Under the pieces are notes generated by a model. It worked only from the letters and a program-made list of their open reading frames with translations, did no database searches and was not told where the DNA came from. From positions 6,126,501 through 6,190,500 of the forward strand of contig NC_036447.1 of NCBI RefSeq assembly GCF_002775205.1: DNA of 64,000 nucleotides, given 5' to 3'. How positions within the stretch are numbered: the first letter of the stretch is position 1; every line of letters starts with the position of its first letter. Made by a program: the position numbers and the translations under genes. Shown one piece after another: positions 1 through 64,000 of the stretch. The stretch comes from Xiphophorus maculatus (taxonomy: Eukaryota; Chordata; Actinopteri; Cyprinodontiformes; Poeciliidae).

Positions 1-1176
1 GTTTACACACCAGTGACTAAGTCTCTCAAACCAGCTTTCAAACGCCCCGCGGAATTTGAAAGCGCACATGCGCAGAAAGCACAGCCATGTGATTTATTCT
101 ACAGTTAGCAAAAACAATTAAATAAAAAGCGGATAGCGTTGTGTTGTGTTGTGTTGTGTTGTGTTGTGCTACGTTACCTGTTCAATTTAGCACAATTTCT
201 GATGAGGAATATGTGATACATGGGCCCTTCGTTCATGTGACATGGCTTATTGCTGGAAGCTAATGGTCAAAAGCGCATGTACGTTCAAAAATCTCAGTGC
301 CATCTAGTGGCCTGACATGACAACTACAGGTGACTCGACGTGTTTCTGCAGTGCCGTCTAAAAGTGAAACTGTTTCCCAATTAACATCCAAAAATACCGC
401 CAGTTCCCAGGCAGTGATCTCATATAAGCGAAGCCTAAATAATAACTAAATAATAATAATAACTTTTATCCTAAAAATGGTTGTTTTTATGAATTACTAA
501 CGTAAAATATGAAATAAACATCCACAGTTGTAGTTGTGTAGGGGCTCAAAACTCCCCCAGAACTTTCTCTGGAATTTTATTAAAAGGATTTTAAACCACA
601 GCAGCAATATGGATAAAAATTCATTTGGTTTTACATGATTTTTTTTTTTTTAATCATGTACTTGTGTCCTAATGTACCAACTGGCTCCACCATGACATCT
701 CCAACATATGTATGCATTGAGATAAGAATCATCATTTGTCCAATGTTACCATTTTAAACTGAGATGTTTGTTGTTCACAACAACAAAGTAGTCTTATGAT
801 TGCAGTATTATTGTAAGGAATGCTGATATGAACTTGAAAACAATGTGAAAAGCAACAGCAAATGCACTATTTAAAATAATCTACACTGACTTAGACTTTC
901 ATTAGCAGGTGAGGTTTAGAAACAAACATATAATATACAACTTCAGTATTAAACTAAGCTATGATATCCAAGGTTTCTATGTCTGTGTGCAGATTTATTA
1001 GTTATTTTAATGGTTCTAAACAAAGTCGTCTTGTTTAAATTTGTGTTGATAAAATCATGTTTGTAGTTATGTCACACCAACACTATTTTCTGGGTGTCCT
1101 GTTTTTTGTTGTTTTTATTTTTCTCTTGCGTCTGTGTGTGGGTGCATGTGTGTGTGCACACTTGTTTGTGTGCTAG
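1..1176 (+). other. gria2: gria2 intron (upstream of the TM4 exon)
   Basis: No coding exon was found here. It is AT-rich intronic sequence ending in a TG-rich tract and the acceptor at 1171-1176. It contains a GTGTT pentanucleotide microsatellite near 138-168. Earlier gria2 exons (ligand-binding domain, flip/flop) must lie to the left of the window. Confidence 0.6.
138..168. repeat. (GTGTT)n microsatellite
   Basis: About six uninterrupted GTGTT units, seen directly. It is a simple repeat and likely polymorphic. Confidence 0.9.
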
Positions 1177-1371
<195 letters not shown>

Positions 1372-1862
1372 TGATAGTGTTAATTTGTAAACTTGTGTTA
1401 TATTTTAGACCAATTATTATCCTCCCTTTCGTATTTCCTCTGGCTATTTACATTTATAGTGTTATATAAAAATTATTTATATCCTTTAAACTGGAGATGT
1501 ACTAATCCAATAGTGATATCTGTATCAGTCCCGATATTGAAAAAACAATCTTGATTGGGTCTTGGTGACAATGTGCCTGATCCACAAGGGCAAATCTATT
1601 CAGTCTAATGCTATGCTCTATGCTCTGAGTGATGTCATTCTTTATTATTTATTTTACATTATATTTAAAATTCTTAATTCTAAATATGAATAAATTCCAC
1701 ATCCGGTCCCCTACAATGCCCAATGGTCAAGTGATTACATCACTTAAGGCTAGTCCACTGAGAACAGGAAGTGTCATCTTTATTCTGAACGGTCTCCATT
1801 TGACCCCTTTGACCTAATCAACGTGAACGTGTGCCTACTGACAGAAGACATGTTGGTTTGAC

Positions 1863-2200
1863 TTGGTTTCCAACACTGACCCGTTTCGGTGGAGGATGAG
1901 GGAGTGGCGGTGTGGTGAAGTGGTGAAGTCACATATGTATTGCCATACGTTTGGCTCTAAATTTCACAGATTCGAGCCGAGCTGCACCAAACTCACTGGG
2001 ATCGACCAGTACCTGCCCCCCAACAGGAGTCCACAACAATTTATGGTGGCCGTTGCCTACTTCCTCCTTCTTGTTATTTTTACTACCCAAATATTGTAAA
2101 AAAGGCTCCTTAATTTCTTTTATTGGTTAGATTGTTTCTTGTTGCGTTTTCTGTCCTTGAGAGGACAATAAAGACACACATTGCCTTCAACTCAACCGCC
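1863..2200 (+). mobile_element. tRNA-derived SINE-like repeat
   Basis: It contains an A-box-like stretch (about 1903-1925, a GTGGTGAAGTGGTGAAGTC core) and, about 50 nt later, a B-box-like AGATTCGAGCC (1968-1978). The spacing is that of an RNA polymerase III promoter in a tRNA-derived SINE. A tail with GGACAATAAAGACAC follows near 2163. I did not match it to a named family; borders are approximate. Confidence 0.4.
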
Positions 2201-2999
2201 GGCTGGGTCTGACTATCCTCGGTGAAAATGTGCCATGTTGCACAGTAAAGCAGGTCTTATTTGTGAGTTTTCTAAATTTCAAGTCTTTGTCTTTTGATTT
2301 CTGAAACTCAGAAAACTTTCAAAATTCAAAAGTTTTCCATTTTTTAACCTCTTACTTTTGAAATTTCTGAGTTTTTTGGTGGAATTTTTTTTTCTATCTA
2401 CAATGGACAGTGGACAGAAACTGCTGGAGCTTATCGAATGTTTATATTTTCAAACAAAACCACATAAAGAGCATTTTATACCACACATCAAACTCTATTT
2501 ATTCTCTTTCCTGCGCCCTACGCCATCTTTGTTTTACTTACAGCTGGCTCCACTTAAGGATGACCAGTGGCGCCCTCTTCTGAATGGCGGTCAAACTACA
2601 GCACTGAAAGACGGTCTAAGTTGATATTGTTAATGAATCAGTTGGAACTAATTTTAATCTAACAAATCTTTAATCGACAATCATACACCAATTAATTGTT
2701 TGCATGCCTACATGATTTGACTAGCATATATGCATATCTTTTTCAGAAGTGTTTCTAACAACTTCCAACTTGTAGACACAGTATATTTTCATGTACTTTT
2801 CTCTTATATGCATTCAATTCCATGTGGATTGAATGTACAAATTAAATGTGCTTGGATTTATGCAGAAGTTTGGAAACCACTGGATTTGTTTGTGCATACA
2901 TGGTTTGGTCAGTGAAACTGTTGGACTTGCTTCAGTTGAAAATTCTCCTTTGTCTTTATCAGGTTCTAAAATTTGTTTCATCTATTCATTTGCATAGAA

Positions 3000-3970
3000 C
3001 CAGCCACAAAAGATTCAATTAACTCATTATTTACAAAACAAAGAAGTCGAAATGGAGATGCTTAGGAGAAAGTAAGAAGTCATACAAAACCTTAAATATG
3101 TACAAAAAGACAAATGAAATCAAATATTTACATCCACTGCAAACACATTTTTACCTTTTACAAACATTTCTCCAATGTTTTGTAGAATTACCTTGAAAAT
3201 GGTTTGATTTGGATAATCAAAGGATTGAGAAGGATAATCTTTTGATTATCCGTCTCACAGTCGTTTACTCTAATTGTGGCCCATTCCTCTTGGCAGGTTT
3301 AGTGAAATGGAATAAGTTTTGTAAGACATCTCTGCACATAGCTGTGTGCAGAGCTCACACAGCTGTAAGATAATCACTGCAAAACACTGACTTTGCTCTC
3401 GTTAAATCACATTCATCTAATTTAGCAGTACGCTTAGGGTTGTTGTCCATTTGACTCTTTTCTGCCTGAACTTTAACTTCTTTGCTGATGAATTGAGATG
3501 TTGTTTCCTCATGATGCCATCTGTTTAGCCAAGCACAGCAGTTCCTCATACAGCAACAAAAAAACATAACATGATGCTGCCACTCCCATATTTCCCATTG
3601 GATGTGGTGTTTCTAGGCTTTTCAATCTTCCTTTTTTAACAATTGACATAATGGCTTAAACTTTCAATTTCAGCTTCGTCAGATTATAGGATATCTTTTT
3701 GAAAAGTCCTGGGTGGGTGCATTTACAAACTGAAATGTGACTTATTATTTTCCTTTTTGTGGTGATGGCTTCTTCTTCTCTGAGCAGCCTTTCAGCTCAT
3801 GCTGGTAAAGGATTTGTTTCACTGCAGACATTCAGCCATCGTTTCCACAACGTCTTTTACTTTAGTAACTGGGTCGATTTGCACATTTCCACCCAGTAGA
3901 CCTGAACACTGTGAGGTCTGGACATTCCCATTCTGTTTATGCTTGTGTATAATTGTTTAAACATATGAAT
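3000..3970 (-). mobile_element. degenerate Tc1/mariner-like transposon remnant
   Basis: Stretches such as ATGATGCTGCCACTCCCATA (3572-3591) and the decayed segment around 3690-3860 resemble the reverse strand of fish Tc1-family transposase genes. No open frame survives. The call rests on recognition of typical Tc1 remnant wording, and borders are approximate. It lies in the gria2 intron. Confidence 0.45.
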
Positions 3971-4110
3971 GTGTCATGACTTGTGGACATCGACAATTCT
4001 CTTCCTCATATCTTGCCTTTTGATTTTTCTTTGATGAAACACAGGGGAGCTGGGTGTTTGAGTTGTTGCGTCACAAAATAAATCCACAGATTTGCCTCCA
4101 ATAAACTTAA

Positions 4111-4667
4111 ATGTGGAAATAATGCAGTATGTAAGTTTTATAAAAACAATAATGTTTTTTACATATTTGTTAAAACGGTTACCATGTTGTGATAGTATAT
4201 TATGAGACAAATAATCTGTGAAAAGATTGATCTCCTCCGTCTTCCCCCGAGGTGTTATTGCTATCTGAAGCAACGCATCGCTCCTGACCAAAAACAACCA
4301 ATCAGAGCCAGGAGGCGGGTCTTAGGGCTCTCAATCAACCCCATGTACTCGCTGATCAATGTGCTAATGGCAGAGAAACAACTGACCATTACAGGAAAAC
4401 CAATTATCTGCCCTTATTAGTGGCTATGCTAAGTACCATTAGCATTCACAAGAGCTGCACACGAGATTGTGATTGACAGCGCTAAGACCCGCCTCTTGGC
4501 TCTAATTGGTTGTTTCAGGTTAGAACTGGAAACACTGGACTGGAAAAGGTAGATAAGCTTGATTTTTTTTCACAGACTGTCTGTTCCACACTGTCATGAC
4601 ATGGTGAGAGTTTCAACAAATATGAAAAAATACTGTATATGTTTTATAAAAGTTACAAAGTGCACCT
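4111..4667. mobile_element. TTAA-flanked MITE, family A copy 1
   Basis: The element has long imperfect terminal inverted repeats: a left end with GCAGTATGTAAGTTTTAT and a right end with ATAAAAGTTACAAAGTGCAC. It is flanked by TTAA at 4107-4110 and 4668-4671. A second copy lies at about 8321-8821. TTAA target duplication points to mobilisation by a piggyBac-type transposase (inference). It has no coding capacity. Confidence 0.65.
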
Positions 4668-4997
4668 TTAAGTGAATGGGAATCTTTTCTCTTTTTTACA
4701 GTGTTAAGTGTGTGGCCCAAGGTAAAATTTTCTGGATTTAAAAGTCTATATTACCAGTTCACCACATATTTGTAATTTTCCTGTAATAAATCTTACTTTA
4801 CTAAGGCAGTCGGCGGTTTCATGTGCTGCACAAGGTTCCCTTTATTCAACTTGAGCACCTGAACGCCACTGAATGATACCCAAAGTGTTTTCCCACAGAA
4901 TCGTCTCAGTTGTGTGGATGTGGATTTTGCATATTGGCGACGCTACATTCTTACTGACATGTAAATCTCAATGCTTTGATGGAAAACCTAAATTTAA

Positions 4998-5572
4998 AGG
5001 GTAATATTATGTGTTTTTATAGCACAATCAAGTAACTGTGTTTCCTCCAGTTGTTATAAAAATGCTGCACATATCAAATATGACTTCATTTTACTTTGTG
5101 ATTTAATGCCTTGAAATTGGGCCTCTGTCTCTTTAAGAAGCTCCTACTCTTTCTGAAACTCCACCTTCAGGAAGTCATCACAACATAGCTCCTCTATTAA
5201 CCCTTTAACATCGTTTTTACCAGCGTTCCACTGAGAAGTAGCTCGTATAATGATCTCCACTGATGCGCAGCTCCACTAGGCGTTTGCTAATTGCTGCTAG
5301 CTAGTCTGAAGGAGCTGAATGGGGGCGTGCTGCTCTGTGAGGGTGAAATTGGGAAGCTTTGGATCTGAGGAGGAGCTGCGTCTCGAAGGTGGAGCTAGGT
5401 CCACCCGAGCATTTTGCACTGCTGAATGGTTGCCATGGAGATTAAATGATTTGTCAACCATGCATGAAAGAATCAAAGCAACACAAACCAGGTTTGTTTT
5501 TGATGAAGGAATAACATTATCTATAGCATGATGTAAAGCTCAAAAAAGTTGATTTAACATAATACTCCCCCT
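4998..5572. mobile_element. TTAA-flanked MITE, family B copy 1
   Basis: The left end AGGGTAATATTATGTG and right end ACATAATACTCCCCCT are inverted repeats. TTAA lies at 4994-4997, with a decayed GTAA on the right. Related copies are at about 45693-46020 and 49837-50423. The shared interior includes GGGCCTCTGTCTCTTTAAGA. Confidence 0.65.
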
Positions 5573-5756
5573 GTAAATGTAGCCTCTAGTCGCATAAAAG
5601 CATCTTCAGAAAATGTTGTAAAACTCAAACTTGTATTTTAATGTTGCAACAAAAATAAAAAAAAATAAATAACAATAATAGTCAATCAGCTGAAGAGTAA
5701 TTGTTCTACAATTAAATCAGTAAAGCAATAACGCTGACTTTATTTCCGTTGTAAAG

Positions 5757-5927
5757 GTCGCAGCCAACACCTTCTCATCACCCCAGCACACAGGGAACTA
5801 CACACACACTCTGTCTTCTCCTCAACATGCCCCCAACTACAACCTGCTGTCTCCCAGCCACCAGCCAAACTACGCCACCTATAAAGAAGGCTACAACGTT
5901 TACGGCATTGAGAGCGTCAAGATCTAA
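5757..5927 (+). CDS. gria2: GluA2 short C-tail exon with PDZ ligand (alternative terminal exon)
   Basis: After the acceptor GTAAAG (5751-5756), a phase-0 open frame of 56 codons plus TAA follows. It ends [17 protein letters not shown]. The final ESVKI is the PDZ ligand known in GluA2 for binding GRIP and PICK1, which control synaptic anchoring and endocytosis. The segment before it is unusual. It carries three repeats of the form SP(Q/S)H-x-x-NY ([27 protein letters not shown]), and the tail is about 20 residues longer than the roughly 36-residue mammalian one. The mammalian sequence just after the TM4 exon that binds NSF and AP2 is not preserved (here VAANTFSS). It joins in phase to the 1177-1311 exon and is skipped when the long tail is used. 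Confidence 0.93.
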
Positions 5928-8164
5928 CACGGGTAGGAGAGTGATGATTGATAGCTAAAACTTTGCTCACCTCACAGCCATAGACAAAGGTTTAACCAGG
6001 CGACACTTCCCGGGTCAGCTGGATTCAGTGCTGAGCGTCTTCAGTGGCACATATCCAGTATGTGTGATTTACAAAACACAGAAGCTTCCCTAGAAGATAT
6101 TATAAAAGATACTGCAAGGAGAATAGTGAATAAATGACAAAATATTTGAATATTCTTTAAATTAGGTACCTACTTAGTAAGATTTTTTTTTTCTCTAAAT
6201 TCTTGCTCAGAAGTTATTATGACGGCATATTAGAGCCATTGTATATAGAAAGAAAACACAGAAGACGGAGGAGTAATTTTACAAGAAAAAACTCTGAAAT
6301 TTCTGAGTTTGAAAAATCAAAAAATTGCAAGAAAAAAATCTGAAATTCTGTTTTCTCAGGGGTTTTTAGACTAATCGTAGAATTTCTCCGCTTTTTCTCA
6401 CAATTTTAATAAAAGATTAATTCTTTAACCTTAGAATTTCTGAGGGGTTTTGTGCAAATTTTCAAAATTTCAAACTTTGAAATGTACGAGTTTTTTTTCA
6501 GAACATTTATTAAATTATTCCCAGAATTTTTGAGTTTTTCTCTGAAATATACTCCCCCTTTTTTTCTATCTATAATTACCCTAATACGCCGCTGTAAATT
6601 ATTTCCTAGGATCATTTCTAAATGATCTGCTTTTATTTAGGTGCTGTAGAAAAAACTGGAACAAACAGCTTGAGACTATTAAATACATAGTTTTGAAATG
6701 GTCTCAGCTTTGAAACTGGATTTGCCACTGAAGATGACAATTACTGGATTTAATTACCATAAATCCAGGTATTACATGAATTCAGCCGTTTTGATAACGC
6801 AAAAAAAAAAAACACAGTGGCATGCAAAGAAAATTAAAGGTCAAAACTGTGTATGGCTGTGATTATCCTGGCATTTGTTTACTCCTTATCCTGAAGCTTG
6901 CTCACTCCTGCTCCCATTTTCCTTCGCTCCTATGACCAGGTCTTCAGCCTCTTTCTCTCTTCTTCTCCTGTTTTTTCCTCTTTTTTGGTTTTTCACTCCT
7001 CCTACCACTTTTAGCCTATCTACCCTTTTCCTCTGGTCCTTTGTAATTTTTTTTCTCCAGCACTTTCCTTAGTTTATAGCCAATCATCCTCTTTGAAATA
7101 ACTTATAGAAGGTGGACGTAGAGAAATAATTAGGCCAAATGCATTTAAGTAGTTTTTTTTTCATGCTTGCTTATTTTACAATAAAATTCAAAGTGCCTTC
7201 TGTTTTAGTTTGAAATCTGGGCTCTTATTTTGGTGGTATTATCAAAACCAACTATGTAGAAAAAGAGCAAAAGCAACATTAAGTTGTGGCGGACACAATG
7301 TATATATTTCACACCAGAATGTATGCTCTTATTGTGAAGGGGAGAAGGTGAGGTGGAGAAGAAACCAACGGTTGTACTTCATTCTATTTTTGGTTTTGGT
7401 TGGAAGACATTGAGAATAAAACAAGACTCAAATTACTTTTTCGTCCTTTTCTGCTGACTTCCACATTGTTGACCCCGAACATCTGCGAACATCTGAACAT
7501 GTTTTTCCACGAGAACTCTCCAGATGCCGCCGCCGCTTCTCCGCCAGCTGTGGTTTCAGACCCAGTTTCGTGTCAGGCGGCCGTTGCTAAAAACCGCCGC
7601 TTCCAATTTTAAGCTTCTGGCTTATTATGTTTAGAATGTTTGTGAATAGTTAAAGCGTTGAATTTACTTCTTCTAAAGTTAATACTAACAAAATAAGAGC
7701 CCAGATTTCAACATAAAACACAAAATATTTCAAATTTTATAGTCAAACAATCAAGAATGAAATAACTATTTAAATGTATTTGATCATAATATCAGTCTTT
7801 TACACCCGTTGTTCAGATTAGGGGGTCGGCTGTAACTTTTCAAATCATTCCTTGCAGTTGACCACGAGTCAAACACAGAATGGTGAATGTTTGAATACGA
7901 ACGTTTCTTGGAGTTTGGTTCTTATGGACCTACAATGCCTTTAAAACGATTGTAGTTTTGGACAACATGGCTGAAAAACGTATCACGATATAAAAGTTTT
8001 ATATCAGTAAGTATCAATAATTGTTGATTAGTTTTTTTGTTTTAAAGGGTGCGGTGATCTTTTCTGTTTTATCCACAGTTTTCACTCCACAAGGTTGTTT
8101 TTAATTTTTAAGCAGTCACGAGGTACGGTGGCGAAACCTTAAACTGCTGCTCCTCAAATTACTC

Positions 8165-8235
8165 GACAGATTGTTGCTAGGTAACCAAAGAGTGAGTGAG
8201 TTGCTAGGTAACCAAAGAGTGAGTGAGTTAGCTGA
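8165..8235. repeat. tandem 27-bp repeat with X-box-like motif
   Basis: TTGCTAGGTAACCAAAGAGT followed by GAGTGAG occurs twice in tandem. The same tandem pair and flanking sequence recur at 52411-52490, so this is a dispersed repeat family and not a local event. Each unit contains GTTGCTAGGTAAC, which resembles an RFX X-box half-palindrome. Confidence 0.7.
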
Positions 8236-8320
8236 TTCCACTAACCTTGCTTAGCACTGTGAAAGGTTGAGCAGCTAATGCCTTTCTTCTGCCTACATGT
8301 CCCAGAATGCTGTGCGGTAT

Positions 8321-8821
8321 GATGCAGTATGTAACTTTAGCTGAATTGGGTTTTTTTTAAGTTTTTTACATATTTGTTGAAACATGTCGTGACAAGTTGT
8401 TATGAGGCAGATAATCTGGGAAAAGATAAGAAATGCACCGGGCTGTCAATCAACCTCTTGTACTTGATGCTAATGAAAATGAAAAAACTTACCATAACAG
8501 GAAAAACATCTGTGACTATACTAACTAGCCTTAGCATTCAGAACAGGCTTTGCGAGCTTGGAGCGTAGCAGAGACTAAGGGGGAGAGTAGCGCCACACCA
8601 GATTGTGATTGACAGCACTAAGACCTGCCTCCTGGCAATGATTGGTTGTTTTTTATGCTTTTCTTCGTCAAAAACTTTTCTTCAGATGGCAATAGTACTT
8701 CAGGAAGGAGATTGATCTTTTCACAGATTATCTGTCTCATACGACACGGTCACAGCATTATGACAGTTTAAACAAATATGTAAAAAGTTTGTTTTTTTGA
8801 TAAAAGTTACACACTACAGCT
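8321..8821. mobile_element. TTAA-flanked MITE, family A copy 2
   Basis: It is related to 4111-4667 over most of its length: GCAGTATGTAAC at the left, ATTGTGATTGACAGC in the interior, and TAAAAGTTACACACTACAGC at the right, followed by TTAA at 8822-8825. The left target site is no longer clear. Confidence 0.6.
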
Positions 8822-10938
8822 TTAATTTCAGTTCAGTGGTATTAATCCCAACACCTCTGACACCAACCAAATTAAGGTAAATGTATGTTCGTTCCCAATT
8901 TAGAGTTTTTTTGTTTCATTTTGTCAACCATTTATCACTAGAATTAGAATTTATTTTTCACTGTACGCATGCACAGAGATTAAAGATTACATAACATCTA
9001 ACTGTTATTTTATGTCTGATGTGTAATTGAAGTAAATTAAATTAATTACACTAAACTTAACATGTACTGGTACGCAAAGCAGCTGTCACATTGTTTCCTA
9101 TACTTGTGTGCTGGCGTATTGAAAAGACATTACATGTGGATGCAAACGTGTCTTTTTGGTGCGTTCATATTTATAATTTTATGCTTTTGCTCAGTTCAGT
9201 AGAGTAGAATTCACAGTGTTCTGCTGCCTCAGGTTTGTTACTGTACTGTAACATTTTATTTATTTTGTTTATTTCATTAAAAAGGATCAGCTCACTATCT
9301 GAGAATAAAATGTTCCAGGGTTTAGATAATTACTATGAGAATGAATCAAATGGTAAGTAACAGTTTTTGTTTTTAGTTTCAAGCGTTCATCATCCTGAGG
9401 TGAGTAAAGCCTCTGCAGAAAAATTGCGAGATTGAGGAATATTATTGGGTTTTTGTTGAGATATTTGATTAGCAGTTGCATTGATTCTCCAGCAGTCGTT
9501 CTGCTGAACTCATGTGGAGAAACTTTTTCTGACTTACTTGATCTTAATGCATTTGCTACAGTGTTAAATGTGCAAAAAGTTAATGTGGGAAAGTATAAAT
9601 ATACAACTATTGTGCAGTGTAAGCTGATTAACTCACTTTAGAGAAAGTGTATCAATCAATGTATGGTTGCATTTAATAACTTAAGTGCTAGTTTAATTTA
9701 AGAATTATTAGTTTAATACCAAGTAGTAGTTTTGGCTGAGTAATCAACTGATTTGCCATGAATTTTTGTATTTTGTGGTGTACAAAAAGCAATGTCCTGA
9801 AATATTAATCAACGTTCTAAACATTCAGCTTTGGTCAGAAAAACCAGTCTTGCCTCCATCCCTGATCGCACACTACACAAGACTCCACTACTGCAGAAAA
9901 TTAATGTTGAAGCTTGTTTAAAGAACTTGATGTTTTTTCTTAAAAACACTTTTTCACCATTGCTGCCGCATCCAGAACATTTACTTGACAACATTAGAAC
10001 TTTTCTGGCATGAAATGTCAATATTATTCATGAGTAGCGGTGACATTAAATACTATATGTGTGAGAAATTGAAAGAAGTAACATCAAATACTACAATAAA
10101 ATCAGAGTTTATTATTGAAGTCCTGCTTAGTCTACTTTAATTAAACTAGTTTGTTTGTCTAGAAAGTCTTGTTTGTTTGTTGAGGTGTGAATGCGTAATC
10201 AAACTCTGATGCAGACCAAAAAAGCAAACTCTGGTAGGCCTGAAGTAAACTCTGCTGCATTTCGAATGCATATGTGGATGTAGAGGACCAGAAACCGCTC
10301 CAAAAACAGGTAATGGACTATAGCACAGGACATTCTGAGTAAATTCAACCAAAACAAACGCAAGAGTCTAAATGTAAGAGGGAGAAATGGTCGTGGACTT
10401 TCACCAGAGACAAAAGAGAAAAAAACCTAAAATCTGACACCATTCCATTTTTGTTTACATCTTGTGAAGAAGTTGTGCTCTGTGTCTTCTTAAGAGGTTT
10501 TCATGTTGTTTCCTTCAGTAGTTGCTGGTGAGGAGGAGAGCAGTGTTTTTCAAAGGGTTTGGTTGATTTGACACAGTGGAGTGAGAAAACAAACTGCAGC
10601 AGCTGAACATGTAGCAAATGTTTACATTTTTGTCCCAAATCGAACTGAGTAAACTGGACTATCAGATGTGAAAACTCCCTTAGTGTAACAAACGCACACG
10701 ACAGTAACAACTTTCCTTAAGGATTAGCACCATCCAGACAGCTTGTATTGCTTACACTGTTTAATTTCTCTATTTTACTACAAAAAAATCAGCATCTGCA
10801 GCTCAACCCAAGATCAGAAATCAGCCACAAAATTCTGAACGGCTCATCGCTACTAATTTTATTTTGAAGCACAATACCTGCCAGCTTTGATTAATGTCAC
10901 CATTTTATTTAAACGTGACCTTTCTTATCCCTCAACAG

Positions 10939-11073
10939 ATGAAATTCACGGATGCAATGCGCTCAAAAGCTCGTCTGTCTATCACTGGGTCAACGAGTGA
11001 GAACGGCCGTGTTCCAGTGGCTTACCTTCGCCCAGGATTACCCATGAGCCTCAGTATGACTGACCTCTCATGA
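10939..11073 (+). CDS. gria2: GluA2 long C-tail exon (alternative terminal exon)
   Basis: After the acceptor CCCTCAACAG (10929-10938), a phase-0 frame of 44 codons plus TGA follows. It begins MKFTDAMRSKARLSITGSTS, continues ENGRV, and ends LPMSLSMTDLS. The RSKARLSITGS..ENGRV core is the long-tail signature shared by GluA1, GluA4 and GluA2-long. The terminal TDLS matches the GluA2-long isoform as I know it, which supports gria2 over gria3 or gria4. Use of this exon requires skipping 5757-5927, giving a receptor without the ESVKI ligand. It probably carries the 3'UTR beyond 11073. Confidence 0.9.
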   Translation: MKFTDAMRSKARLSITGSTSENGRVPVAYLRPGLPMSLSMTDLS

Positions 11074-13130
11074 CCTCACACAAGTCAGTGCCTTACAGCC
11101 AGTCAACACACTTTCATCGATCCCCGCTGTAAGGGAAGTGGACAGAAAGCGTTGCCCTCTTCGAGAAAAAGAAAAGACATATTACCAGTAATGACAACGG
11201 GCAACCTGCCCCGTTTTCTATTCTGGATTTTAGTCATTCAAAACTCTAGAAACTCTCAAATCCTTTACATCTGGTCTGTAAAAACAAGGCAGATGTCCTT
11301 CTGAAAAGACCTGCCCACTTGTAAAGCGAATCAAACGAAGATCGTAGGGAGAGACGGCTGGTCCTAGACAAACCCATGACAAACAATCAAGCACAGAGGA
11401 CAGTTTTTTAAGACAAATATTATTTGTTTTGTAGATTTTTGCCATGGAGGCTTCTCTTGTACAGAAAACAAGGACAACAGTGATGACGATGTTCATGCAA
11501 TAACAACAGTTATCAGGGACACGATCAGGAACTGTGGGGATACAAGCTGGACCTTGTTTGAAATGTGTTAAAAGTGCCATGAACAAAAAACTGATGTCCT
11601 GAAATATCAGTATGTATTGTGATAGATAATGATGTGATTGTTCCGGGGGGTTTTCTTTCGATAGCCTGTAAATCCTTATTTGAGAAACACACACAAACAC
11701 AAAATTTAACAGGAGTTCTTGTTGGTGAGGTTATGATATTTAGTGATGCTGTTAAAAACACCAAACTCATGCAAATAAGGCGGACATCCGTTCTTTCAGC
11801 TACGTCAATATGATGAGTTACAAAGTTTCTTTTCACTACATATTGTAGTCAAAACCTTATTACCAGTATTAACATTTTTCTCTTGCTAATGAACAGTGTT
11901 TTATCTGAACTACTATTTTAGCTACACTCCACTTTTATAAAATACTCCAAAAAATTAACTGATCTGAGGTTAGCCAAAGAGTCGAGCTTCCCCTGGGTGA
12001 ATTCCCAGCAAGTTCAGGGTTTTCCCCAGTTTTTTTTCCCCAGCTGGACTTTCCTAAACACCCAGTTACAATCTTAGGATAAACCTCAGCTACTCTAGCT
12101 GTGTTTCCATTACAAATCTGCGCAAAACCCATTCGAAATTCAACTAATGGCAAAAAAAATACAATTTCACAATTGTGGCGTTTCCAATAAATAAGAAATT
12201 AAATTAAGACCACATGTGAATAAGTTTGTTCATTAAAAGTTATGGCAGCGACGGACGTAAACGGTTACATTACACCAGAGGCAGTTGGACGTTCAACAAT
12301 AATCAAATACATTCTTTGAACCAAAGTATGAAAATTAAAACTGAGTAGCAAAACCTGAACTAAAATTAAATATTTGACTAATAATAACTAATAAAAACTA
12401 GCAAACACACTCTAAAAACTAACTTTGAATTAGACAAACAAAAAGTCTAATTCAAAGATTTATGCTACAATGAAAAAAACAAAACTATTATAACCCTGTG
12501 CACACAGATTTTCGCTCTTACTTTCATTTTGCGCCAGAAACTTTTCCTGCAGGTTCATAAAGAGAAGAACGCCTGTCGCCATTTTGGTGTTCAGCATTGC
12601 TGAGCACCAAAAACTACTCATCTACTACTCGTCTTAGAATTAAAATTGGCTACTTTAGCACAGTGTTAGTTCATTTTTTTATCAGATTTTTGACGTTAAG
12701 ATGATAAAGGAGAAGTGTAATCATATTATAAAGCGATCCAGTGGTCCACATGTATGGCAATGTCCAAAGGTAACGAGGGAAAATAAAAAATAGGTGATTT
12801 AGTTTCTGAACTATACCAATAGAGTTCTGTACAATTTCTTCTTATTATTAATATTGTTCTAGCATTTTTTTTTTAAACAGCATCCTTGCACAGATTAAAT
12901 TAACAACTACCTGAAAATCCTTCAGAGCCACAAAAGACATTTTGTTTTGTTTTTTTATATACACTGCACTGCATCTGTTTCTGTAAATATAAAGACCTGA
13001 GATGAATTTCTCTTCTTTTTTAAAGCCAACAACAACAACAGATGCTCACACTGTTTACTGTACATGGTGTACACACTTAAAACGCATCATGCCACACATC
13101 CCTGCACCTTTACATTTGCATGTGCGTTTG
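11074..13130 (+). other. gria2 long-tail 3'UTR / downstream flank
   Basis: This AT-rich stretch has no exon I can support. A candidate polyadenylation hexamer (AATAAA) occurs near 12187, but many others exist and none can be chosen from sequence alone. Short ORFs here show no domain or conservation I recognise. Confidence 0.35.
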
Positions 13131-13136
13131 CACATA

Positions 13137-13394
13137 CTAGCAGAAGAGTTCTGAAGCCAAGTGTGTGACGTGCCAAACGGACTGAGAAGCAATCAGAGCT
13201 CTCAAACGGCAGCTGCTGAAACTGAAACCTGAGCCAGCAGAAGCTCTCATCGCCGAGAGATGGAACAAAAATAATGTGAAGACTTTTTCAAAACTCCACT
13301 GCATCGATGGTGCCAACAATGACGACGACGAGGAGGACGATGAAGAGCGGACAAAGAGAGCATTTGCATGTCACTTAGTTATTTTTTTTCTTTC
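13137..13394 (+). pseudogene. coding-like island with one in-frame TGA, unrecognised
   Basis: From the AG at 13138-13139, one reading frame begins QKSSEAKCVTCQTD, meets a TGA at 13182-13184, then stays open as EAIRALKRQLLKLKPEPAEA and on through KTFSKLHC and an acidic run of Asp/Glu, to a TAA near 13399. Composition is protein-like (amphipathic Lys/Leu stretch, Cys pair, acidic tail) and stands out from the AT-rich surroundings. I do not recognise the family. It may be an exon remnant, a processed pseudogene, or a conserved piece of the gria2 3'UTR read by chance. Confidence 0.25.
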
Positions 13395-13701
13395 AGATTA
13401 ACCTGTCAGCCTGAACCCTTGTGACTGGCTGCTTAATAGTGTTTGATAATGATAGCCGTTAGAAGAATATAAACGATATTAATTAAAGTACTAATGTTGT
13501 TCCTGTTATGTAAGTGTATGCTTTTTGAGAATTTGATTCTGCTATTTTATTTCTACAAAAAGCTGATTTTTGTTGGACTAGTTTTAAGCTTAATGAGAAG
13601 CTAAAACAAGCTTCAAACGACCAAGGGGTGCGCCTCAGTTTCTGCTAAAAGACACATATCATTGTCACCATGATCACATGTGGCTGGTTTATCTTTGGGA
13701 C

Positions 13702-14410
13702 TTAGGCTACGTTCACACTGCAACCTCAAGTGACCCAATTCCAATTTTTTGTCTCAAATTGGATTGGTTTTTAATTTTATTTATTTTTTTGCCGTGGTCG
13801 TTCATACTTCCAAATATGCGACCTGTACGTGATCACAAGTGTGAACTGCAAACGACCTGAAAGTGTCCCGCATGCACAGTAGAGGGCGCAATAACGTCAC
13901 ACATGCAGAACGTGCTCAGTGTTTTGCCAATCGCCGTAAAAAAAAAAAGAAGTAGTGCGGAAGTAAACATGGATGCTAACGGTGGAGCATAGCTTACTAT
14001 TATGAAGTTGTTGTCCGACCGGAGCCAGCAGATTAACAACTTAATCCTCCTTATCGTCCGCCATGGTTGTTGTCTTTCTTCCTGCTTGCACATATCAGGA
14101 CGCAGAATAGGGACGTTTGTCGAGTATCAGTGACGTACAGGTCGGATTAATGCGACCTGGACATTAGGTTACATTTGAATCGGTTACATTTGAATCGGTT
14201 ACATTTGAATCGGATACATTTGAATCGGATACATTTGTATCAGATTGTATCGGATACCGATTTGAATCGGTCACCCAAGTGACCGGGGTCGCATTCGAAA
14301 AAAATCCGACCTGTGTTGTTCAGAGTGTCATGAAAAGGTCAGATCCAGGTCGCATTAAGGCAAAAATAAAAATCAGAATTGGGTCACACCGGACTGCAGT
14401 GCAGCCTAAG
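13702..14410. mobile_element. MITE with TTAGGCT ends and internal minisatellite
   Basis: The left end TTAGGCTACGTTCACACTGC is inversely repeated at the right end (GACTGCAGTGCAGCCTAA), with further pairing of CAATTCCAATTTT against AAAAATCAGAATTG. Inside is a 15-bp tandem repeat (14167-14241). It is non-coding; the superfamily is not assigned. Confidence 0.6.
14167..14241. repeat. 15-bp minisatellite, five units
   Basis: Five consecutive copies of GGTTACATTTGAATC, the last two with GGATAC and the final one with TGTATC. It lies inside the 13702-14410 MITE. Confidence 0.9.
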
Positions 14411-14729
14411 GTGTGTGGAAATAATCACAGTTCATTGCTGATTTTGTGTTTGTTTGATCTCTTGTTATAAAAAAAAATAAATTTGAAAAAAAAAGGTTAC
14501 TTTTCAGTGGTGACGTTTTCAGTGTAAGGCAGTTTGTGGGTTATATTTAACATATTGCCTCGTGAATACATGAATAGGCAGGGCGGTACTGTATCAGGGT
14601 GACATTTATCAAAAGGCTTGGGACAGAGTGCAATCTCAATCTGTTACTGTAATATTTATTATGTATGTGTGCATTTTGAGTTGGTCTTTTTATTAGTGAC
14701 TACGTCTGATGCTAGCTAACTATAATACC

Positions 14730-15333
14730 CTGCAAAACTATTTCACATTTTGTCACGTTACAGTTTTTCATTGGATTTGGGGATTTATTTTATGTGATAG
14801 ACCAACACACGTGACTCTTTAAGATTCTGACTATGAACAACTGAACATATACAATTTAGAAACTTTTAATTTCCGCAACAGAATTATACTAAAAGTAACA
14901 GGTGTTCTCATTATTTTGATCTACTTTTCCTATTTGGATAGAACTGATGTGCAGATACAGACACTCCATCTTACAAAATGTAGCCATCAGCTTTTCAGAA
15001 AAAAATATTTTTCTTTATGTTTAAACCTAAAAATAGGAATCAAATTGTGGTTCTTTAAAAATAATAGATTTTCTGTAATGGATATTTATCAAAAATGATA
15101 AGTTTTTTTTATGTTATGTAATATTTGCAGCTGTAATATACCAACAATTAGATTTTAATTAGAAGTATTAGTGTGAAACATACCCGCATTCTTATTAGTT
15201 TTTAACTAAATGAAAATCATAATTTTCGTTTATTATTCACAATGTCGTGTTGGTCTATCACATACTTTGATGCTATCCATTGAAGTTTGTGGGTGTAAAG
15301 TGACAAAATGTGAAAGAAGCGTTTTGCAAGGCA
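14730..15333. mobile_element. palindromic Tc1/mariner-type MITE
   Basis: The left end CTGCAAAACTATTTCACATT and right end AATGTGAAAGAAGCGTTTTG are inverted, followed inward by GTGATAGACCAACAC and its complement GTGTTGGTCTATCAC. The terminal wording matches a very common fish Tc1-related repeat. A decayed relative is likely at about 28045-28200. Confidence 0.6.
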
Positions 15334-16429
15334 ACATGTGAAGGAGCCAGAGCTCAAACGGATGCACGGCTACATATCGCCTCCACAGGTGAGCTGCTGG
15401 TTATGAAAAGGATGGAATTTGTTGTATTATGACTTTTTATGTTATTAATATGCAAATGTCACTATAATGGGGATTGACTGTATTCACAAATGAACACTCA
15501 TTGTGTTGATACTTGGTTTGTAATCTGAATATCTACAGTAAATATTAAACATGCATGCTCTCCACATGATTGCCAATGATTTATGCATTGTTTTTGTGCA
15601 TATAAAAGTATATCAGATATTTAATATCTCCCACAGGAAACACTGATGCAAAATTAGGCAGGTTTTCTAATTGAGGGCAGAGATTTTGCTCTTGTGACAG
15701 TTCAGCTTCCCATCCACCAGGGGGCAGTAACCTTTTTACCACCCAACACTCTCGCTAACAGTGAAACAGTTAGATTCTGGACTGACGGACGAACCTCTCC
15801 AGTCACAATGAACATAATGAGATTATTTTTTAAGAAATTAATTTAAAATTCACTTAACTGCAATTTCATTCTTTCTCTTTCAAACATATTGACACATATC
15901 AACTAAAGTTTAGTTCCTAATATTAGTTATTCTACATCTGGTTCTGATTGGAAAACACAAACCTCAGGTTTATTTTTGCTTTTTATATGTTCTTTATGTT
16001 GGAGGCCTGAAATGTACAGAAAAAGAATAATTACTGGAATGTTTAAAATAAACATCTTAGGTTCATAAAATGTCAAATATTAAATTACGTGTTTTGCAGT
16101 TTGTTCTCTCTCATTAATCAATGTTTTTTGTGGTATCAATCATATACGATGCCACAAAAAAACATTTTTCTTTCATAGATTTATTTTTATTTTTAGCGCT
16201 CTTACATGCTTCATATCAAGCAAATCAATCAAAGATAATCTGGTTAAACACATAAAAGTTTTCAAGTGAGGGGAAAAAAGCTTAAAAAACACAATTAATT
16301 GAAGATATGTTTTCATAGTAATAACCCAACTAAGCAACTATAGTTATTTTAAAATTCACTTATTATATAGTGACTGAAAAAAAATCACATACTCAAAAAT
16401 GTTTTTATACGCTTCTGTTACGTTTATTT

Positions 16430-16625
16430 ACATACAGTGCTGCATTAGTTATTCACCAAAATCTTGTATTGAAAACCTGCAGCCACCCCAGATCATAGTG
16501 CTGCCACCACCGGCTGCTGCAGTAAGAACAAGGCATGATGGGAGCATCACTTCATCTAACTCTGAAGCGCCCATCGCTCTGGAAGAGGGTAATCTGGACT
16601 CACCAGACGCCTTCACACAAGAATT
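16430..16625 (-). mobile_element. Tc1-like transposon fragment
   Basis: A short GC-richer island. CCACCCCAGATCATAGTGCT and CTCTGGAAGAGGGTAATCTG resemble Tc1-family transposon remnants common in fish. No intact frame; borders are approximate. Confidence 0.35.
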
Positions 16626-16841
16626 TAAAATTTAATACAAAAAAGCAAAACATTCTTAAATATTCACACCGAGTTATTTATTACTGCTCAATATTTTCTA
16701 AAAAAAAATATTTTTTAAAAATGTATTTAGACCTGGAAAAACAAGAAGTATTAGTTGCTGAACATCAATGAAAGATTTGTTCTCTACATGATGTGTGAGA
16801 GCTGCTTTTCAACAGGCGTATAAATATAGTAAAGAAAATAA

Positions 16842-16847
16842 TTTATT
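16842..16847 (-). terminator. saraf: candidate saraf polyadenylation signal
   Basis: TTTATT on the + strand reads AATAAA on the gene strand, about 0.5 kb after the saraf stop at 17353. Chosen by position only. Confidence 0.35.
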
Positions 16848-17352
16848 CAGCAAAACAGGAGAAAAGGACTGGCAGCTGAAGGCACTGGTAGATGAATATA
16901 TATTTTCTACCATTTAAATTTATACTACAACCATTTTCTATTAAAATGTACAGATTCTAAATGTATTTGTCATTTTCTTCGGTTCAGCTTCAGTTCAACA
17001 CAAAATGTTCCTTCATCTTTGCTCATTTAAAGAGTTGGGATGGAAATTAGTAAAAGCTGAAATTTTAAATCTGGATTTTACCTGTAACATCGTTCCAGTC
17101 AAATGATCAAACCACTGCAAAAACTTTTTCATAATGGAAGAAACAAAAAAAAGAAGAAAACCTAAGATGAGAGACTAAGAAAAGCTTTTCCTCCACAAGC
17201 AGCTCCTCACCTTTCCAAAAAATTAAAAACAATCACATTATCACTTTACGACCTGAAGTCTTTATGAAACTCTCGTCCTGTTGGCGACTAAAAAGCAGAA
17301 GCTTAGCTGCTTCCAGCATATGCTGAGGAGAAAATTTCCAAATCTCCAACTT

Positions 17353-20300
17353 CTATCGTCTTTTGGTTCCACCAAAACCTGAAAACCAAATAAATATGGA
17401 TGTTAGATGGATATTTGTCTATTTTAATATATTTCTAATATTGCCTAAAAAAAAGACTAAGTGGTAAAAAGAAAAATCTGCAGAATGTGCCAGTTTTTTT
17501 CACAGTTGACAGATTAGTCGATTACTAAAACAATCGTTAGTTGCAGCCTAAGTAGCGAGAGCAAAACTATTCAGAACATGATGATTCCTCCAAACCATAA
17601 ATGAGACGTTTCAACATTTCTCTGAGTCAGTCCAGTAGCGAACACAAGCATCAGTACCTGAAGCAGTGCGTGTCCCAGAGGACGTATTTGTCCCAGAGGA
17701 GTGGTTTTGTCCTGGTGGAGGTGGACTGCAGGGCTGCGTTCTGCAAAACAACCGCATGTCAACAAGAAGCTGAAAGCTGAATCTAAATTGAGAGCTGAAC
17801 ATCTTTTCTATGGACCCCATGCATGTTATTGTGTGTATCTGGAAATTTTGCTCATTTGCACAAAGCTGGAGGGCAAAAAGTCTTTCTTTTTTTACATGCT
17901 ATCCACAGCCGCGCCGCCGCGGTAGAACAACTCCGTTAACAAAATGAAACCAGGACATGTAGGTATGATTCAACTAGTGCCATACGCCACAAAAGAAAGG
18001 GAAAAATAGTGCAGGAAAACCGACGAGGAATAACTCAAAACCACATTTTTCTTGCTTTCTGTGTCAGCTACGCTACACAAAGGCTCGTTGCCATAGCAAC
18101 TGACAACAACTCCGCAAACGTATCAGGGTTCAACACCAAACATTTCCCACACAGTGAACACAACATTCAGACCGTTACAGTTTTATGTTTTTCAGTTTGA
18201 TGTTTATTTTTGCTATTATCAATAAGTGATCGCTTATTAATCACAGATGTGGTAGATTAGCTACCGCTGCTATTAGCTAAGCTAACACTGGTGGTTGACT
18301 AGCCAATTTAAAACACCTGTTCTACTGATGATCTGTCAGAATTGGTGTTTAGGTTTTATTTTGTAACTGAACCGAAACACACCGAATTCAACATCACATC
18401 TACCTGGTACAGTTGTCAAAGTCAAGTGAGCATAACTGACCTCCATCTCCCTCATTAAAACTTTTTTCAGACCTTGTCTAGATGTTATAGTGTTGACAAT
18501 TAGTAGCAAAGCACTACGTCCGTTTTTCTTTCAAACATCATTCACATTTAAGATGTAGCGCGTTATATTGACAACTTCGCTAAAACCAATGCTAGTCATT
18601 GTTAGCAACCAGAGAGATGAGGGTGAAGTAAAGCTACAGGGGGTCCATAAGTCCAAATTCAGTCTGTAAACTAAAACTTCTTGCCTCACCAACCTCTGTC
18701 GACCGAACAGATATCCCAGCATTCCTCCCGTTCCCATCCCAGTCCAGAAGCCGCCGCCGCCGCCGGTGCCGGGACCAGAGCGGCGTCCTTGGTAATATTG
18801 TCCCTGAGTGTAATCGTTGTGGAAACCATAGCCAGGATTGGTGCCTGGAAAGCCTGATCAAGAAACAGACAGATGGGAAGGTGGAAGCAATCCTTAAAGT
18901 TTTGATCTTTGAAGGATTTTGTTTTCTCTGCTTCAGCTACCTGTGTAGTCAGGTTTGAATCCAGGTGGGGGCGGTCCCCCCATGTTGTTTGAGTGATTAT
19001 TATGAGGGTAGCCCGGCTGTCCCCCAGTCTGTCCCCACTGGACTGTGTCCCCACTGAGAAACAGCTTGTAGAGACCATAAGCTATGAGGAGAAGCACAGC
19101 GACCACCAGCAATCCCCCTGAAGACTCGCCGTCTTGGGCGTAGTGCTGCTGCTGATGCTGCTGTTGGTGCTGCTGATGTTGGTGGTGCCTGTTTCCAAAG
19201 AAACTGCTGAAGAAACTAGAGGCAAGACCCCCAAGTCCTGAGGAAAGTCACAAAAAAAGAAAAAAAAACACTTTAATATATTCAAGGAGTTTTCATATCC
19301 GATAGTCCCTCAGAGTCTGTTTGCCTGGGGACCAAAACTGCAACATTTATTACATTTTTAGCTGATGCGGTTCGCTTTCACACTTCACTGTGTCAAACTA
19401 ACAAAACCATTTGAAAAACCTGTTCCCCTCCTCGCCTATGGGGGCACTGCACCAAGAACCACTTAAGGAAACAACAAAAAAGCCTCTGAAGAAGACAAGA
19501 GCGCAACTTCCTTTTTCACAAAATGTAAACAAAAATGGCGTATCGTCTGATTTTAGCAGCTGTAGGATTATTTTTTGTCTTTGGCAAAAGATCATGAGCC
19601 ATTTCTCAGGCTAGCGCTAGTCTCTTGCATATGTTTTGGTTGCATTTACCCAGAATGCCCTGGTTTACAGTCCACTTCCTCCTTTTGGAGCGGTCTCTGG
19701 TCCTCTTGGCGTTCACATATGCATTTGAACCAAGCCATTTAAAAAAAAAAGTTATTTAGCAAAAACAGTATTTTTGCTACGTAACATTTTTGCTACTTGG
19801 TTTGCAGAAAAGCTAACTAAATAGCTAGCTACCAAGAAAGTATTAACAGCTTATTACCTCACAGAACGCAGTTGGTAAACTTTTGCCTGATAGAAATGTG
19901 CCACGAGAAAAACCAACATACAAGATTAAATAGTCCAGCCATTACATAATTTAAGGCCAGCTTATCTTTTCTTGAATGAATTTAAGACATTTTAATGCCT
20001 TAATATTACATACATTAATTTAAGGTTTTTTAAGGATGCGCGAATGGTACCCATTGGGCCTGTCACAATAAGCAATAAACCAATTAACCGCATGATAAAT
20101 TACAACAATTTCCATTTACAAGATCTATTTTTTCTATTTTTCTACCAAAAACTGGATGATAAAAGTCTTCAGTTTGGTGCTTTGGTCTCAAGTAGCCCAA
20201 CTTCATAATTCATTTTATTTGTTGTTTCTGTTATTTTGTTTATTTATTTTGGTTATTTAAAATGTCTTCCAGATCCAGTGTTAAATGTTCATTATAACTT

Positions 20301-23049
20301 AAAGTTTACTGATTTTTGAGAATGTGTTCTTGCATTATTATACCACTATGTTACTTGAGCACAGCCTCAAATCAACAATGTTATCGTTTTTTGCAATAAC
20401 TTCTGGAAAAATGTATCGTTCATTGAAACTTGTCATCATAACACCCATTACACTTCAATAGAAAATGGCTACATAAATAATGTTTCCTCTCACCTCCCCA
20501 TTGTTTAAATCCACCCTGGGAGCCAAAGCTGCCTTGCGTCCTCCTCTGACCCTCCTGGGTCAGCTCCAGGGTGAACTCCAGGCCACAGGAGCCCTTCAGG
20601 ATGTAGTCATCAGACGGGTGGCTGTAACCCTCACAGCTCACCTCAATGGCACCAAACCTGTAGGCGTTGTCCATATCCGTCTTACACTCCCACTGTGAAG
20701 GAGAGGAAGACCCAAACAGTGACTGAACAGCCTGAAAACAGAACATTTAACAAGCTGATGTCCTACAATGTAATACATATATATATATAAATATATTTCT
20801 TTGTTATTCTGACAATTGGTGCATTCTACAGATTTTTCATTTAACTACTTTCTATACAGTATTGGAAATACATTAAAAGATGCATCTAAACAAATAAATT
20901 AGTTCGTTTTTATGAATAAATAATATTTTATTTTATTCCTTAAAATGCAGTAAGATCACATTCCTTTATTGAATTTGAACCAGGTGAAGCTAAAACTACG
21001 AGGCCACTCGAGGAGTTTTGTGCAAAACATTTACAGACTAATGCGTTTTCTTCATAAATGCAAAATGTATTTATATTTTGTACATTTTTGGAGCAATTGC
21101 TCCTCTGAATGTGTTGTTTTTTCAGCAAATGGCCTTTTTAAGAGATTGTTTACTTCAGTTAACGATTGATCAACTATCAACAATTATTTCAACAATCAAT
21201 TCATCAGGGTTAATTCGATTAATTGTTTTGTTTTAACATAAAAAATTTCTTAGGATTGTCCCCAGAATATTGCTTTTTTTCTGAGCAAAAATGTCTGTTT
21301 TATTTTTAAAAAACAATTGTTTTTGTTTTTCATCTTTTTAAATGTATTTTTTTTCCCATTGCTTTTTCTGTAAAAAGCTGTATTTAAAATAAGCGGTGAG
21401 GATTTATAATTAACTGCTAATTTTATTTACTTGACATCAGCAAAAGAATGTCTATTATAATTCTTTTAGATTTTATTTTAAAATATGCTTCTTATTTCCA
21501 CAAAGCATTTGCATAAAGTTTGATGACACACTTAGCTTTAAAAAAAACAAATCTTTAAAATCAAAAATAACTTGATATTGTCAAATCTCACTTAATAATA
21601 CCTGTAGTGCCTAAGTAATGCCTGAGTAACAGTACCTGAACATCCACGCCATCCCAGCCTCTGTTCACACACTGGACAACGTCTGGGATGAAGACATGAC
21701 AGCCTGCAGAGCCGCCAACACACTTCAGCTGGGGAACCGGGTTGGAGCGCCTGGCTGTGGTGAAGCGGTTCCTGTAGAACGTCAGAGCCTGGATGTCTCT
21801 CAGCAACACGCTGTCTGCATGAAGGACAGATGGGGAAGAAAATCTTTGTTTCCATGATGCAGTTTTAAAATGGAAAGAATAAAAAAGGGAAAACCTGGTA
21901 CTGTTGATCTCGTTGCTGAATGCTTACATAATGTAGCCACTTCAGATATACTGGATGTTTATATCCACAAACCAGGTGAATGTACTGAATAATAAACAAA
22001 GCAGAACGCAAATAAATTTAGAGGATGTCAGTAAACATGCTTCCTCTTAGATAGAAAAATTATTTTAAATTACTTTCATTACTATTATTATTATTATTAT
22101 TAATCCCACGATAACACTGATGATTCCTGCCCACACCTGGAGTGACGTCATCAGGCTATTACCGAAAGTTCATGATTTTTTTTTTTATTGAAAGATTTGT
22201 ACATACGGCAAGACAGTAGTACAAATAAGTATTTAAAAAATATCGAGAAAAGAAAAAAAGAACATTGTAAAACTGCTATATTATATTCTACATGGATGTT
22301 TAAATCTCCCTCAGCATAAGGATTCACCGGCTTCTACGTAGCATACAAACTCACTGAGAAAAACAAACAAACTGAGGAGATATTTTCTTACATCTAGGTT
22401 TGTGTACGCATGATTTTCCAAGAATTAGAACAGTGTTCACCAAAAAGTATAGTTTTTGCAATCACAATGTTTTTCTGACAGAATTTTCCCAGCTGAGAAA
22501 TACTTGGCTTTAACCATCTAAAAACATCTTACCAAAAAGCATCTACAACGAAAGAATAAATTGCAACTGAATTGATTTCCAATTCAAAACGCTGATGTAA
22601 AAGTCGGTGGAGGATGAATTTCATGGTTCTAGCATGTTGTTGCACATCGAATGATGAAGTCGCATGAATTAAAATCTCGCGAGATTGATTTTGTCTACAG
22701 GTAAACAGTGCAATAAATTTGCATAGAGAAAAGTTAAAGCAAAAATAACTAAATGTGGTCGCTTTAACAGCCGCCTTTAACGACAAATTAATGTGTAAAT
22801 AATTTTTGTTTAGTTTATTTGAAACTTCAGGCTCGTAACTACAATTTATCTATGAACAACTAAAGGGAGAGTACCGTTTTATACCCAGCTGTAAAGGCAA
22901 AGACATAAATAAATAAAGTTAGTGCTTTCGGATCATGTTTAGACAGACATTTAAAACCTTAATAGGAGAGAAACCGAACCTTGATTCCAGCTGTAGGTGG
23001 TCTCTACCAACACGAACAGCAAAACAACTGTCACAGGAAGCAGCTCCAT
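17353..23049 (-). CDS. saraf: SARAF, store-operated calcium entry-associated regulatory factor
   Basis: Seven exons on the minus strand: 22980-23049, 21636-21814, 20494-20692, 18941-19237, 18694-18853, 17658-17740, 17353-17378. All have GT-AG borders and compatible phases, giving 1014 nt and 337 aa (human 339). SARAF (TMEM66) is an ER membrane protein that turns down STIM/Orai calcium entry. Visible parts: signal peptide about residues 1-20 ([20 protein letters not shown]); Cys-rich luminal domain ([50 protein letters not shown]); a His/Gln-rich stretch about 167-181; one membrane helix about 191-206; a cytosolic Gly/Pro-rich tail with [29 protein letters not shown] and C-terminal [13 protein letters not shown]. 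The start ATG precedes the signal peptide directly. The His/Gln run is absent from the human protein as I recall it. Confidence 0.96.
17856..18660. mobile_element. dispersed repeat in saraf intron, shared with 60490-61065
   Basis: GCTGGAGGGCAAAAA, CGTTGCCATAGCAACTGAC, GCACTACGTCC and TTGACAACTTC occur in the same order here and at 60490-61065, so both are copies of one interspersed family (about 0.6-0.8 kb). It carries a palindromic RFX X-box-like GTTGCCATAGCAAC at 18087-18100. No coding frame; superfamily not assigned. Confidence 0.55.
20057..20425 (-). mobile_element. hAT-type MITE (GGCCTGTCACAATAA family)
   Basis: It begins GGGCCTGTCACAATAAGCAA, the terminal sequence of a common fish non-autonomous hAT family. 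Related copies here are at about 43395-43785, 55504-55884 and 61515-61625. It sits in saraf intron 3. Confidence 0.5.
22083..22103. repeat. (ATT)n microsatellite
   Basis: About seven ATT units, in saraf intron 1. Confidence 0.85.
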
Positions 23050-23330
23050 GTCCTTGGTTTTTCAGAAGAACTGCGACAGTAGTGGCTTCTCTTAACAAAC
23101 CTGGACTTATTTTACCTGTGAAAATGTCTGAATGGACAGAACGATTTGCTTCTTTATGGCGGACGCAACTTATTTATTTCGGTTAACGAGTGGAAACGAT
23201 GGAGAGCTTCACTTCCGGGTGCCTCTTCGGTTTTCTTTCGTTGATTCTGGAGTGGAGAACCCCGGGCTTCTGTACCGCAGCGCCCTCTACTGGACCAGGC
23301 AGGCAGCTATATTTATCTGGAAAGGACAGT
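23050..23330 (-). promoter_or_regulatory. saraf: saraf promoter region
   Basis: A locally GC-richer stretch directly upstream of the saraf ATG. It includes ACTTCCGG at 23211-23218 (an ETS-family site in either orientation), typical of housekeeping promoters. No TATA box is obvious; the exact start site cannot be read. Confidence 0.4.
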
Positions 23331-24276
23331 CGTCAGATCGGAACCTTCCTGGTCCAAAGTAGTAATACTGTAAGCGTGCTGTGGGTAAATTAAATTTATA
23401 TTTATATATTTAAAAAAATGCTTTTCTATCTGCATCGATCCGTTTCATCTAACTGATTCACTGCCTGTTCACTGTGTAACATCTTTCTGATTTTATATTA
23501 AAAAACAATGTCATGAGATGGATAAAAAATATGAAGTTATATGCAAATTCTCGTACTTTAAACGCTGAAATAAAATTGTAAAAAGTCAAATGAATAACAT
23601 AATTACAAAATAAAAATTTGAAGCATTAAGAACACTTTTCCACACTATTTTTTCCAAGACACACAGTCTTACAAAGTATTTTTGTCGAGTTTCAAGTGTA
23701 TCTTGAAATAAGAGAAAGCAAATGTACAAGTAACTTTTCTTCTAGATATATGAATATGTCTCTAAGATTTGAACTTAACATCCTATGTTGAGAATCTTAA
23801 TTAGTTTTAAGATAAATAAGTATTTACATTGGCATTTTTTTCACTTGAAATTATTTTTGAACTCTTGTTTTGAAGTTATTGCATACATTTATGAATTACA
23901 ATATAGAATATCTGATTGGATATTCTTAAAATAATCTTAAATGTCATGTTTTCATTGGCGGTAAGCGGAAAATTATCAAAATAAACAAAAATAAAGGCTT
24001 TCAATATCATTCTGTGTAATTAAGCTATAATGTGCTTCACTTAGCAAAATTAGCTGATGAAGTAAACTTAAAATTCAAAATCATTGAACATGACCATATA
24101 CATGTGGAATATTAAGTCAATCAGTAGTTGACTAATATTGTTGCGTTTTTTTTTTTTTTAACAAACTAAAGCCTTTCAGGATAAAATTGGTATACTTGAA
24201 TTTATGAACTGGACCCAGTTAATCCCAGAATAATCCCAAACAAAATCAGCAGCAAGAGACAAAGTAGTAAAAATTG

Positions 24277-24282
24277 TTTATT
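24277..24282 (-). terminator. galnt7: candidate galnt7 polyadenylation signal
   Basis: TTTATT on + is AATAAA on the gene strand, about 1.04 kb past the galnt7 stop codon. This would leave about 1 kb between galnt7 and the saraf promoter. Confidence 0.35.
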
Positions 24283-25321
24283 TCATCATTCCCCCAATGT
24301 TTGGCCCATATTATTAAATCTCTGCTATAAGTTAGATATTTACATCATTAAGGGCCTCTGATATAATACACCATTTTCTTTAGAAACAACTTCATTTATG
24401 TTGTACAAAATGTTGCAAACATAATCAACAATAAACCCAAACCTTTTCCCCCTGCATCAAAAGCAGACATTTCCCCCCACCATTTCATCACAGGTCACAG
24501 TAAACTTCACCTTAAGTTATTCCAGTAAGGCAAGCAGTCAACGTCTTTTACAGTTCGTCAAAGAACTGACCAAAAAGTGGCAATCATACAGTTTAAGACA
24601 TGGAACAACTGAAATTATGCTTGGAATTTTTAGTTTGAAGAAACAGCTAATTCAGGAAAGCCTGAGTTTATTTATTTTTTCACTTTTTTATTTTGGATTT
24701 AGAGGTTTCTGAAGCTGTAAAGGTGATTTAGAGTCTAAAGAGCAATTAAAACATAAAAAAATCCTGTGAAAGTTTCATTGCAATGGAGTCAAAAAACAAA
24801 TAAAACAGCTGCCATGTTTAACAATGAACCTACCTTGTCTGCCAGCATCAGGTCTCATGATTCAGCTGCTTTTATGTCACATCGACACCAAAAAGTCTGT
24901 TTTTATAAAACAAAGCGAGCAGTAAACCCATGCAGTGTCTGGGACAACGGTGTCCTTCACCAATCAAACGATCTGCATTTGGTATCGAGCGGGCAAATCA
25001 GAATTAAAAACGTATGTGAAAAGATTAGAGTTGATTTTGAAGAAAACAGAAATAAAACTATGTAAACACAACCACCATAAAAGACAAGTTGCCAGTTTAA
25101 AGTTAACCCCACAGCTGCTTCCAGCTTCCTGCCAGCCAGTTCCTCCCTGGAGTGCATGACTTCCTGTTGAATCCAGGTTGAACCTTAACAAAGGCATTTT
25201 CTGGCTGATAGCCACAGCTGAGTTGTCCAGAATAAACAAAAAAACTCAGATGCATTTAGTGGCGCATGTCCTTAGAAAAATCACCGTATTTCTCTCCGGT
25301 CGGACAGATTTCTTTAGGTCT

Positions 25322-28300
25322 TCATACGGCGACTATGTTGTTCATCTCCCATTTCTGAGTGGATTTACTGACGTCACAGTCTGATATGAACACTTTGTGA
25401 AGCAGGTCGGAGCGGTCCAGACATTTACCTGTAAAAAAAAACAAAACATTTAAATCAATGAGCGTCAACACACACGGGTTACTTTCTTTAAAATGAAAAA
25501 CTTTTAATGGATTTTTCTGAACCATTCCAGAATTTTAACTAGAGGTAGTGAGCAGAAAGAAAATAAAATACAAATATGCAACTTTGAAACTTTTATTTTG
25601 CTAATGCTAATATTAGCGAACATTAGCATTAGCTAATATGAACAAAACTTCATATTAGTTAATGCTAGGGCTAAGTATTGATCATTGATGAGGGATTTTT
25701 TTTAATTTTTTTTTTTGCTCTGATCTTTTTGGGCAGACAGTTTTGAGTTATTATTGGTAATATTGTTATTACTTTATTGTCATCATTGTGGTCTTGTTAT
25801 TTTTATTATGATCAGAAATGTAATCAAATACATGTTTTTCATGTAATGCTTTATTATTACTTTATAATTTTTTCTGTCTTCATCTACCAAATCAACACAA
25901 AAGAAACTTTTTTCACATATTTTGTTTTGTTTTTGTGTATGCTAACCTAATCTTAATACCTGTGTTTAATTTGTTTATATCACATTAAAAAAAGCATACC
26001 GCATTTTAATCGTTTGAGTCCTTTGCTGTCAATTGCATTTTGGTATATTTAAGTATTTTTGGTCTAGTTCTAGTGAAATTAACACTTGGAATAAGACGAA
26101 ACTAATTTACAGGTAGTTTTTCAGCAAGATATAGAAGCTTGTTTTAAGTCAATAATCCCTTATATTAATAATTACAGATTATTTTACTTATAAAAATAGG
26201 AAATATGTCTTATCATAAGTGAAATAATCTGCCAGGGGAATTAGTACTTTTTATAAATACTCAAGAAATATTGACTTAAAATAAGCTCCTATATTTTGCT
26301 AAAAATGTACTTGTTAGTTTTGGCTTATTTCAAATGTACTAAGATATTTGCAGTAAAAACTAAACCAAATATTTGGTAAGATTTTGTGTTTTTGCAGTGA
26401 AGTTCTGAAAAGAAAAAGTTTAAAATACCCGTAATACACCAGTAGGTGGCGATAAAGAAAAAAAAAACACACCTCCTGTCTGTAAGACTGTAAAACATTT
26501 AAAGTTTAATAGAAACGAAGTAAGACTTATGTAGAAAATCTGAAAATCAAATGACTGAAATGTCTTTAGATGCAGAAGTTAATGTTTGACAAAACTACGC
26601 AGACATTTACCTGTTGGAACATGAGTGAACCGATGAAGATCCTGAAAAACAAAAAAAGGAACAATATTGAAAGCTGATCAACCACTAATTGTAAGAATCA
26701 ATAATCAATAATGAAACCGAGTCGTGTTTGTGTTTCTCACCTTGAAGTAGTTCCACTCAGTGTGCTGGTTCCTCTCGCAGTGTGTGATGATCACAGCTGA
26801 ATTATCTCCTTTGGTCAGGCACTGGTCGTACTGCATCAACTGCTTGGCTTCATTAATGCGGAAAAGCTACAGAACCAGAACCACAGAGATACGTCAAACC
26901 ACATTCACTCAAGATGGCGGCGCAGGGTGCAGTCTGGGCTGAGGCGGTTAAAGCCTCGACGTTTTTGCATGTTTTATCTCACAACTTCCTAAAATGTCTT
27001 TGGTTTCAATCAGAAACACCTGGAAGGAGGATTCTGGTCCAACACGGTCAGAAAGTGACGCTTGCAGTAGAATTAGGTCAAATTATTTGACAACGCAAAA
27101 TGAAATATTTTATGCTTGCTTGCGCACCCTTTTTTTCAAACCCCACCTCAGTCGTGGACGGAGGCCGCTCACACTGAACTAAAATATTTTATATATAACT
27201 AATCAATCGATTATGCTGACAATTAATCAATTAATTTAAAAAATGGCATATTCTACATATTTTTCTTCATTAAAAGAAAACTAAAAGATGCAAACTAATA
27301 ATTCAATTCCTTTTTAAATAAGAAAATATTATTATTGATTATTATTATTATTATGCAGAGATATGCAGATATTACGTTATGTCAGTCCTTCACTTTCACA
27401 GAATATTTACATTTTCTTTTTTCTCTTCCTGTGAAAATTCAAGGTTTTTGTAGGAAATACTTTCAAAGCTGCAACATCATAAAAATGTCTGTTCATTTTG
27501 TTACTAGGTTACGCAAACCGTCTTGCAGCATCAGCACTTCTTTTACCACTTAAAGCGTGAAGGCACTGAGTTTTTACCTGGTTCCCGCCCATCCTGTGGC
27601 ACGGGCCAATTTCCACATTCCCTCCGTTCGTGTGGCCCATGCTGTCGATACAGTAGCTGGTTTCAAAACCTCGAATCTGCACACATTGATTATACGGCAC
27701 TCATCATGAGTAACACAACAAATCAGCGATTTATAGGCAGGAATAAAACATGATGAGTTTATTTTCTTACCTCCCCCCACTCAACATTTTTTGGAGGAAG
27801 CGGGTAGTGCAACGGGATGTCATAAGCTATTTCCTCCATGAACCATTTGAAACTTTTGCATCGATGCTCCTCCCTGAAAAACATTTTGGGAAAACACACT
27901 TTATGTTTCCCATCGTTCATGGCTGGGAAAATATTTCAGTCTCCTGATCAAGATGTTGACAAAGACTTTTCCCAAATGACTTGTGGTTGTAACTGCAGCT
28001 AAAGGAGGTCCTACGAAGTATTAACTCAGAGAGCTATATGGAAATGCACACCCTACTTTTCAGATTTTTATAACAGAATAGACAAACTGAGTTGGTTTGT
28101 CACATAAAATTCCAATAAAATACATGAAAGTTTGTGTTTGTAATAGCAAAACTGTAAATAGATCAATGTTTGTTTACATTCTTGTGAAGATTATATAATC
28201 ATTATTTCTCCATATGGAAGAAACCCTGTGGTGTAAATTGAAAGCAAACATTTCTGTGAGTTCTGACTGCTGCAAAAACTAAAGTTGGACATAGTAGACA

Positions 28301-31300
28301 CTGTTTGGCTGAAGAGATTGAAAACATTTTGGGGAGCTTCATTCCTCATCAAATTAGCTTTTTCTTGCATAACAGTCTGTTTCCAATTAAATGTTTGTAG
28401 TTTTCACTGGATATAAGGGTTGCGTTTTAAGCCAGAGGATCTTTCAGTTTAGTAAGTAAGTGAGGCAACAAAAACAAATAAATAACACAAATTAGTTTTT
28501 GCACTTTAGGATCCCAGGATAATTTCTGATTTTCTGTCACTTCAGCATCAGGAAACTGGCAGAATATTGCAAATCTGTACTTAAAAGTATAACCACGGAT
28601 AAATCAGGTGGATCAAGACAGTTCTTTTAGGACAATTTTAATAAAACAAGAGGATCAAAATAATATAAAAGCCCTTCTTTACAAACCACAAACCACCTGT
28701 ACTGAATAATGGAGACACTGTCAGAGTGTTGGCCTCTTTTGTACCGGTTGGACCAGAAAGATTTAGTTTCAATATGATAGCACACTGTAAAAACACAAAA
28801 TCTTACCAACTATTTTAAGTTTCTAGTGCAAATATCTTTGTACATTTAAAATAAGTCAAAACTAACTTAAAAGTAACTTTTCAGCAAGATACAGCAACTT
28901 GTTTTAAGTAAATAGTGACGTAATATTGATTTTTAATAAAATACAAGTCCCACAGGTAGATTGTTTTAGACTTATTACATTAGAAAATGTCTTGTTATAA
29001 GTGAAAACATTTACCAGTAGAACTAAAACTTTTTTATATATATCAATATTAAGGAATGACTTAAAACAAGCTCATATTTCTTGCTGAAAAGTTACTTATA
29101 ACTTAATTAGTCTTATTTCAAGTGTACTAAAATGTTTTGCATTAGAAACTAAAACAAAATACTTGGTAAGACTTTGTGTTTTTGCACTAATTCTGAACAC
29201 TGGTTTCACAAAGTCATATCTAAAATCAAAATAATTAATGAAGGACATAGCATAGCTATTTACTGGTACTAAATTAATATTAAAAATAAGATGCTTGTAC
29301 ATGTTTCTGTACCTGAAACGTTTCAGCTCGCTTATGTCTCCGTAGGCTAGGGTCAGCGTTTCAGGGCGGCTGGCGTAAAAATAGTCCTTATAATCATCCC
29401 ACCAAACCTCGACCACACGAACGTAGTTCTGTTTGTACACAAAAAAATTATTGGTGTTATTGGTGCAGATGAAGATCAGCCAGTGAAATTAAATACATAC
29501 TGATCTAAATTATTATTTAGTCTCTGAGTATGAGCAGTGATTCTAAAAGAAAAGATAAAAGATAGGAACTCACTACATTTACAGTGCTGAGAGAATAAAG
29601 GCTCTACTCGGCACTCAGTGTTTGTCTGCGATCTGTTGTCGTACCTTTAGAGTGGGAGAGGATCCAACATGTGCGGGTGGGGGGTTTCCCTGCCACCCCT
29701 GGAGTCTGTAGATGTGACCGACCCGAGAACATGGCACAAAGAGCAACTGCCCCCCACACTGCCAGATCTACAGCCAGGAATAACAATAAGAAACAATTAA
29801 AAATAAAACGGGCATTTTCAGTGATCAGGAAGGAAACTCAGCATGTACACATTAGATGAGGGCTGGGCAATAAATTAGTTTTATCAATTAATCAAAGTTT
29901 TTGTTTTTGAAGATTTAAATTTTGGAAAAGCAGGATTTTTTTCCCCCACCAATTCACTCCTTAGGTTTCCATAATTCAGAATGACATCATTTCGCCCAAA
30001 TCCGCCCAAGCGTGTTCTACACCTTTAGATTTAATTAGATTTTTTAAATTACAAGAATAAAGTCATAATACGACAAGGATGCAGTCGCACAACAATAGAG
30101 TCCAAAAAATACAAGAATAAAGTCAGAACATTACCATATAAAGTCAGAATTTCATTAGATCTCCAACAACTTAAAATGAGAAATGTTGAGCATCTTTTGA
30201 AGTTATACTCAAGAATAACTTCAAACGTTACACCAAATAGAATTGTATTATTAGATAATCCAGTACTACTGAGTATTACGGTAATAATAGTACTTAAATT
30301 ACTACTTATTAGAAATACTTAATCTTTTAACACATCAGCATCAAATTATTAGCAGGAACAATCGTGCAAACAATTGTTTATTTTGAGCTGCTCATCTCAG
30401 ATCCTGATAACTAAAAACTTTTTTCTCATTAAAACAACTTTTAAAAAAGTTTTTCCTGGTAATATTGTGTCTTTATTCCGCTAATATTGAGATATATTCT
30501 CGTAAATAAGTATTGTACTTTGTTGTAAAATTCACAAAAGAGATAATTAAAGTAAAAGCCACTTTTTGAAAATATTTTCTGCCAATAAAATGATAAATTG
30601 GATTTATTTTTAAGCCATATTGCCCAGCCCTACTGTAGAATAATCTAAATATACCTTGTATGATATTTCAAAGTTCTCTCCTCCCCATATCTGCAGCCCC
30701 GGGTCGTACAGACCCAGCTCAAAGAAGAAGTCTCGCTCTATAGCAAAGAGCCCTCCAGCCATTGCTGGAGACCTACAGCAACACAAACCCACATCAGTTC
30801 CAGCAGGTACAGGTTACAGGTGCGTCAACAGGTACAAGCCCAGAATCAAGCATGGGATGAACAGAGAAGGAATCAAGCAACACACAATCCCTGATGACGC
30901 ATGATAAATGAGGAAGTGATCAGAGGAAGATGGAGGCGGTAAGGTCTCAGGACAAACTCTACTATAAGATCCCAAAACTATCCCAGACTTTAGATTAAAC
31001 CCAGAGAGACTGGAGAGTGCTAACGAAATGCTTCTGCCCTTTAGGTTCCTGTGTTTAACGTTGGTTGATGAAGTTTAAAGGTGACCTACTGTGCTCCCAT
31101 ACAAAACAAAATGTTTCTGAAAATGTTTACAAAAGAATCATTCTTAGATAATGAGATTTTAGTTTGCTCGGTTCTGTCGGAATGAGCTGTTTTAAGGCCT
31201 CTTGTCACTATAAATCCAAAAAAAGCTGCTTCTGGCAAAGCTCCCTAGCTAACGTTTACACTCGTTTGTGAAACTGACTGCAAAAGGGTGAGTAATTATA

Positions 31301-34300
31301 CAACCGTACATCTTGCTTGGGTTGCTAGGTAACAAATGTGAATTAACAACTGGGAGGTTTTCAAAGCGGATCGTTTTCCAGACACCAAAAAACATTTAAC
31401 TCATTGCCAAAAAACAGTTGGTTGCTTTTTTTTAACCACTTGGACTGTTTTTAGATGTAGTTGAGACCCAAATGGAAGTACAAAAACATGAACGGGAAAG
31501 AAAGTGAATTCTGCATAATACGTCCCCTTTAAAAAGAAAGAAAGAGCTTGATACTCAGGACAGATTAGAGTCATGACAATAAAGGTGCAACAGATAAAAC
31601 CCTGCAGGGAAGGACAGCTAGTGGACAGAACAGTGGTAAGTCAACCCACATCAGCTGGAAATAGTCTTTTAGTTGGTTAGTTATGACTTTTAGTTGGTTA
31701 GTTATGCTATACACTACATTATGAATCCTATTTTTCTTTTCTCTTTTATTACCAGAGGCAGCTCTAATGTAGTGTATATCATAAGAAATGTGGCCAGGTA
31801 CTCCAGTCCAGATGAGTCAGGAGGTTATTTGTACCTATATGGTTCAGTTACTGTTTTTCTCAGATTTTTTTCCCTGTCTCCAAGCGGAACTCTCTTCCAG
31901 AGCATGCTCCAATCCCAGGCTCCTCTAGCAAAACCGTTCTCGTCGCCGCCACCTTGGGGCTCGATGTTGAACCTCTGGCCGTGGATGGAGTCGATCAGAG
32001 GCACCGTACAAACAGTTCTGACACAACGGATGTGGGGACATGCATACAAGACACACGGAGGGGAACAGAAAGATGTCGCACAGGAAGTGGAGTGGGGGAC
32101 ACACACAGATAGCAGAGCAAAACAACACAAAGACATAGAGTAGGGGCGGTGGGGTGGATGACACCAACCAGGACAGTAGGGAACAAGAAGGGTGGGGATC
32201 AAGGAATGGGAGGTGGAGACAGAAAAAGATCAGGGGTGAGTTTTCACATGCTTTGGATATGTACCGGTATGGCTCGGTGGTATATTTTCTCGTGGCCTTC
32301 TCTTTCTGGCTAAGGGGGACTCTCTTCCAGAGCAGGCTCCAATCCCATGCTCCTCTAGCCAGGCCGTCCTCATCGCCGCCCTGCTGGGGCTCCATAGTGT
32401 ACTCATTACCATCTATATAATCTATCAGGGGAACTGTGCAAACTGTCCTACATGTAGACACACACATACACAAACCTTTGTGTATACGAACAGGCTGAAA
32501 GTGGTGGGCATTTATTGTATCGTTAATCATTTAAAGTGATACATTTCTGCTCATAAGAAGAATCTTGATTCATCATTATCACAATAAATTCCAATTAATA
32601 GTGTATAAAACCCCAAACTGTCCGTATTTCTGTTACTTTTACTATTTCCTCCACCGTTTGTTCAATTAAAGTAGAAATAAGTATAAATAAATTAGAAAAT
32701 ATGATTAAATGCAGATAGTGTGTGTAGATTAGTGACTGAAATCACAATTCTTTATGTGACTGGTGTCCTAAAGAAGAGAATTACAAAAAAGACAGAATTT
32801 GGGGTTTTCATTAACTGGGACCCAACAGTCTCAAAATTAATGCACATAAACACTAAATAGAATGTATGAATTTCAGTTTTTAAGCAAAAGTAATTGTGAT
32901 CATTAAAACCTTATGGTGATATATTTTAGTTTTCTAAGCATTTGTAGATCAGGGTTCTTATCTTAACATTAACACTGTTTCATCAGAGCTGCTTAAGAGG
33001 TGAAATACAAGTTATTATTTTTCACCCACTAGATTTTAGCGTCTTTTCTCATTTAAAGACTTTAATCAATGCAGGGTAATAAATAAATAAATAAACATGT
33101 ACATAAGAAAAAAGACAGTCGAAAAAAAAAAGGTAGACAATAGAGTTTACTTTTGAGTAAAGCGGTTAACAGAACTCTTTAATTATTAAAAATGGTAGTT
33201 AAAAAGTGAGCATGACTTACCTGTCTTTTGAAATTGGTGCAACTAGAGGAGCATACCAGTTGATTCCAACCTCACAATGAGCATCCAAGTAGATCAGAAC
33301 CTGCAGAACAGCAACAAGAACAGCAGCACACACTGTCAGAATACATGTGGTTCCTGTAAGCTGATCCCCACGGTCGCCATAACTTCCTGCATACTGTTAT
33401 GGCTAGTACAACCAACAGGTGTTTAATCTCAGTACTAGGGGTGCACCGATTTATCAGCCAGCCGATTTCCTTCATTTTTGGAGATCGGTGGATAAGATCA
33501 GCCGATTTTCATATGTGAAGCCAATCTTATCCACCAATCTTATCTACCTTGGCAAAGGTCTATAAATCCACCACTGTCCTCTTCTGCTCTGCAGTGAGAA
33601 ATCAGCTCACCAGGTCATATCTGCGCGTTTACATTTAACCCTACTGTTACCAATTCAGCAACTTTCTTGCTATATTGAGCAACATTTCAGACACAAAAAA
33701 TTGGTATTGGCCAAAATCGGAATCGGCGGGTCAGGCTTTTTAAAAAGATCGGTAACCGGCAATCAGCCAGAAAACTGCAATCAGTACACTCCAACTCAGT
33801 TCTTAAATAAACTGTACATCTGGACTGGGTTACACGTCTTGTTTAGCTAACAGATGTTGTTTTTCACATTAAGAGGCACCAAGAATGCAAATCACTAATT
33901 ATTAAAATATCATTAGGCAAAAGCTGCTAATGTTCTCCTCCTGTAGATGAAACTGTGTCTTTCAACTGTCTCTCTCCTAGTGCAATAAAGGTGCTTGATG
34001 TGAAATCTGCCAGTATAATTGGATGCAATTGACAATTTTTTAATAAAGTCCATGTAAATACATGTATTGGGAATTGGCACTACGCAAACAAACTGAATTG
34101 ATTTGAAATGCAGTGGATTTCCATGTGGTCCAAATGCATCAACACTCTACATCAGGGATGCTCAAACTTTTTGAGACCAAGATCTACTTTTTCTCTTACC
34201 AGCCAGCTGAGATCTACCTCATGACACAAAGACATAAAAATTGTAAATTAAACTCTATTGACTTACTTTATATGCAAATATACATCGGTTTTAGCAGAAA

Positions 34301-37300
34301 AAATAAAGTGATAGAAAACCTAATCCAGTATCTCCCTCAGTGGGATTCTGACACTGGGAGGAGGTTACTGGTTTCTCAGTCAGAAGCTGGTTGCAAACCT
34401 GAGGCCAGCAGGTGTCAGTCAGTTATGGTAGATCTGAAATTTGGTTTGATGACGTCAATATGAGAAGCTGCAGAGTGATAGGAGGAACCAAAGAGCTCTG
34501 TAAAGGTAAAGGCAAATCTTCTGAAGCTGGGATATAATTAATTTAATTTCACATAATTACCACGGTAGAAGCCATTTGTTTGTTAAAATTTTATGTAATA
34601 TATTTGTCCTATTTGATGTTTGTTGTGAATGACGTAAACTCACAAACGAACGAGGTAATTAATCTAAGTTTGTTGTTTATTGAACGTTTAGAAACTACAG
34701 CGGTTGTAATGCGCCACAGCAAAGGTAAACAAAGGTAAAATAACCACTCCCACCTTTTAACTCTCTCTCTCTCTCTCTCTTTGCCGTGTTAGCGCACACG
34801 TTGCCGTGGCAACCGCCTGCGCCCCGCAAGCCGAGCAAAGATTACGTTAAAAACATAACATTCAGTCCGTTACGATATCAAGTTTCCAGGCTTGATATTT
34901 ATTTCTCGATTATTAATCATCGCTTCCCTGAACACAGCGCTGGTCGATCAGCTAATTTAAACTCCTGCTCTGCTAGTCAGTCGGTCTTTCAGTCGCCTTT
35001 TTTTTTTGTTAATGGATCTAAAACGCACTGAATTGCGCAACACCTTGTTGAAACAATAATTACTGAGAATATTAATTTTAACACGTTTTGTTGATTTAAA
35101 AAAAAATGTATTCTTTAATGAAGCTATAAACGTTTACGATCTTAGTTAATATTTTGATAAGCCTGTCAGAAGAGGAAGTTCTGGTCTCAGCATCCTGGCG
35201 GCGTTCAGTTTGTCACCTACAGCCGAGATCGACTCAAAACCTTCCTGCAATCGACCGGTCGATCGCGATCGACGTATTGAGCACCCCTGCTTTAGATGTA
35301 CCATAATTTATTTTAATCCAAACCAGACAGAACTGTTCAGAGTTTCAAATAAATGCATAAAATAATCAAAACGCAGAATTATTTAAAACCTACAGCAGGA
35401 GTAAAATACTGAGATTAGGTCAGAAATGTCCAAGTCTTTTTCGACATGGGTCAAAACAATTCTGTTTAAAGTCCTCAAGTGTGACCAAAGTAGGACTTTT
35501 TATGTTTTATAAAACTTTTCATTTCTATTCTCAACAACAAAAACAGGATTTGAGTCACTATTTCTTTAAAACTTTTGCTATACAGTGATTATACAGTTTT
35601 AATTTGTTTTATAAATCAATAAAATTCAGATTTGGGTGCATCCAGGTCTGATTTTGAGTAAAAATTGATCGACAATAAAAAAAAGTCAAATAAAAAGGAA
35701 AAGAAAACCATGATCAACAAAAAATGGAAACTTTCTGTTCAACCTAGAAATTTTCCACCTGAAAAAAACTTTAAGTCATTTCAAGCCATTTTATTTATGT
35801 AACCATCTCTGTGCCAAAAGTCCAGTCAAAAACTTAAAAATAAAACAAGCAAAATCATGTAAAACAGCACTAATTTAACAGATTTCAACCTTCTAATTTA
35901 CTCAGATGTCAATCAGTGACTTATTTGTAATAATTATATGTACCTGTCCTTTGGTGGCTTTCTTGGCTCCAATGCTCCTTGCCTGGATCAATCCTTCTCT
36001 TTTGTCATTTCTGAAGAGTTTAACTAGACCGTTCCACTGCTTGATGTACTCCTCCAAACGCTCCTTCAGATGAGCTGCAAACACACAGAGAACGTAATTA
36101 CAAACGATTACAACACAGTTATGACCGTTTGTGGTAATCCATTTGTAATTAAGATTTTAAAATGCCAAAATTAGACGAAACATTAGACAGAATGGAAAAT
36201 CTAAACTGATATTTTGTTTCAGTTAATGTGTAATACAGTCGATTTCTAAATCTGTTAACCTGAAACAACCCACCTTTGTTGCTGAAGTCGTCTATTAAGA
36301 CGATCTCAGCCAGGTATCTCCTGGCCGTCCTCTTGATGACGCTGTGCACTGTTCTCATCAGCGTGGACCAGCCCTCGTTATGGAACACTATTATGACACT
36401 CGAGGTCAACAGTCTGTCATCATAATTCCAGTACTTACACCTAGAGAGGAGAAACACACAAAATACCAAATCAGTTGGAGGAATTATGAATGAGTTACTG
36501 CCAACATTTCTCCATAATTATATTCACAAATCCATCTTTTAAAGGTTCCTTGAACAGGTTGGGATCGGTCTATTGGCGACACAAAACATGCCAATTACAA
36601 TCTTTTCCCCAAAATTATTCTTAGATTTTAGTCTAATCAGTTCTACCTGTTTTGAGCTCCTTTCAGAATGAGCTGTTTTAAGGGCTTTGTCACTTAAAAT
36701 CCAAATAAAACGCAATGTTTACACTCACACGTGAAAGTAGCTGCAAACAGACAAACAATTATGCAACCGTTCTTCTTAGAAAAGCATTAGTAGAGACTCC
36801 TGCACAGCCAACAAGAATGCAGCAAGTGGTTTCTGATCGGTAATTCAACAACAAAACACTTGTCTTTTCCAGCAGCCATTGTACTTGTAAAATCAGCAGA
36901 CCAAAAGTGCTGAAGCTCAGCTTCGGTTGCTAGGTAACGGGCCTAGATTCCGCTGGTGTTGCTGGGTAACTGGCAGTGCCTGCTGATTTGTGGCCTTACA
37001 TTCCAGAGGTTTTTGAAACAGCTAATTTTTCAGAAACATAAAATCATTTACTTCTTGCCAAATATGCTGTCTGTTGTTTTTTTTTTGTTGTTGTTGTTTT
37101 TGTAAGTGTTTGGGATGTTTGTAGATGGAGCAGAAACCCAAATGGAAGTACAAAATCAAGCAAAATGTGAATTTTTCATAACTCCTAGATCCATTAAATA
37201 TCTCAAATAAGTTCACAAGGGAGCTGCTGCAGGATGAACACCAGCTAACACTCTCCTGTGAACTTTTTAGAGATATTTCAGAGCAAACCTGGGATATAGA

Positions 37301-40300
37301 GGCTGGAGTAAAAAATGGTAAATAAACTGCAACACTTTAATTATGTTATTAAAGTTATTTCTGCACTTTTCAATGAAAATATTGACCTTAGAGTCATAAC
37401 AAACGTGGAAGAAGTTCTCTTGACTTTCCATTTGAAATAGCTAATCAAATGCCAAGGTCTCTATAGAGGCAGCCAATCAGACATCAAAGTCTCTATAGAG
37501 GCAGCCAATCAGACATCAAAGTCTCTATAGAGGCAGCCAATCAGACGTCACGGTCTCCATAATGGCAGCCCTAAACCCGCCCACTGAGTTTGATGAATGA
37601 AGTTGACATTATAAAATAATTCATTATATTTCAGTACACAAACATTCTTCATAAATAATTTATTAAATCATGAAATAATTGTACCTATTTGTTAAAATAA
37701 GATCAATACATTAATTAAGGCACATATAATTAGCTATGTACTTAATAGGTTATTTCTCTATGTATTCCCAGTTTAAAAAAATGTATACGTGTAAATAATT
37801 ATTTAATTGTAATTTGGCACTCTTCACCCTCCGTATCATGAAGTTTACCACACTTCACTGTTAGTGTGTAACCATGGCTTTAGGAAGTGTTGGAATATAA
37901 AGCAGTTTGTGTTTTCAAAAAAAAAAACAAGACGTACAACTGAGGACAACTACATTTAAATGATGACGATGAGATTCAAGAATTACAAGAATTTCTGGTA
38001 CATCAGCCCAGTAATGTGGTTGTTAATGTTTATTATTTGACCTAATGCTTCACCTCCAGATACATCTGTGACACACCTCTGTTGGCGTGTTGCTGACATT
38101 TTTCCACTATTGCTCCAGTAGTGGAACCCAACTTCTAATCCTGCAGGGATGTGACTGAACTGAGATTTTAAAAAATTTACTGTTGTTGCAAGTCATGGAT
38201 GTTTTTATGTTCACCAATGGAATATGAAAACAGGAAATTCCTGATTTTCCTGCCTCAGCAGAGGATAAAAGCTGAATATTTCACCATACATTATAGTGCT
38301 GCTGGGAAACACCAAAGATTATGTACATTTAAAACACCATATGAAAAACAATGGTTTATATTCAGTAACAAGTTATAAAAATTTGTCTTTTAAAAGTGGA
38401 AACTTAAACCTTTACAAGGTAGCTCTGGGTTTATTACACTAATTTGTAAAAAGATTTTGTCTCCAATTAATTCCATTTCAACCCAAACTACTTCCACTTT
38501 GTACTCCTAAACAAAACGTTCCATATTCAAGTATTTAACCAATGTTTGTTGTTTTCTCCTTGGTTAAGTATTTTTGATCAATTATGGAGATATCACCAAA
38601 TAGGTGATTTGTGTTTTTTCCCTATTATGAAATTTAGAAAATGATTAGCTTTGATTAGGGCTGAATATCAGGAAAATCTGATTTTACGTGATGTTGGTGA
38701 ATGAACCAATGATATTATGACTTGTGATAAATAAAATAGTAATTAAAAAGTGTTAATTTCTTTACGTTTTGGGTTCATAACAAACAAAGCCTGCAGGTAG
38801 AGTCACCTATCAAAATACAGGAACACACTAAGTAAAAGTCATTATTTCTATCTCAACAGAAGAAGGTTTTAGTGAAAAAATTACAGTTGCAGTGGAAAAA
38901 ATGTCATTCAGCTGATAAGGAAAATCAGCAATGACTCAGTGGTTTAGATAAACACAACCAACTGGGTCAGACCGGACAGGACTTCAGCGGATAAAGGGCC
39001 AGCAGCATATCTGTCTTCAAGCACAAACACAGAGAAGATGGTCTCAATGCATGTTGTCCTCAGACAATGTCTATTGATAATGAAGAGCATCAACAGGGTA
39101 TCAATTTAAATTAGTGATGTCTCTTTTTAGGGCAGAAAATAACTGGAGCTAACACGTCACATTTCACATGTCGATGTTCAGACATATTTTTTGCAAACAT
39201 TCACCAGAGGAATGTTATTTTGAATTATTTGTCTATTTGCATCTTTTAATGGATTTCTAATATTGTATAATATAAGCTTAAGTGGTTGAATGAAAAATAT
39301 GCAGAATGTCCCAAATTGTTGTTATCCGATTAATTGATTAATTGTCAAAAAAATCTATAGAATAATTGATTTGTAAAATTATCGTTAGTTACAGCACTAG
39401 AAAAAACTGCAGTGTAATATTGTACAAAATAAGCTTAAATGGTTAAATGAAAAATCTGCTAAATGCTTAAATTTTTTATCAGACTAATCATCAGAATAAT
39501 CAAATACTAAAATAATGATTAGTTGCAGCTCTAGAAAGAACTACAATCTTAAATTTTAACTATTTCTCTCAAAATGGTTAAATGACAAAATTCTGAAATG
39601 TTTAAATTTTTTCTGATTGATTGTCAGAATAATAATCAGTTGTTGAAGACCTAGAAAAAACTACAATCTGTATATGCTCAGTTGAAATGAAGCCTAGGCG
39701 CAAATTCAAACTGGAAGACTCTTTTATCCCCACCGGGACCCATTAATTGAAGCGACCTGCCCACAATCGTCGACCTATCAACGCCGGACCAAGCCACGTC
39801 ACGTCCAATCATCGACCAAGTCCCAGCTGATAAGGACCTTCATTCATGGCGTCCTTCGCTCTCCAGCCGAGCTCAACCCCCCACCACCCCTTCTCCTCCA
39901 TTCGCCCGGTCCTGAGGCCCGCACCCTTCTTCAACCTCCACCACCAGTGCCGGGCCCTGGGGGATGACGTTCCTAACAGCATCGGGATGCTCATCTGAAG
40001 CCTATCGCTAACGCTGCGATAACCGTTATCCCCAGCCGGGGCCCGAGCGCCAAAGACTTTAAATTCTGTTTGTCAATAAACTCTTCTAATTGTCTTCTCA
40101 TCTCCGTCTGAGTCTCTCCAGATTGAAATAACAGCATTAATAGTAAATGAGGATGGAGAACATAAAGGTGCATTTCGAATTGTAAACAAATCAAATCAAA
40201 TCATGATACCTGGAAAATGCCACAAAGGAAACAGAGTAAGCAGCAGCAGTACTCACTCTTCATGGCGTATATCGCTGATCGTTCTGTCCAGTGAGATCAT

Positions 40301-43300
40301 GTCACTGGCCACCATGTTGAAACCAAACTCCTTAATGGACGCTTGGACGGAGTCTTTGTACTCTGGACCCAAAACAAACGGCTTGGCTCCCTCTCCGGGA
40401 CCATTAGGAACTCCTGGAGGTTCAGGTTCCTTAGGCTCAAAATTTCCCAGAACCCCTTTCTTCAGCACAGGACTGTTGTAGGCGTGTGTGTCTGGTTTGA
40501 ACGTCACATACTGCTGCTGGATGACCTGCTTCTGGTTAGGCTGCTGCCCCGCATCCTGAGGATTGTCTCCGCCTGGAGGTAGCAGCCAGAAACGACAGGA
40601 TTACATAAAGAACCAACACCAGGATTTCGCTTTGAAGTTCGTCCAAAGTCGCTTATTTCCTTATCAAACCCAAGCAACCGTTGTGAACCTTGATCTTTTT
40701 ACTGTCCTGTTTATGTTTTTAAAGGTGACCAATTATGCTTCCTTGATCAGGTTAGGATAGGCCTCTGGTTTCATTGGTTACACAAAACATGTCCATAACA
40801 TTTTTTGCACAGAATTTTTCCCAGATAATAATATTTTAATCTGGTCAGTTCAGCTCCTTTTCAGCTCCTTTCGGAATGAGATGTTTTAGGGCCTCTTGTC
40901 ATTTTAAATCTAAATTAGCTGCTTCTGGCCATGCCCCAACTCATCGCTTACACTCACAAGTAAAAATGGCTGAAAACAGATGCATAATTATACAGTCGTG
41001 CATCTTTGAAAAGCAGAAGTGGAGCCCCCTGCACAACCAATGGGAATGCAGCATGTAGTTTCTGAATGGTAAGTCAACAATGAAACACTTGTCTCTTCCA
41101 ACAGCCATTGTACAACACATACAGCTGACCAAACATGCTGGAGCTACGCTTGGGTTGCCAGGTAACAGGGATGGGTTCGATTGGGGTTGCCAGGTAACGG
41201 TACTGTGGCCGTTGAATGTGACTTAACAATCGGGAAGCTTTTGAAACGGCTCGTCTTCCAGACTCCACATTAACTTATTCTCAAAACTCGGATGGATGTT
41301 TTTTTTAAAGCTCTTAGATTGTTTTCACAACCTAAATGGAAGTTTAAAAAACAAAAAACAAAAACATGCAAAATATGTATTATGCATAATAGGTTCCCCT
41401 TTACCTTACAAGCAAGGCCGACTGGAACATATAAAATTTCTGTTTCCATACCTGAACTAGGCATCCAGAGTAAGTGTTAACTGAATCACTGCATTAAATG
41501 CTGATTTTAAGGTAAAATCTTAGTCAACTCACTAATGTTGTAATTACATGTTTACATTCAAAGTCTGGTTCTGGATGAGTTGATCCTTTAATTTTAGCTG
41601 GTCTGGAGTTTCAAAAGAAAACTCTGGCTCCGTCTGTCCTAAACACAAGCAGGATTTAATCCCCAACGATTATTACTCCATCTTATTACAATACAGCTGT
41701 CATGGTGGCTGCAATAAGTCTCAATCTGTTTACCGAGACCAAACCAACCTCAACCTAGGAGATAAGTTAATAGCAATTCCCCAACCGCTCTATGTCCCCA
41801 TCTAATGAAATATAAGAACAGATGAGAGCTGACATCTATCTGTCTGAAAGAAGTCATAAAGCCATCTAGGACTGAAACCATTAATCAGATTAATCGATTA
41901 TTGAAATAATTGTCATCTTATTTAGTAGCTGATTAATAGTTAACTGGAGAATACAGATTAAAAAGGGCCAGTTGCTAAAAGAACAATATACTTAAAGCAT
42001 TAATTAAGCCAAAGCTGTACAGAAAATACAAACATTTTGAGTTTAGGATAAAAAAACCTTTGTCTATAATTATATTCTATCCAGAACTCCACAAGCGTCA
42101 GTTTTAGCTTTACCTGGTTCAAATTATGTAAAGAAAATTCTCTTATTAAGCCTTTACTCAATTATTAATTTGTTAATTCAAATTAATTAACAGATTATCT
42201 CTACATTGTATTGATATCAAGTCAGGAAGAAACGGCTGAGCTTTTCACAATAAGTTAGAAGTATTTTTATTTTAGCTGCAGATGCATCCTTTTATAAAAA
42301 TGATCAAGCGGTCACTAAAGTAATGCTATATCATTGCATTTTAGGCAATCAAATATTTATTTATGGGTTGTTTATTTGCATCTTTTAATGTAGTTCTAAT
42401 ATTGTATAAAAAAGGTTTAAATAAAAAAAATCTTCAAAATGTGCCAAAAAAAGAAGAATCGATTAGTCGATTCATCATCAGAATAATCAATTACTAAAAT
42501 ATTTGTCAGTTGAAGCAGAATATCCTGGCATCCATTCATGACCTTAAGCTTAACAATGCTTCAGTTACAAAGCAGGATAAGAAATCCAAACCACACCTTG
42601 AAATGGGTTTGGAGTGGCCTAGTTAAAGTCTGGAATTAATGCTGATTGAGATTACACAGCTTAAATAGGCGTTTCAAAGAAAACTCTACAATGTAGCAGA
42701 GTAAATACAAAAAAAACGGGTCAAAATTCCTTCTCAGTGATGTAAAAGACATCATAACGTTGCTGGATGGAGGTTACCATCATCAGGGTGGACCAACCAG
42801 TTCCACCAGTCAATTCCTTATTCACATAATGAGTGGAGTCATCAATTGAAAACATTTTTTTATTTACTCTGGTTACCTGTGTCAACAGCTCACCCTATAA
42901 CGACAAGCGGACATAAACGGCACATGAAGTTCAATTATTTAAGAAAATACCCAATGAAGTAGACGCAGATAAGGCAAAAAAACAACAACTCGTAATTGTT
43001 CTGCTAAAACTGCAGCTATAATAATGGTAAAACCATACATTTGTAGCTCCAAAAGCAAAGTTCTCAGAGCTGATTTCAAAATGTAAGTAGGAGGATGTTT
43101 GTGTCTCACCGTGCTTCAGTCTGATGGAGTTCAGGTCGACTTCTACGCCTTCCACACGCGGCCACGGCACCACCGGTTTAAACTGATCGGCCAAGTCACC
43201 TTTGGGGAGAAAACTGTCATCCTGTTTGAGAAAAAAAAAAAACATGGTGAGGTCGTAAATAAACACAAATCTAAATGACAAAATATGTAAGCATGTAACC

Positions 43301-46300
43301 TCAGACAGCACTAAATGTTAGAACAGTTTACAGACAAGTTTGTGAAGAGAGACAAGAGTGAAATACAACCCAAGAACCACAAAAGGTTCTAGGATCATCC
43401 AGCCTGTCACAATAACAAATTTTACTGGATGATAAATTGTCCCAGGAGTAATCGCAATAAATGATCATATTGTTTTGAGACCATTTTCCAGTAACATAAT
43501 GATAAAACAATACAAGAACACAATCTCAAAGATCAATAAACTTTAAATTCTGATGAACATTTAACACTGAATTGGAAGACATTTTAAATCTAATAAAATA
43601 AATCAATCCAACATAAAAAATAAACAAAACAACAAATAAAATTAATTATGAAGTCTGTAAGTAAAGCTATCCTATTTTTGGTAGAAAAAGAGAGAAAAGA
43701 GACAGAAATTATATTCAATTATTGAGTTTGTTTTCATTTATCATACGGTTAATTGATTTACTGCTTATTGTGAGTGGGCTAACGACTGGTATAGTTTGTG
43801 AAAATTAAATTTTAATGAAGTTAGTAGCAGGGATTGTATTTCCAGGCTCACACAATTTCTCGCTAAAATCAAGCACTTTTCAAGGTAAGTTTTCAAGCTT
43901 TTCCAGCAACACACTTTGGAGATAAAAACACAAATAAACGAAAGAAGAAAATTTCAATTCACTATTAAATTTTATAATTTATTTTTGTTGTTAATATTGT
44001 ATTGTGACGATACACTAAATAGGAGGGACAAAATAAAATAAAACAAAATTTTATGTTTTGAAAATTCTCTCACACGCTCTCTATATGACTGGCTGGTCCA
44101 AGAACAAAACACAAATTTAAGAAAAATAGATCCACTAATTTCAACAACCTTAACATATAAAGTATAAAACCACTTTTATTTCGATTCTAAAATATCAAGC
44201 ACTTTCAAATGCTTTACAGAAATCAAGTATTTTCCAACCTTGAAAACACCTAATTGAAATACAACTATTTTCAAGTATTTCAAGGATCCTTACAAATGCT
44301 GCTAACTAATTAATCACATTTTAATCAATTAATCAACAAAATAAGCAACATTTCCAACTCAAAAACTATTTTTGCTGCTACAATATTGAATAAATAGACA
44401 CATGAGCTCAACAACAATAAAGATATTTATTGTTTTTGATCTGTTCAGATTATTCAATCATCAGATTAACACAAAGTGCTAAAATACACATTCATCTTTC
44501 GTGTATTTCAGGAACTCTGATTATTCATGTAACTTTTTTAGAAATGTGGACGCTGACCTTAGCGTTAGGGGGCGTCTCTGCTGCTGCAACATGTTTTGCA
44601 TATAAATGGTATTTTAGGCTGAAATAGCTTCAGTAATAGGCTAACTCCTACTAGAACAACTTGCACACAATAATAGTCTCTTCTGGCAAACCCATCAGAT
44701 CGTTTTATGAAGTAAAAATTAACCCCAGTGTGTCAAGAAGAGTAACTTTGTCTTCCATTGCTGTTTGCAGATGTCGCTTGTGCGTCAGATTTACAAGCGT
44801 ACCAGAAACACAACACAAAGGTTCCAGCTTGGGATTTTTGAATGTAAAAAAAAGATGAAGATTTTTAAAATATATGTAATTCACTAATAGAATAAAAATG
44901 TACATGTTAAAGTTCCAACAACATGCTTCCTGTTGCTATGGCGGCAGATGAGACATAATGTGGACAGGATGTGGCACTAAACACACCAGTCTAGCGTAGT
45001 TGTTTTGTTTGTTTTTTTCTCTACACACACCTTTACAAACAGGTGTTCCCACATCACTCCTTCTCAAGCTGGTGTACAGAAAGGCGTGACTTGAAAACAT
45101 TCCTTACAGAAATGGCTAGAGTGATTGGTGTTTTAAAAAATCCTTTTTTTAGAAAAGATTTTTAATACACTGGAGTAGATACGATTAAATGTCTAGAAAA
45201 AAAACTCAGAAGATAAGAAAGTTTGAAGGCCTTTTGTCTTGTCTGGTGAGTGGAGGAGACTTAATTAATTTATAGCCTTTCATAAGCATTTTAATAATCT
45301 GCTCTTCATACTAAGTTCCAATGTGATGAGCAACATTTAATTTCACAACAATCAGAAATGAAAGTTGAAGAATTTAAATTTTCAATGCTGGCAAAGTTTT
45401 GTCCATGGAAACTTGAAAAGTAAAGTATCAACCATTCCTTAAAGGTCCAACCGATAGAAAACTATAATTAAAAGTTGAGCCACAGCCCCACTAAACAAGC
45501 CTTACTTGTTCACCTGTTTGGATGAACAATGGCTTTATAAATATACCAGACAGATGTGAGACAACTAGAGCTGCATCGATTAATTGATCCAGATTTCCTT
45601 CATTTTCAGTGATTCCTGCATGTAAATACGATTTTATCTACCTTTGCTAAACTGACCCGCCCACCTGGTGACGTCTGCACACGTGCGGTTAAAGATGCAG
45701 TATTATCTGTTCTCCAGGCACATAAAGCCATTTTAGAGCATAATCAAGTAACTTTTACCTTCAGTTGGTATAAAAATGCTATACATGTCAAATATGACTC
45801 AAAAGAAATTTTACTGATTTCACGCCCTGAAATTGGGCCTCTGTCTCTTTAAGAAACTCCTGCTCTTTCTGAAACTCCGCTATCAGGAAGTTATCACAAC
45901 ATGACTCCTCTTTTAACCCTTTAACATTTGTACCAGTGTTTCATTGAGAAGTAGCTCATACAGTGAGCTCAGCAGATGTGCAGTCTGACCAGGTGTTTGC
46001 TATTTGCTGCTGGAAAATCGCAATGTCAGCTTTTTTACTCAATATTTTGCAGCCGTAAATTCCTGGTTTACTGTGACACTCTGCTCAGATTTTTCTGAAT
46101 GTTACTTCCAATCAGCACTTCTGAGTTGGTGTCCTTCCGTACTTTAGAAGTACATCAACTCAGTGAATCTTGAAATTAAGAAATCTCACGGCTGTTTGTT
46201 TCTTAACCTGATCTCCGTAACAAACTCACCATCGCATTTCAAATCCAAACTCACAACTCATCTGTTTACACTAGCTTAACCATCTGATCACAACTGCAGT

Positions 46301-47163
46301 GTTATTGTTATTGTATATTAATGTTGATGATTTAAGATGACCTTGAGTCAATATTCACTCTCACTATTTCAACTAAATATTAAGTTTTCTTACTATTAAG
46401 TTATGGTAATGATAGGTACAGTAGGTTTGGCTTTCTTTTTCACCCCTTTTTCACTACTCCATTATTTTCTAAAAGATTTCTAGCTGCTGTACTGGTACTT
46501 GTGTAGAAATATAGTTTGGTAAATTACAACTCAGTACATCCGATTGGTTTAATTTAATTTATTGATCTGCAATATCAATTGATTTCTAAAATAAACTACA
46601 GTAACATTACGATTTTATGATAATCTGATTAATCCATTGTGACAATAATTCATCTGATTATGTAACTACAACAGCATATTCGTTTAAAAAAACAATGCTA
46701 AACTTTCACTTGGCTACTTCTGATCAGAAGTTCGTTAAATGCAGCCAGCTCACTTCCGCCTGTTGAGGATCCGTGACTTTAAACGTGGTGACATGTACGG
46801 ATGTGGATCCTGGATTGTTGGGAAGGGATGCACCTGGAAGTCCAAATGCGTTTCATTTCCACCAGCAGTTAAGTTATAAACGCATCCCAGCAAAACTAGA
46901 GTTACCAACAAATGCAATAACTGTCCAGTTGTGGGAACAAGCTAACGAGGACGCATAAATCAACGCCACACCGGGTTAACTCGACATGCACTGGTCGCTC
47001 TGTAGCAAGTGTCACTGTTTGGTGCGATTTAGCTTCTTACCTTTTTCCTGAACGGGTTGTCGTCGCTTGGCTTTGGAGAAAGAGACGACCAGAGTACCAC
47101 CAAACCTAAAAACGTCCCAATGACCAGTAAGCTCCGCAGAAGGAATCCCACTTTCAGCCTCAT
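25322..47163 (-). CDS. galnt7: Polypeptide N-acetylgalactosaminyltransferase 7 (GALNT7)
   Basis: Minus strand. Exons: 47041-47163, 43110-43221, 40257-40572, 36274-36440, 35944-36074, 33221-33300, one of 32265-32447 or 31835-32017, 30655-30772, 29645-29767, 29313-29428, 27771-27873, 27578-27676, 26741-26866, 26611-26641, 25322-25428. Phases agree throughout: 1935 nt, 644 aa with one copy of exon 7 (human 657). It is a Golgi type II enzyme that adds GalNAc from UDP-GalNAc to Ser/Thr, and the family member GALNT7 prefers already glycosylated peptides. Seen: cytosolic MRLK, membrane anchor about 7-27, [30 protein letters not shown], metal-binding D-A-H about 289-291, WGGEN about 400-404, VGH about 426-428, and a C-terminal ricin-type lectin domain ([28 protein letters not shown]) ending IVAV. 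The start ATG matches the mammalian N-terminus MRLK. Confidence 0.97.
25429..26610 (-). other. galnt7: galnt7 last intron
   Basis: No exon. It contains GCTAATATTAGC-type inverted repeats (about 25600-25665) and a palindromic MITE of family D (about 26050-26399, right end TTTGTGTTTTTGCAGTG). Confidence 0.6.
28783..29187. mobile_element. palindromic MITE family D (CACTGTAAAAACAC ends)
   Basis: The left end CACTGTAAAAACACAAAATC and right end GACTTTGTGTTTTTGCAC are inverted, and the whole element folds back on itself (TCAGCAAGATACA.. against TTGCTGAAAAGTTAC). Other copies: about 23660-23960, 26050-26399, 49745-50682 (interrupted) and 53860-54150. Confidence 0.65.
29859..30632. mobile_element. 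hAT-like element (GGGCTGGGCAATA ends)
   Basis: AGGGCTGGGCAAT at the left and ATTGCCCAGCCCT at the right are perfect inverted termini. The AT-rich interior of about 0.77 kb has no transposase frame. It lies between galnt7 exons 8 and 9. Confidence 0.6.
31079..31528. mobile_element. TTAA-flanked MITE, family C copy 1
   Basis: TTAA at 31075-31078 and 31529-31532 flanks an element with ends AGGTGACCTACTGTGC and GCATAATACGTCCCCT. It carries GTTGCTAGGTAAC (31321-31333). Confidence 0.7.
31835..32017 (-). CDS. galnt7: galnt7 exon 7b (alternative copy of duplicated exon)
   Basis: This 183-nt exon is bounded by TGTGTCAG (acceptor) and GTACAAAT (donor) on the gene strand. Phases are identical to exon 7a. 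It encodes [56 protein letters not shown] and TEPYR. It matches 7a at about 43 of 60 residues. It retains the GGGDE and [13 protein letters not shown] cores seen in mammalian GALNT7, so it may be the ancestral-type copy. Both copies have intact frames and splice sites, and an intron of 247 bp separates them. In the mature protein it would occupy about residues 310-370, between the DxH metal site and the WGGEN motif. Inclusion of both copies would not shift the frame, so exclusivity is inferred and not forced. Confidence 0.9.
32265..32447 (-). CDS. galnt7: galnt7 exon 7a (alternative copy of duplicated exon)
   Basis: This 183-nt exon has acceptor TACATGTAG and donor GTACATAT on the gene strand. 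It encodes [56 protein letters not shown] and TEPYR. It lies 5' of 7b in the transcript. Differences from 7b cluster in two places: the loop after PLID (YIDGNEYTM against SIHGQRFNI), where 7a is acidic and 7b basic, and the SQKEKAT / GDREKNL helix. The invariant catalytic-fold residues are kept. This pattern is typical of duplicated alternative exons under purifying selection. Confidence 0.9.
33436..33794. mobile_element. hAT MITE (TAGGGGTGCACCGAT ends)
   Basis: It begins TAGGGGTGCACCGATTTATC and ends with a decayed complement (TACACTCCAA). An 8-bp target duplication is visible: CTCAGTAC (33428-33435) against CTCAGTTC (33795-33802). It lies in galnt7 intron 5. Confidence 0.7.
34153..35289. 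mobile_element. hAT element, about 1.1 kb, with 8-bp target duplication
   Basis: Termini CAGGGATGCTCAAAC and ATTGAGCACCCCTG are inverted. The flanks CTCTACAT (34145-34152) and CTTTAGAT (35290-35297) match at 6 of 8 positions, as expected for hAT. The interior holds a (CT)10 run (34761-34780) and a near-perfect X-box palindrome GTTGCCGTGGCAAC (34800-34813). No transposase remains. Confidence 0.7.
36543..37193. mobile_element. TTAA-flanked MITE, family C copy 2
   Basis: TTAA at 36539-36542 and 37194-37197. The interior is shared with 31079-31528 and 40723-41400. It contains two X-box-like motifs (36926-36938, 36958-36970). Confidence 0.65.
37457..37571. repeat. 32-bp tandem repeat with CCAAT boxes
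   Basis: Three full units of 32 bp (37457, 37489, 37521) and a partial fourth at 37553. Each full unit contains the palindrome CTCTATAGAG and an AGCCAATCAGA CCAAT box (CCAAT at 37473, 37505, 37537). It is located in the large galnt7 intron 3. Confidence 0.9.
39690..40130. mobile_element. GC-rich island, candidate solo LTR
   Basis: Its base composition contrasts with the AT-rich surroundings. It contains a polyadenylation-type CAATAAACTC (about 40073-40082) followed by TCTTCTCATCTCCGTCTGAG, resembling the R-U5 end of fish Gypsy-type LTRs. No flanking duplication or internal gag/pol was found, so the LTR call is tentative. Confidence 0.35.
40723..41400. mobile_element. TTAA-flanked MITE, family C copy 3
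   Basis: TTAA at 40719-40722; TTAC at 41401-41404 on the right. Ends are AGGTGACCAATTATGC and GCATAATAGGTTCCCCT. It holds two GTTGCCAGGTAAC motifs (41154-41166, 41186-41198). Confidence 0.65.
41470..43109 (-). other. galnt7: galnt7 intron, no exon seen
   Basis: AT-rich intron with fragments of a repeat bearing GATTAATCGATTATTGAAAT-type sequence (about 41890 and 42450-42510). The same wording recurs near 17510, 21170, 27200, 39330-39640 and 46580-46660. It is a common fish hAT-type terminal sequence (AGTTGCAGC-type ends). No coding exon is supported. Confidence 0.5.
43395..43785. mobile_element. hAT-type MITE (CCTGTCACAATAAC family)
   Basis: Left CCAGCCTGTCACAATAAC and right TTACTGCTTATTGTGAGTGG form inverted ends. 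Shares AACATTTAACACTG and GGAAGACATTTTAAAT with the copy at 55504-55884. It lies between galnt7 exons 1 and 2. Confidence 0.6.
45693..46020. mobile_element. TTAA MITE, family B copy 2 (truncated)
   Basis: TTAA at 45689-45692, then AGATGCAGTATTATCTG. It shares GGGCCTCTGTCTCTTTAAGA with the copy at 4998-5572. The right end is not preserved. Confidence 0.55.
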
Positions 47164-47500
47164 ACTGGAAGCCCCTTTCCTCTTTCACTTCTTCCTCCCA
47201 GCAGCAAACTAAGCTAAGCTGGTCCCCGTCCGCGCAGTTTAACCGGCTACAGCAGACAACCAACAGCTCTCTGTCTGCTGCTGTAAAATAAAATAAATAT
47301 GAGTTCAATGGGAACGAGTCTTCCCGCTGTTGCCGCGGTTCGTTCTCGGACAGGTTATTTCCTGTTATCGCCTGTCTGTTCTGGTACCCGGCCTGACTCT
47401 TCCGGTGTAACAACCCGGTCCTTCTCTAAGGTTCCTGTTGCTGGCCGATGGGAGTATCTGAGCCCGAAAAAGGAGGAGGAACCTGGCCAACAATAATAAA
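47164..47500 (-). promoter_or_regulatory. galnt7: galnt7 5'UTR / promoter region
   Basis: GC- and CpG-richer stretch immediately upstream of the galnt7 ATG, consistent with a CpG-type promoter. No TATA box seen. Position only; the start site is unknown. Confidence 0.4.
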
Positions 47501-49591
47501 AATAACTATTTTTACTGACAGTTATAATAGTTATGTTGTTGAGGAATTGGAAACAATTCACAATACAGGCAATAGGTATTTTATTTGTACAACGCTTTTT
47601 TCATAACTTCCTCTGAATTAATAAATTATTACCTACCTAACCTAAATTAGGTAGGTTAAAAAATCAGACATTTTACAGGAGTGAAGCAAAATTATTTAGT
47701 TGTTATTTATTATTATTTATGTTTATTGCTGTAATTTAGCAAAGATGTGCTTTGATAAAATTAGACTAAGATTGAGTTTATTAGCAATAAATAAATAAAT
47801 TGGATAGATGTATATGTGTGTGTTGTAATTATTCTCAATTAATTGCACTGCTTTTATTTTCGTATTATTCGTATTAATTGTGAATAGTCTGTTGATTTCT
47901 TTGTACTTTTTTTATTGTTATCCTACTGCGCATACCTTTGCATCAGAGTATGCTACTTTTGATAATTGCACAATATTATATTGTGCCCTGACTGTACAGT
48001 ATATTATCCTTAATATTGTTTTATGTATTTGTATATATAAAAGGATCCCAGCACTGAGTCCCGTGGCATGGAAAATGTGTACAAACAGGAATAAGTTCGA
48101 CTTATGCTGTTTCTTAATCTATACATTTAATAGAAATCAGGAATCTTTTCTAATCTGTGAGGTTACAAACAAGTGTTAAGTTAGTAATAAATCTATATTT
48201 TTATGTTTTCTTGTCAATAGATATTATATATAATTGACGTTTCATTGGTTCAGAAGGCTTTCAAGCTCAATTACAGCAAAATCCATGATTGTACTTTTAA
48301 ATTATTAACTTAAAGATCTGACGTTAGAAATGTAGCTATATGGTTTGTGAAGCTGAGTAAAGCTTCTGGTACATTGAGAGTAACAGTTTGCTGTCAATGA
48401 AATATTGTAGAAATGTGAGTATTGGAAAAGTTGTTCTTCAGCAAATTGTCTGCTTTTGTTTGCTCAGGTGCATGCTGGGTTTTTAAAGAACAAACACAAA
48501 AGGAAATCGCCCTGAAAATGAAATGAAAGGCTGTGGTTCCTGTTATACCCAGGCTTCTTGTTGTAACGTATATTTAATTGTTTGCTGTAAAATAGGTCTT
48601 CTGGACCTCTATCTTTTATTTACTGTTTTGGGAATAAGTTGGTTCTGTGCCTCAGGGTGTGGCTTTTGTTTGAGCTGATTGTTCAAGAATAAAGAGAGCT
48701 AAGCACCATAATTACTGATCTCTGCAGCAGGATCCAAGATCCAGGATCGGTTCATGCTCAACCTGCTGCAGTACACAGAGCTCTCTGCTCGTTCTCAGGA
48801 CGTCAATCAAAACAAAGTGGAGAACTTTGTATTGGAGAAGCAACCAGGAATAATAATTTTTAAAAAAGGATTTAAAATAACTTTACTGAAAACTCAAAAA
48901 ATCCACAAATAAAACTGATTTAAAAAATAACTCTAAAATATAATATTTGAAAATGAAACAGACTGGATTATGTTCCTGATGACCCTTAGGACAGTCAAGA
49001 ACTTTTTAAACATAAAAAATTATATAAAACAAAATCTAATGATGTACTTTGATGTATAATCTTTTTATTATAATTATTTATGTTTGTATGTCTGTTATCA
49101 TCTTTTCATAACTGTGTAGAGTAATAGCTGAAATATTGCACCAAAGTTTAACACTGCAGTCAAACAACCTTTATGAAATAAAAACATTATTTATTCGATT
49201 CATTTCAAGTCCAGTTCACAATAATCTGCCATTTGAATTCAATGTACAGTTTAAATAATCTCCTTTAGTTGAAGTAATAAAAGACAGATAGTGGTTCATT
49301 GCATCCAATAAAATACTCTAAATCTTGTAATCTCACAAATATAAATTATTTACTGGCATTACATTAGCATGGTATGCAGACACACATGTTGGAAATGTTT
49401 CCAATTCCAGCAGCATTGACATTCACAAAATTATTCATAAATAACATTGAGGTAAAGATATTATGGTTATTGGCTGTGAAAACATTTTTCAGCAAAATTG
49501 TGGAAATAGTTAGTGCAGTCGTTCCTAAAGATTTTCTGTGCCCCCTATAGATTACAATAGGGACAGTCTCCGATGTGTGTTCCCCGGGGGA

Positions 49592-49607
49592 GGGGGGGGG
49601 GGGGGGG
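49592..49607. repeat. poly-G tract (16 G)
   Basis: Uninterrupted G16 preceded by CCCCGGGGGA. Strong G-quadruplex potential on + strand; also a place where assemblies miscount bases. Confidence 0.9.
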
Positions 49608-49744
49608 TTAGTGCATCATATGTGGGAGCTTGATGTGCAACTTCAGGGTGCAAACTGTTCCTTTATCCGCTTGAATCCATGGTGACATGTTGACAGGAAA
49701 TACTAGCTGGATTAATTATATCTAGACTGGAAGGACACAACATT

Positions 49745-50682
49745 TTTAGACACTTTTTGGTCTAGATTATAATGCAAATATCTCAGTACATACGAAATTA
49801 AATAAAACTAACTTACAAGATAGGAACTTGTCTTAAAGAGGCAGTATTAAGAAAATGTGACTTTATATCTTGTTATAATGTAATTTTTTAAAAATCAAAA
49901 TCATACTTGGAGTGCTGCCTTAATTATTTCATGCATAACTGAGAAATCCTTTCATCACCATGACAACCATTCAGCTGTGCAAAATGCCTGGTTGGACCTA
50001 GCCCCGCCTTCGGGACGCAGCTCCTCCTCTGAGCTGCAGTTTACAAGCTTCTGCCTCATAGAGCAGGCCTCCCGTACAACTGTCAGATCCTTCAGACTAG
50101 CCAGCAGTAATTAGCAAACACCTGGTGGAACTCAGCTGAGCTCATTGTATGAGCTACTTCCCAGTGCAACGCTGGTAAAAACGTTGTTAAAGGGTTAATA
50201 GAGAAGCCATGTTGTGATGATCCACTGTAGCCGGAGTTTCACAAAGAGCAAGACTTTTTAAAGAGGCAGAGGCCCAATTTCAAGGCGTTAAATTAGGACG
50301 TAAAATTTCTTTTGAGTCAAATTTGACATATATATCATTTTTATAACAACTAAAGTTAACACAGTTAGTTGATGGTGCTATAAAATGGCACTAGTTGCCT
50401 GGAAAATACATAATATTGCCCTATTAAGTCAACAATTCCTAAATTTTGATGAAAAAGTACTAGTTATGAGTGAAATAACATGGGAAAAATGTCTTGAAGT
50501 ACTTATCACTAGTACTTTTTCATTAATATTACGAACTTACATAGAAGAAGCTGCTACTTCTTGCTGAAAATGTACTAAAAAGTTACTTCTAAGTCAGTTT
50601 TGTCTTATTTCAGGTGTACTGAGATATTTGCACTAGAAACTAGACCAAAAATACTTGCCAACATTTTCTGTTTTTGCATTGG
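49745..50682. mobile_element. family D MITE split by a family B insertion
   Basis: The outer element begins near ACTTTTTGGTCTAGATT and ends TTTTCTGTTTTTGCATTG. Removing 49837-50423 plus one TTAA rejoins AACTTGTCTTAAGTCAAC, matching the uninterrupted family D copies (AACTTGTTTTAAGT). This gives relative ages: D inserted first, B later. Confidence 0.65.
49837..50423 (-). mobile_element. TTAA-flanked MITE, family B copy 3 (nested)
   Basis: TTAA at 49833-49836 and 50424-50427. Ends AGAGGCAGTATTAAG and ATAATATTGCCCTA are inverted. It is in opposite orientation to the copy at 4998-5572 and is complete. Confidence 0.75.
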
Positions 50683-50719
50683 AGACACAAAACTACAAGA
50701 GAGCATGCAGCCTATGGCT

Positions 50720-53700
50720 CTATGTGTGCTCCAAATATTGAGTGAGAAGTGAAGGAAGAGGGAGGAGAGGAAGCTGCTTGAGTCTGGCTCGCCCAATCAC
50801 GGTCCTGATCCGGAGACGGCACAGCTGGCAGAGACTCCTGGGGGACGCTGGAGACAAACAGAGCCGGTTCAGGTGTTTTCATTCAGTTTAAAAATCATTA
50901 CAGCGATTCAGGCGTACCTTCGAATGCCACCAGCAGCTGGTGTGTTTCTCCACCAGGCGGAGCGAGGTCTAAAGGCCGCTGGCCGTTTCCGTCTCTGAGC
51001 TTGGTTTCAGCGCCATGGTCGAGTAAAACCGACACCAGATCTGTGCTGTCCTGTCTGGCAGCTACATGCAGAGGACTTTCCCCGCCTTTCCCTGCATTAA
51101 CACTGGCTCCTGGATGAGGGGAGGAGGGCAAAATAAATGTCCCAACTACTGTACCATGAATAGGCCCAACCAGAGGTGGGTAGAGTACCCAAAGGTCGTA
51201 CTCAAGCAAGAGTAAAAAAGTATTTGGTAAAAAGGCTACTCAAGTAAGGAGTATCTGATCAAAACATCAATCATCTGATGTTTAAAAATTACATATAAAG
51301 TCATGTAAAAAATTTTGTATTTTAAAGACCAAAATAAAAATAATCCAAATAAACACCAGACTAAGATTTCTTTTTGTCATAATATTATGTTAATAAAGTC
51401 ATAATATTAGCAGAATAAGGAATATTTATTTGTTATTCTTTGTATGACCATTATCAAGACCCATCTTTTTAACTGCATGTCCTAAACTGGAACATTTTGG
51501 TTCAGTTGAAACATTTTCCATACAGTTGTGTGTTTCTCCGTGTGGAAGAGGGGTGAGTACAAGCTTGTCTTTATTTTGTGGGTTTATTTTTTTAATACGT
51601 ACAGCTCTTTAGGCTGCTTTTAGTATTAAGGGTGCTTTATAAAAAAAATGAATTAATTGGTTTATAAAATTACTACTTCATTCTACTAATATTACAACTT
51701 CTGGTAATATTATGAGTTTATTCTTGTGTTATTACAACTTTTTTTCTGTATTGGTATGAAATTTTCTCACAATATCATGACTTTTTTTCTTGTAATTAAT
51801 TTTTTTTTTTTCTTACCTTGGCCCTAATACTCGGTTGCAGAAAGCAACTGGAAAGCTTTCATTAAAAAGAAAACCTCTACACAGAAAGAGAAAAGTCACA
51901 CCTTTGTCCAACAAAACCTTTGAGCAGGCTGCGTGTCGGTGCAGGCAGCTCACGTAGAGAGGGGAGCCCAGGTGGGGGACCTGGCAGTCTGGATCTGCTC
52001 CATGAGAAAGAAGGGTCTCCACACACTGGCTGTTCCCTTGATAGCACAATGACAAAAACCTTATAAAAACAACGTATACAGGACACAATTTGGATCCATT
52101 TGAAAGCATTAATTTACAGTAAGGCTGATATGAAACCATATATGAGTTTAAATTAAATTATTGTTTTGTTCTTTGCTTTAAACATCTGAAATACGACCAT
52201 TCTGGTGGTGCAATCTTTTCTCTTTTGTCAACTCCACATAGTTGAATTTTATTTTTAGGTAAAGTAATGTAATCTCATTTATATTTATAGCCCATTTTCA
52301 GCAACAAGGCAATTCAAAGTGCTTTACATGAATTAAAAAGAAATAACAAACCAATGGAAAGAGCAAAATAAGAAGACGAAAAGCTGTTATGAGGCGGAAC
52401 CTTAGACAGGCCGTTGCTAGGTAACCAAAGAGTGAGTGAGTTGTTGCTAGGTAACCAAAGAGTGAGTGAGTAAGTTGATTCCAACAACCTTGCTTAGCGA
52501 GGCTGTGGGTAGGTGAAACAAATCCTTTATGCGTATTTGTATGTATTTTTGTCACTTTTTGTTAATAAAATAGTATCTGTGTAGACTAAAAGATACACAT
52601 TGTTTTATTTTACCCATTTGTGCATATATTTATATAACTTTTGTTTCTTGCTTTATTTACTCTACTTTGTATATTGCAAGACCTTTACAATAATATTGTC
52701 AATGTCTGTGGTTATTTTTTATTTTTATTATAGTATTGTGATATTTGTCATTGTTGTTAAATATTCTCTATGAAATGTTATTTGTTTGAAATAAAGCATA
52801 AAAAAACAACTGTGAGTAGCTGAGCGGCTAAACCTTTTTTCTCTGCCTACATCCACCAGCACATTGTTGCATCTTGCATTTCCACAAACGGAAACTACCG
52901 AACCACTATCTGATACAGAAGAAATATTTCCTGGAATCCCCTAACAAAGATACTTTAATACACACAAGGTTTCTGCTGTGTGTACTTACCTCTCCTGCAG
53001 GCTTCATGCATAGACGAAGGGAAGTGTGTGTGAAGTGTGTGCATGTGCGCTCCATTCTGCAGCAGCAGCTCCATACACCCGACGCTCCCTGATGCACAGC
53101 AGTTATACAGGGGAGTGACGCCGTCGATGGTGGCAGCATTCACCTGCAGGATCGCCCACCATTAAACAACCATATTATGCCTGGAAATGAAACTGAAAGT
53201 ATCAGTACTTACATTAGCTCCAGCACTTAGCAACGCCCTGACACATGCCACGTGTCCAGACAGACAGGCTTCATGGAGGGGCGTCACTTGGTCGATGGTC
53301 TTAATGTTTACTTGATATCCCTGCAAAACAACATATGCAGTTTATATTTATCTGGTCGCTGATGGGTGTGGTCAGATCAGAGAAAAACCAATAAAACTGA
53401 CAACTGTTAAAACTCACATTATATACAAACAAGGCTGTGTAATTATCACTTTTCATTACTAAGGGGCAATGTACAGGATAGACGGCTTTTACAGATTCCT
53501 CACAGTCAACAAGGTTAATGATGGCTATTCAATATTAAACAAAAGATAAAAATGGTTGTAGATTAAACTAGTTCACTTATTGGTTTTCCACTGTGTTATG
53601 TTTTACTAAGTGATTTTGAGTAGTTTTCTTAGAAAAATGTATGGTTTTGTTTTAAATTGGTTTTAGCGTGATGGTCCTACCTCAGCCAGCAGCCTGCGCA

Positions 53701-56328
53701 GGATCAGCAGGCGACCCTGAGACGCTGCGTCATGGAGCGGAGAGCGATCTGCCCACGACCCTGGAAACAAACAAATCCCCAAACACACCAGCAAAACTTT
53801 TTATTATAGCCCATTTGTTTAGACCTTAACTTTTAGTTCACGGCAAAGACACAAAATCTTGCACAGTCGTTTTTGTCTAGTTTTTAGTGAAGATATGTTA
53901 GTATTAATAAGACAAAACTTACAACTAATGTTTTGGCAAGATGTAACATCTTGTTTTAAGTTAATAATTCCTTAATGAAGAATAAGTTCTAGTTACATTG
54001 GGAAAGTATTTAACTAAAACATTTTCCCAGTCGAACAAGTACTTTTTCATCAATATTAAGGAATTATTGACTTTAAAGAAGCTCATATATCTTGCTGAAA
54101 AGTTAATTTTGTCTTATTAAAGATGCACTTGGTAAGATTTTTCTCTTATATCTTATTTCTTATATCTTGATATTTTTAGTTTATTCTTTGCGCTAGTTCA
54201 GTTATTCTCATTGTTTGTGGTTTGGATTTGTTTTGTTAAGAGTCATATTTATTTCTGTTTACTATTCATGTTTTCTTTCATTTCATTGCTTTTTCTTCTT
54301 GCCTCTGTGATTTTGTGTTTAGTGAACCAATCTTGTGATTATTTGCCTGATGTTTTGTATCATTTCCCTGTTGACACTTTGAAACAACATAGATTTATAA
54401 TTTGTTTTAAAAACAGAAAAATACAGTCGTTGAGTAGTTCTAGAAACTGCTGTGCTTTAAGAATCACTTCCATGAACTCAACTATTACCATGCTGATGCA
54501 GAAAACTAGAATAAAATTGCTTCTTATCGTTTGGTTTCACATGTTTGGTTGAGTGATGCAGTTTATTTATGTAGAAGAAAACATTGAAACATTTGAAGTG
54601 AGAAAAATTAATAGAAAATATTCTGGTGCTCAAACCAGAAATGTTTCACATTATAGTTTTAATTATGTGGCTAAAATGCATTAAAAAGGTACTGATAGTG
54701 GCTGTAGCAAAAAAACATTTAGCATTGCGCTTGTGGCAATTCACAGCTAGTTAAGTCTTACACACCTGTAAGACAGGTTTTCAAAAGGCAATTCAGATGT
54801 TTATTTTGTGATTTGCAAATGAAAGGCAAAGTTTAAATGCCTGAAATCATTCCACGATCCAAGCTCTAACTTCAGACACAATGAATGTGAACATTTAAAA
54901 TCCACCTGAATTTGTTCCTGACTCAGTGTCATATCTATTTTGTAAATAATTGACACCAGAAATTCCCCCAGATAGCATTTAAGTTCACCTGAGTACACTG
55001 TAAAAGAAGAATATCCCAAATCTACTCAATAAAATTTAAGTAAAACATTAAAATCCATACTATTGAATAGAATTTACTGTTTTGGATTTAATGTTAAGTA
55101 AATTTTAACCTTTTGCATTTATAAATTTAATATTAAGTATATTCAAATAGAAAATATAAATCAACTATAATGTAAACAAACAAATTAATTTTGAAAAAAT
55201 TTGAATCCTTTAAATTTAAAAATTATTTAAAACTGCCTATTTATATTAAGCTAAATTCAATAGCAAACATTTATTTTGTTTTATTAAACTGGAATATAGC
55301 ATATTTTATATCAAACAGTTTTAAACAGACCTGAAAACAGATTTAAATAAATTACTGCCACAAACTTAAGAAAGTAATTAAACTAATGATATTTTGTGTA
55401 ACATATTAGTTGAAACCACAGAATCGTTTTTACAGTGTACCAACAGTGGTACTTGTACTCTATTGAGCAAAATTACACACTTATTCTAGTTATGCTGTAA
55501 TTAAGCCTGTCACGACAACACATTTTGCTGAACAATAATTTTTGCAGAAGTTATTGTGATAAAATATAATATTGCTGTTTTGAAACTATGTTCAACCATT
55601 ATAATTATAATGGCAAAATAACACATTCTCACACACATAACATTTAACACTGGAACTGGAAGACATTTTAAATATCCAAAATAAATAAACAGAAAAACAG
55701 AAACGAATAAATAAAATTAATTATAAAGTTTCTGAAACCAAAACTCCAGATTTAAGACTTTTGTCATCCTTTTTTTTTTGGTAGAAAAAGAAAAAAACAG
55801 TAAATCATGTAAATGGAAATTATTGAGTTCGTTTTAATTTATCATGCGATTAATTGATTTATTGCTTATTGTGACAGGCCTACGTACTTACGAAAACATC
55901 AGGGTAAGAAAGAGCATAATATAAAGAGCACTTATTATAGTAATCCAGTAAATTGTCTAATTTAGCCCAGAGAATGGGCACTTAATGCAGTTCTATGGAC
56001 TTTATTCCACAGTTTTATTTAGTCTTAACATGAGCTGTTTTCAGATCATGTTAGGATCAGCTGTAGGGCGTATTTTAGGCTTGCGCCATTAGGTCTTATT
56101 TACCCGTAACACATACCACAACTGCGCTGTCAAACACTGAATGCATCACAAGTTCAACATGTTGTTCTGTATTTCCTATTTCAACCTTTTTTTCTTCATC
56201 CGTTCTGGTTTTGAAAAGCTATAAGCAGAGTACCGACCTTGGCTGATCAGAACGCCCCAGCAGGCCCGCTTCCTCTCCGGGGTGCTGCTGGGCACCGACA
56301 CCGACTCTGCGGCTCTTTTCCTGGACAT
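50720..56328 (-). CDS. asb5: ASB5-like ankyrin repeat and SOCS box protein
   Basis: Seven exons on the minus strand: 56238-56328, 53681-53760, 53213-53320, 52990-53143, 51902-52036, 50918-51109, 50720-50847. All phases agree: 888 nt, 295 aa. ASB proteins are substrate receptors of Elongin B/C-Cullin5 ubiquitin ligases. Seen: a short N-terminus MSRKRAAESVSVPSSTPERK; about six ankyrin repeats (GSWADRSPLHDAASQGRLL, TPLHEACLSGHVACVRALL, DGVTPLYNCCASGSVGCMEL, SMHEACRRGNSQCVETLLSH, GSPLYVSCLHRHAACSKVLL, ESPLHVAARQDSTDLVSVLL); and a C-terminal SOCS box with LCQLCRLRIRTVIGRARL and LPLLPLPSLL. GSWADRSPLH, EASPRSL before the SOCS box, and adjacency to spcs3 fit ASB5 better than ASB9 or ASB11. It is shorter than human ASB5 (329 aa) at the N-terminus, so another first exon may exist. 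Confidence 0.88.
52260..52345 (-). mobile_element. L2-type LINE 3' end fragment
   Basis: On the minus strand ATGTAAAGCACTTTGAATTG then CCTTGTTGCTGAAAATGGGC and TATAAATATAAATG, the 3' tail wording of fish L2-like retrotransposons. In an asb5 intron. Confidence 0.45.
52411..52870. repeat. dispersed repeat with tandem X-box-like units
   Basis: Second copy of the family at 8165-8320: GTTGCTAGGTAACCAAAGAG tandem pair, then GATTCCA and AACCTTGCTTAGC. An unrelated AT-rich segment (about 52515-52800) interrupts it before the shared CTCTGCCTACAT. Confidence 0.6.
53860..54150. mobile_element. MITE family D, degenerate copy
   Basis: Shares ACATCTTGTTTTAAGTTAAT and TATCTTGCTGAAAAGTTA with 28783-29187. 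In an asb5 intron. Confidence 0.5.
54151..56237 (-). other. asb5: asb5 first intron
   Basis: No exon seen. It contains AT-rich sequence and a hAT-type MITE at about 55504-55884 (left AGCCTGTCACGACAACACA, right ATTGCTTATTGTGACAGGCC). ORFs here are chance. Confidence 0.55.
55504..55884. mobile_element. hAT-type MITE (GCCTGTCACGACAA ends)
   Basis: Inverted ends AGCCTGTCACGACAA and TTATTGTGACAGGCCTA. About 380 bp, non-coding, same family as 43395-43785. Confidence 0.65.
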
Positions 56329-56450
56329 CTCCCCTCAGCTGCTCGCGCTGGAACTCCATGTACCGCGGATGGGGCTCACGTGCTGCAGTCAAAACACCAC
56401 AGCACGAGTCACAGCGAGGGGGCGGAGTCAGAGGCGAAACTCATTCTGAT
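56329..56450 (-). promoter_or_regulatory. asb5: asb5 5'UTR / promoter region
   Basis: GC-rich stretch upstream of the asb5 ATG with an E-box CACGTG at 56377-56382. An out-of-frame upstream ATG (56359-56357 on the gene strand, MEFQREQL frame) precedes the chosen start. The chosen ATG is the one whose frame continues into exon 2. Confidence 0.4.
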
Positions 56451-56523
56451 TGGCTAAAATGCTAGGTGGCTCGCAGGACAAGATTATTTTAGAAAGATGA
56501 CGAAACAACGCATAGGCACAAAG

Positions 56524-56625
56524 TATGGAAGCCCGTTTCCGCCACTCTGTTAAAATAAATAAATTATCTCATTATAATGAGATACTATCTTTTTTTTTAC
56601 AGAGTGGCAGAAACGGGCTTCCATA
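56524..56625. mobile_element. short hairpin MITE, TA-flanked
   Basis: Arms of 27 bp (TATGGAAGCCCGTTTCCGCC.. and its complement) match except one base, around an inner palindrome ATCTCATTATAATGAGAT. TA on both sides fits a Tc1/mariner-type MITE. It lies about 0.2 kb upstream of the asb5 start, in the asb5-spcs3 interval. Confidence 0.75.
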
Positions 56626-57653
56626 TATTTGAGCAATTTTAAAATGAATAGATTTCTTTGCAAAATTATGTGATCTACTAACCAACCACATTATAAACTT
56701 GTTCTTAAAATAATATTTCATGACAAATTTCAGCCGATTGGAATAAAATATGAAATTATTTATATAACGATATACACAACCAGTTTACAAAAAATGGTTT
56801 TGGACACTCAATGATCAGTGGAAACCATTTAATTTGCCTCTCCATAATTTACAGCCCATATATTTTACTCACTGAAACCTACGGATTTTTGATCACCTTG
56901 TAATTTTAGAAACAAATTCAATCACATAATTTAATTTCTCCCTTATGTTAGATTGGGAGATTATGAGTAGTTACTATGAACTGACTGGAAATTTACAAAG
57001 CTAATTTAAATTCATTCAAGATATGTAAAGGTGAAGCTTAAAATAAAATACAGCTGAACCTCTGAATATGAATTAATGGCATTAAGAGTAGTTTGCATCT
57101 TGAAAATGTGCATCTGAAGGTAAATGATCCACGGTGGTGACCCTTAGAGTAGAAGCAGCAGCAAAAGACTCATTAAAAGAGATAAATATGTTTCATACAA
57201 CTCAAATAAGGGGACTTATTTATTTATTGTGTACTAATGGGTCTGACTTCCATTCAGAAGATGGCGGTAATGCCCCATTATTATTGTAGTCAAACGCTAT
57301 TTAGTGGGAAAAAGAAGAGGAAGCGCTTATTCATCTCTGCAGGTGTCTGTTTCCTGTCTGTGTTGCTACGTTAACAAATCATTCATATCATAGTTATTGT
57401 AAATAGTAAATGAACTGTCCAGACATTAGGTTAATCATTTTTACTGTTGAAGCAGTTCCCTGAATGAACATTTAACTCTTTTGACAAGAAACACAACGCC
57501 TTATACAGTGAATTTATTCTGAAAAGCCCCGCACAGGAAGTTGCGTTTACCGCGACACTTCCGGGTATACATCCGCTAGTGTTTGCTCAACGGTTGCTCT
57601 TTATTAGCCTTTCGTCTGTCATTCATTTCAGCTTCCTTTAGCCACTTTTAAAG
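56626..57653 (+). promoter_or_regulatory. spcs3: asb5-spcs3 intergenic interval and spcs3 promoter
   Basis: The left part is AT-rich without visible genes. The last 150 bp is GC-richer and holds ACTTCCGG (57557-57564), an ETS-type site typical of housekeeping promoters, about 90 bp before the spcs3 ATG. The two genes are divergent with about 1.3 kb between start codons. Confidence 0.45.
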
Positions 57654-60600
57654 ATGAATACGGTTCTATCGAGAGCTAACTCGCTGTTCGCCTTCTCCCT
57701 GAGCGTCATGGCGGCTCTGACTTTCGGCTGTTTCGTCACGACGGCGTTTAAAGACAGAAGAGTTCCTGTGGACATCCACGTCTCTAAAGTTATGCTGTAA
57801 GAGCTTCATTCATACCAGCTGTTTGGGGGAGAAAGCTACTGTTTTTGTCTTCATGCATGTTATAAGCTGTGGTGATTTTTTTAATGATGCTTCACCATCA
57901 CCCTGTAGAGTCAGACCGAGGCCCTGCTGTCTGATCGGATGATCTGTAACCCAGACTTCCTCCTTCTGCTACTGTCATGTTACCACCTGTGGTGATGTTT
58001 ATTCTCTCACTAGATTTAAAACTGGCTTCATAAAAAAAACATAATTAAAAAAAATCTATTTAATAAGTTTCGTCATATTTTGGAAAAGTTGCATTAATTT
58101 TTATGCACATTTATTCACCATTACCACATAGGAGCACAACCATATGCGTCTCTTACTAATGACCACACCTCCTTAGTGTTGGCTGACTTGCAATGGCAGC
58201 ATCATGCTGTGTGGACTCACAGTTCGCCACTAAATCCAGCTTTTACTTGGATGCAGAAAGCATGGGTGGTACCAGATGGAGGCTAAAAGAGGCCAATTTT
58301 CAAATACTGAATTTTCCAAGTTTTTTTTAGGACATTTCTGAGAATAATCTCAAAGTTTCTGAGTTTTTTGGAAGATATTTGGAAACAAATAAAATATACA
58401 TTTTGGCTCCTCTGTAGTCAGCACCGCCATTCTTAAGACCCACAAAATCTCCTTGTCAAAATCTTTTATCAGGCTCCAGATTTGCCTTAAAATGAATCCT
58501 GAATGTACCTGGCAACCTGGGAAAAGATGGGGAAACAGAAACGTTCTTATTTATCTAATTTGAGTTTCAAACTAATTAATTTTCCTCTTTAACAGGAAGA
58601 ATGTTGATGACTTCACAGGACCCAGGGAACGAAGTGATCTGGGGTTTATCACATTTGACATCTTAGCTGATATCCTTTTACTTCCCATTGTGGAGTGTCA
58701 AGACAACTTTGATCCAGGCGGATTTAGACACAAAATGCTGACATTAAGTTATATATTTGTTCAGCAGTAACTCTGTACTATTTAAAAACTCTACGCTAAC
58801 ATTAATTTAACTGTACTAATTAACAGTTAATTATTTTAGCTGTTTGATAAAATGTGTGCCTGTGCTGTTCCTTAACTTTTCCCACATTTGGAGCCAATTT
58901 TCGACTGGAATGTCAAGCAGCTGTTTCTCTACTTGTCAGCTGAATACGCCACAAAGAGCAACGTAAGTAAACACACACTTATTGAGCTTTGGTGTGTTCA
59001 TCTGGTTTTAATCAGCATGAAATAAAAAATCAGACACACACGTTGTCATTCAGACAATGTCCTGGCTTATACTCATAAGTCTTCTCCCACTGCTGCTGCA
59101 TGCATTTGAAGGATGGAATCAGGTTTAACACATACACCAATCAACCTGTGGTCTCGAGAAAACAAAGTTAATTTTCTTGAGATTAACTCGTTTTCTCAAG
59201 AAAATTATCTGGAAAAATTGGCGCAGAAAATGTCTGCTCTCAGTTTCAGTATAAAGCAGTTTGATTTATAACAAAAAACTAATCTTCACTGTATTTCAGT
59301 GCAAACTACCCATCTAACTTGCATTTGAGTGCATTTTTAATAACATTTCGGCTAGGGCTGAAACGATTCCTCGAGTGATTGGAGTACCTCGATTATTAAA
59401 ATTCCCCGAGGAAAATTTATCTAAATCGAAGCTTCGTTAATTATATTTTATTATTTAGCGCACCGCGTTCCAGCCGGATTATTACTTACGTTGCACGGAG
59501 CTCTCACTTCCACTTGAGTTGTTGACGAAAGCTAACTGTTAGCAGCATAAGGTCCAGTTTTCAAGTTCGACCTGGGAGGATTCTATTGATTGATGATCAT
59601 GTCCGGCCCTGTCGTTTTTCCGGGCCGTACATGATCATCAATCAATAGAATCCTCCCAGGTCCGGGTCTTTGTCGTTTTTCGGGGGACCAGTAAGCATCC
59701 TTAAAATGACTGGCGCAATGCGTGGAGTACGGTAGATAGTCTTTTCTCCTCCCGGAGCTGCTGCCTAGTGGTGGTGGTTCAGAGAGAACGCCACCACCAG
59801 GCGGTTGATATGCGATAGTAATACTTCTGTTATGTTAGACTTACCAATGTTTTACTTAATCTTTTTTTATCCGATAAATTGTAAGAATAATCGATAGATT
59901 ACTCGATTACTAAAATACTCGTTTACAACAGCCCTAATTTCAGCTGTTATTACACATCTATTTTTCTGCGCTGATGTACTATATTCTAAATATTTTGTGC
60001 TGTTTAAAGTTAAATACTAATATTTAACTAACAAGAATGAAAAGAATATTTAACAAGTTAAATATTAGTATTTAACTTTTCAAGCATGTTCTGTTACTCT
60101 TTAGTGGGTCATGACAAAAATAAGTTTTTCACTACCAAAACCTCTGACTAATGAGGTTGTAATGAGTAATGTCTTAAAGATAATTTTAAAACATTACTCA
60201 GATAATAACTTTGATGTGACTCATTTAGGTAACTATAAAATTGTGTGTGTGTGTGTGTCAGTCTCTAAACCAGGTGGTGCTGTGGGATAGGATCATCCTC
60301 CGAGGGGACAACACCAAACTGAACCTCAGAGACATGAAGTCCAAATACTTCTTCTTCGATGATGGGAATGGACTCAGGTTAGATGCTGCAGTGTTAGGCG
60401 CATGCTGGATTTACACCAAAACCTGTTTTTATGCTCACAAGATAAATATTTAATCATGTTACATGTTTTTGTTATGTCCAAAACTTTTGCGCATGCGCAC
60501 AAGGCTGGAGGGCAAAAACGTGCTTTTTTTTTCCATAGCCGCAAGAGCAGCTCCTTTAACAAAATCAAATCTGGAGATGTAGATGTTATTAATTTAGCGC

Positions 60601-61309
60601 AGTGCGCCACAGCAAAGGGGGAAATCAACGCAGAAAATTGGATGAACAACAACTTAAACCCACTCTTATTCTTCTGTTTTCTCGCTCCTGTGTCACCCAG
60701 ATCCGTTGCCATAGCAACTGACGACAACGTCATGTATCATGGTGCGTTCACACCAACCGCGTTTTGAGCGTCAGGCGCGACTGGTTTACATTCAAAGTCT
60801 ATGTGGAGGCGCATTTTGTGCGTTTGAACCAGACGCGTTTGGCGTAAACGCACCAAAGATGCACATGCGTCGAACTTGAAGCTTCAGACACATTTGGTGT
60901 GAACGCACCATCAGGATTAAAAACGCAAATATTTATCTAGTTCTTATAATGTTGACGATATCAAAGCACTACGTCCCTTTTTGTTTTCTATCATCACGTG
61001 TACGTTTAAGATTTAGGGCTTTGTGTTGACAACTTCACAGCCAAAATCAATGGTAATCATCGATGAGGACCCGGGGTTTTTTGCCTTCCAGCAATCACAT
61101 TGGAACAAACTTTAAGTAGCTTGTATCTGTGTTCCTGAATGCGATTGGCTGACGGGCATGTCCGTGTTGTGTGCAGGGCCAATAAAAACATCACCATGAC
61201 GCTGTCCTGGAACGTCGTTCCCAACGCTGGGATCCTTCCTCTGGTAGCCGGAAGCGGACACGTCAGCCTGCCTTTCCCCGAGCAATACGAGACCACGAAG
61301 AGCTACTAG
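57654..61309 (+). CDS. spcs3: Signal peptidase complex subunit 3 (SPC22/23)
   Basis: Five exons: 57654-57796, 58596-58669, 58886-58962, 60262-60377, 61177-61309. Total 543 nt, 180 aa, the same length as human SPCS3. SPCS3 is a glycosylated type II ER protein needed for the signal peptidase complex that removes signal peptides. Seen: [20 protein letters not shown] at the start, membrane segment about 11-32, [82 protein letters not shown] with an N-glycosylation site (NIT), and C-terminal YETTKSY. Intron 2 (58670-58885) has AT-AC ends; the other introns are GT-AG. Introns hold several transposons. A polyadenylation signal follows at 61410. Confidence 0.98.
58187..58270 (+). mobile_element. Tc1-like transposon fragment
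   Basis: TGGCAGCATCATGCTGTGTG is a recognisable Tc1-family transposase fragment. Heavily decayed, in spcs3 intron 1. Confidence 0.4.
58670..58885 (+). other. spcs3: U12-type AT-AC intron of spcs3
   Basis: The donor is ATATCCTTTT at 58670-58679, the U12 consensus. A perfect U12 branch site TTCCTTAAC lies at 58868-58876, and the intron ends in AC at 58884-58885, about 10 nt after the branch adenosine. Only this junction restores the conserved reading [14 protein letters not shown]; no GT-AG alternative does. Confidence 0.93.
59353..59936. mobile_element. hAT element with internal hairpin
   Basis: Termini TAGGGCTGAAAC and GTTTACAACAGCCCTA are inverted. The target duplication is ATTTCGGC (59345-59352) and ATTTCAGC (59937-59944), 7 of 8 identical. 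No transposase. A long perfect hairpin is at 59571-59660. Confidence 0.8.
59571..59660. repeat. long perfect inverted repeat (hairpin)
   Basis: Arms 59571-59602 and 59629-59660 are exact reverse complements over 32 bp. After one mismatch, a further 6-bp CGGCCC/GGGCCG stem (59604-59609, 59622-59627) closes a 12-nt loop. Near-zero divergence between arms suggests a recent origin. Confidence 0.9.
60490..61065. mobile_element. dispersed repeat in spcs3 intron 4, with nested MITE
   Basis: Related to 17856-18660 (shared GCTGGAGGGCAAAAA, GTTGCCATAGCAAC at 60705-60718, GCACTACGTCC). Interrupted by a 173-bp element at 60739-60911. Confidence 0.55.
60739..60911. mobile_element. short MITE with ATGGTGCGTTCACACCA ends
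   Basis: ATGGTGCGTTCACACCA and its exact complement TGGTGTGAACGCACCAT bound a 173-bp GC-rich element with no frame. Nested in 60490-61065. Confidence 0.7.
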
Positions 61310-61409
61310 ACAGAAATGTTCACCTGTAGCAACACACACACACACACCCCTTTCCACCACGACTGATGACACGCCATACATTAGTGTTTTTCTGTATGAG
61401 GCAGTTTGT

Positions 61410-61415
61410 AATAAA
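61410..61415 (+). terminator. spcs3: spcs3 polyadenylation signal
   Basis: AATAAA 101 nt after the stop codon, followed by a GT-rich TTTGTGTGTGT downstream element (61432-61442). Good position and context. Confidence 0.75.
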
Positions 61416-61634
61416 GAAGTAAATGTAACATTTGTGTGTGTAAAGATTTTGTGGGGAAAGTGCTGATCCAACTCAAAATAGTTTTAAATATTATTGTGGG
61501 ATACATTTTTCTAGGTCCGTCACACTAAACAATAAGTTATTGCAATAAACAATAAAATTGCTTTGAGACCATTTTCAAGTAACATAATAGCATAACAATG
61601 AGAGAACACATTCTCATAGATTAATAAACTTATC

Positions 61635-61656
61635 TTTATTGAGGATTAAGTTTATT
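61635..61656 (-). terminator. candidate polyadenylation signals of the KDM2-like gene
   Basis: Two TTTATT (AATAAA on the gene strand) about 0.5 kb past the stop at 62167. They would leave roughly 0.2 kb between convergent 3' ends of this gene and spcs3. Confidence 0.35.
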
Positions 61657-62166
61657 AAAAATCCTTAAATTTCAGTTGTGAAACCCTGCTGGTTGAGAGG
61701 ATTTGGCAGGACTCCATGCCGTCGAACTCTGGTCTGCTTTGCATTGCAAATAAAAATGCATTTTCTATGCAAGTGTGGGAGAATTTAAGAGAACGTAAAC
61801 AAGCTAACAGAGTAAGATTGGCTGTAGCAATAATTCTCATTAATAAGGAAAAAAAAAGATATCAAGTTTGCTTTGTTGGTGAAAACTTTATGACCATTCC
61901 CATTAGAACAGAAATAACATACATAGGACTACTAAGCTTTTATTTTAGCACAGTGCTCAGATAAACAATATTCACAAGCACCTATCCTCTGTTTACAAAG
62001 AAAATACTAAAGTAATAAATTCCTCTCCATCTCTTTTTAATGTTTTAAATTACAAGCTGTAATAAAAAGGGAGAACTCCCATCCACCTCCATCAGTGATT
62101 AAATGAAGTCACTACTTCCTTCTAGTCCACTCTTTTTGGTGATGTTTTTTAAAAAAAAAGTGTGGG

Positions 62167-63834
62167 TTAGTCCAGGCGTTGGATGAGCTTCTCCTCCATC
62201 ATACAGTAGAGGGCGATGTGGGACAAATCTGAGATGAAAGCGTCGCAGGCACGTCTGCTGATTCCCTTACAGCCTCGGAGGTCCAGCAGAGTCAGAGAGG
62301 AGAAACGCTTCAGGTAGGGCAGGCAGCCGTCCGTCAGCTGGTTGCAACCTTACAAACACAAACAAGTCAGGATTTAAATGAAGAGATGAGATGAGCAAGT
62401 GCTGGCAATCAATTAAAACAGTTAATCGCCATTAATCACTAGGCCTTATTTTGTAAGCTTGAAATATAAATATAGTTGTATATTTATATTAATTTTTCCT
62501 GTTGCACTCCAATTAAAATGGAAGAAATTATCTGATTTATTTGGTATTCTAACTTCTGAACAACAACAAAGTGAAACTTACTCCACCAGCAAACTTGCTC
62601 GGGGGACAACTGACAGATTTTATTTTCTAGTTCTTGGCTGCTCTACTCCTTTCTGATTCTGCCCTGGGCAACCGCCCATATCAAAAACATTTGTACATTT
62701 TCAAAAAAATGTTTTATTGTCTCAAACCAAACTCGGTTTTCCAGGTTTTTATATTCAGGGAGATTTAAAGTCAGGGGCTTCTTCAAACTCGCTGCAATAC
62801 AGACTGCTACAGCAGATCTTTCCTGCCAACAGCATCACCATCTACAATAACTGAAGAATTTGAATTAATATTGGTTACAACAACATTTAATTTCCCTTTA
62901 GTACCAAAAACAGTATTTTTGAATTCAAATTTTGTTTCAAACGTTAATTTCAAAATTTCCCACTCCATTCTTTTCCTATGGAACTTGACAATCTTCTGCC
63001 GGAGAAAGGTTATAAGTCAAAATAGTAGTTTGATTAATCTGCATTATGCAACAACATATTAAAATTGTCAAATTAAGTCAATCAAGTTTGCTTGAACAGC
63101 ATATTTCAGTAAGACACGTCAAGTGCTTCACATCATTAAAAACACAAAAGTACAAGGTTATAAAAGTCACAAAAGTCAACAACGGAGAAAACCAGTAAAC
63201 TTTTTTCATTTTAAGTGCCATCATCAAATATGTTTGTCAATGTTTCATTGATTATGAATCAAAATCAGCTCTGAACAACTGGGTTTTTAGTCTAGATTTA
63301 AAGGAACTCAGTCTTTCGGCTGCTTTGTAGTTTTCTGGACGTTTGTTCCAGATTTGAACAAACATACAAGCATAGAAGCTGAATGCTGCGGCTCCACATT
63401 TAGTTCTGGTTCTGGGGATGCAGAGCAGAACCAGAAGACTTGAGAGGTCTGGAAGATTGATACAACAGCAGCAGATCTTTAATGCTGTTAAGCCATTCAG
63501 TGATTTATAAACTCTCTTCCTGGTTTTAGTGAAAACATTAGTGCATGTGTTTACGTTGACAGTTAAAATCCTAAATTACTGGCAGTTTTCAGATTGTGAT
63601 CATTTAAACACCCACCAGAGAGCGTGATCTCGCTGAGATTGTTGCGGGTGTGAGTCCCAGCAGCTGCCAGCAGGGTGATGCAAGAGTCTGTTATGTCCTT
63701 GCAGTGGGCCAGGTCCAGTGCCTCCAGCTGGGGCATGTGGCGCTGCAGCAGCCTCAGTGTCGACTCGCTCACATCCAGACCGGACAGACGCAGCGTCACC
63801 ATGTTCCTGAGTCTGCTGCGGGACGACTCCAAGT
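62167..63834 (-). CDS. KDM2/FBXL19-family LRR protein, C-terminal exons (partial)
   Basis: Two exons on the minus strand: 63616-63834 (phases 2 in, 1 out) and 62167-62348, ending in TAA. They encode leucine-rich repeats of an F-box/LRR protein: LRNMVTLRLSGLDVSESTLR, RHMPQLEALDLAHCKDITD, SLCNQL-type CNQLTDGCLPYLKRF, LLDLRGCKGISRRACDAF, and a C-terminus ISDLSHIALYCMMEEKLIQR LD. The RGCK-ISRRACDAFISDLS segment and LYC..EEKLIQ end resemble KDM2B (FBXL10) most, then KDM2A and FBXL19. These are CxxC/PHD/F-box chromatin proteins that recognise CpG islands. The defining JmjC, CxxC, PHD and F-box parts lie beyond the right edge, so the paralogue is open. Convergent with spcs3. Confidence 0.8.
63100..63550 (-). 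mobile_element. LINE (non-LTR) 3' fragment
   Basis: On the minus strand a frame reads GAAAFSFYACMFVQIWNKRP then ENYKAAERLSSFKSRLKTQL, the terminal region found after reverse transcriptase in L2-like fish LINEs. It is followed by a tail with AAGCACTTGA. Truncated; lies in the KDM2-like intron. Confidence 0.55.
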
Positions 63835-64000
63835 CTGCGCAGGCGGATCAAGATGACAAGTGACTCTTAGAGCGATGATTATTGATCATTTGTAGTTTGT
63901 TTTTTTTTTCTTTTTGTAAAAAACGTTTTCCAAATTTAGGCTTTTAATCAGACATTAGATTGCATTTTATTACAAAACTGCACAGTATGAGCATCAAGCA

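Follow-up and report, generated by a model that had tools for sequence, protein, structure and literature searches.

A tandem pair of catalytic exons in galnt7 of Xiphophorus maculatus: a probable mutually exclusive switch

Introduction

Two adjacent, similar exons occupy the catalytic part of the galnt7 gene of Xiphophorus maculatus, which raises the question of whether this one gene gives two enzymes with different target preferences or whether the second copy is a relic, a freely combined cassette or a functional equivalent of the first. GalNAc-T7 has been described as a strict glycopeptide-preferring enzyme, with a putative GalNAc pocket of the catalytic domain held responsible for the enhancement of its activity (PMC10901373).

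Exon choice has been described in other members of this enzyme family. In Drosophila, the choice of exon in PGANT9A and PGANT9B gives the variable loop opposite charge and changes substrate preference (PMC6115407). The splice forms PGANT5A and PGANT5B, from the same animal, differ in a catalytic-domain stretch of about 60 residues, at positions 398-457, where the flexible loop of the active domain and a helix-turn-helix are found; one residue alters substrate choice, and PGANT5A dominates in salivary glands (PMC12776162, preprint). Substitutions arising by tandem exon duplication have also been listed for GALNT13, Pgant5 and gly-5, covering vertebrate, fly and worm (PMC9741552).

Here, we analyzed a 64-kb window of Xiphophorus maculatus DNA, the whole stretch under study, starting from a first-pass annotation that had proposed an alternative-exon switch. 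We argue that galnt7 carries an old tandem duplication of a catalytic exon that has been kept as a mutually exclusive pair with different substrate preferences, a reading to which we assign a probability of roughly three in four.

The galnt7 gene and its twin exons

The galnt7 gene lies on the minus strand of the window, where 15 coding segments were located (Table 1), a set that lacks at least one lectin exon. Exons 4-10 match human GALNT7 (PDB 6iwq) with an E value of 1.5e-187, the next match being GALNT10 at 2.8e-89. Identity to the human protein is 79-97% for exons 4-6 and 8-10, and exon 7, in its 7a copy, is the least conserved of exons 4-10, at 72%. Judged by this best and high catalytic-domain identity, the gene is GALNT7, encoding GalNAc-T7; exons 1-3 and 11-15 are presumed to belong to it by resemblance. 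Both spliced catalytic forms match PF00535 (1.4e-28 and 8.9e-27) and PF02709 (3.7e-07 and 1e-06), all above the Pfam cut-off, and each predicted isoform has a catalytic domain of GT2 type that includes the DxH and WGGEN motifs. Searches of Rfam at gathering scores, and of NCBIfam with the galnt7 lectin exons, returned no match, and no relatives were found in viral contigs (two scans) or phage records (tblastn).

Table 1. Positions of galnt7 features in the 64-kb window
Feature	Position	Strand	Basis
galnt7 coding span	25325..47163	-	start ATG at 47163; last codon before stop at 25325 (...NNIVAV)
Exon 6, 80 nt, DAH metal site, ends GACAG/GTAAGT	33221..33300	-	reading frame, splice site
Exon 7a, 183 nt, encoded segment ends TTEPY	32265..32447	-	frame, splice sites, match to human GALNT7 6iwq
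Intron between 7a and 7b, 247 nt, 71% pyrimidine	32018..32264	-	composition
GCATG shortly after the 7a donor	32247..32251	-	motif
AG-exclusion zone, 231 nt, pyrimidine-rich, reaching the 7b 3' splice site	32020..32250	-	AG-free run count
CTCAC, candidate distant branch point with its A at +28 (7a donor) and 219 nt from the intron end	32236..32240	-	motif only
CTGAT, candidate distant branch point with its A at +35 (7a donor) and 212 nt from the intron end	32229..32233	-	motif only
TGCATG shortly before the 7b acceptor	32039..32044	-	motif
Exon 7b, 183 nt, encoded segment ends VTEPY	31835..32017	-	frame, splice sites, match to human GALNT7 6iwq
Exon 8, 118 nt, carries WGGEN	30655..30772	-	reading frame, splice sites

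Exons 7a and 7b lie next to each other, are homologous and agree in phase and length, and their splice sites are intact. The two exons and the distance between them proved to be exactly as the first-pass annotation had them (Table 1), as did their equal phases and intact splice sites, both copies being read in the same frame and all four splice dinucleotides (AG/GT) being present. Exon 6 ends in GAC AG, and 7a and 7b each complete the split codon as Arg; the last two bases of both copies begin a further codon, again made up to Arg by exon 8. The encoded segment lies, as had also been claimed, between the DxH motif, present as DAH in exon 6, and the WGGEN motif in exon 8. The protein identity of the copies, previously put at about 72%, comes to 42/60, or 70%, when counted, and 125 of 183 nucleotides are identical. 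A block of 19 residues and the sequence TEPY are kept in both.

When one copy is used as a tblastn query against the window, the other is recovered at an E value of 8.7e-29, and the local alignment of the two exons is better than all of 300 shuffles. No third copy was found by tblastn in the 64 kb, the next best matches having E values of 1.5 (for 7a) and 2.0 (for 7b).

Divergence, constraint and age of the pair

Comparison of 7a with 7b by the NG86 method gave a dN of 0.226 and a saturated dS of 2.75, with a dN/dS of about 0.08, a single pairwise value from one species. By codon position, 47/60 first, 50/60 second and 27/60 third positions are identical, as are 10 of 20 fourfold sites. Saturated synonymous sites together with a low dN indicate a long divergence of the copies during which protein change was held back. 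The first-pass annotation had called for dN/dS on both copies; what the comparison supplies is evidence of constraint on the pair, the value being shared by the two and not assigned to each. Within these bounds, the dN/dS between 7a and 7b points to constraint on both copies.

The 150-nt flanks of the two exons are not clearly alike, since shuffles aligned as well in 30 of 300 cases for the upstream flanks and in 276 of 300 for the downstream ones. A recent duplication and an assembly artefact are both ruled out by the saturated synonymous sites and the lack of clear similarity between the flanks. The repeat finder returned nothing linking 7a and 7b, a result that counts for little, as it also missed the exon pair itself.

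Human GALNT7 (6iwq) has one matching segment, with 43/60 residues identical to 7a and 45/60 to 7b, so each copy is about as near the human protein as its twin (42/60). In a tree with four other GalNAc-transferases, the grouping of 7a with 7b is ahead by a margin of only about 1 log-likelihood unit, and each of the three possible positions for the human exon falls inside the 95% set (AU 0.70, 0.30 and 0.31). The tree thus leans, without significance, towards a duplication after the fish-mammal split. In the tree that groups the two copies, the branch lengths are 0.05 for human, 0.30 for 7a and 0.23 for 7b, so that both fish copies would have been accelerated if the duplication postdates the split.

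These observations bear on a rival explanation, in which a single working exon is accompanied by a relic that is dead or seldom used. It would accord with the single segment in crystallised human GALNT7 and with the donors of 7a and 7b, which are weak: at 3.2 and 2.3, by the donor matrix applied here, they are the lowest of six scored in galnt7, the rest ranging from 5.4 to 12.6. A relic as old as the saturated synonymous divergence implies should, however, have acquired stops or lost splice sites, whereas both copies are open and splice-ready; the low pairwise dN/dS and the 19-residue and TEPY blocks kept in both copies also argue against it, and we consider it quite improbable. On the sequence evidence, 7a and 7b are a real and old tandem exon pair in galnt7 that looks constrained.

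The intron between the two copies

The 7a-7b intron contains one AG, at positions 13-14, followed by 231 nt without AG as far as the 7b acceptor. This run is the longest among 7516 AG-free runs on both strands of the window, and 0/300 first-order Markov simulations of the minus strand reached its length, the longest simulated run being 224 nt. The AG-free zones at the seven other galnt7 acceptors tested measure 26-124 nt. When the bases of the tract itself were shuffled, 189 of 20,000 arrangements of this pyrimidine-rich sequence stayed AG-free, and the zone is for that reason partly an effect of composition.

Counted from the 7a donor, the branch-point-like motif yTNAy stands at +28, +35 and +66 and nowhere else in this intron, so the last 180 nt are free of it. 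The first two are the candidate distant branch points of Table 1; the third, TTGAT, lies above the steric threshold and could itself be a branch point. Such a motif is present within 13-60 nt of five of the seven other galnt7 acceptors tested, and 274 of 12,765 minus-strand segments of 178 nt lack it. The missing near motif is not special when taken alone, because the acceptors of exons 7a and 5 likewise have none.

A comparable arrangement is known from other genes. For the OGDH 4a/4b exons, the distance from upstream donor to branch point is 25-41 nt in human, 30 nt in frog and 46 nt in sunfish, for rat Tpm1 it is 41 nt, and the steric threshold for the distance between donor and branch point is near 50 nt; the AG-free zone of OGDH has a canonical size of about 280 nt, given for sunfish (PMC7969005). 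The galnt7 intron resembles OGDH and TPM1 in having branch-point motifs near the donor with a large pyrimidine tract downstream, and OGDH also in its long AG-free zone, but the branch points of OGDH and TPM1 have been mapped, whereas those of galnt7 are predicted from motifs. The layout fits mutually exclusive exons governed by a distant branch point, with the +66 motif as a caveat, and predicts that 7a and 7b exclude one another.

We propose that the branch point of 7b would lie so near the 7a donor that the U1 and U2 particles could not occupy both sites, that joining of 7a to 7b would in this way be blocked, and that each transcript would receive either 7a or 7b. A device of this kind would be needed because 183 is a multiple of three, so that a transcript with both exons would keep the frame and presumably escape nonsense-mediated decay. 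The alternative-exon switch of the first-pass annotation gains support from the constraint on the pair and from the distant-branch-point layout, while the part of the claim that concerns exon usage stays a prediction.

The preserved frame also leaves room for independent cassettes, used alternatively but not exclusively, with double-inclusion or skipping isoforms made as well, both of which would stay in frame. The lowered inclusion of exon 6 that a 2026 paper reports for human GALNT7, an exon that may not be the counterpart of fish exon 7, could be read in this sense (PMC13039441). Set against such free combination are the 231-nt AG-free zone and the donor-near branch-point motifs, which predict a block to 7a-7b joining, and the 61-residue insertion that double inclusion would place in the catalytic core, which very likely would not fold; we regard these cassettes as highly improbable.

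If the two exons are mutually exclusive, factors acting on the weak donors, on the long pyrimidine tract and on a pair of GCAUG sites would set the choice between them. The three introns that flank and separate the two exons total 2081 nt and contain just two GCATG motifs, both in the short 7a-7b intron, at its two ends; we take them to be RBFOX-type sites, and by the RBFOX rule both would presumably favor 7a. Two or more GCATG motifs are found in 112 of 6376 overlapping windows of the same 2081-nt size, so the pair of motifs is a lead only. RNA pairing as a device of exclusion was set aside, the fold of the pair region being unremarkable (z 0.68).

What the swap would alter in the protein

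The segments encoded by 7a and 7b differ at 18 of 60 residues, 10 of these in residues 10-29, 7 in residues 46-56 and 1 between. We take residues 10-29 to be a hairpin and residues 46-56 a helix region, as in GalNAc-transferase structures. The GALNT7 hairpin has a four-residue insertion (residues 26-29) relative to GALNT1, 2, 4 and 10, and the differing residues 27 and 29 fall inside it. The first-pass annotation had described a loop that changes from acidic in 7a to basic in 7b; this is correct for the 8-residue loop, whose net charge goes from -2 to +1 (-1 in human GALNT7), but does not extend to the 20-residue hairpin, which is acidic in both copies at -6 in 7a and -2 in 7b, with -4 in human GALNT7.

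Eight contact residues have been named for the peptide groove of GALNT2 (PMC4432651), and by alignment five of these, Val255, Leu270, Phe280, Trp282 and Tyr284, map to the exon 7 segment, which lends residue-level support to the earlier suggestion that this segment lines the acceptor side. Four of the five equivalents (Ala, Trp, Arg and Pro) are the same in 7a and 7b. The remaining position, that of GALNT2 Val255, is by alignment Tyr in the 7a form and Ser in the 7b form; human GALNT7 has Val there.

The identity at four of five groove positions also speaks for a reading in which both exons are used, in mutually exclusive fashion, yet give protein forms that are functionally near equivalent, and constraint by itself is no proof of different function. 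The differences are clustered, however, in the hairpin and the helix region, and in PGANT5 a single residue was enough to change specificity (PMC12776162); near equivalence appears to us unlikely.

We favor a pair whose forms differ in function. Each form would fold as a working GalNAc-transferase, and the two would differ chiefly in the hairpin and in a helix next to the acceptor groove, with the Tyr/Ser exchange at the position of GALNT2 Val255 among the differences. The forms would hence prefer different partly glycosylated substrates, and, given the putative GalNAc pocket, an effect of the swap on glycopeptide choice is plausible. One gene could in this way supply two enzymes with different target preferences. 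A fuller version of this proposal is possible but tentative, and we would put it at less than even odds: the two catalytic forms of fish galnt7, a strict follow-up GalNAc-transferase, would be kept apart by a steric distant-branch-point lock, RBFOX-type sites would tip the choice to 7a in RBFOX-rich tissues, and the swap would retune the part of the acceptor groove that reads prior GalNAc, in a segment untouched by the PGANT5 and PGANT9 switches.

Comparison with known exon switches

The first-pass annotation had offered PGANT9 as its precedent. PGANT9 exchanges about 30 residues of the lectin domain and not of the catalytic domain (PMC6115407), and the closer parallel is PGANT5, whose splice switch changes specificity from within the catalytic domain (PMC12776162). 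As in the galnt7 pair, about 60 catalytic residues encoded by a single GalNAc-transferase gene are swapped; in galnt7, by contrast, the segment is an earlier one, between DxH and WGGEN, which judging by the motifs does not overlap that of PGANT5. The two also belong to different subfamilies, PGANT5 being the ortholog of GalNAc-T1 and galnt7 encoding GalNAc-T7. The duplications listed for GALNT13, Pgant5 and gly-5 are events of the same kind in the same enzyme family, and GALNT7 is not named in the main text of that source, where GALNT13 is the sole 'GALNT' (PMC9741552).

Among the matches listed in a search of paper texts, no description of a tandem or exclusive exon in GALNT7 was found, and the pair may already be annotated in gene databases as predicted isoforms. 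PMC13039441 mentions GALNT7 as well as 'mutually exclusive exons', in passages that do not connect the two, and the main text of a paper on human exclusive exons (PMC5740500) names no GALNT. The further literature matches checked name GALNT genes other than GALNT7.

An exon pair that swaps part of the GalNAc-T7 domain would yield two matched enzymes 18/60 residues apart, a ready experiment on how the putative GalNAc pocket reads prior glycosylation. The pair would add a vertebrate GalNAc-T7 to the exon-switched GalNAc-transferases and, together with PGANT9, PGANT5 and GALNT13, would suggest that exon switching repeatedly widens specificity in this family.

Other features of the window

Just past the candidate branch points, intron positions 32214-32227 form a 14-nt, 86% complementary pair with positions 31869-31882 in exon 7b, which may have arisen by chance or may act as a competing RNA pairing. 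In the 7b-8 intron, at 31666-31784, a perfect 21-bp tandem duplication stands beside an inverted repeat with 20-nt arms 43 nt apart, possibly the remnant of a small mobile element.

Open frames at 18530-21920 on the minus strand apparently belong to another gene, with a His/Gln-rich stretch and a membrane-like segment, and we take them to resemble SARAF (TMEM66). On the same strand, a neighboring gene at 50900-53800 has several ankyrin-repeat exons with Pfam Ank matches, and presumably resembles ASB5/9/11. Leucine-rich-repeat exons at 62170-63847, also on the minus strand, give a weak LRR_4 match below the cut-off and presumably resemble the C-terminal part of FBXL19 or KDM2.
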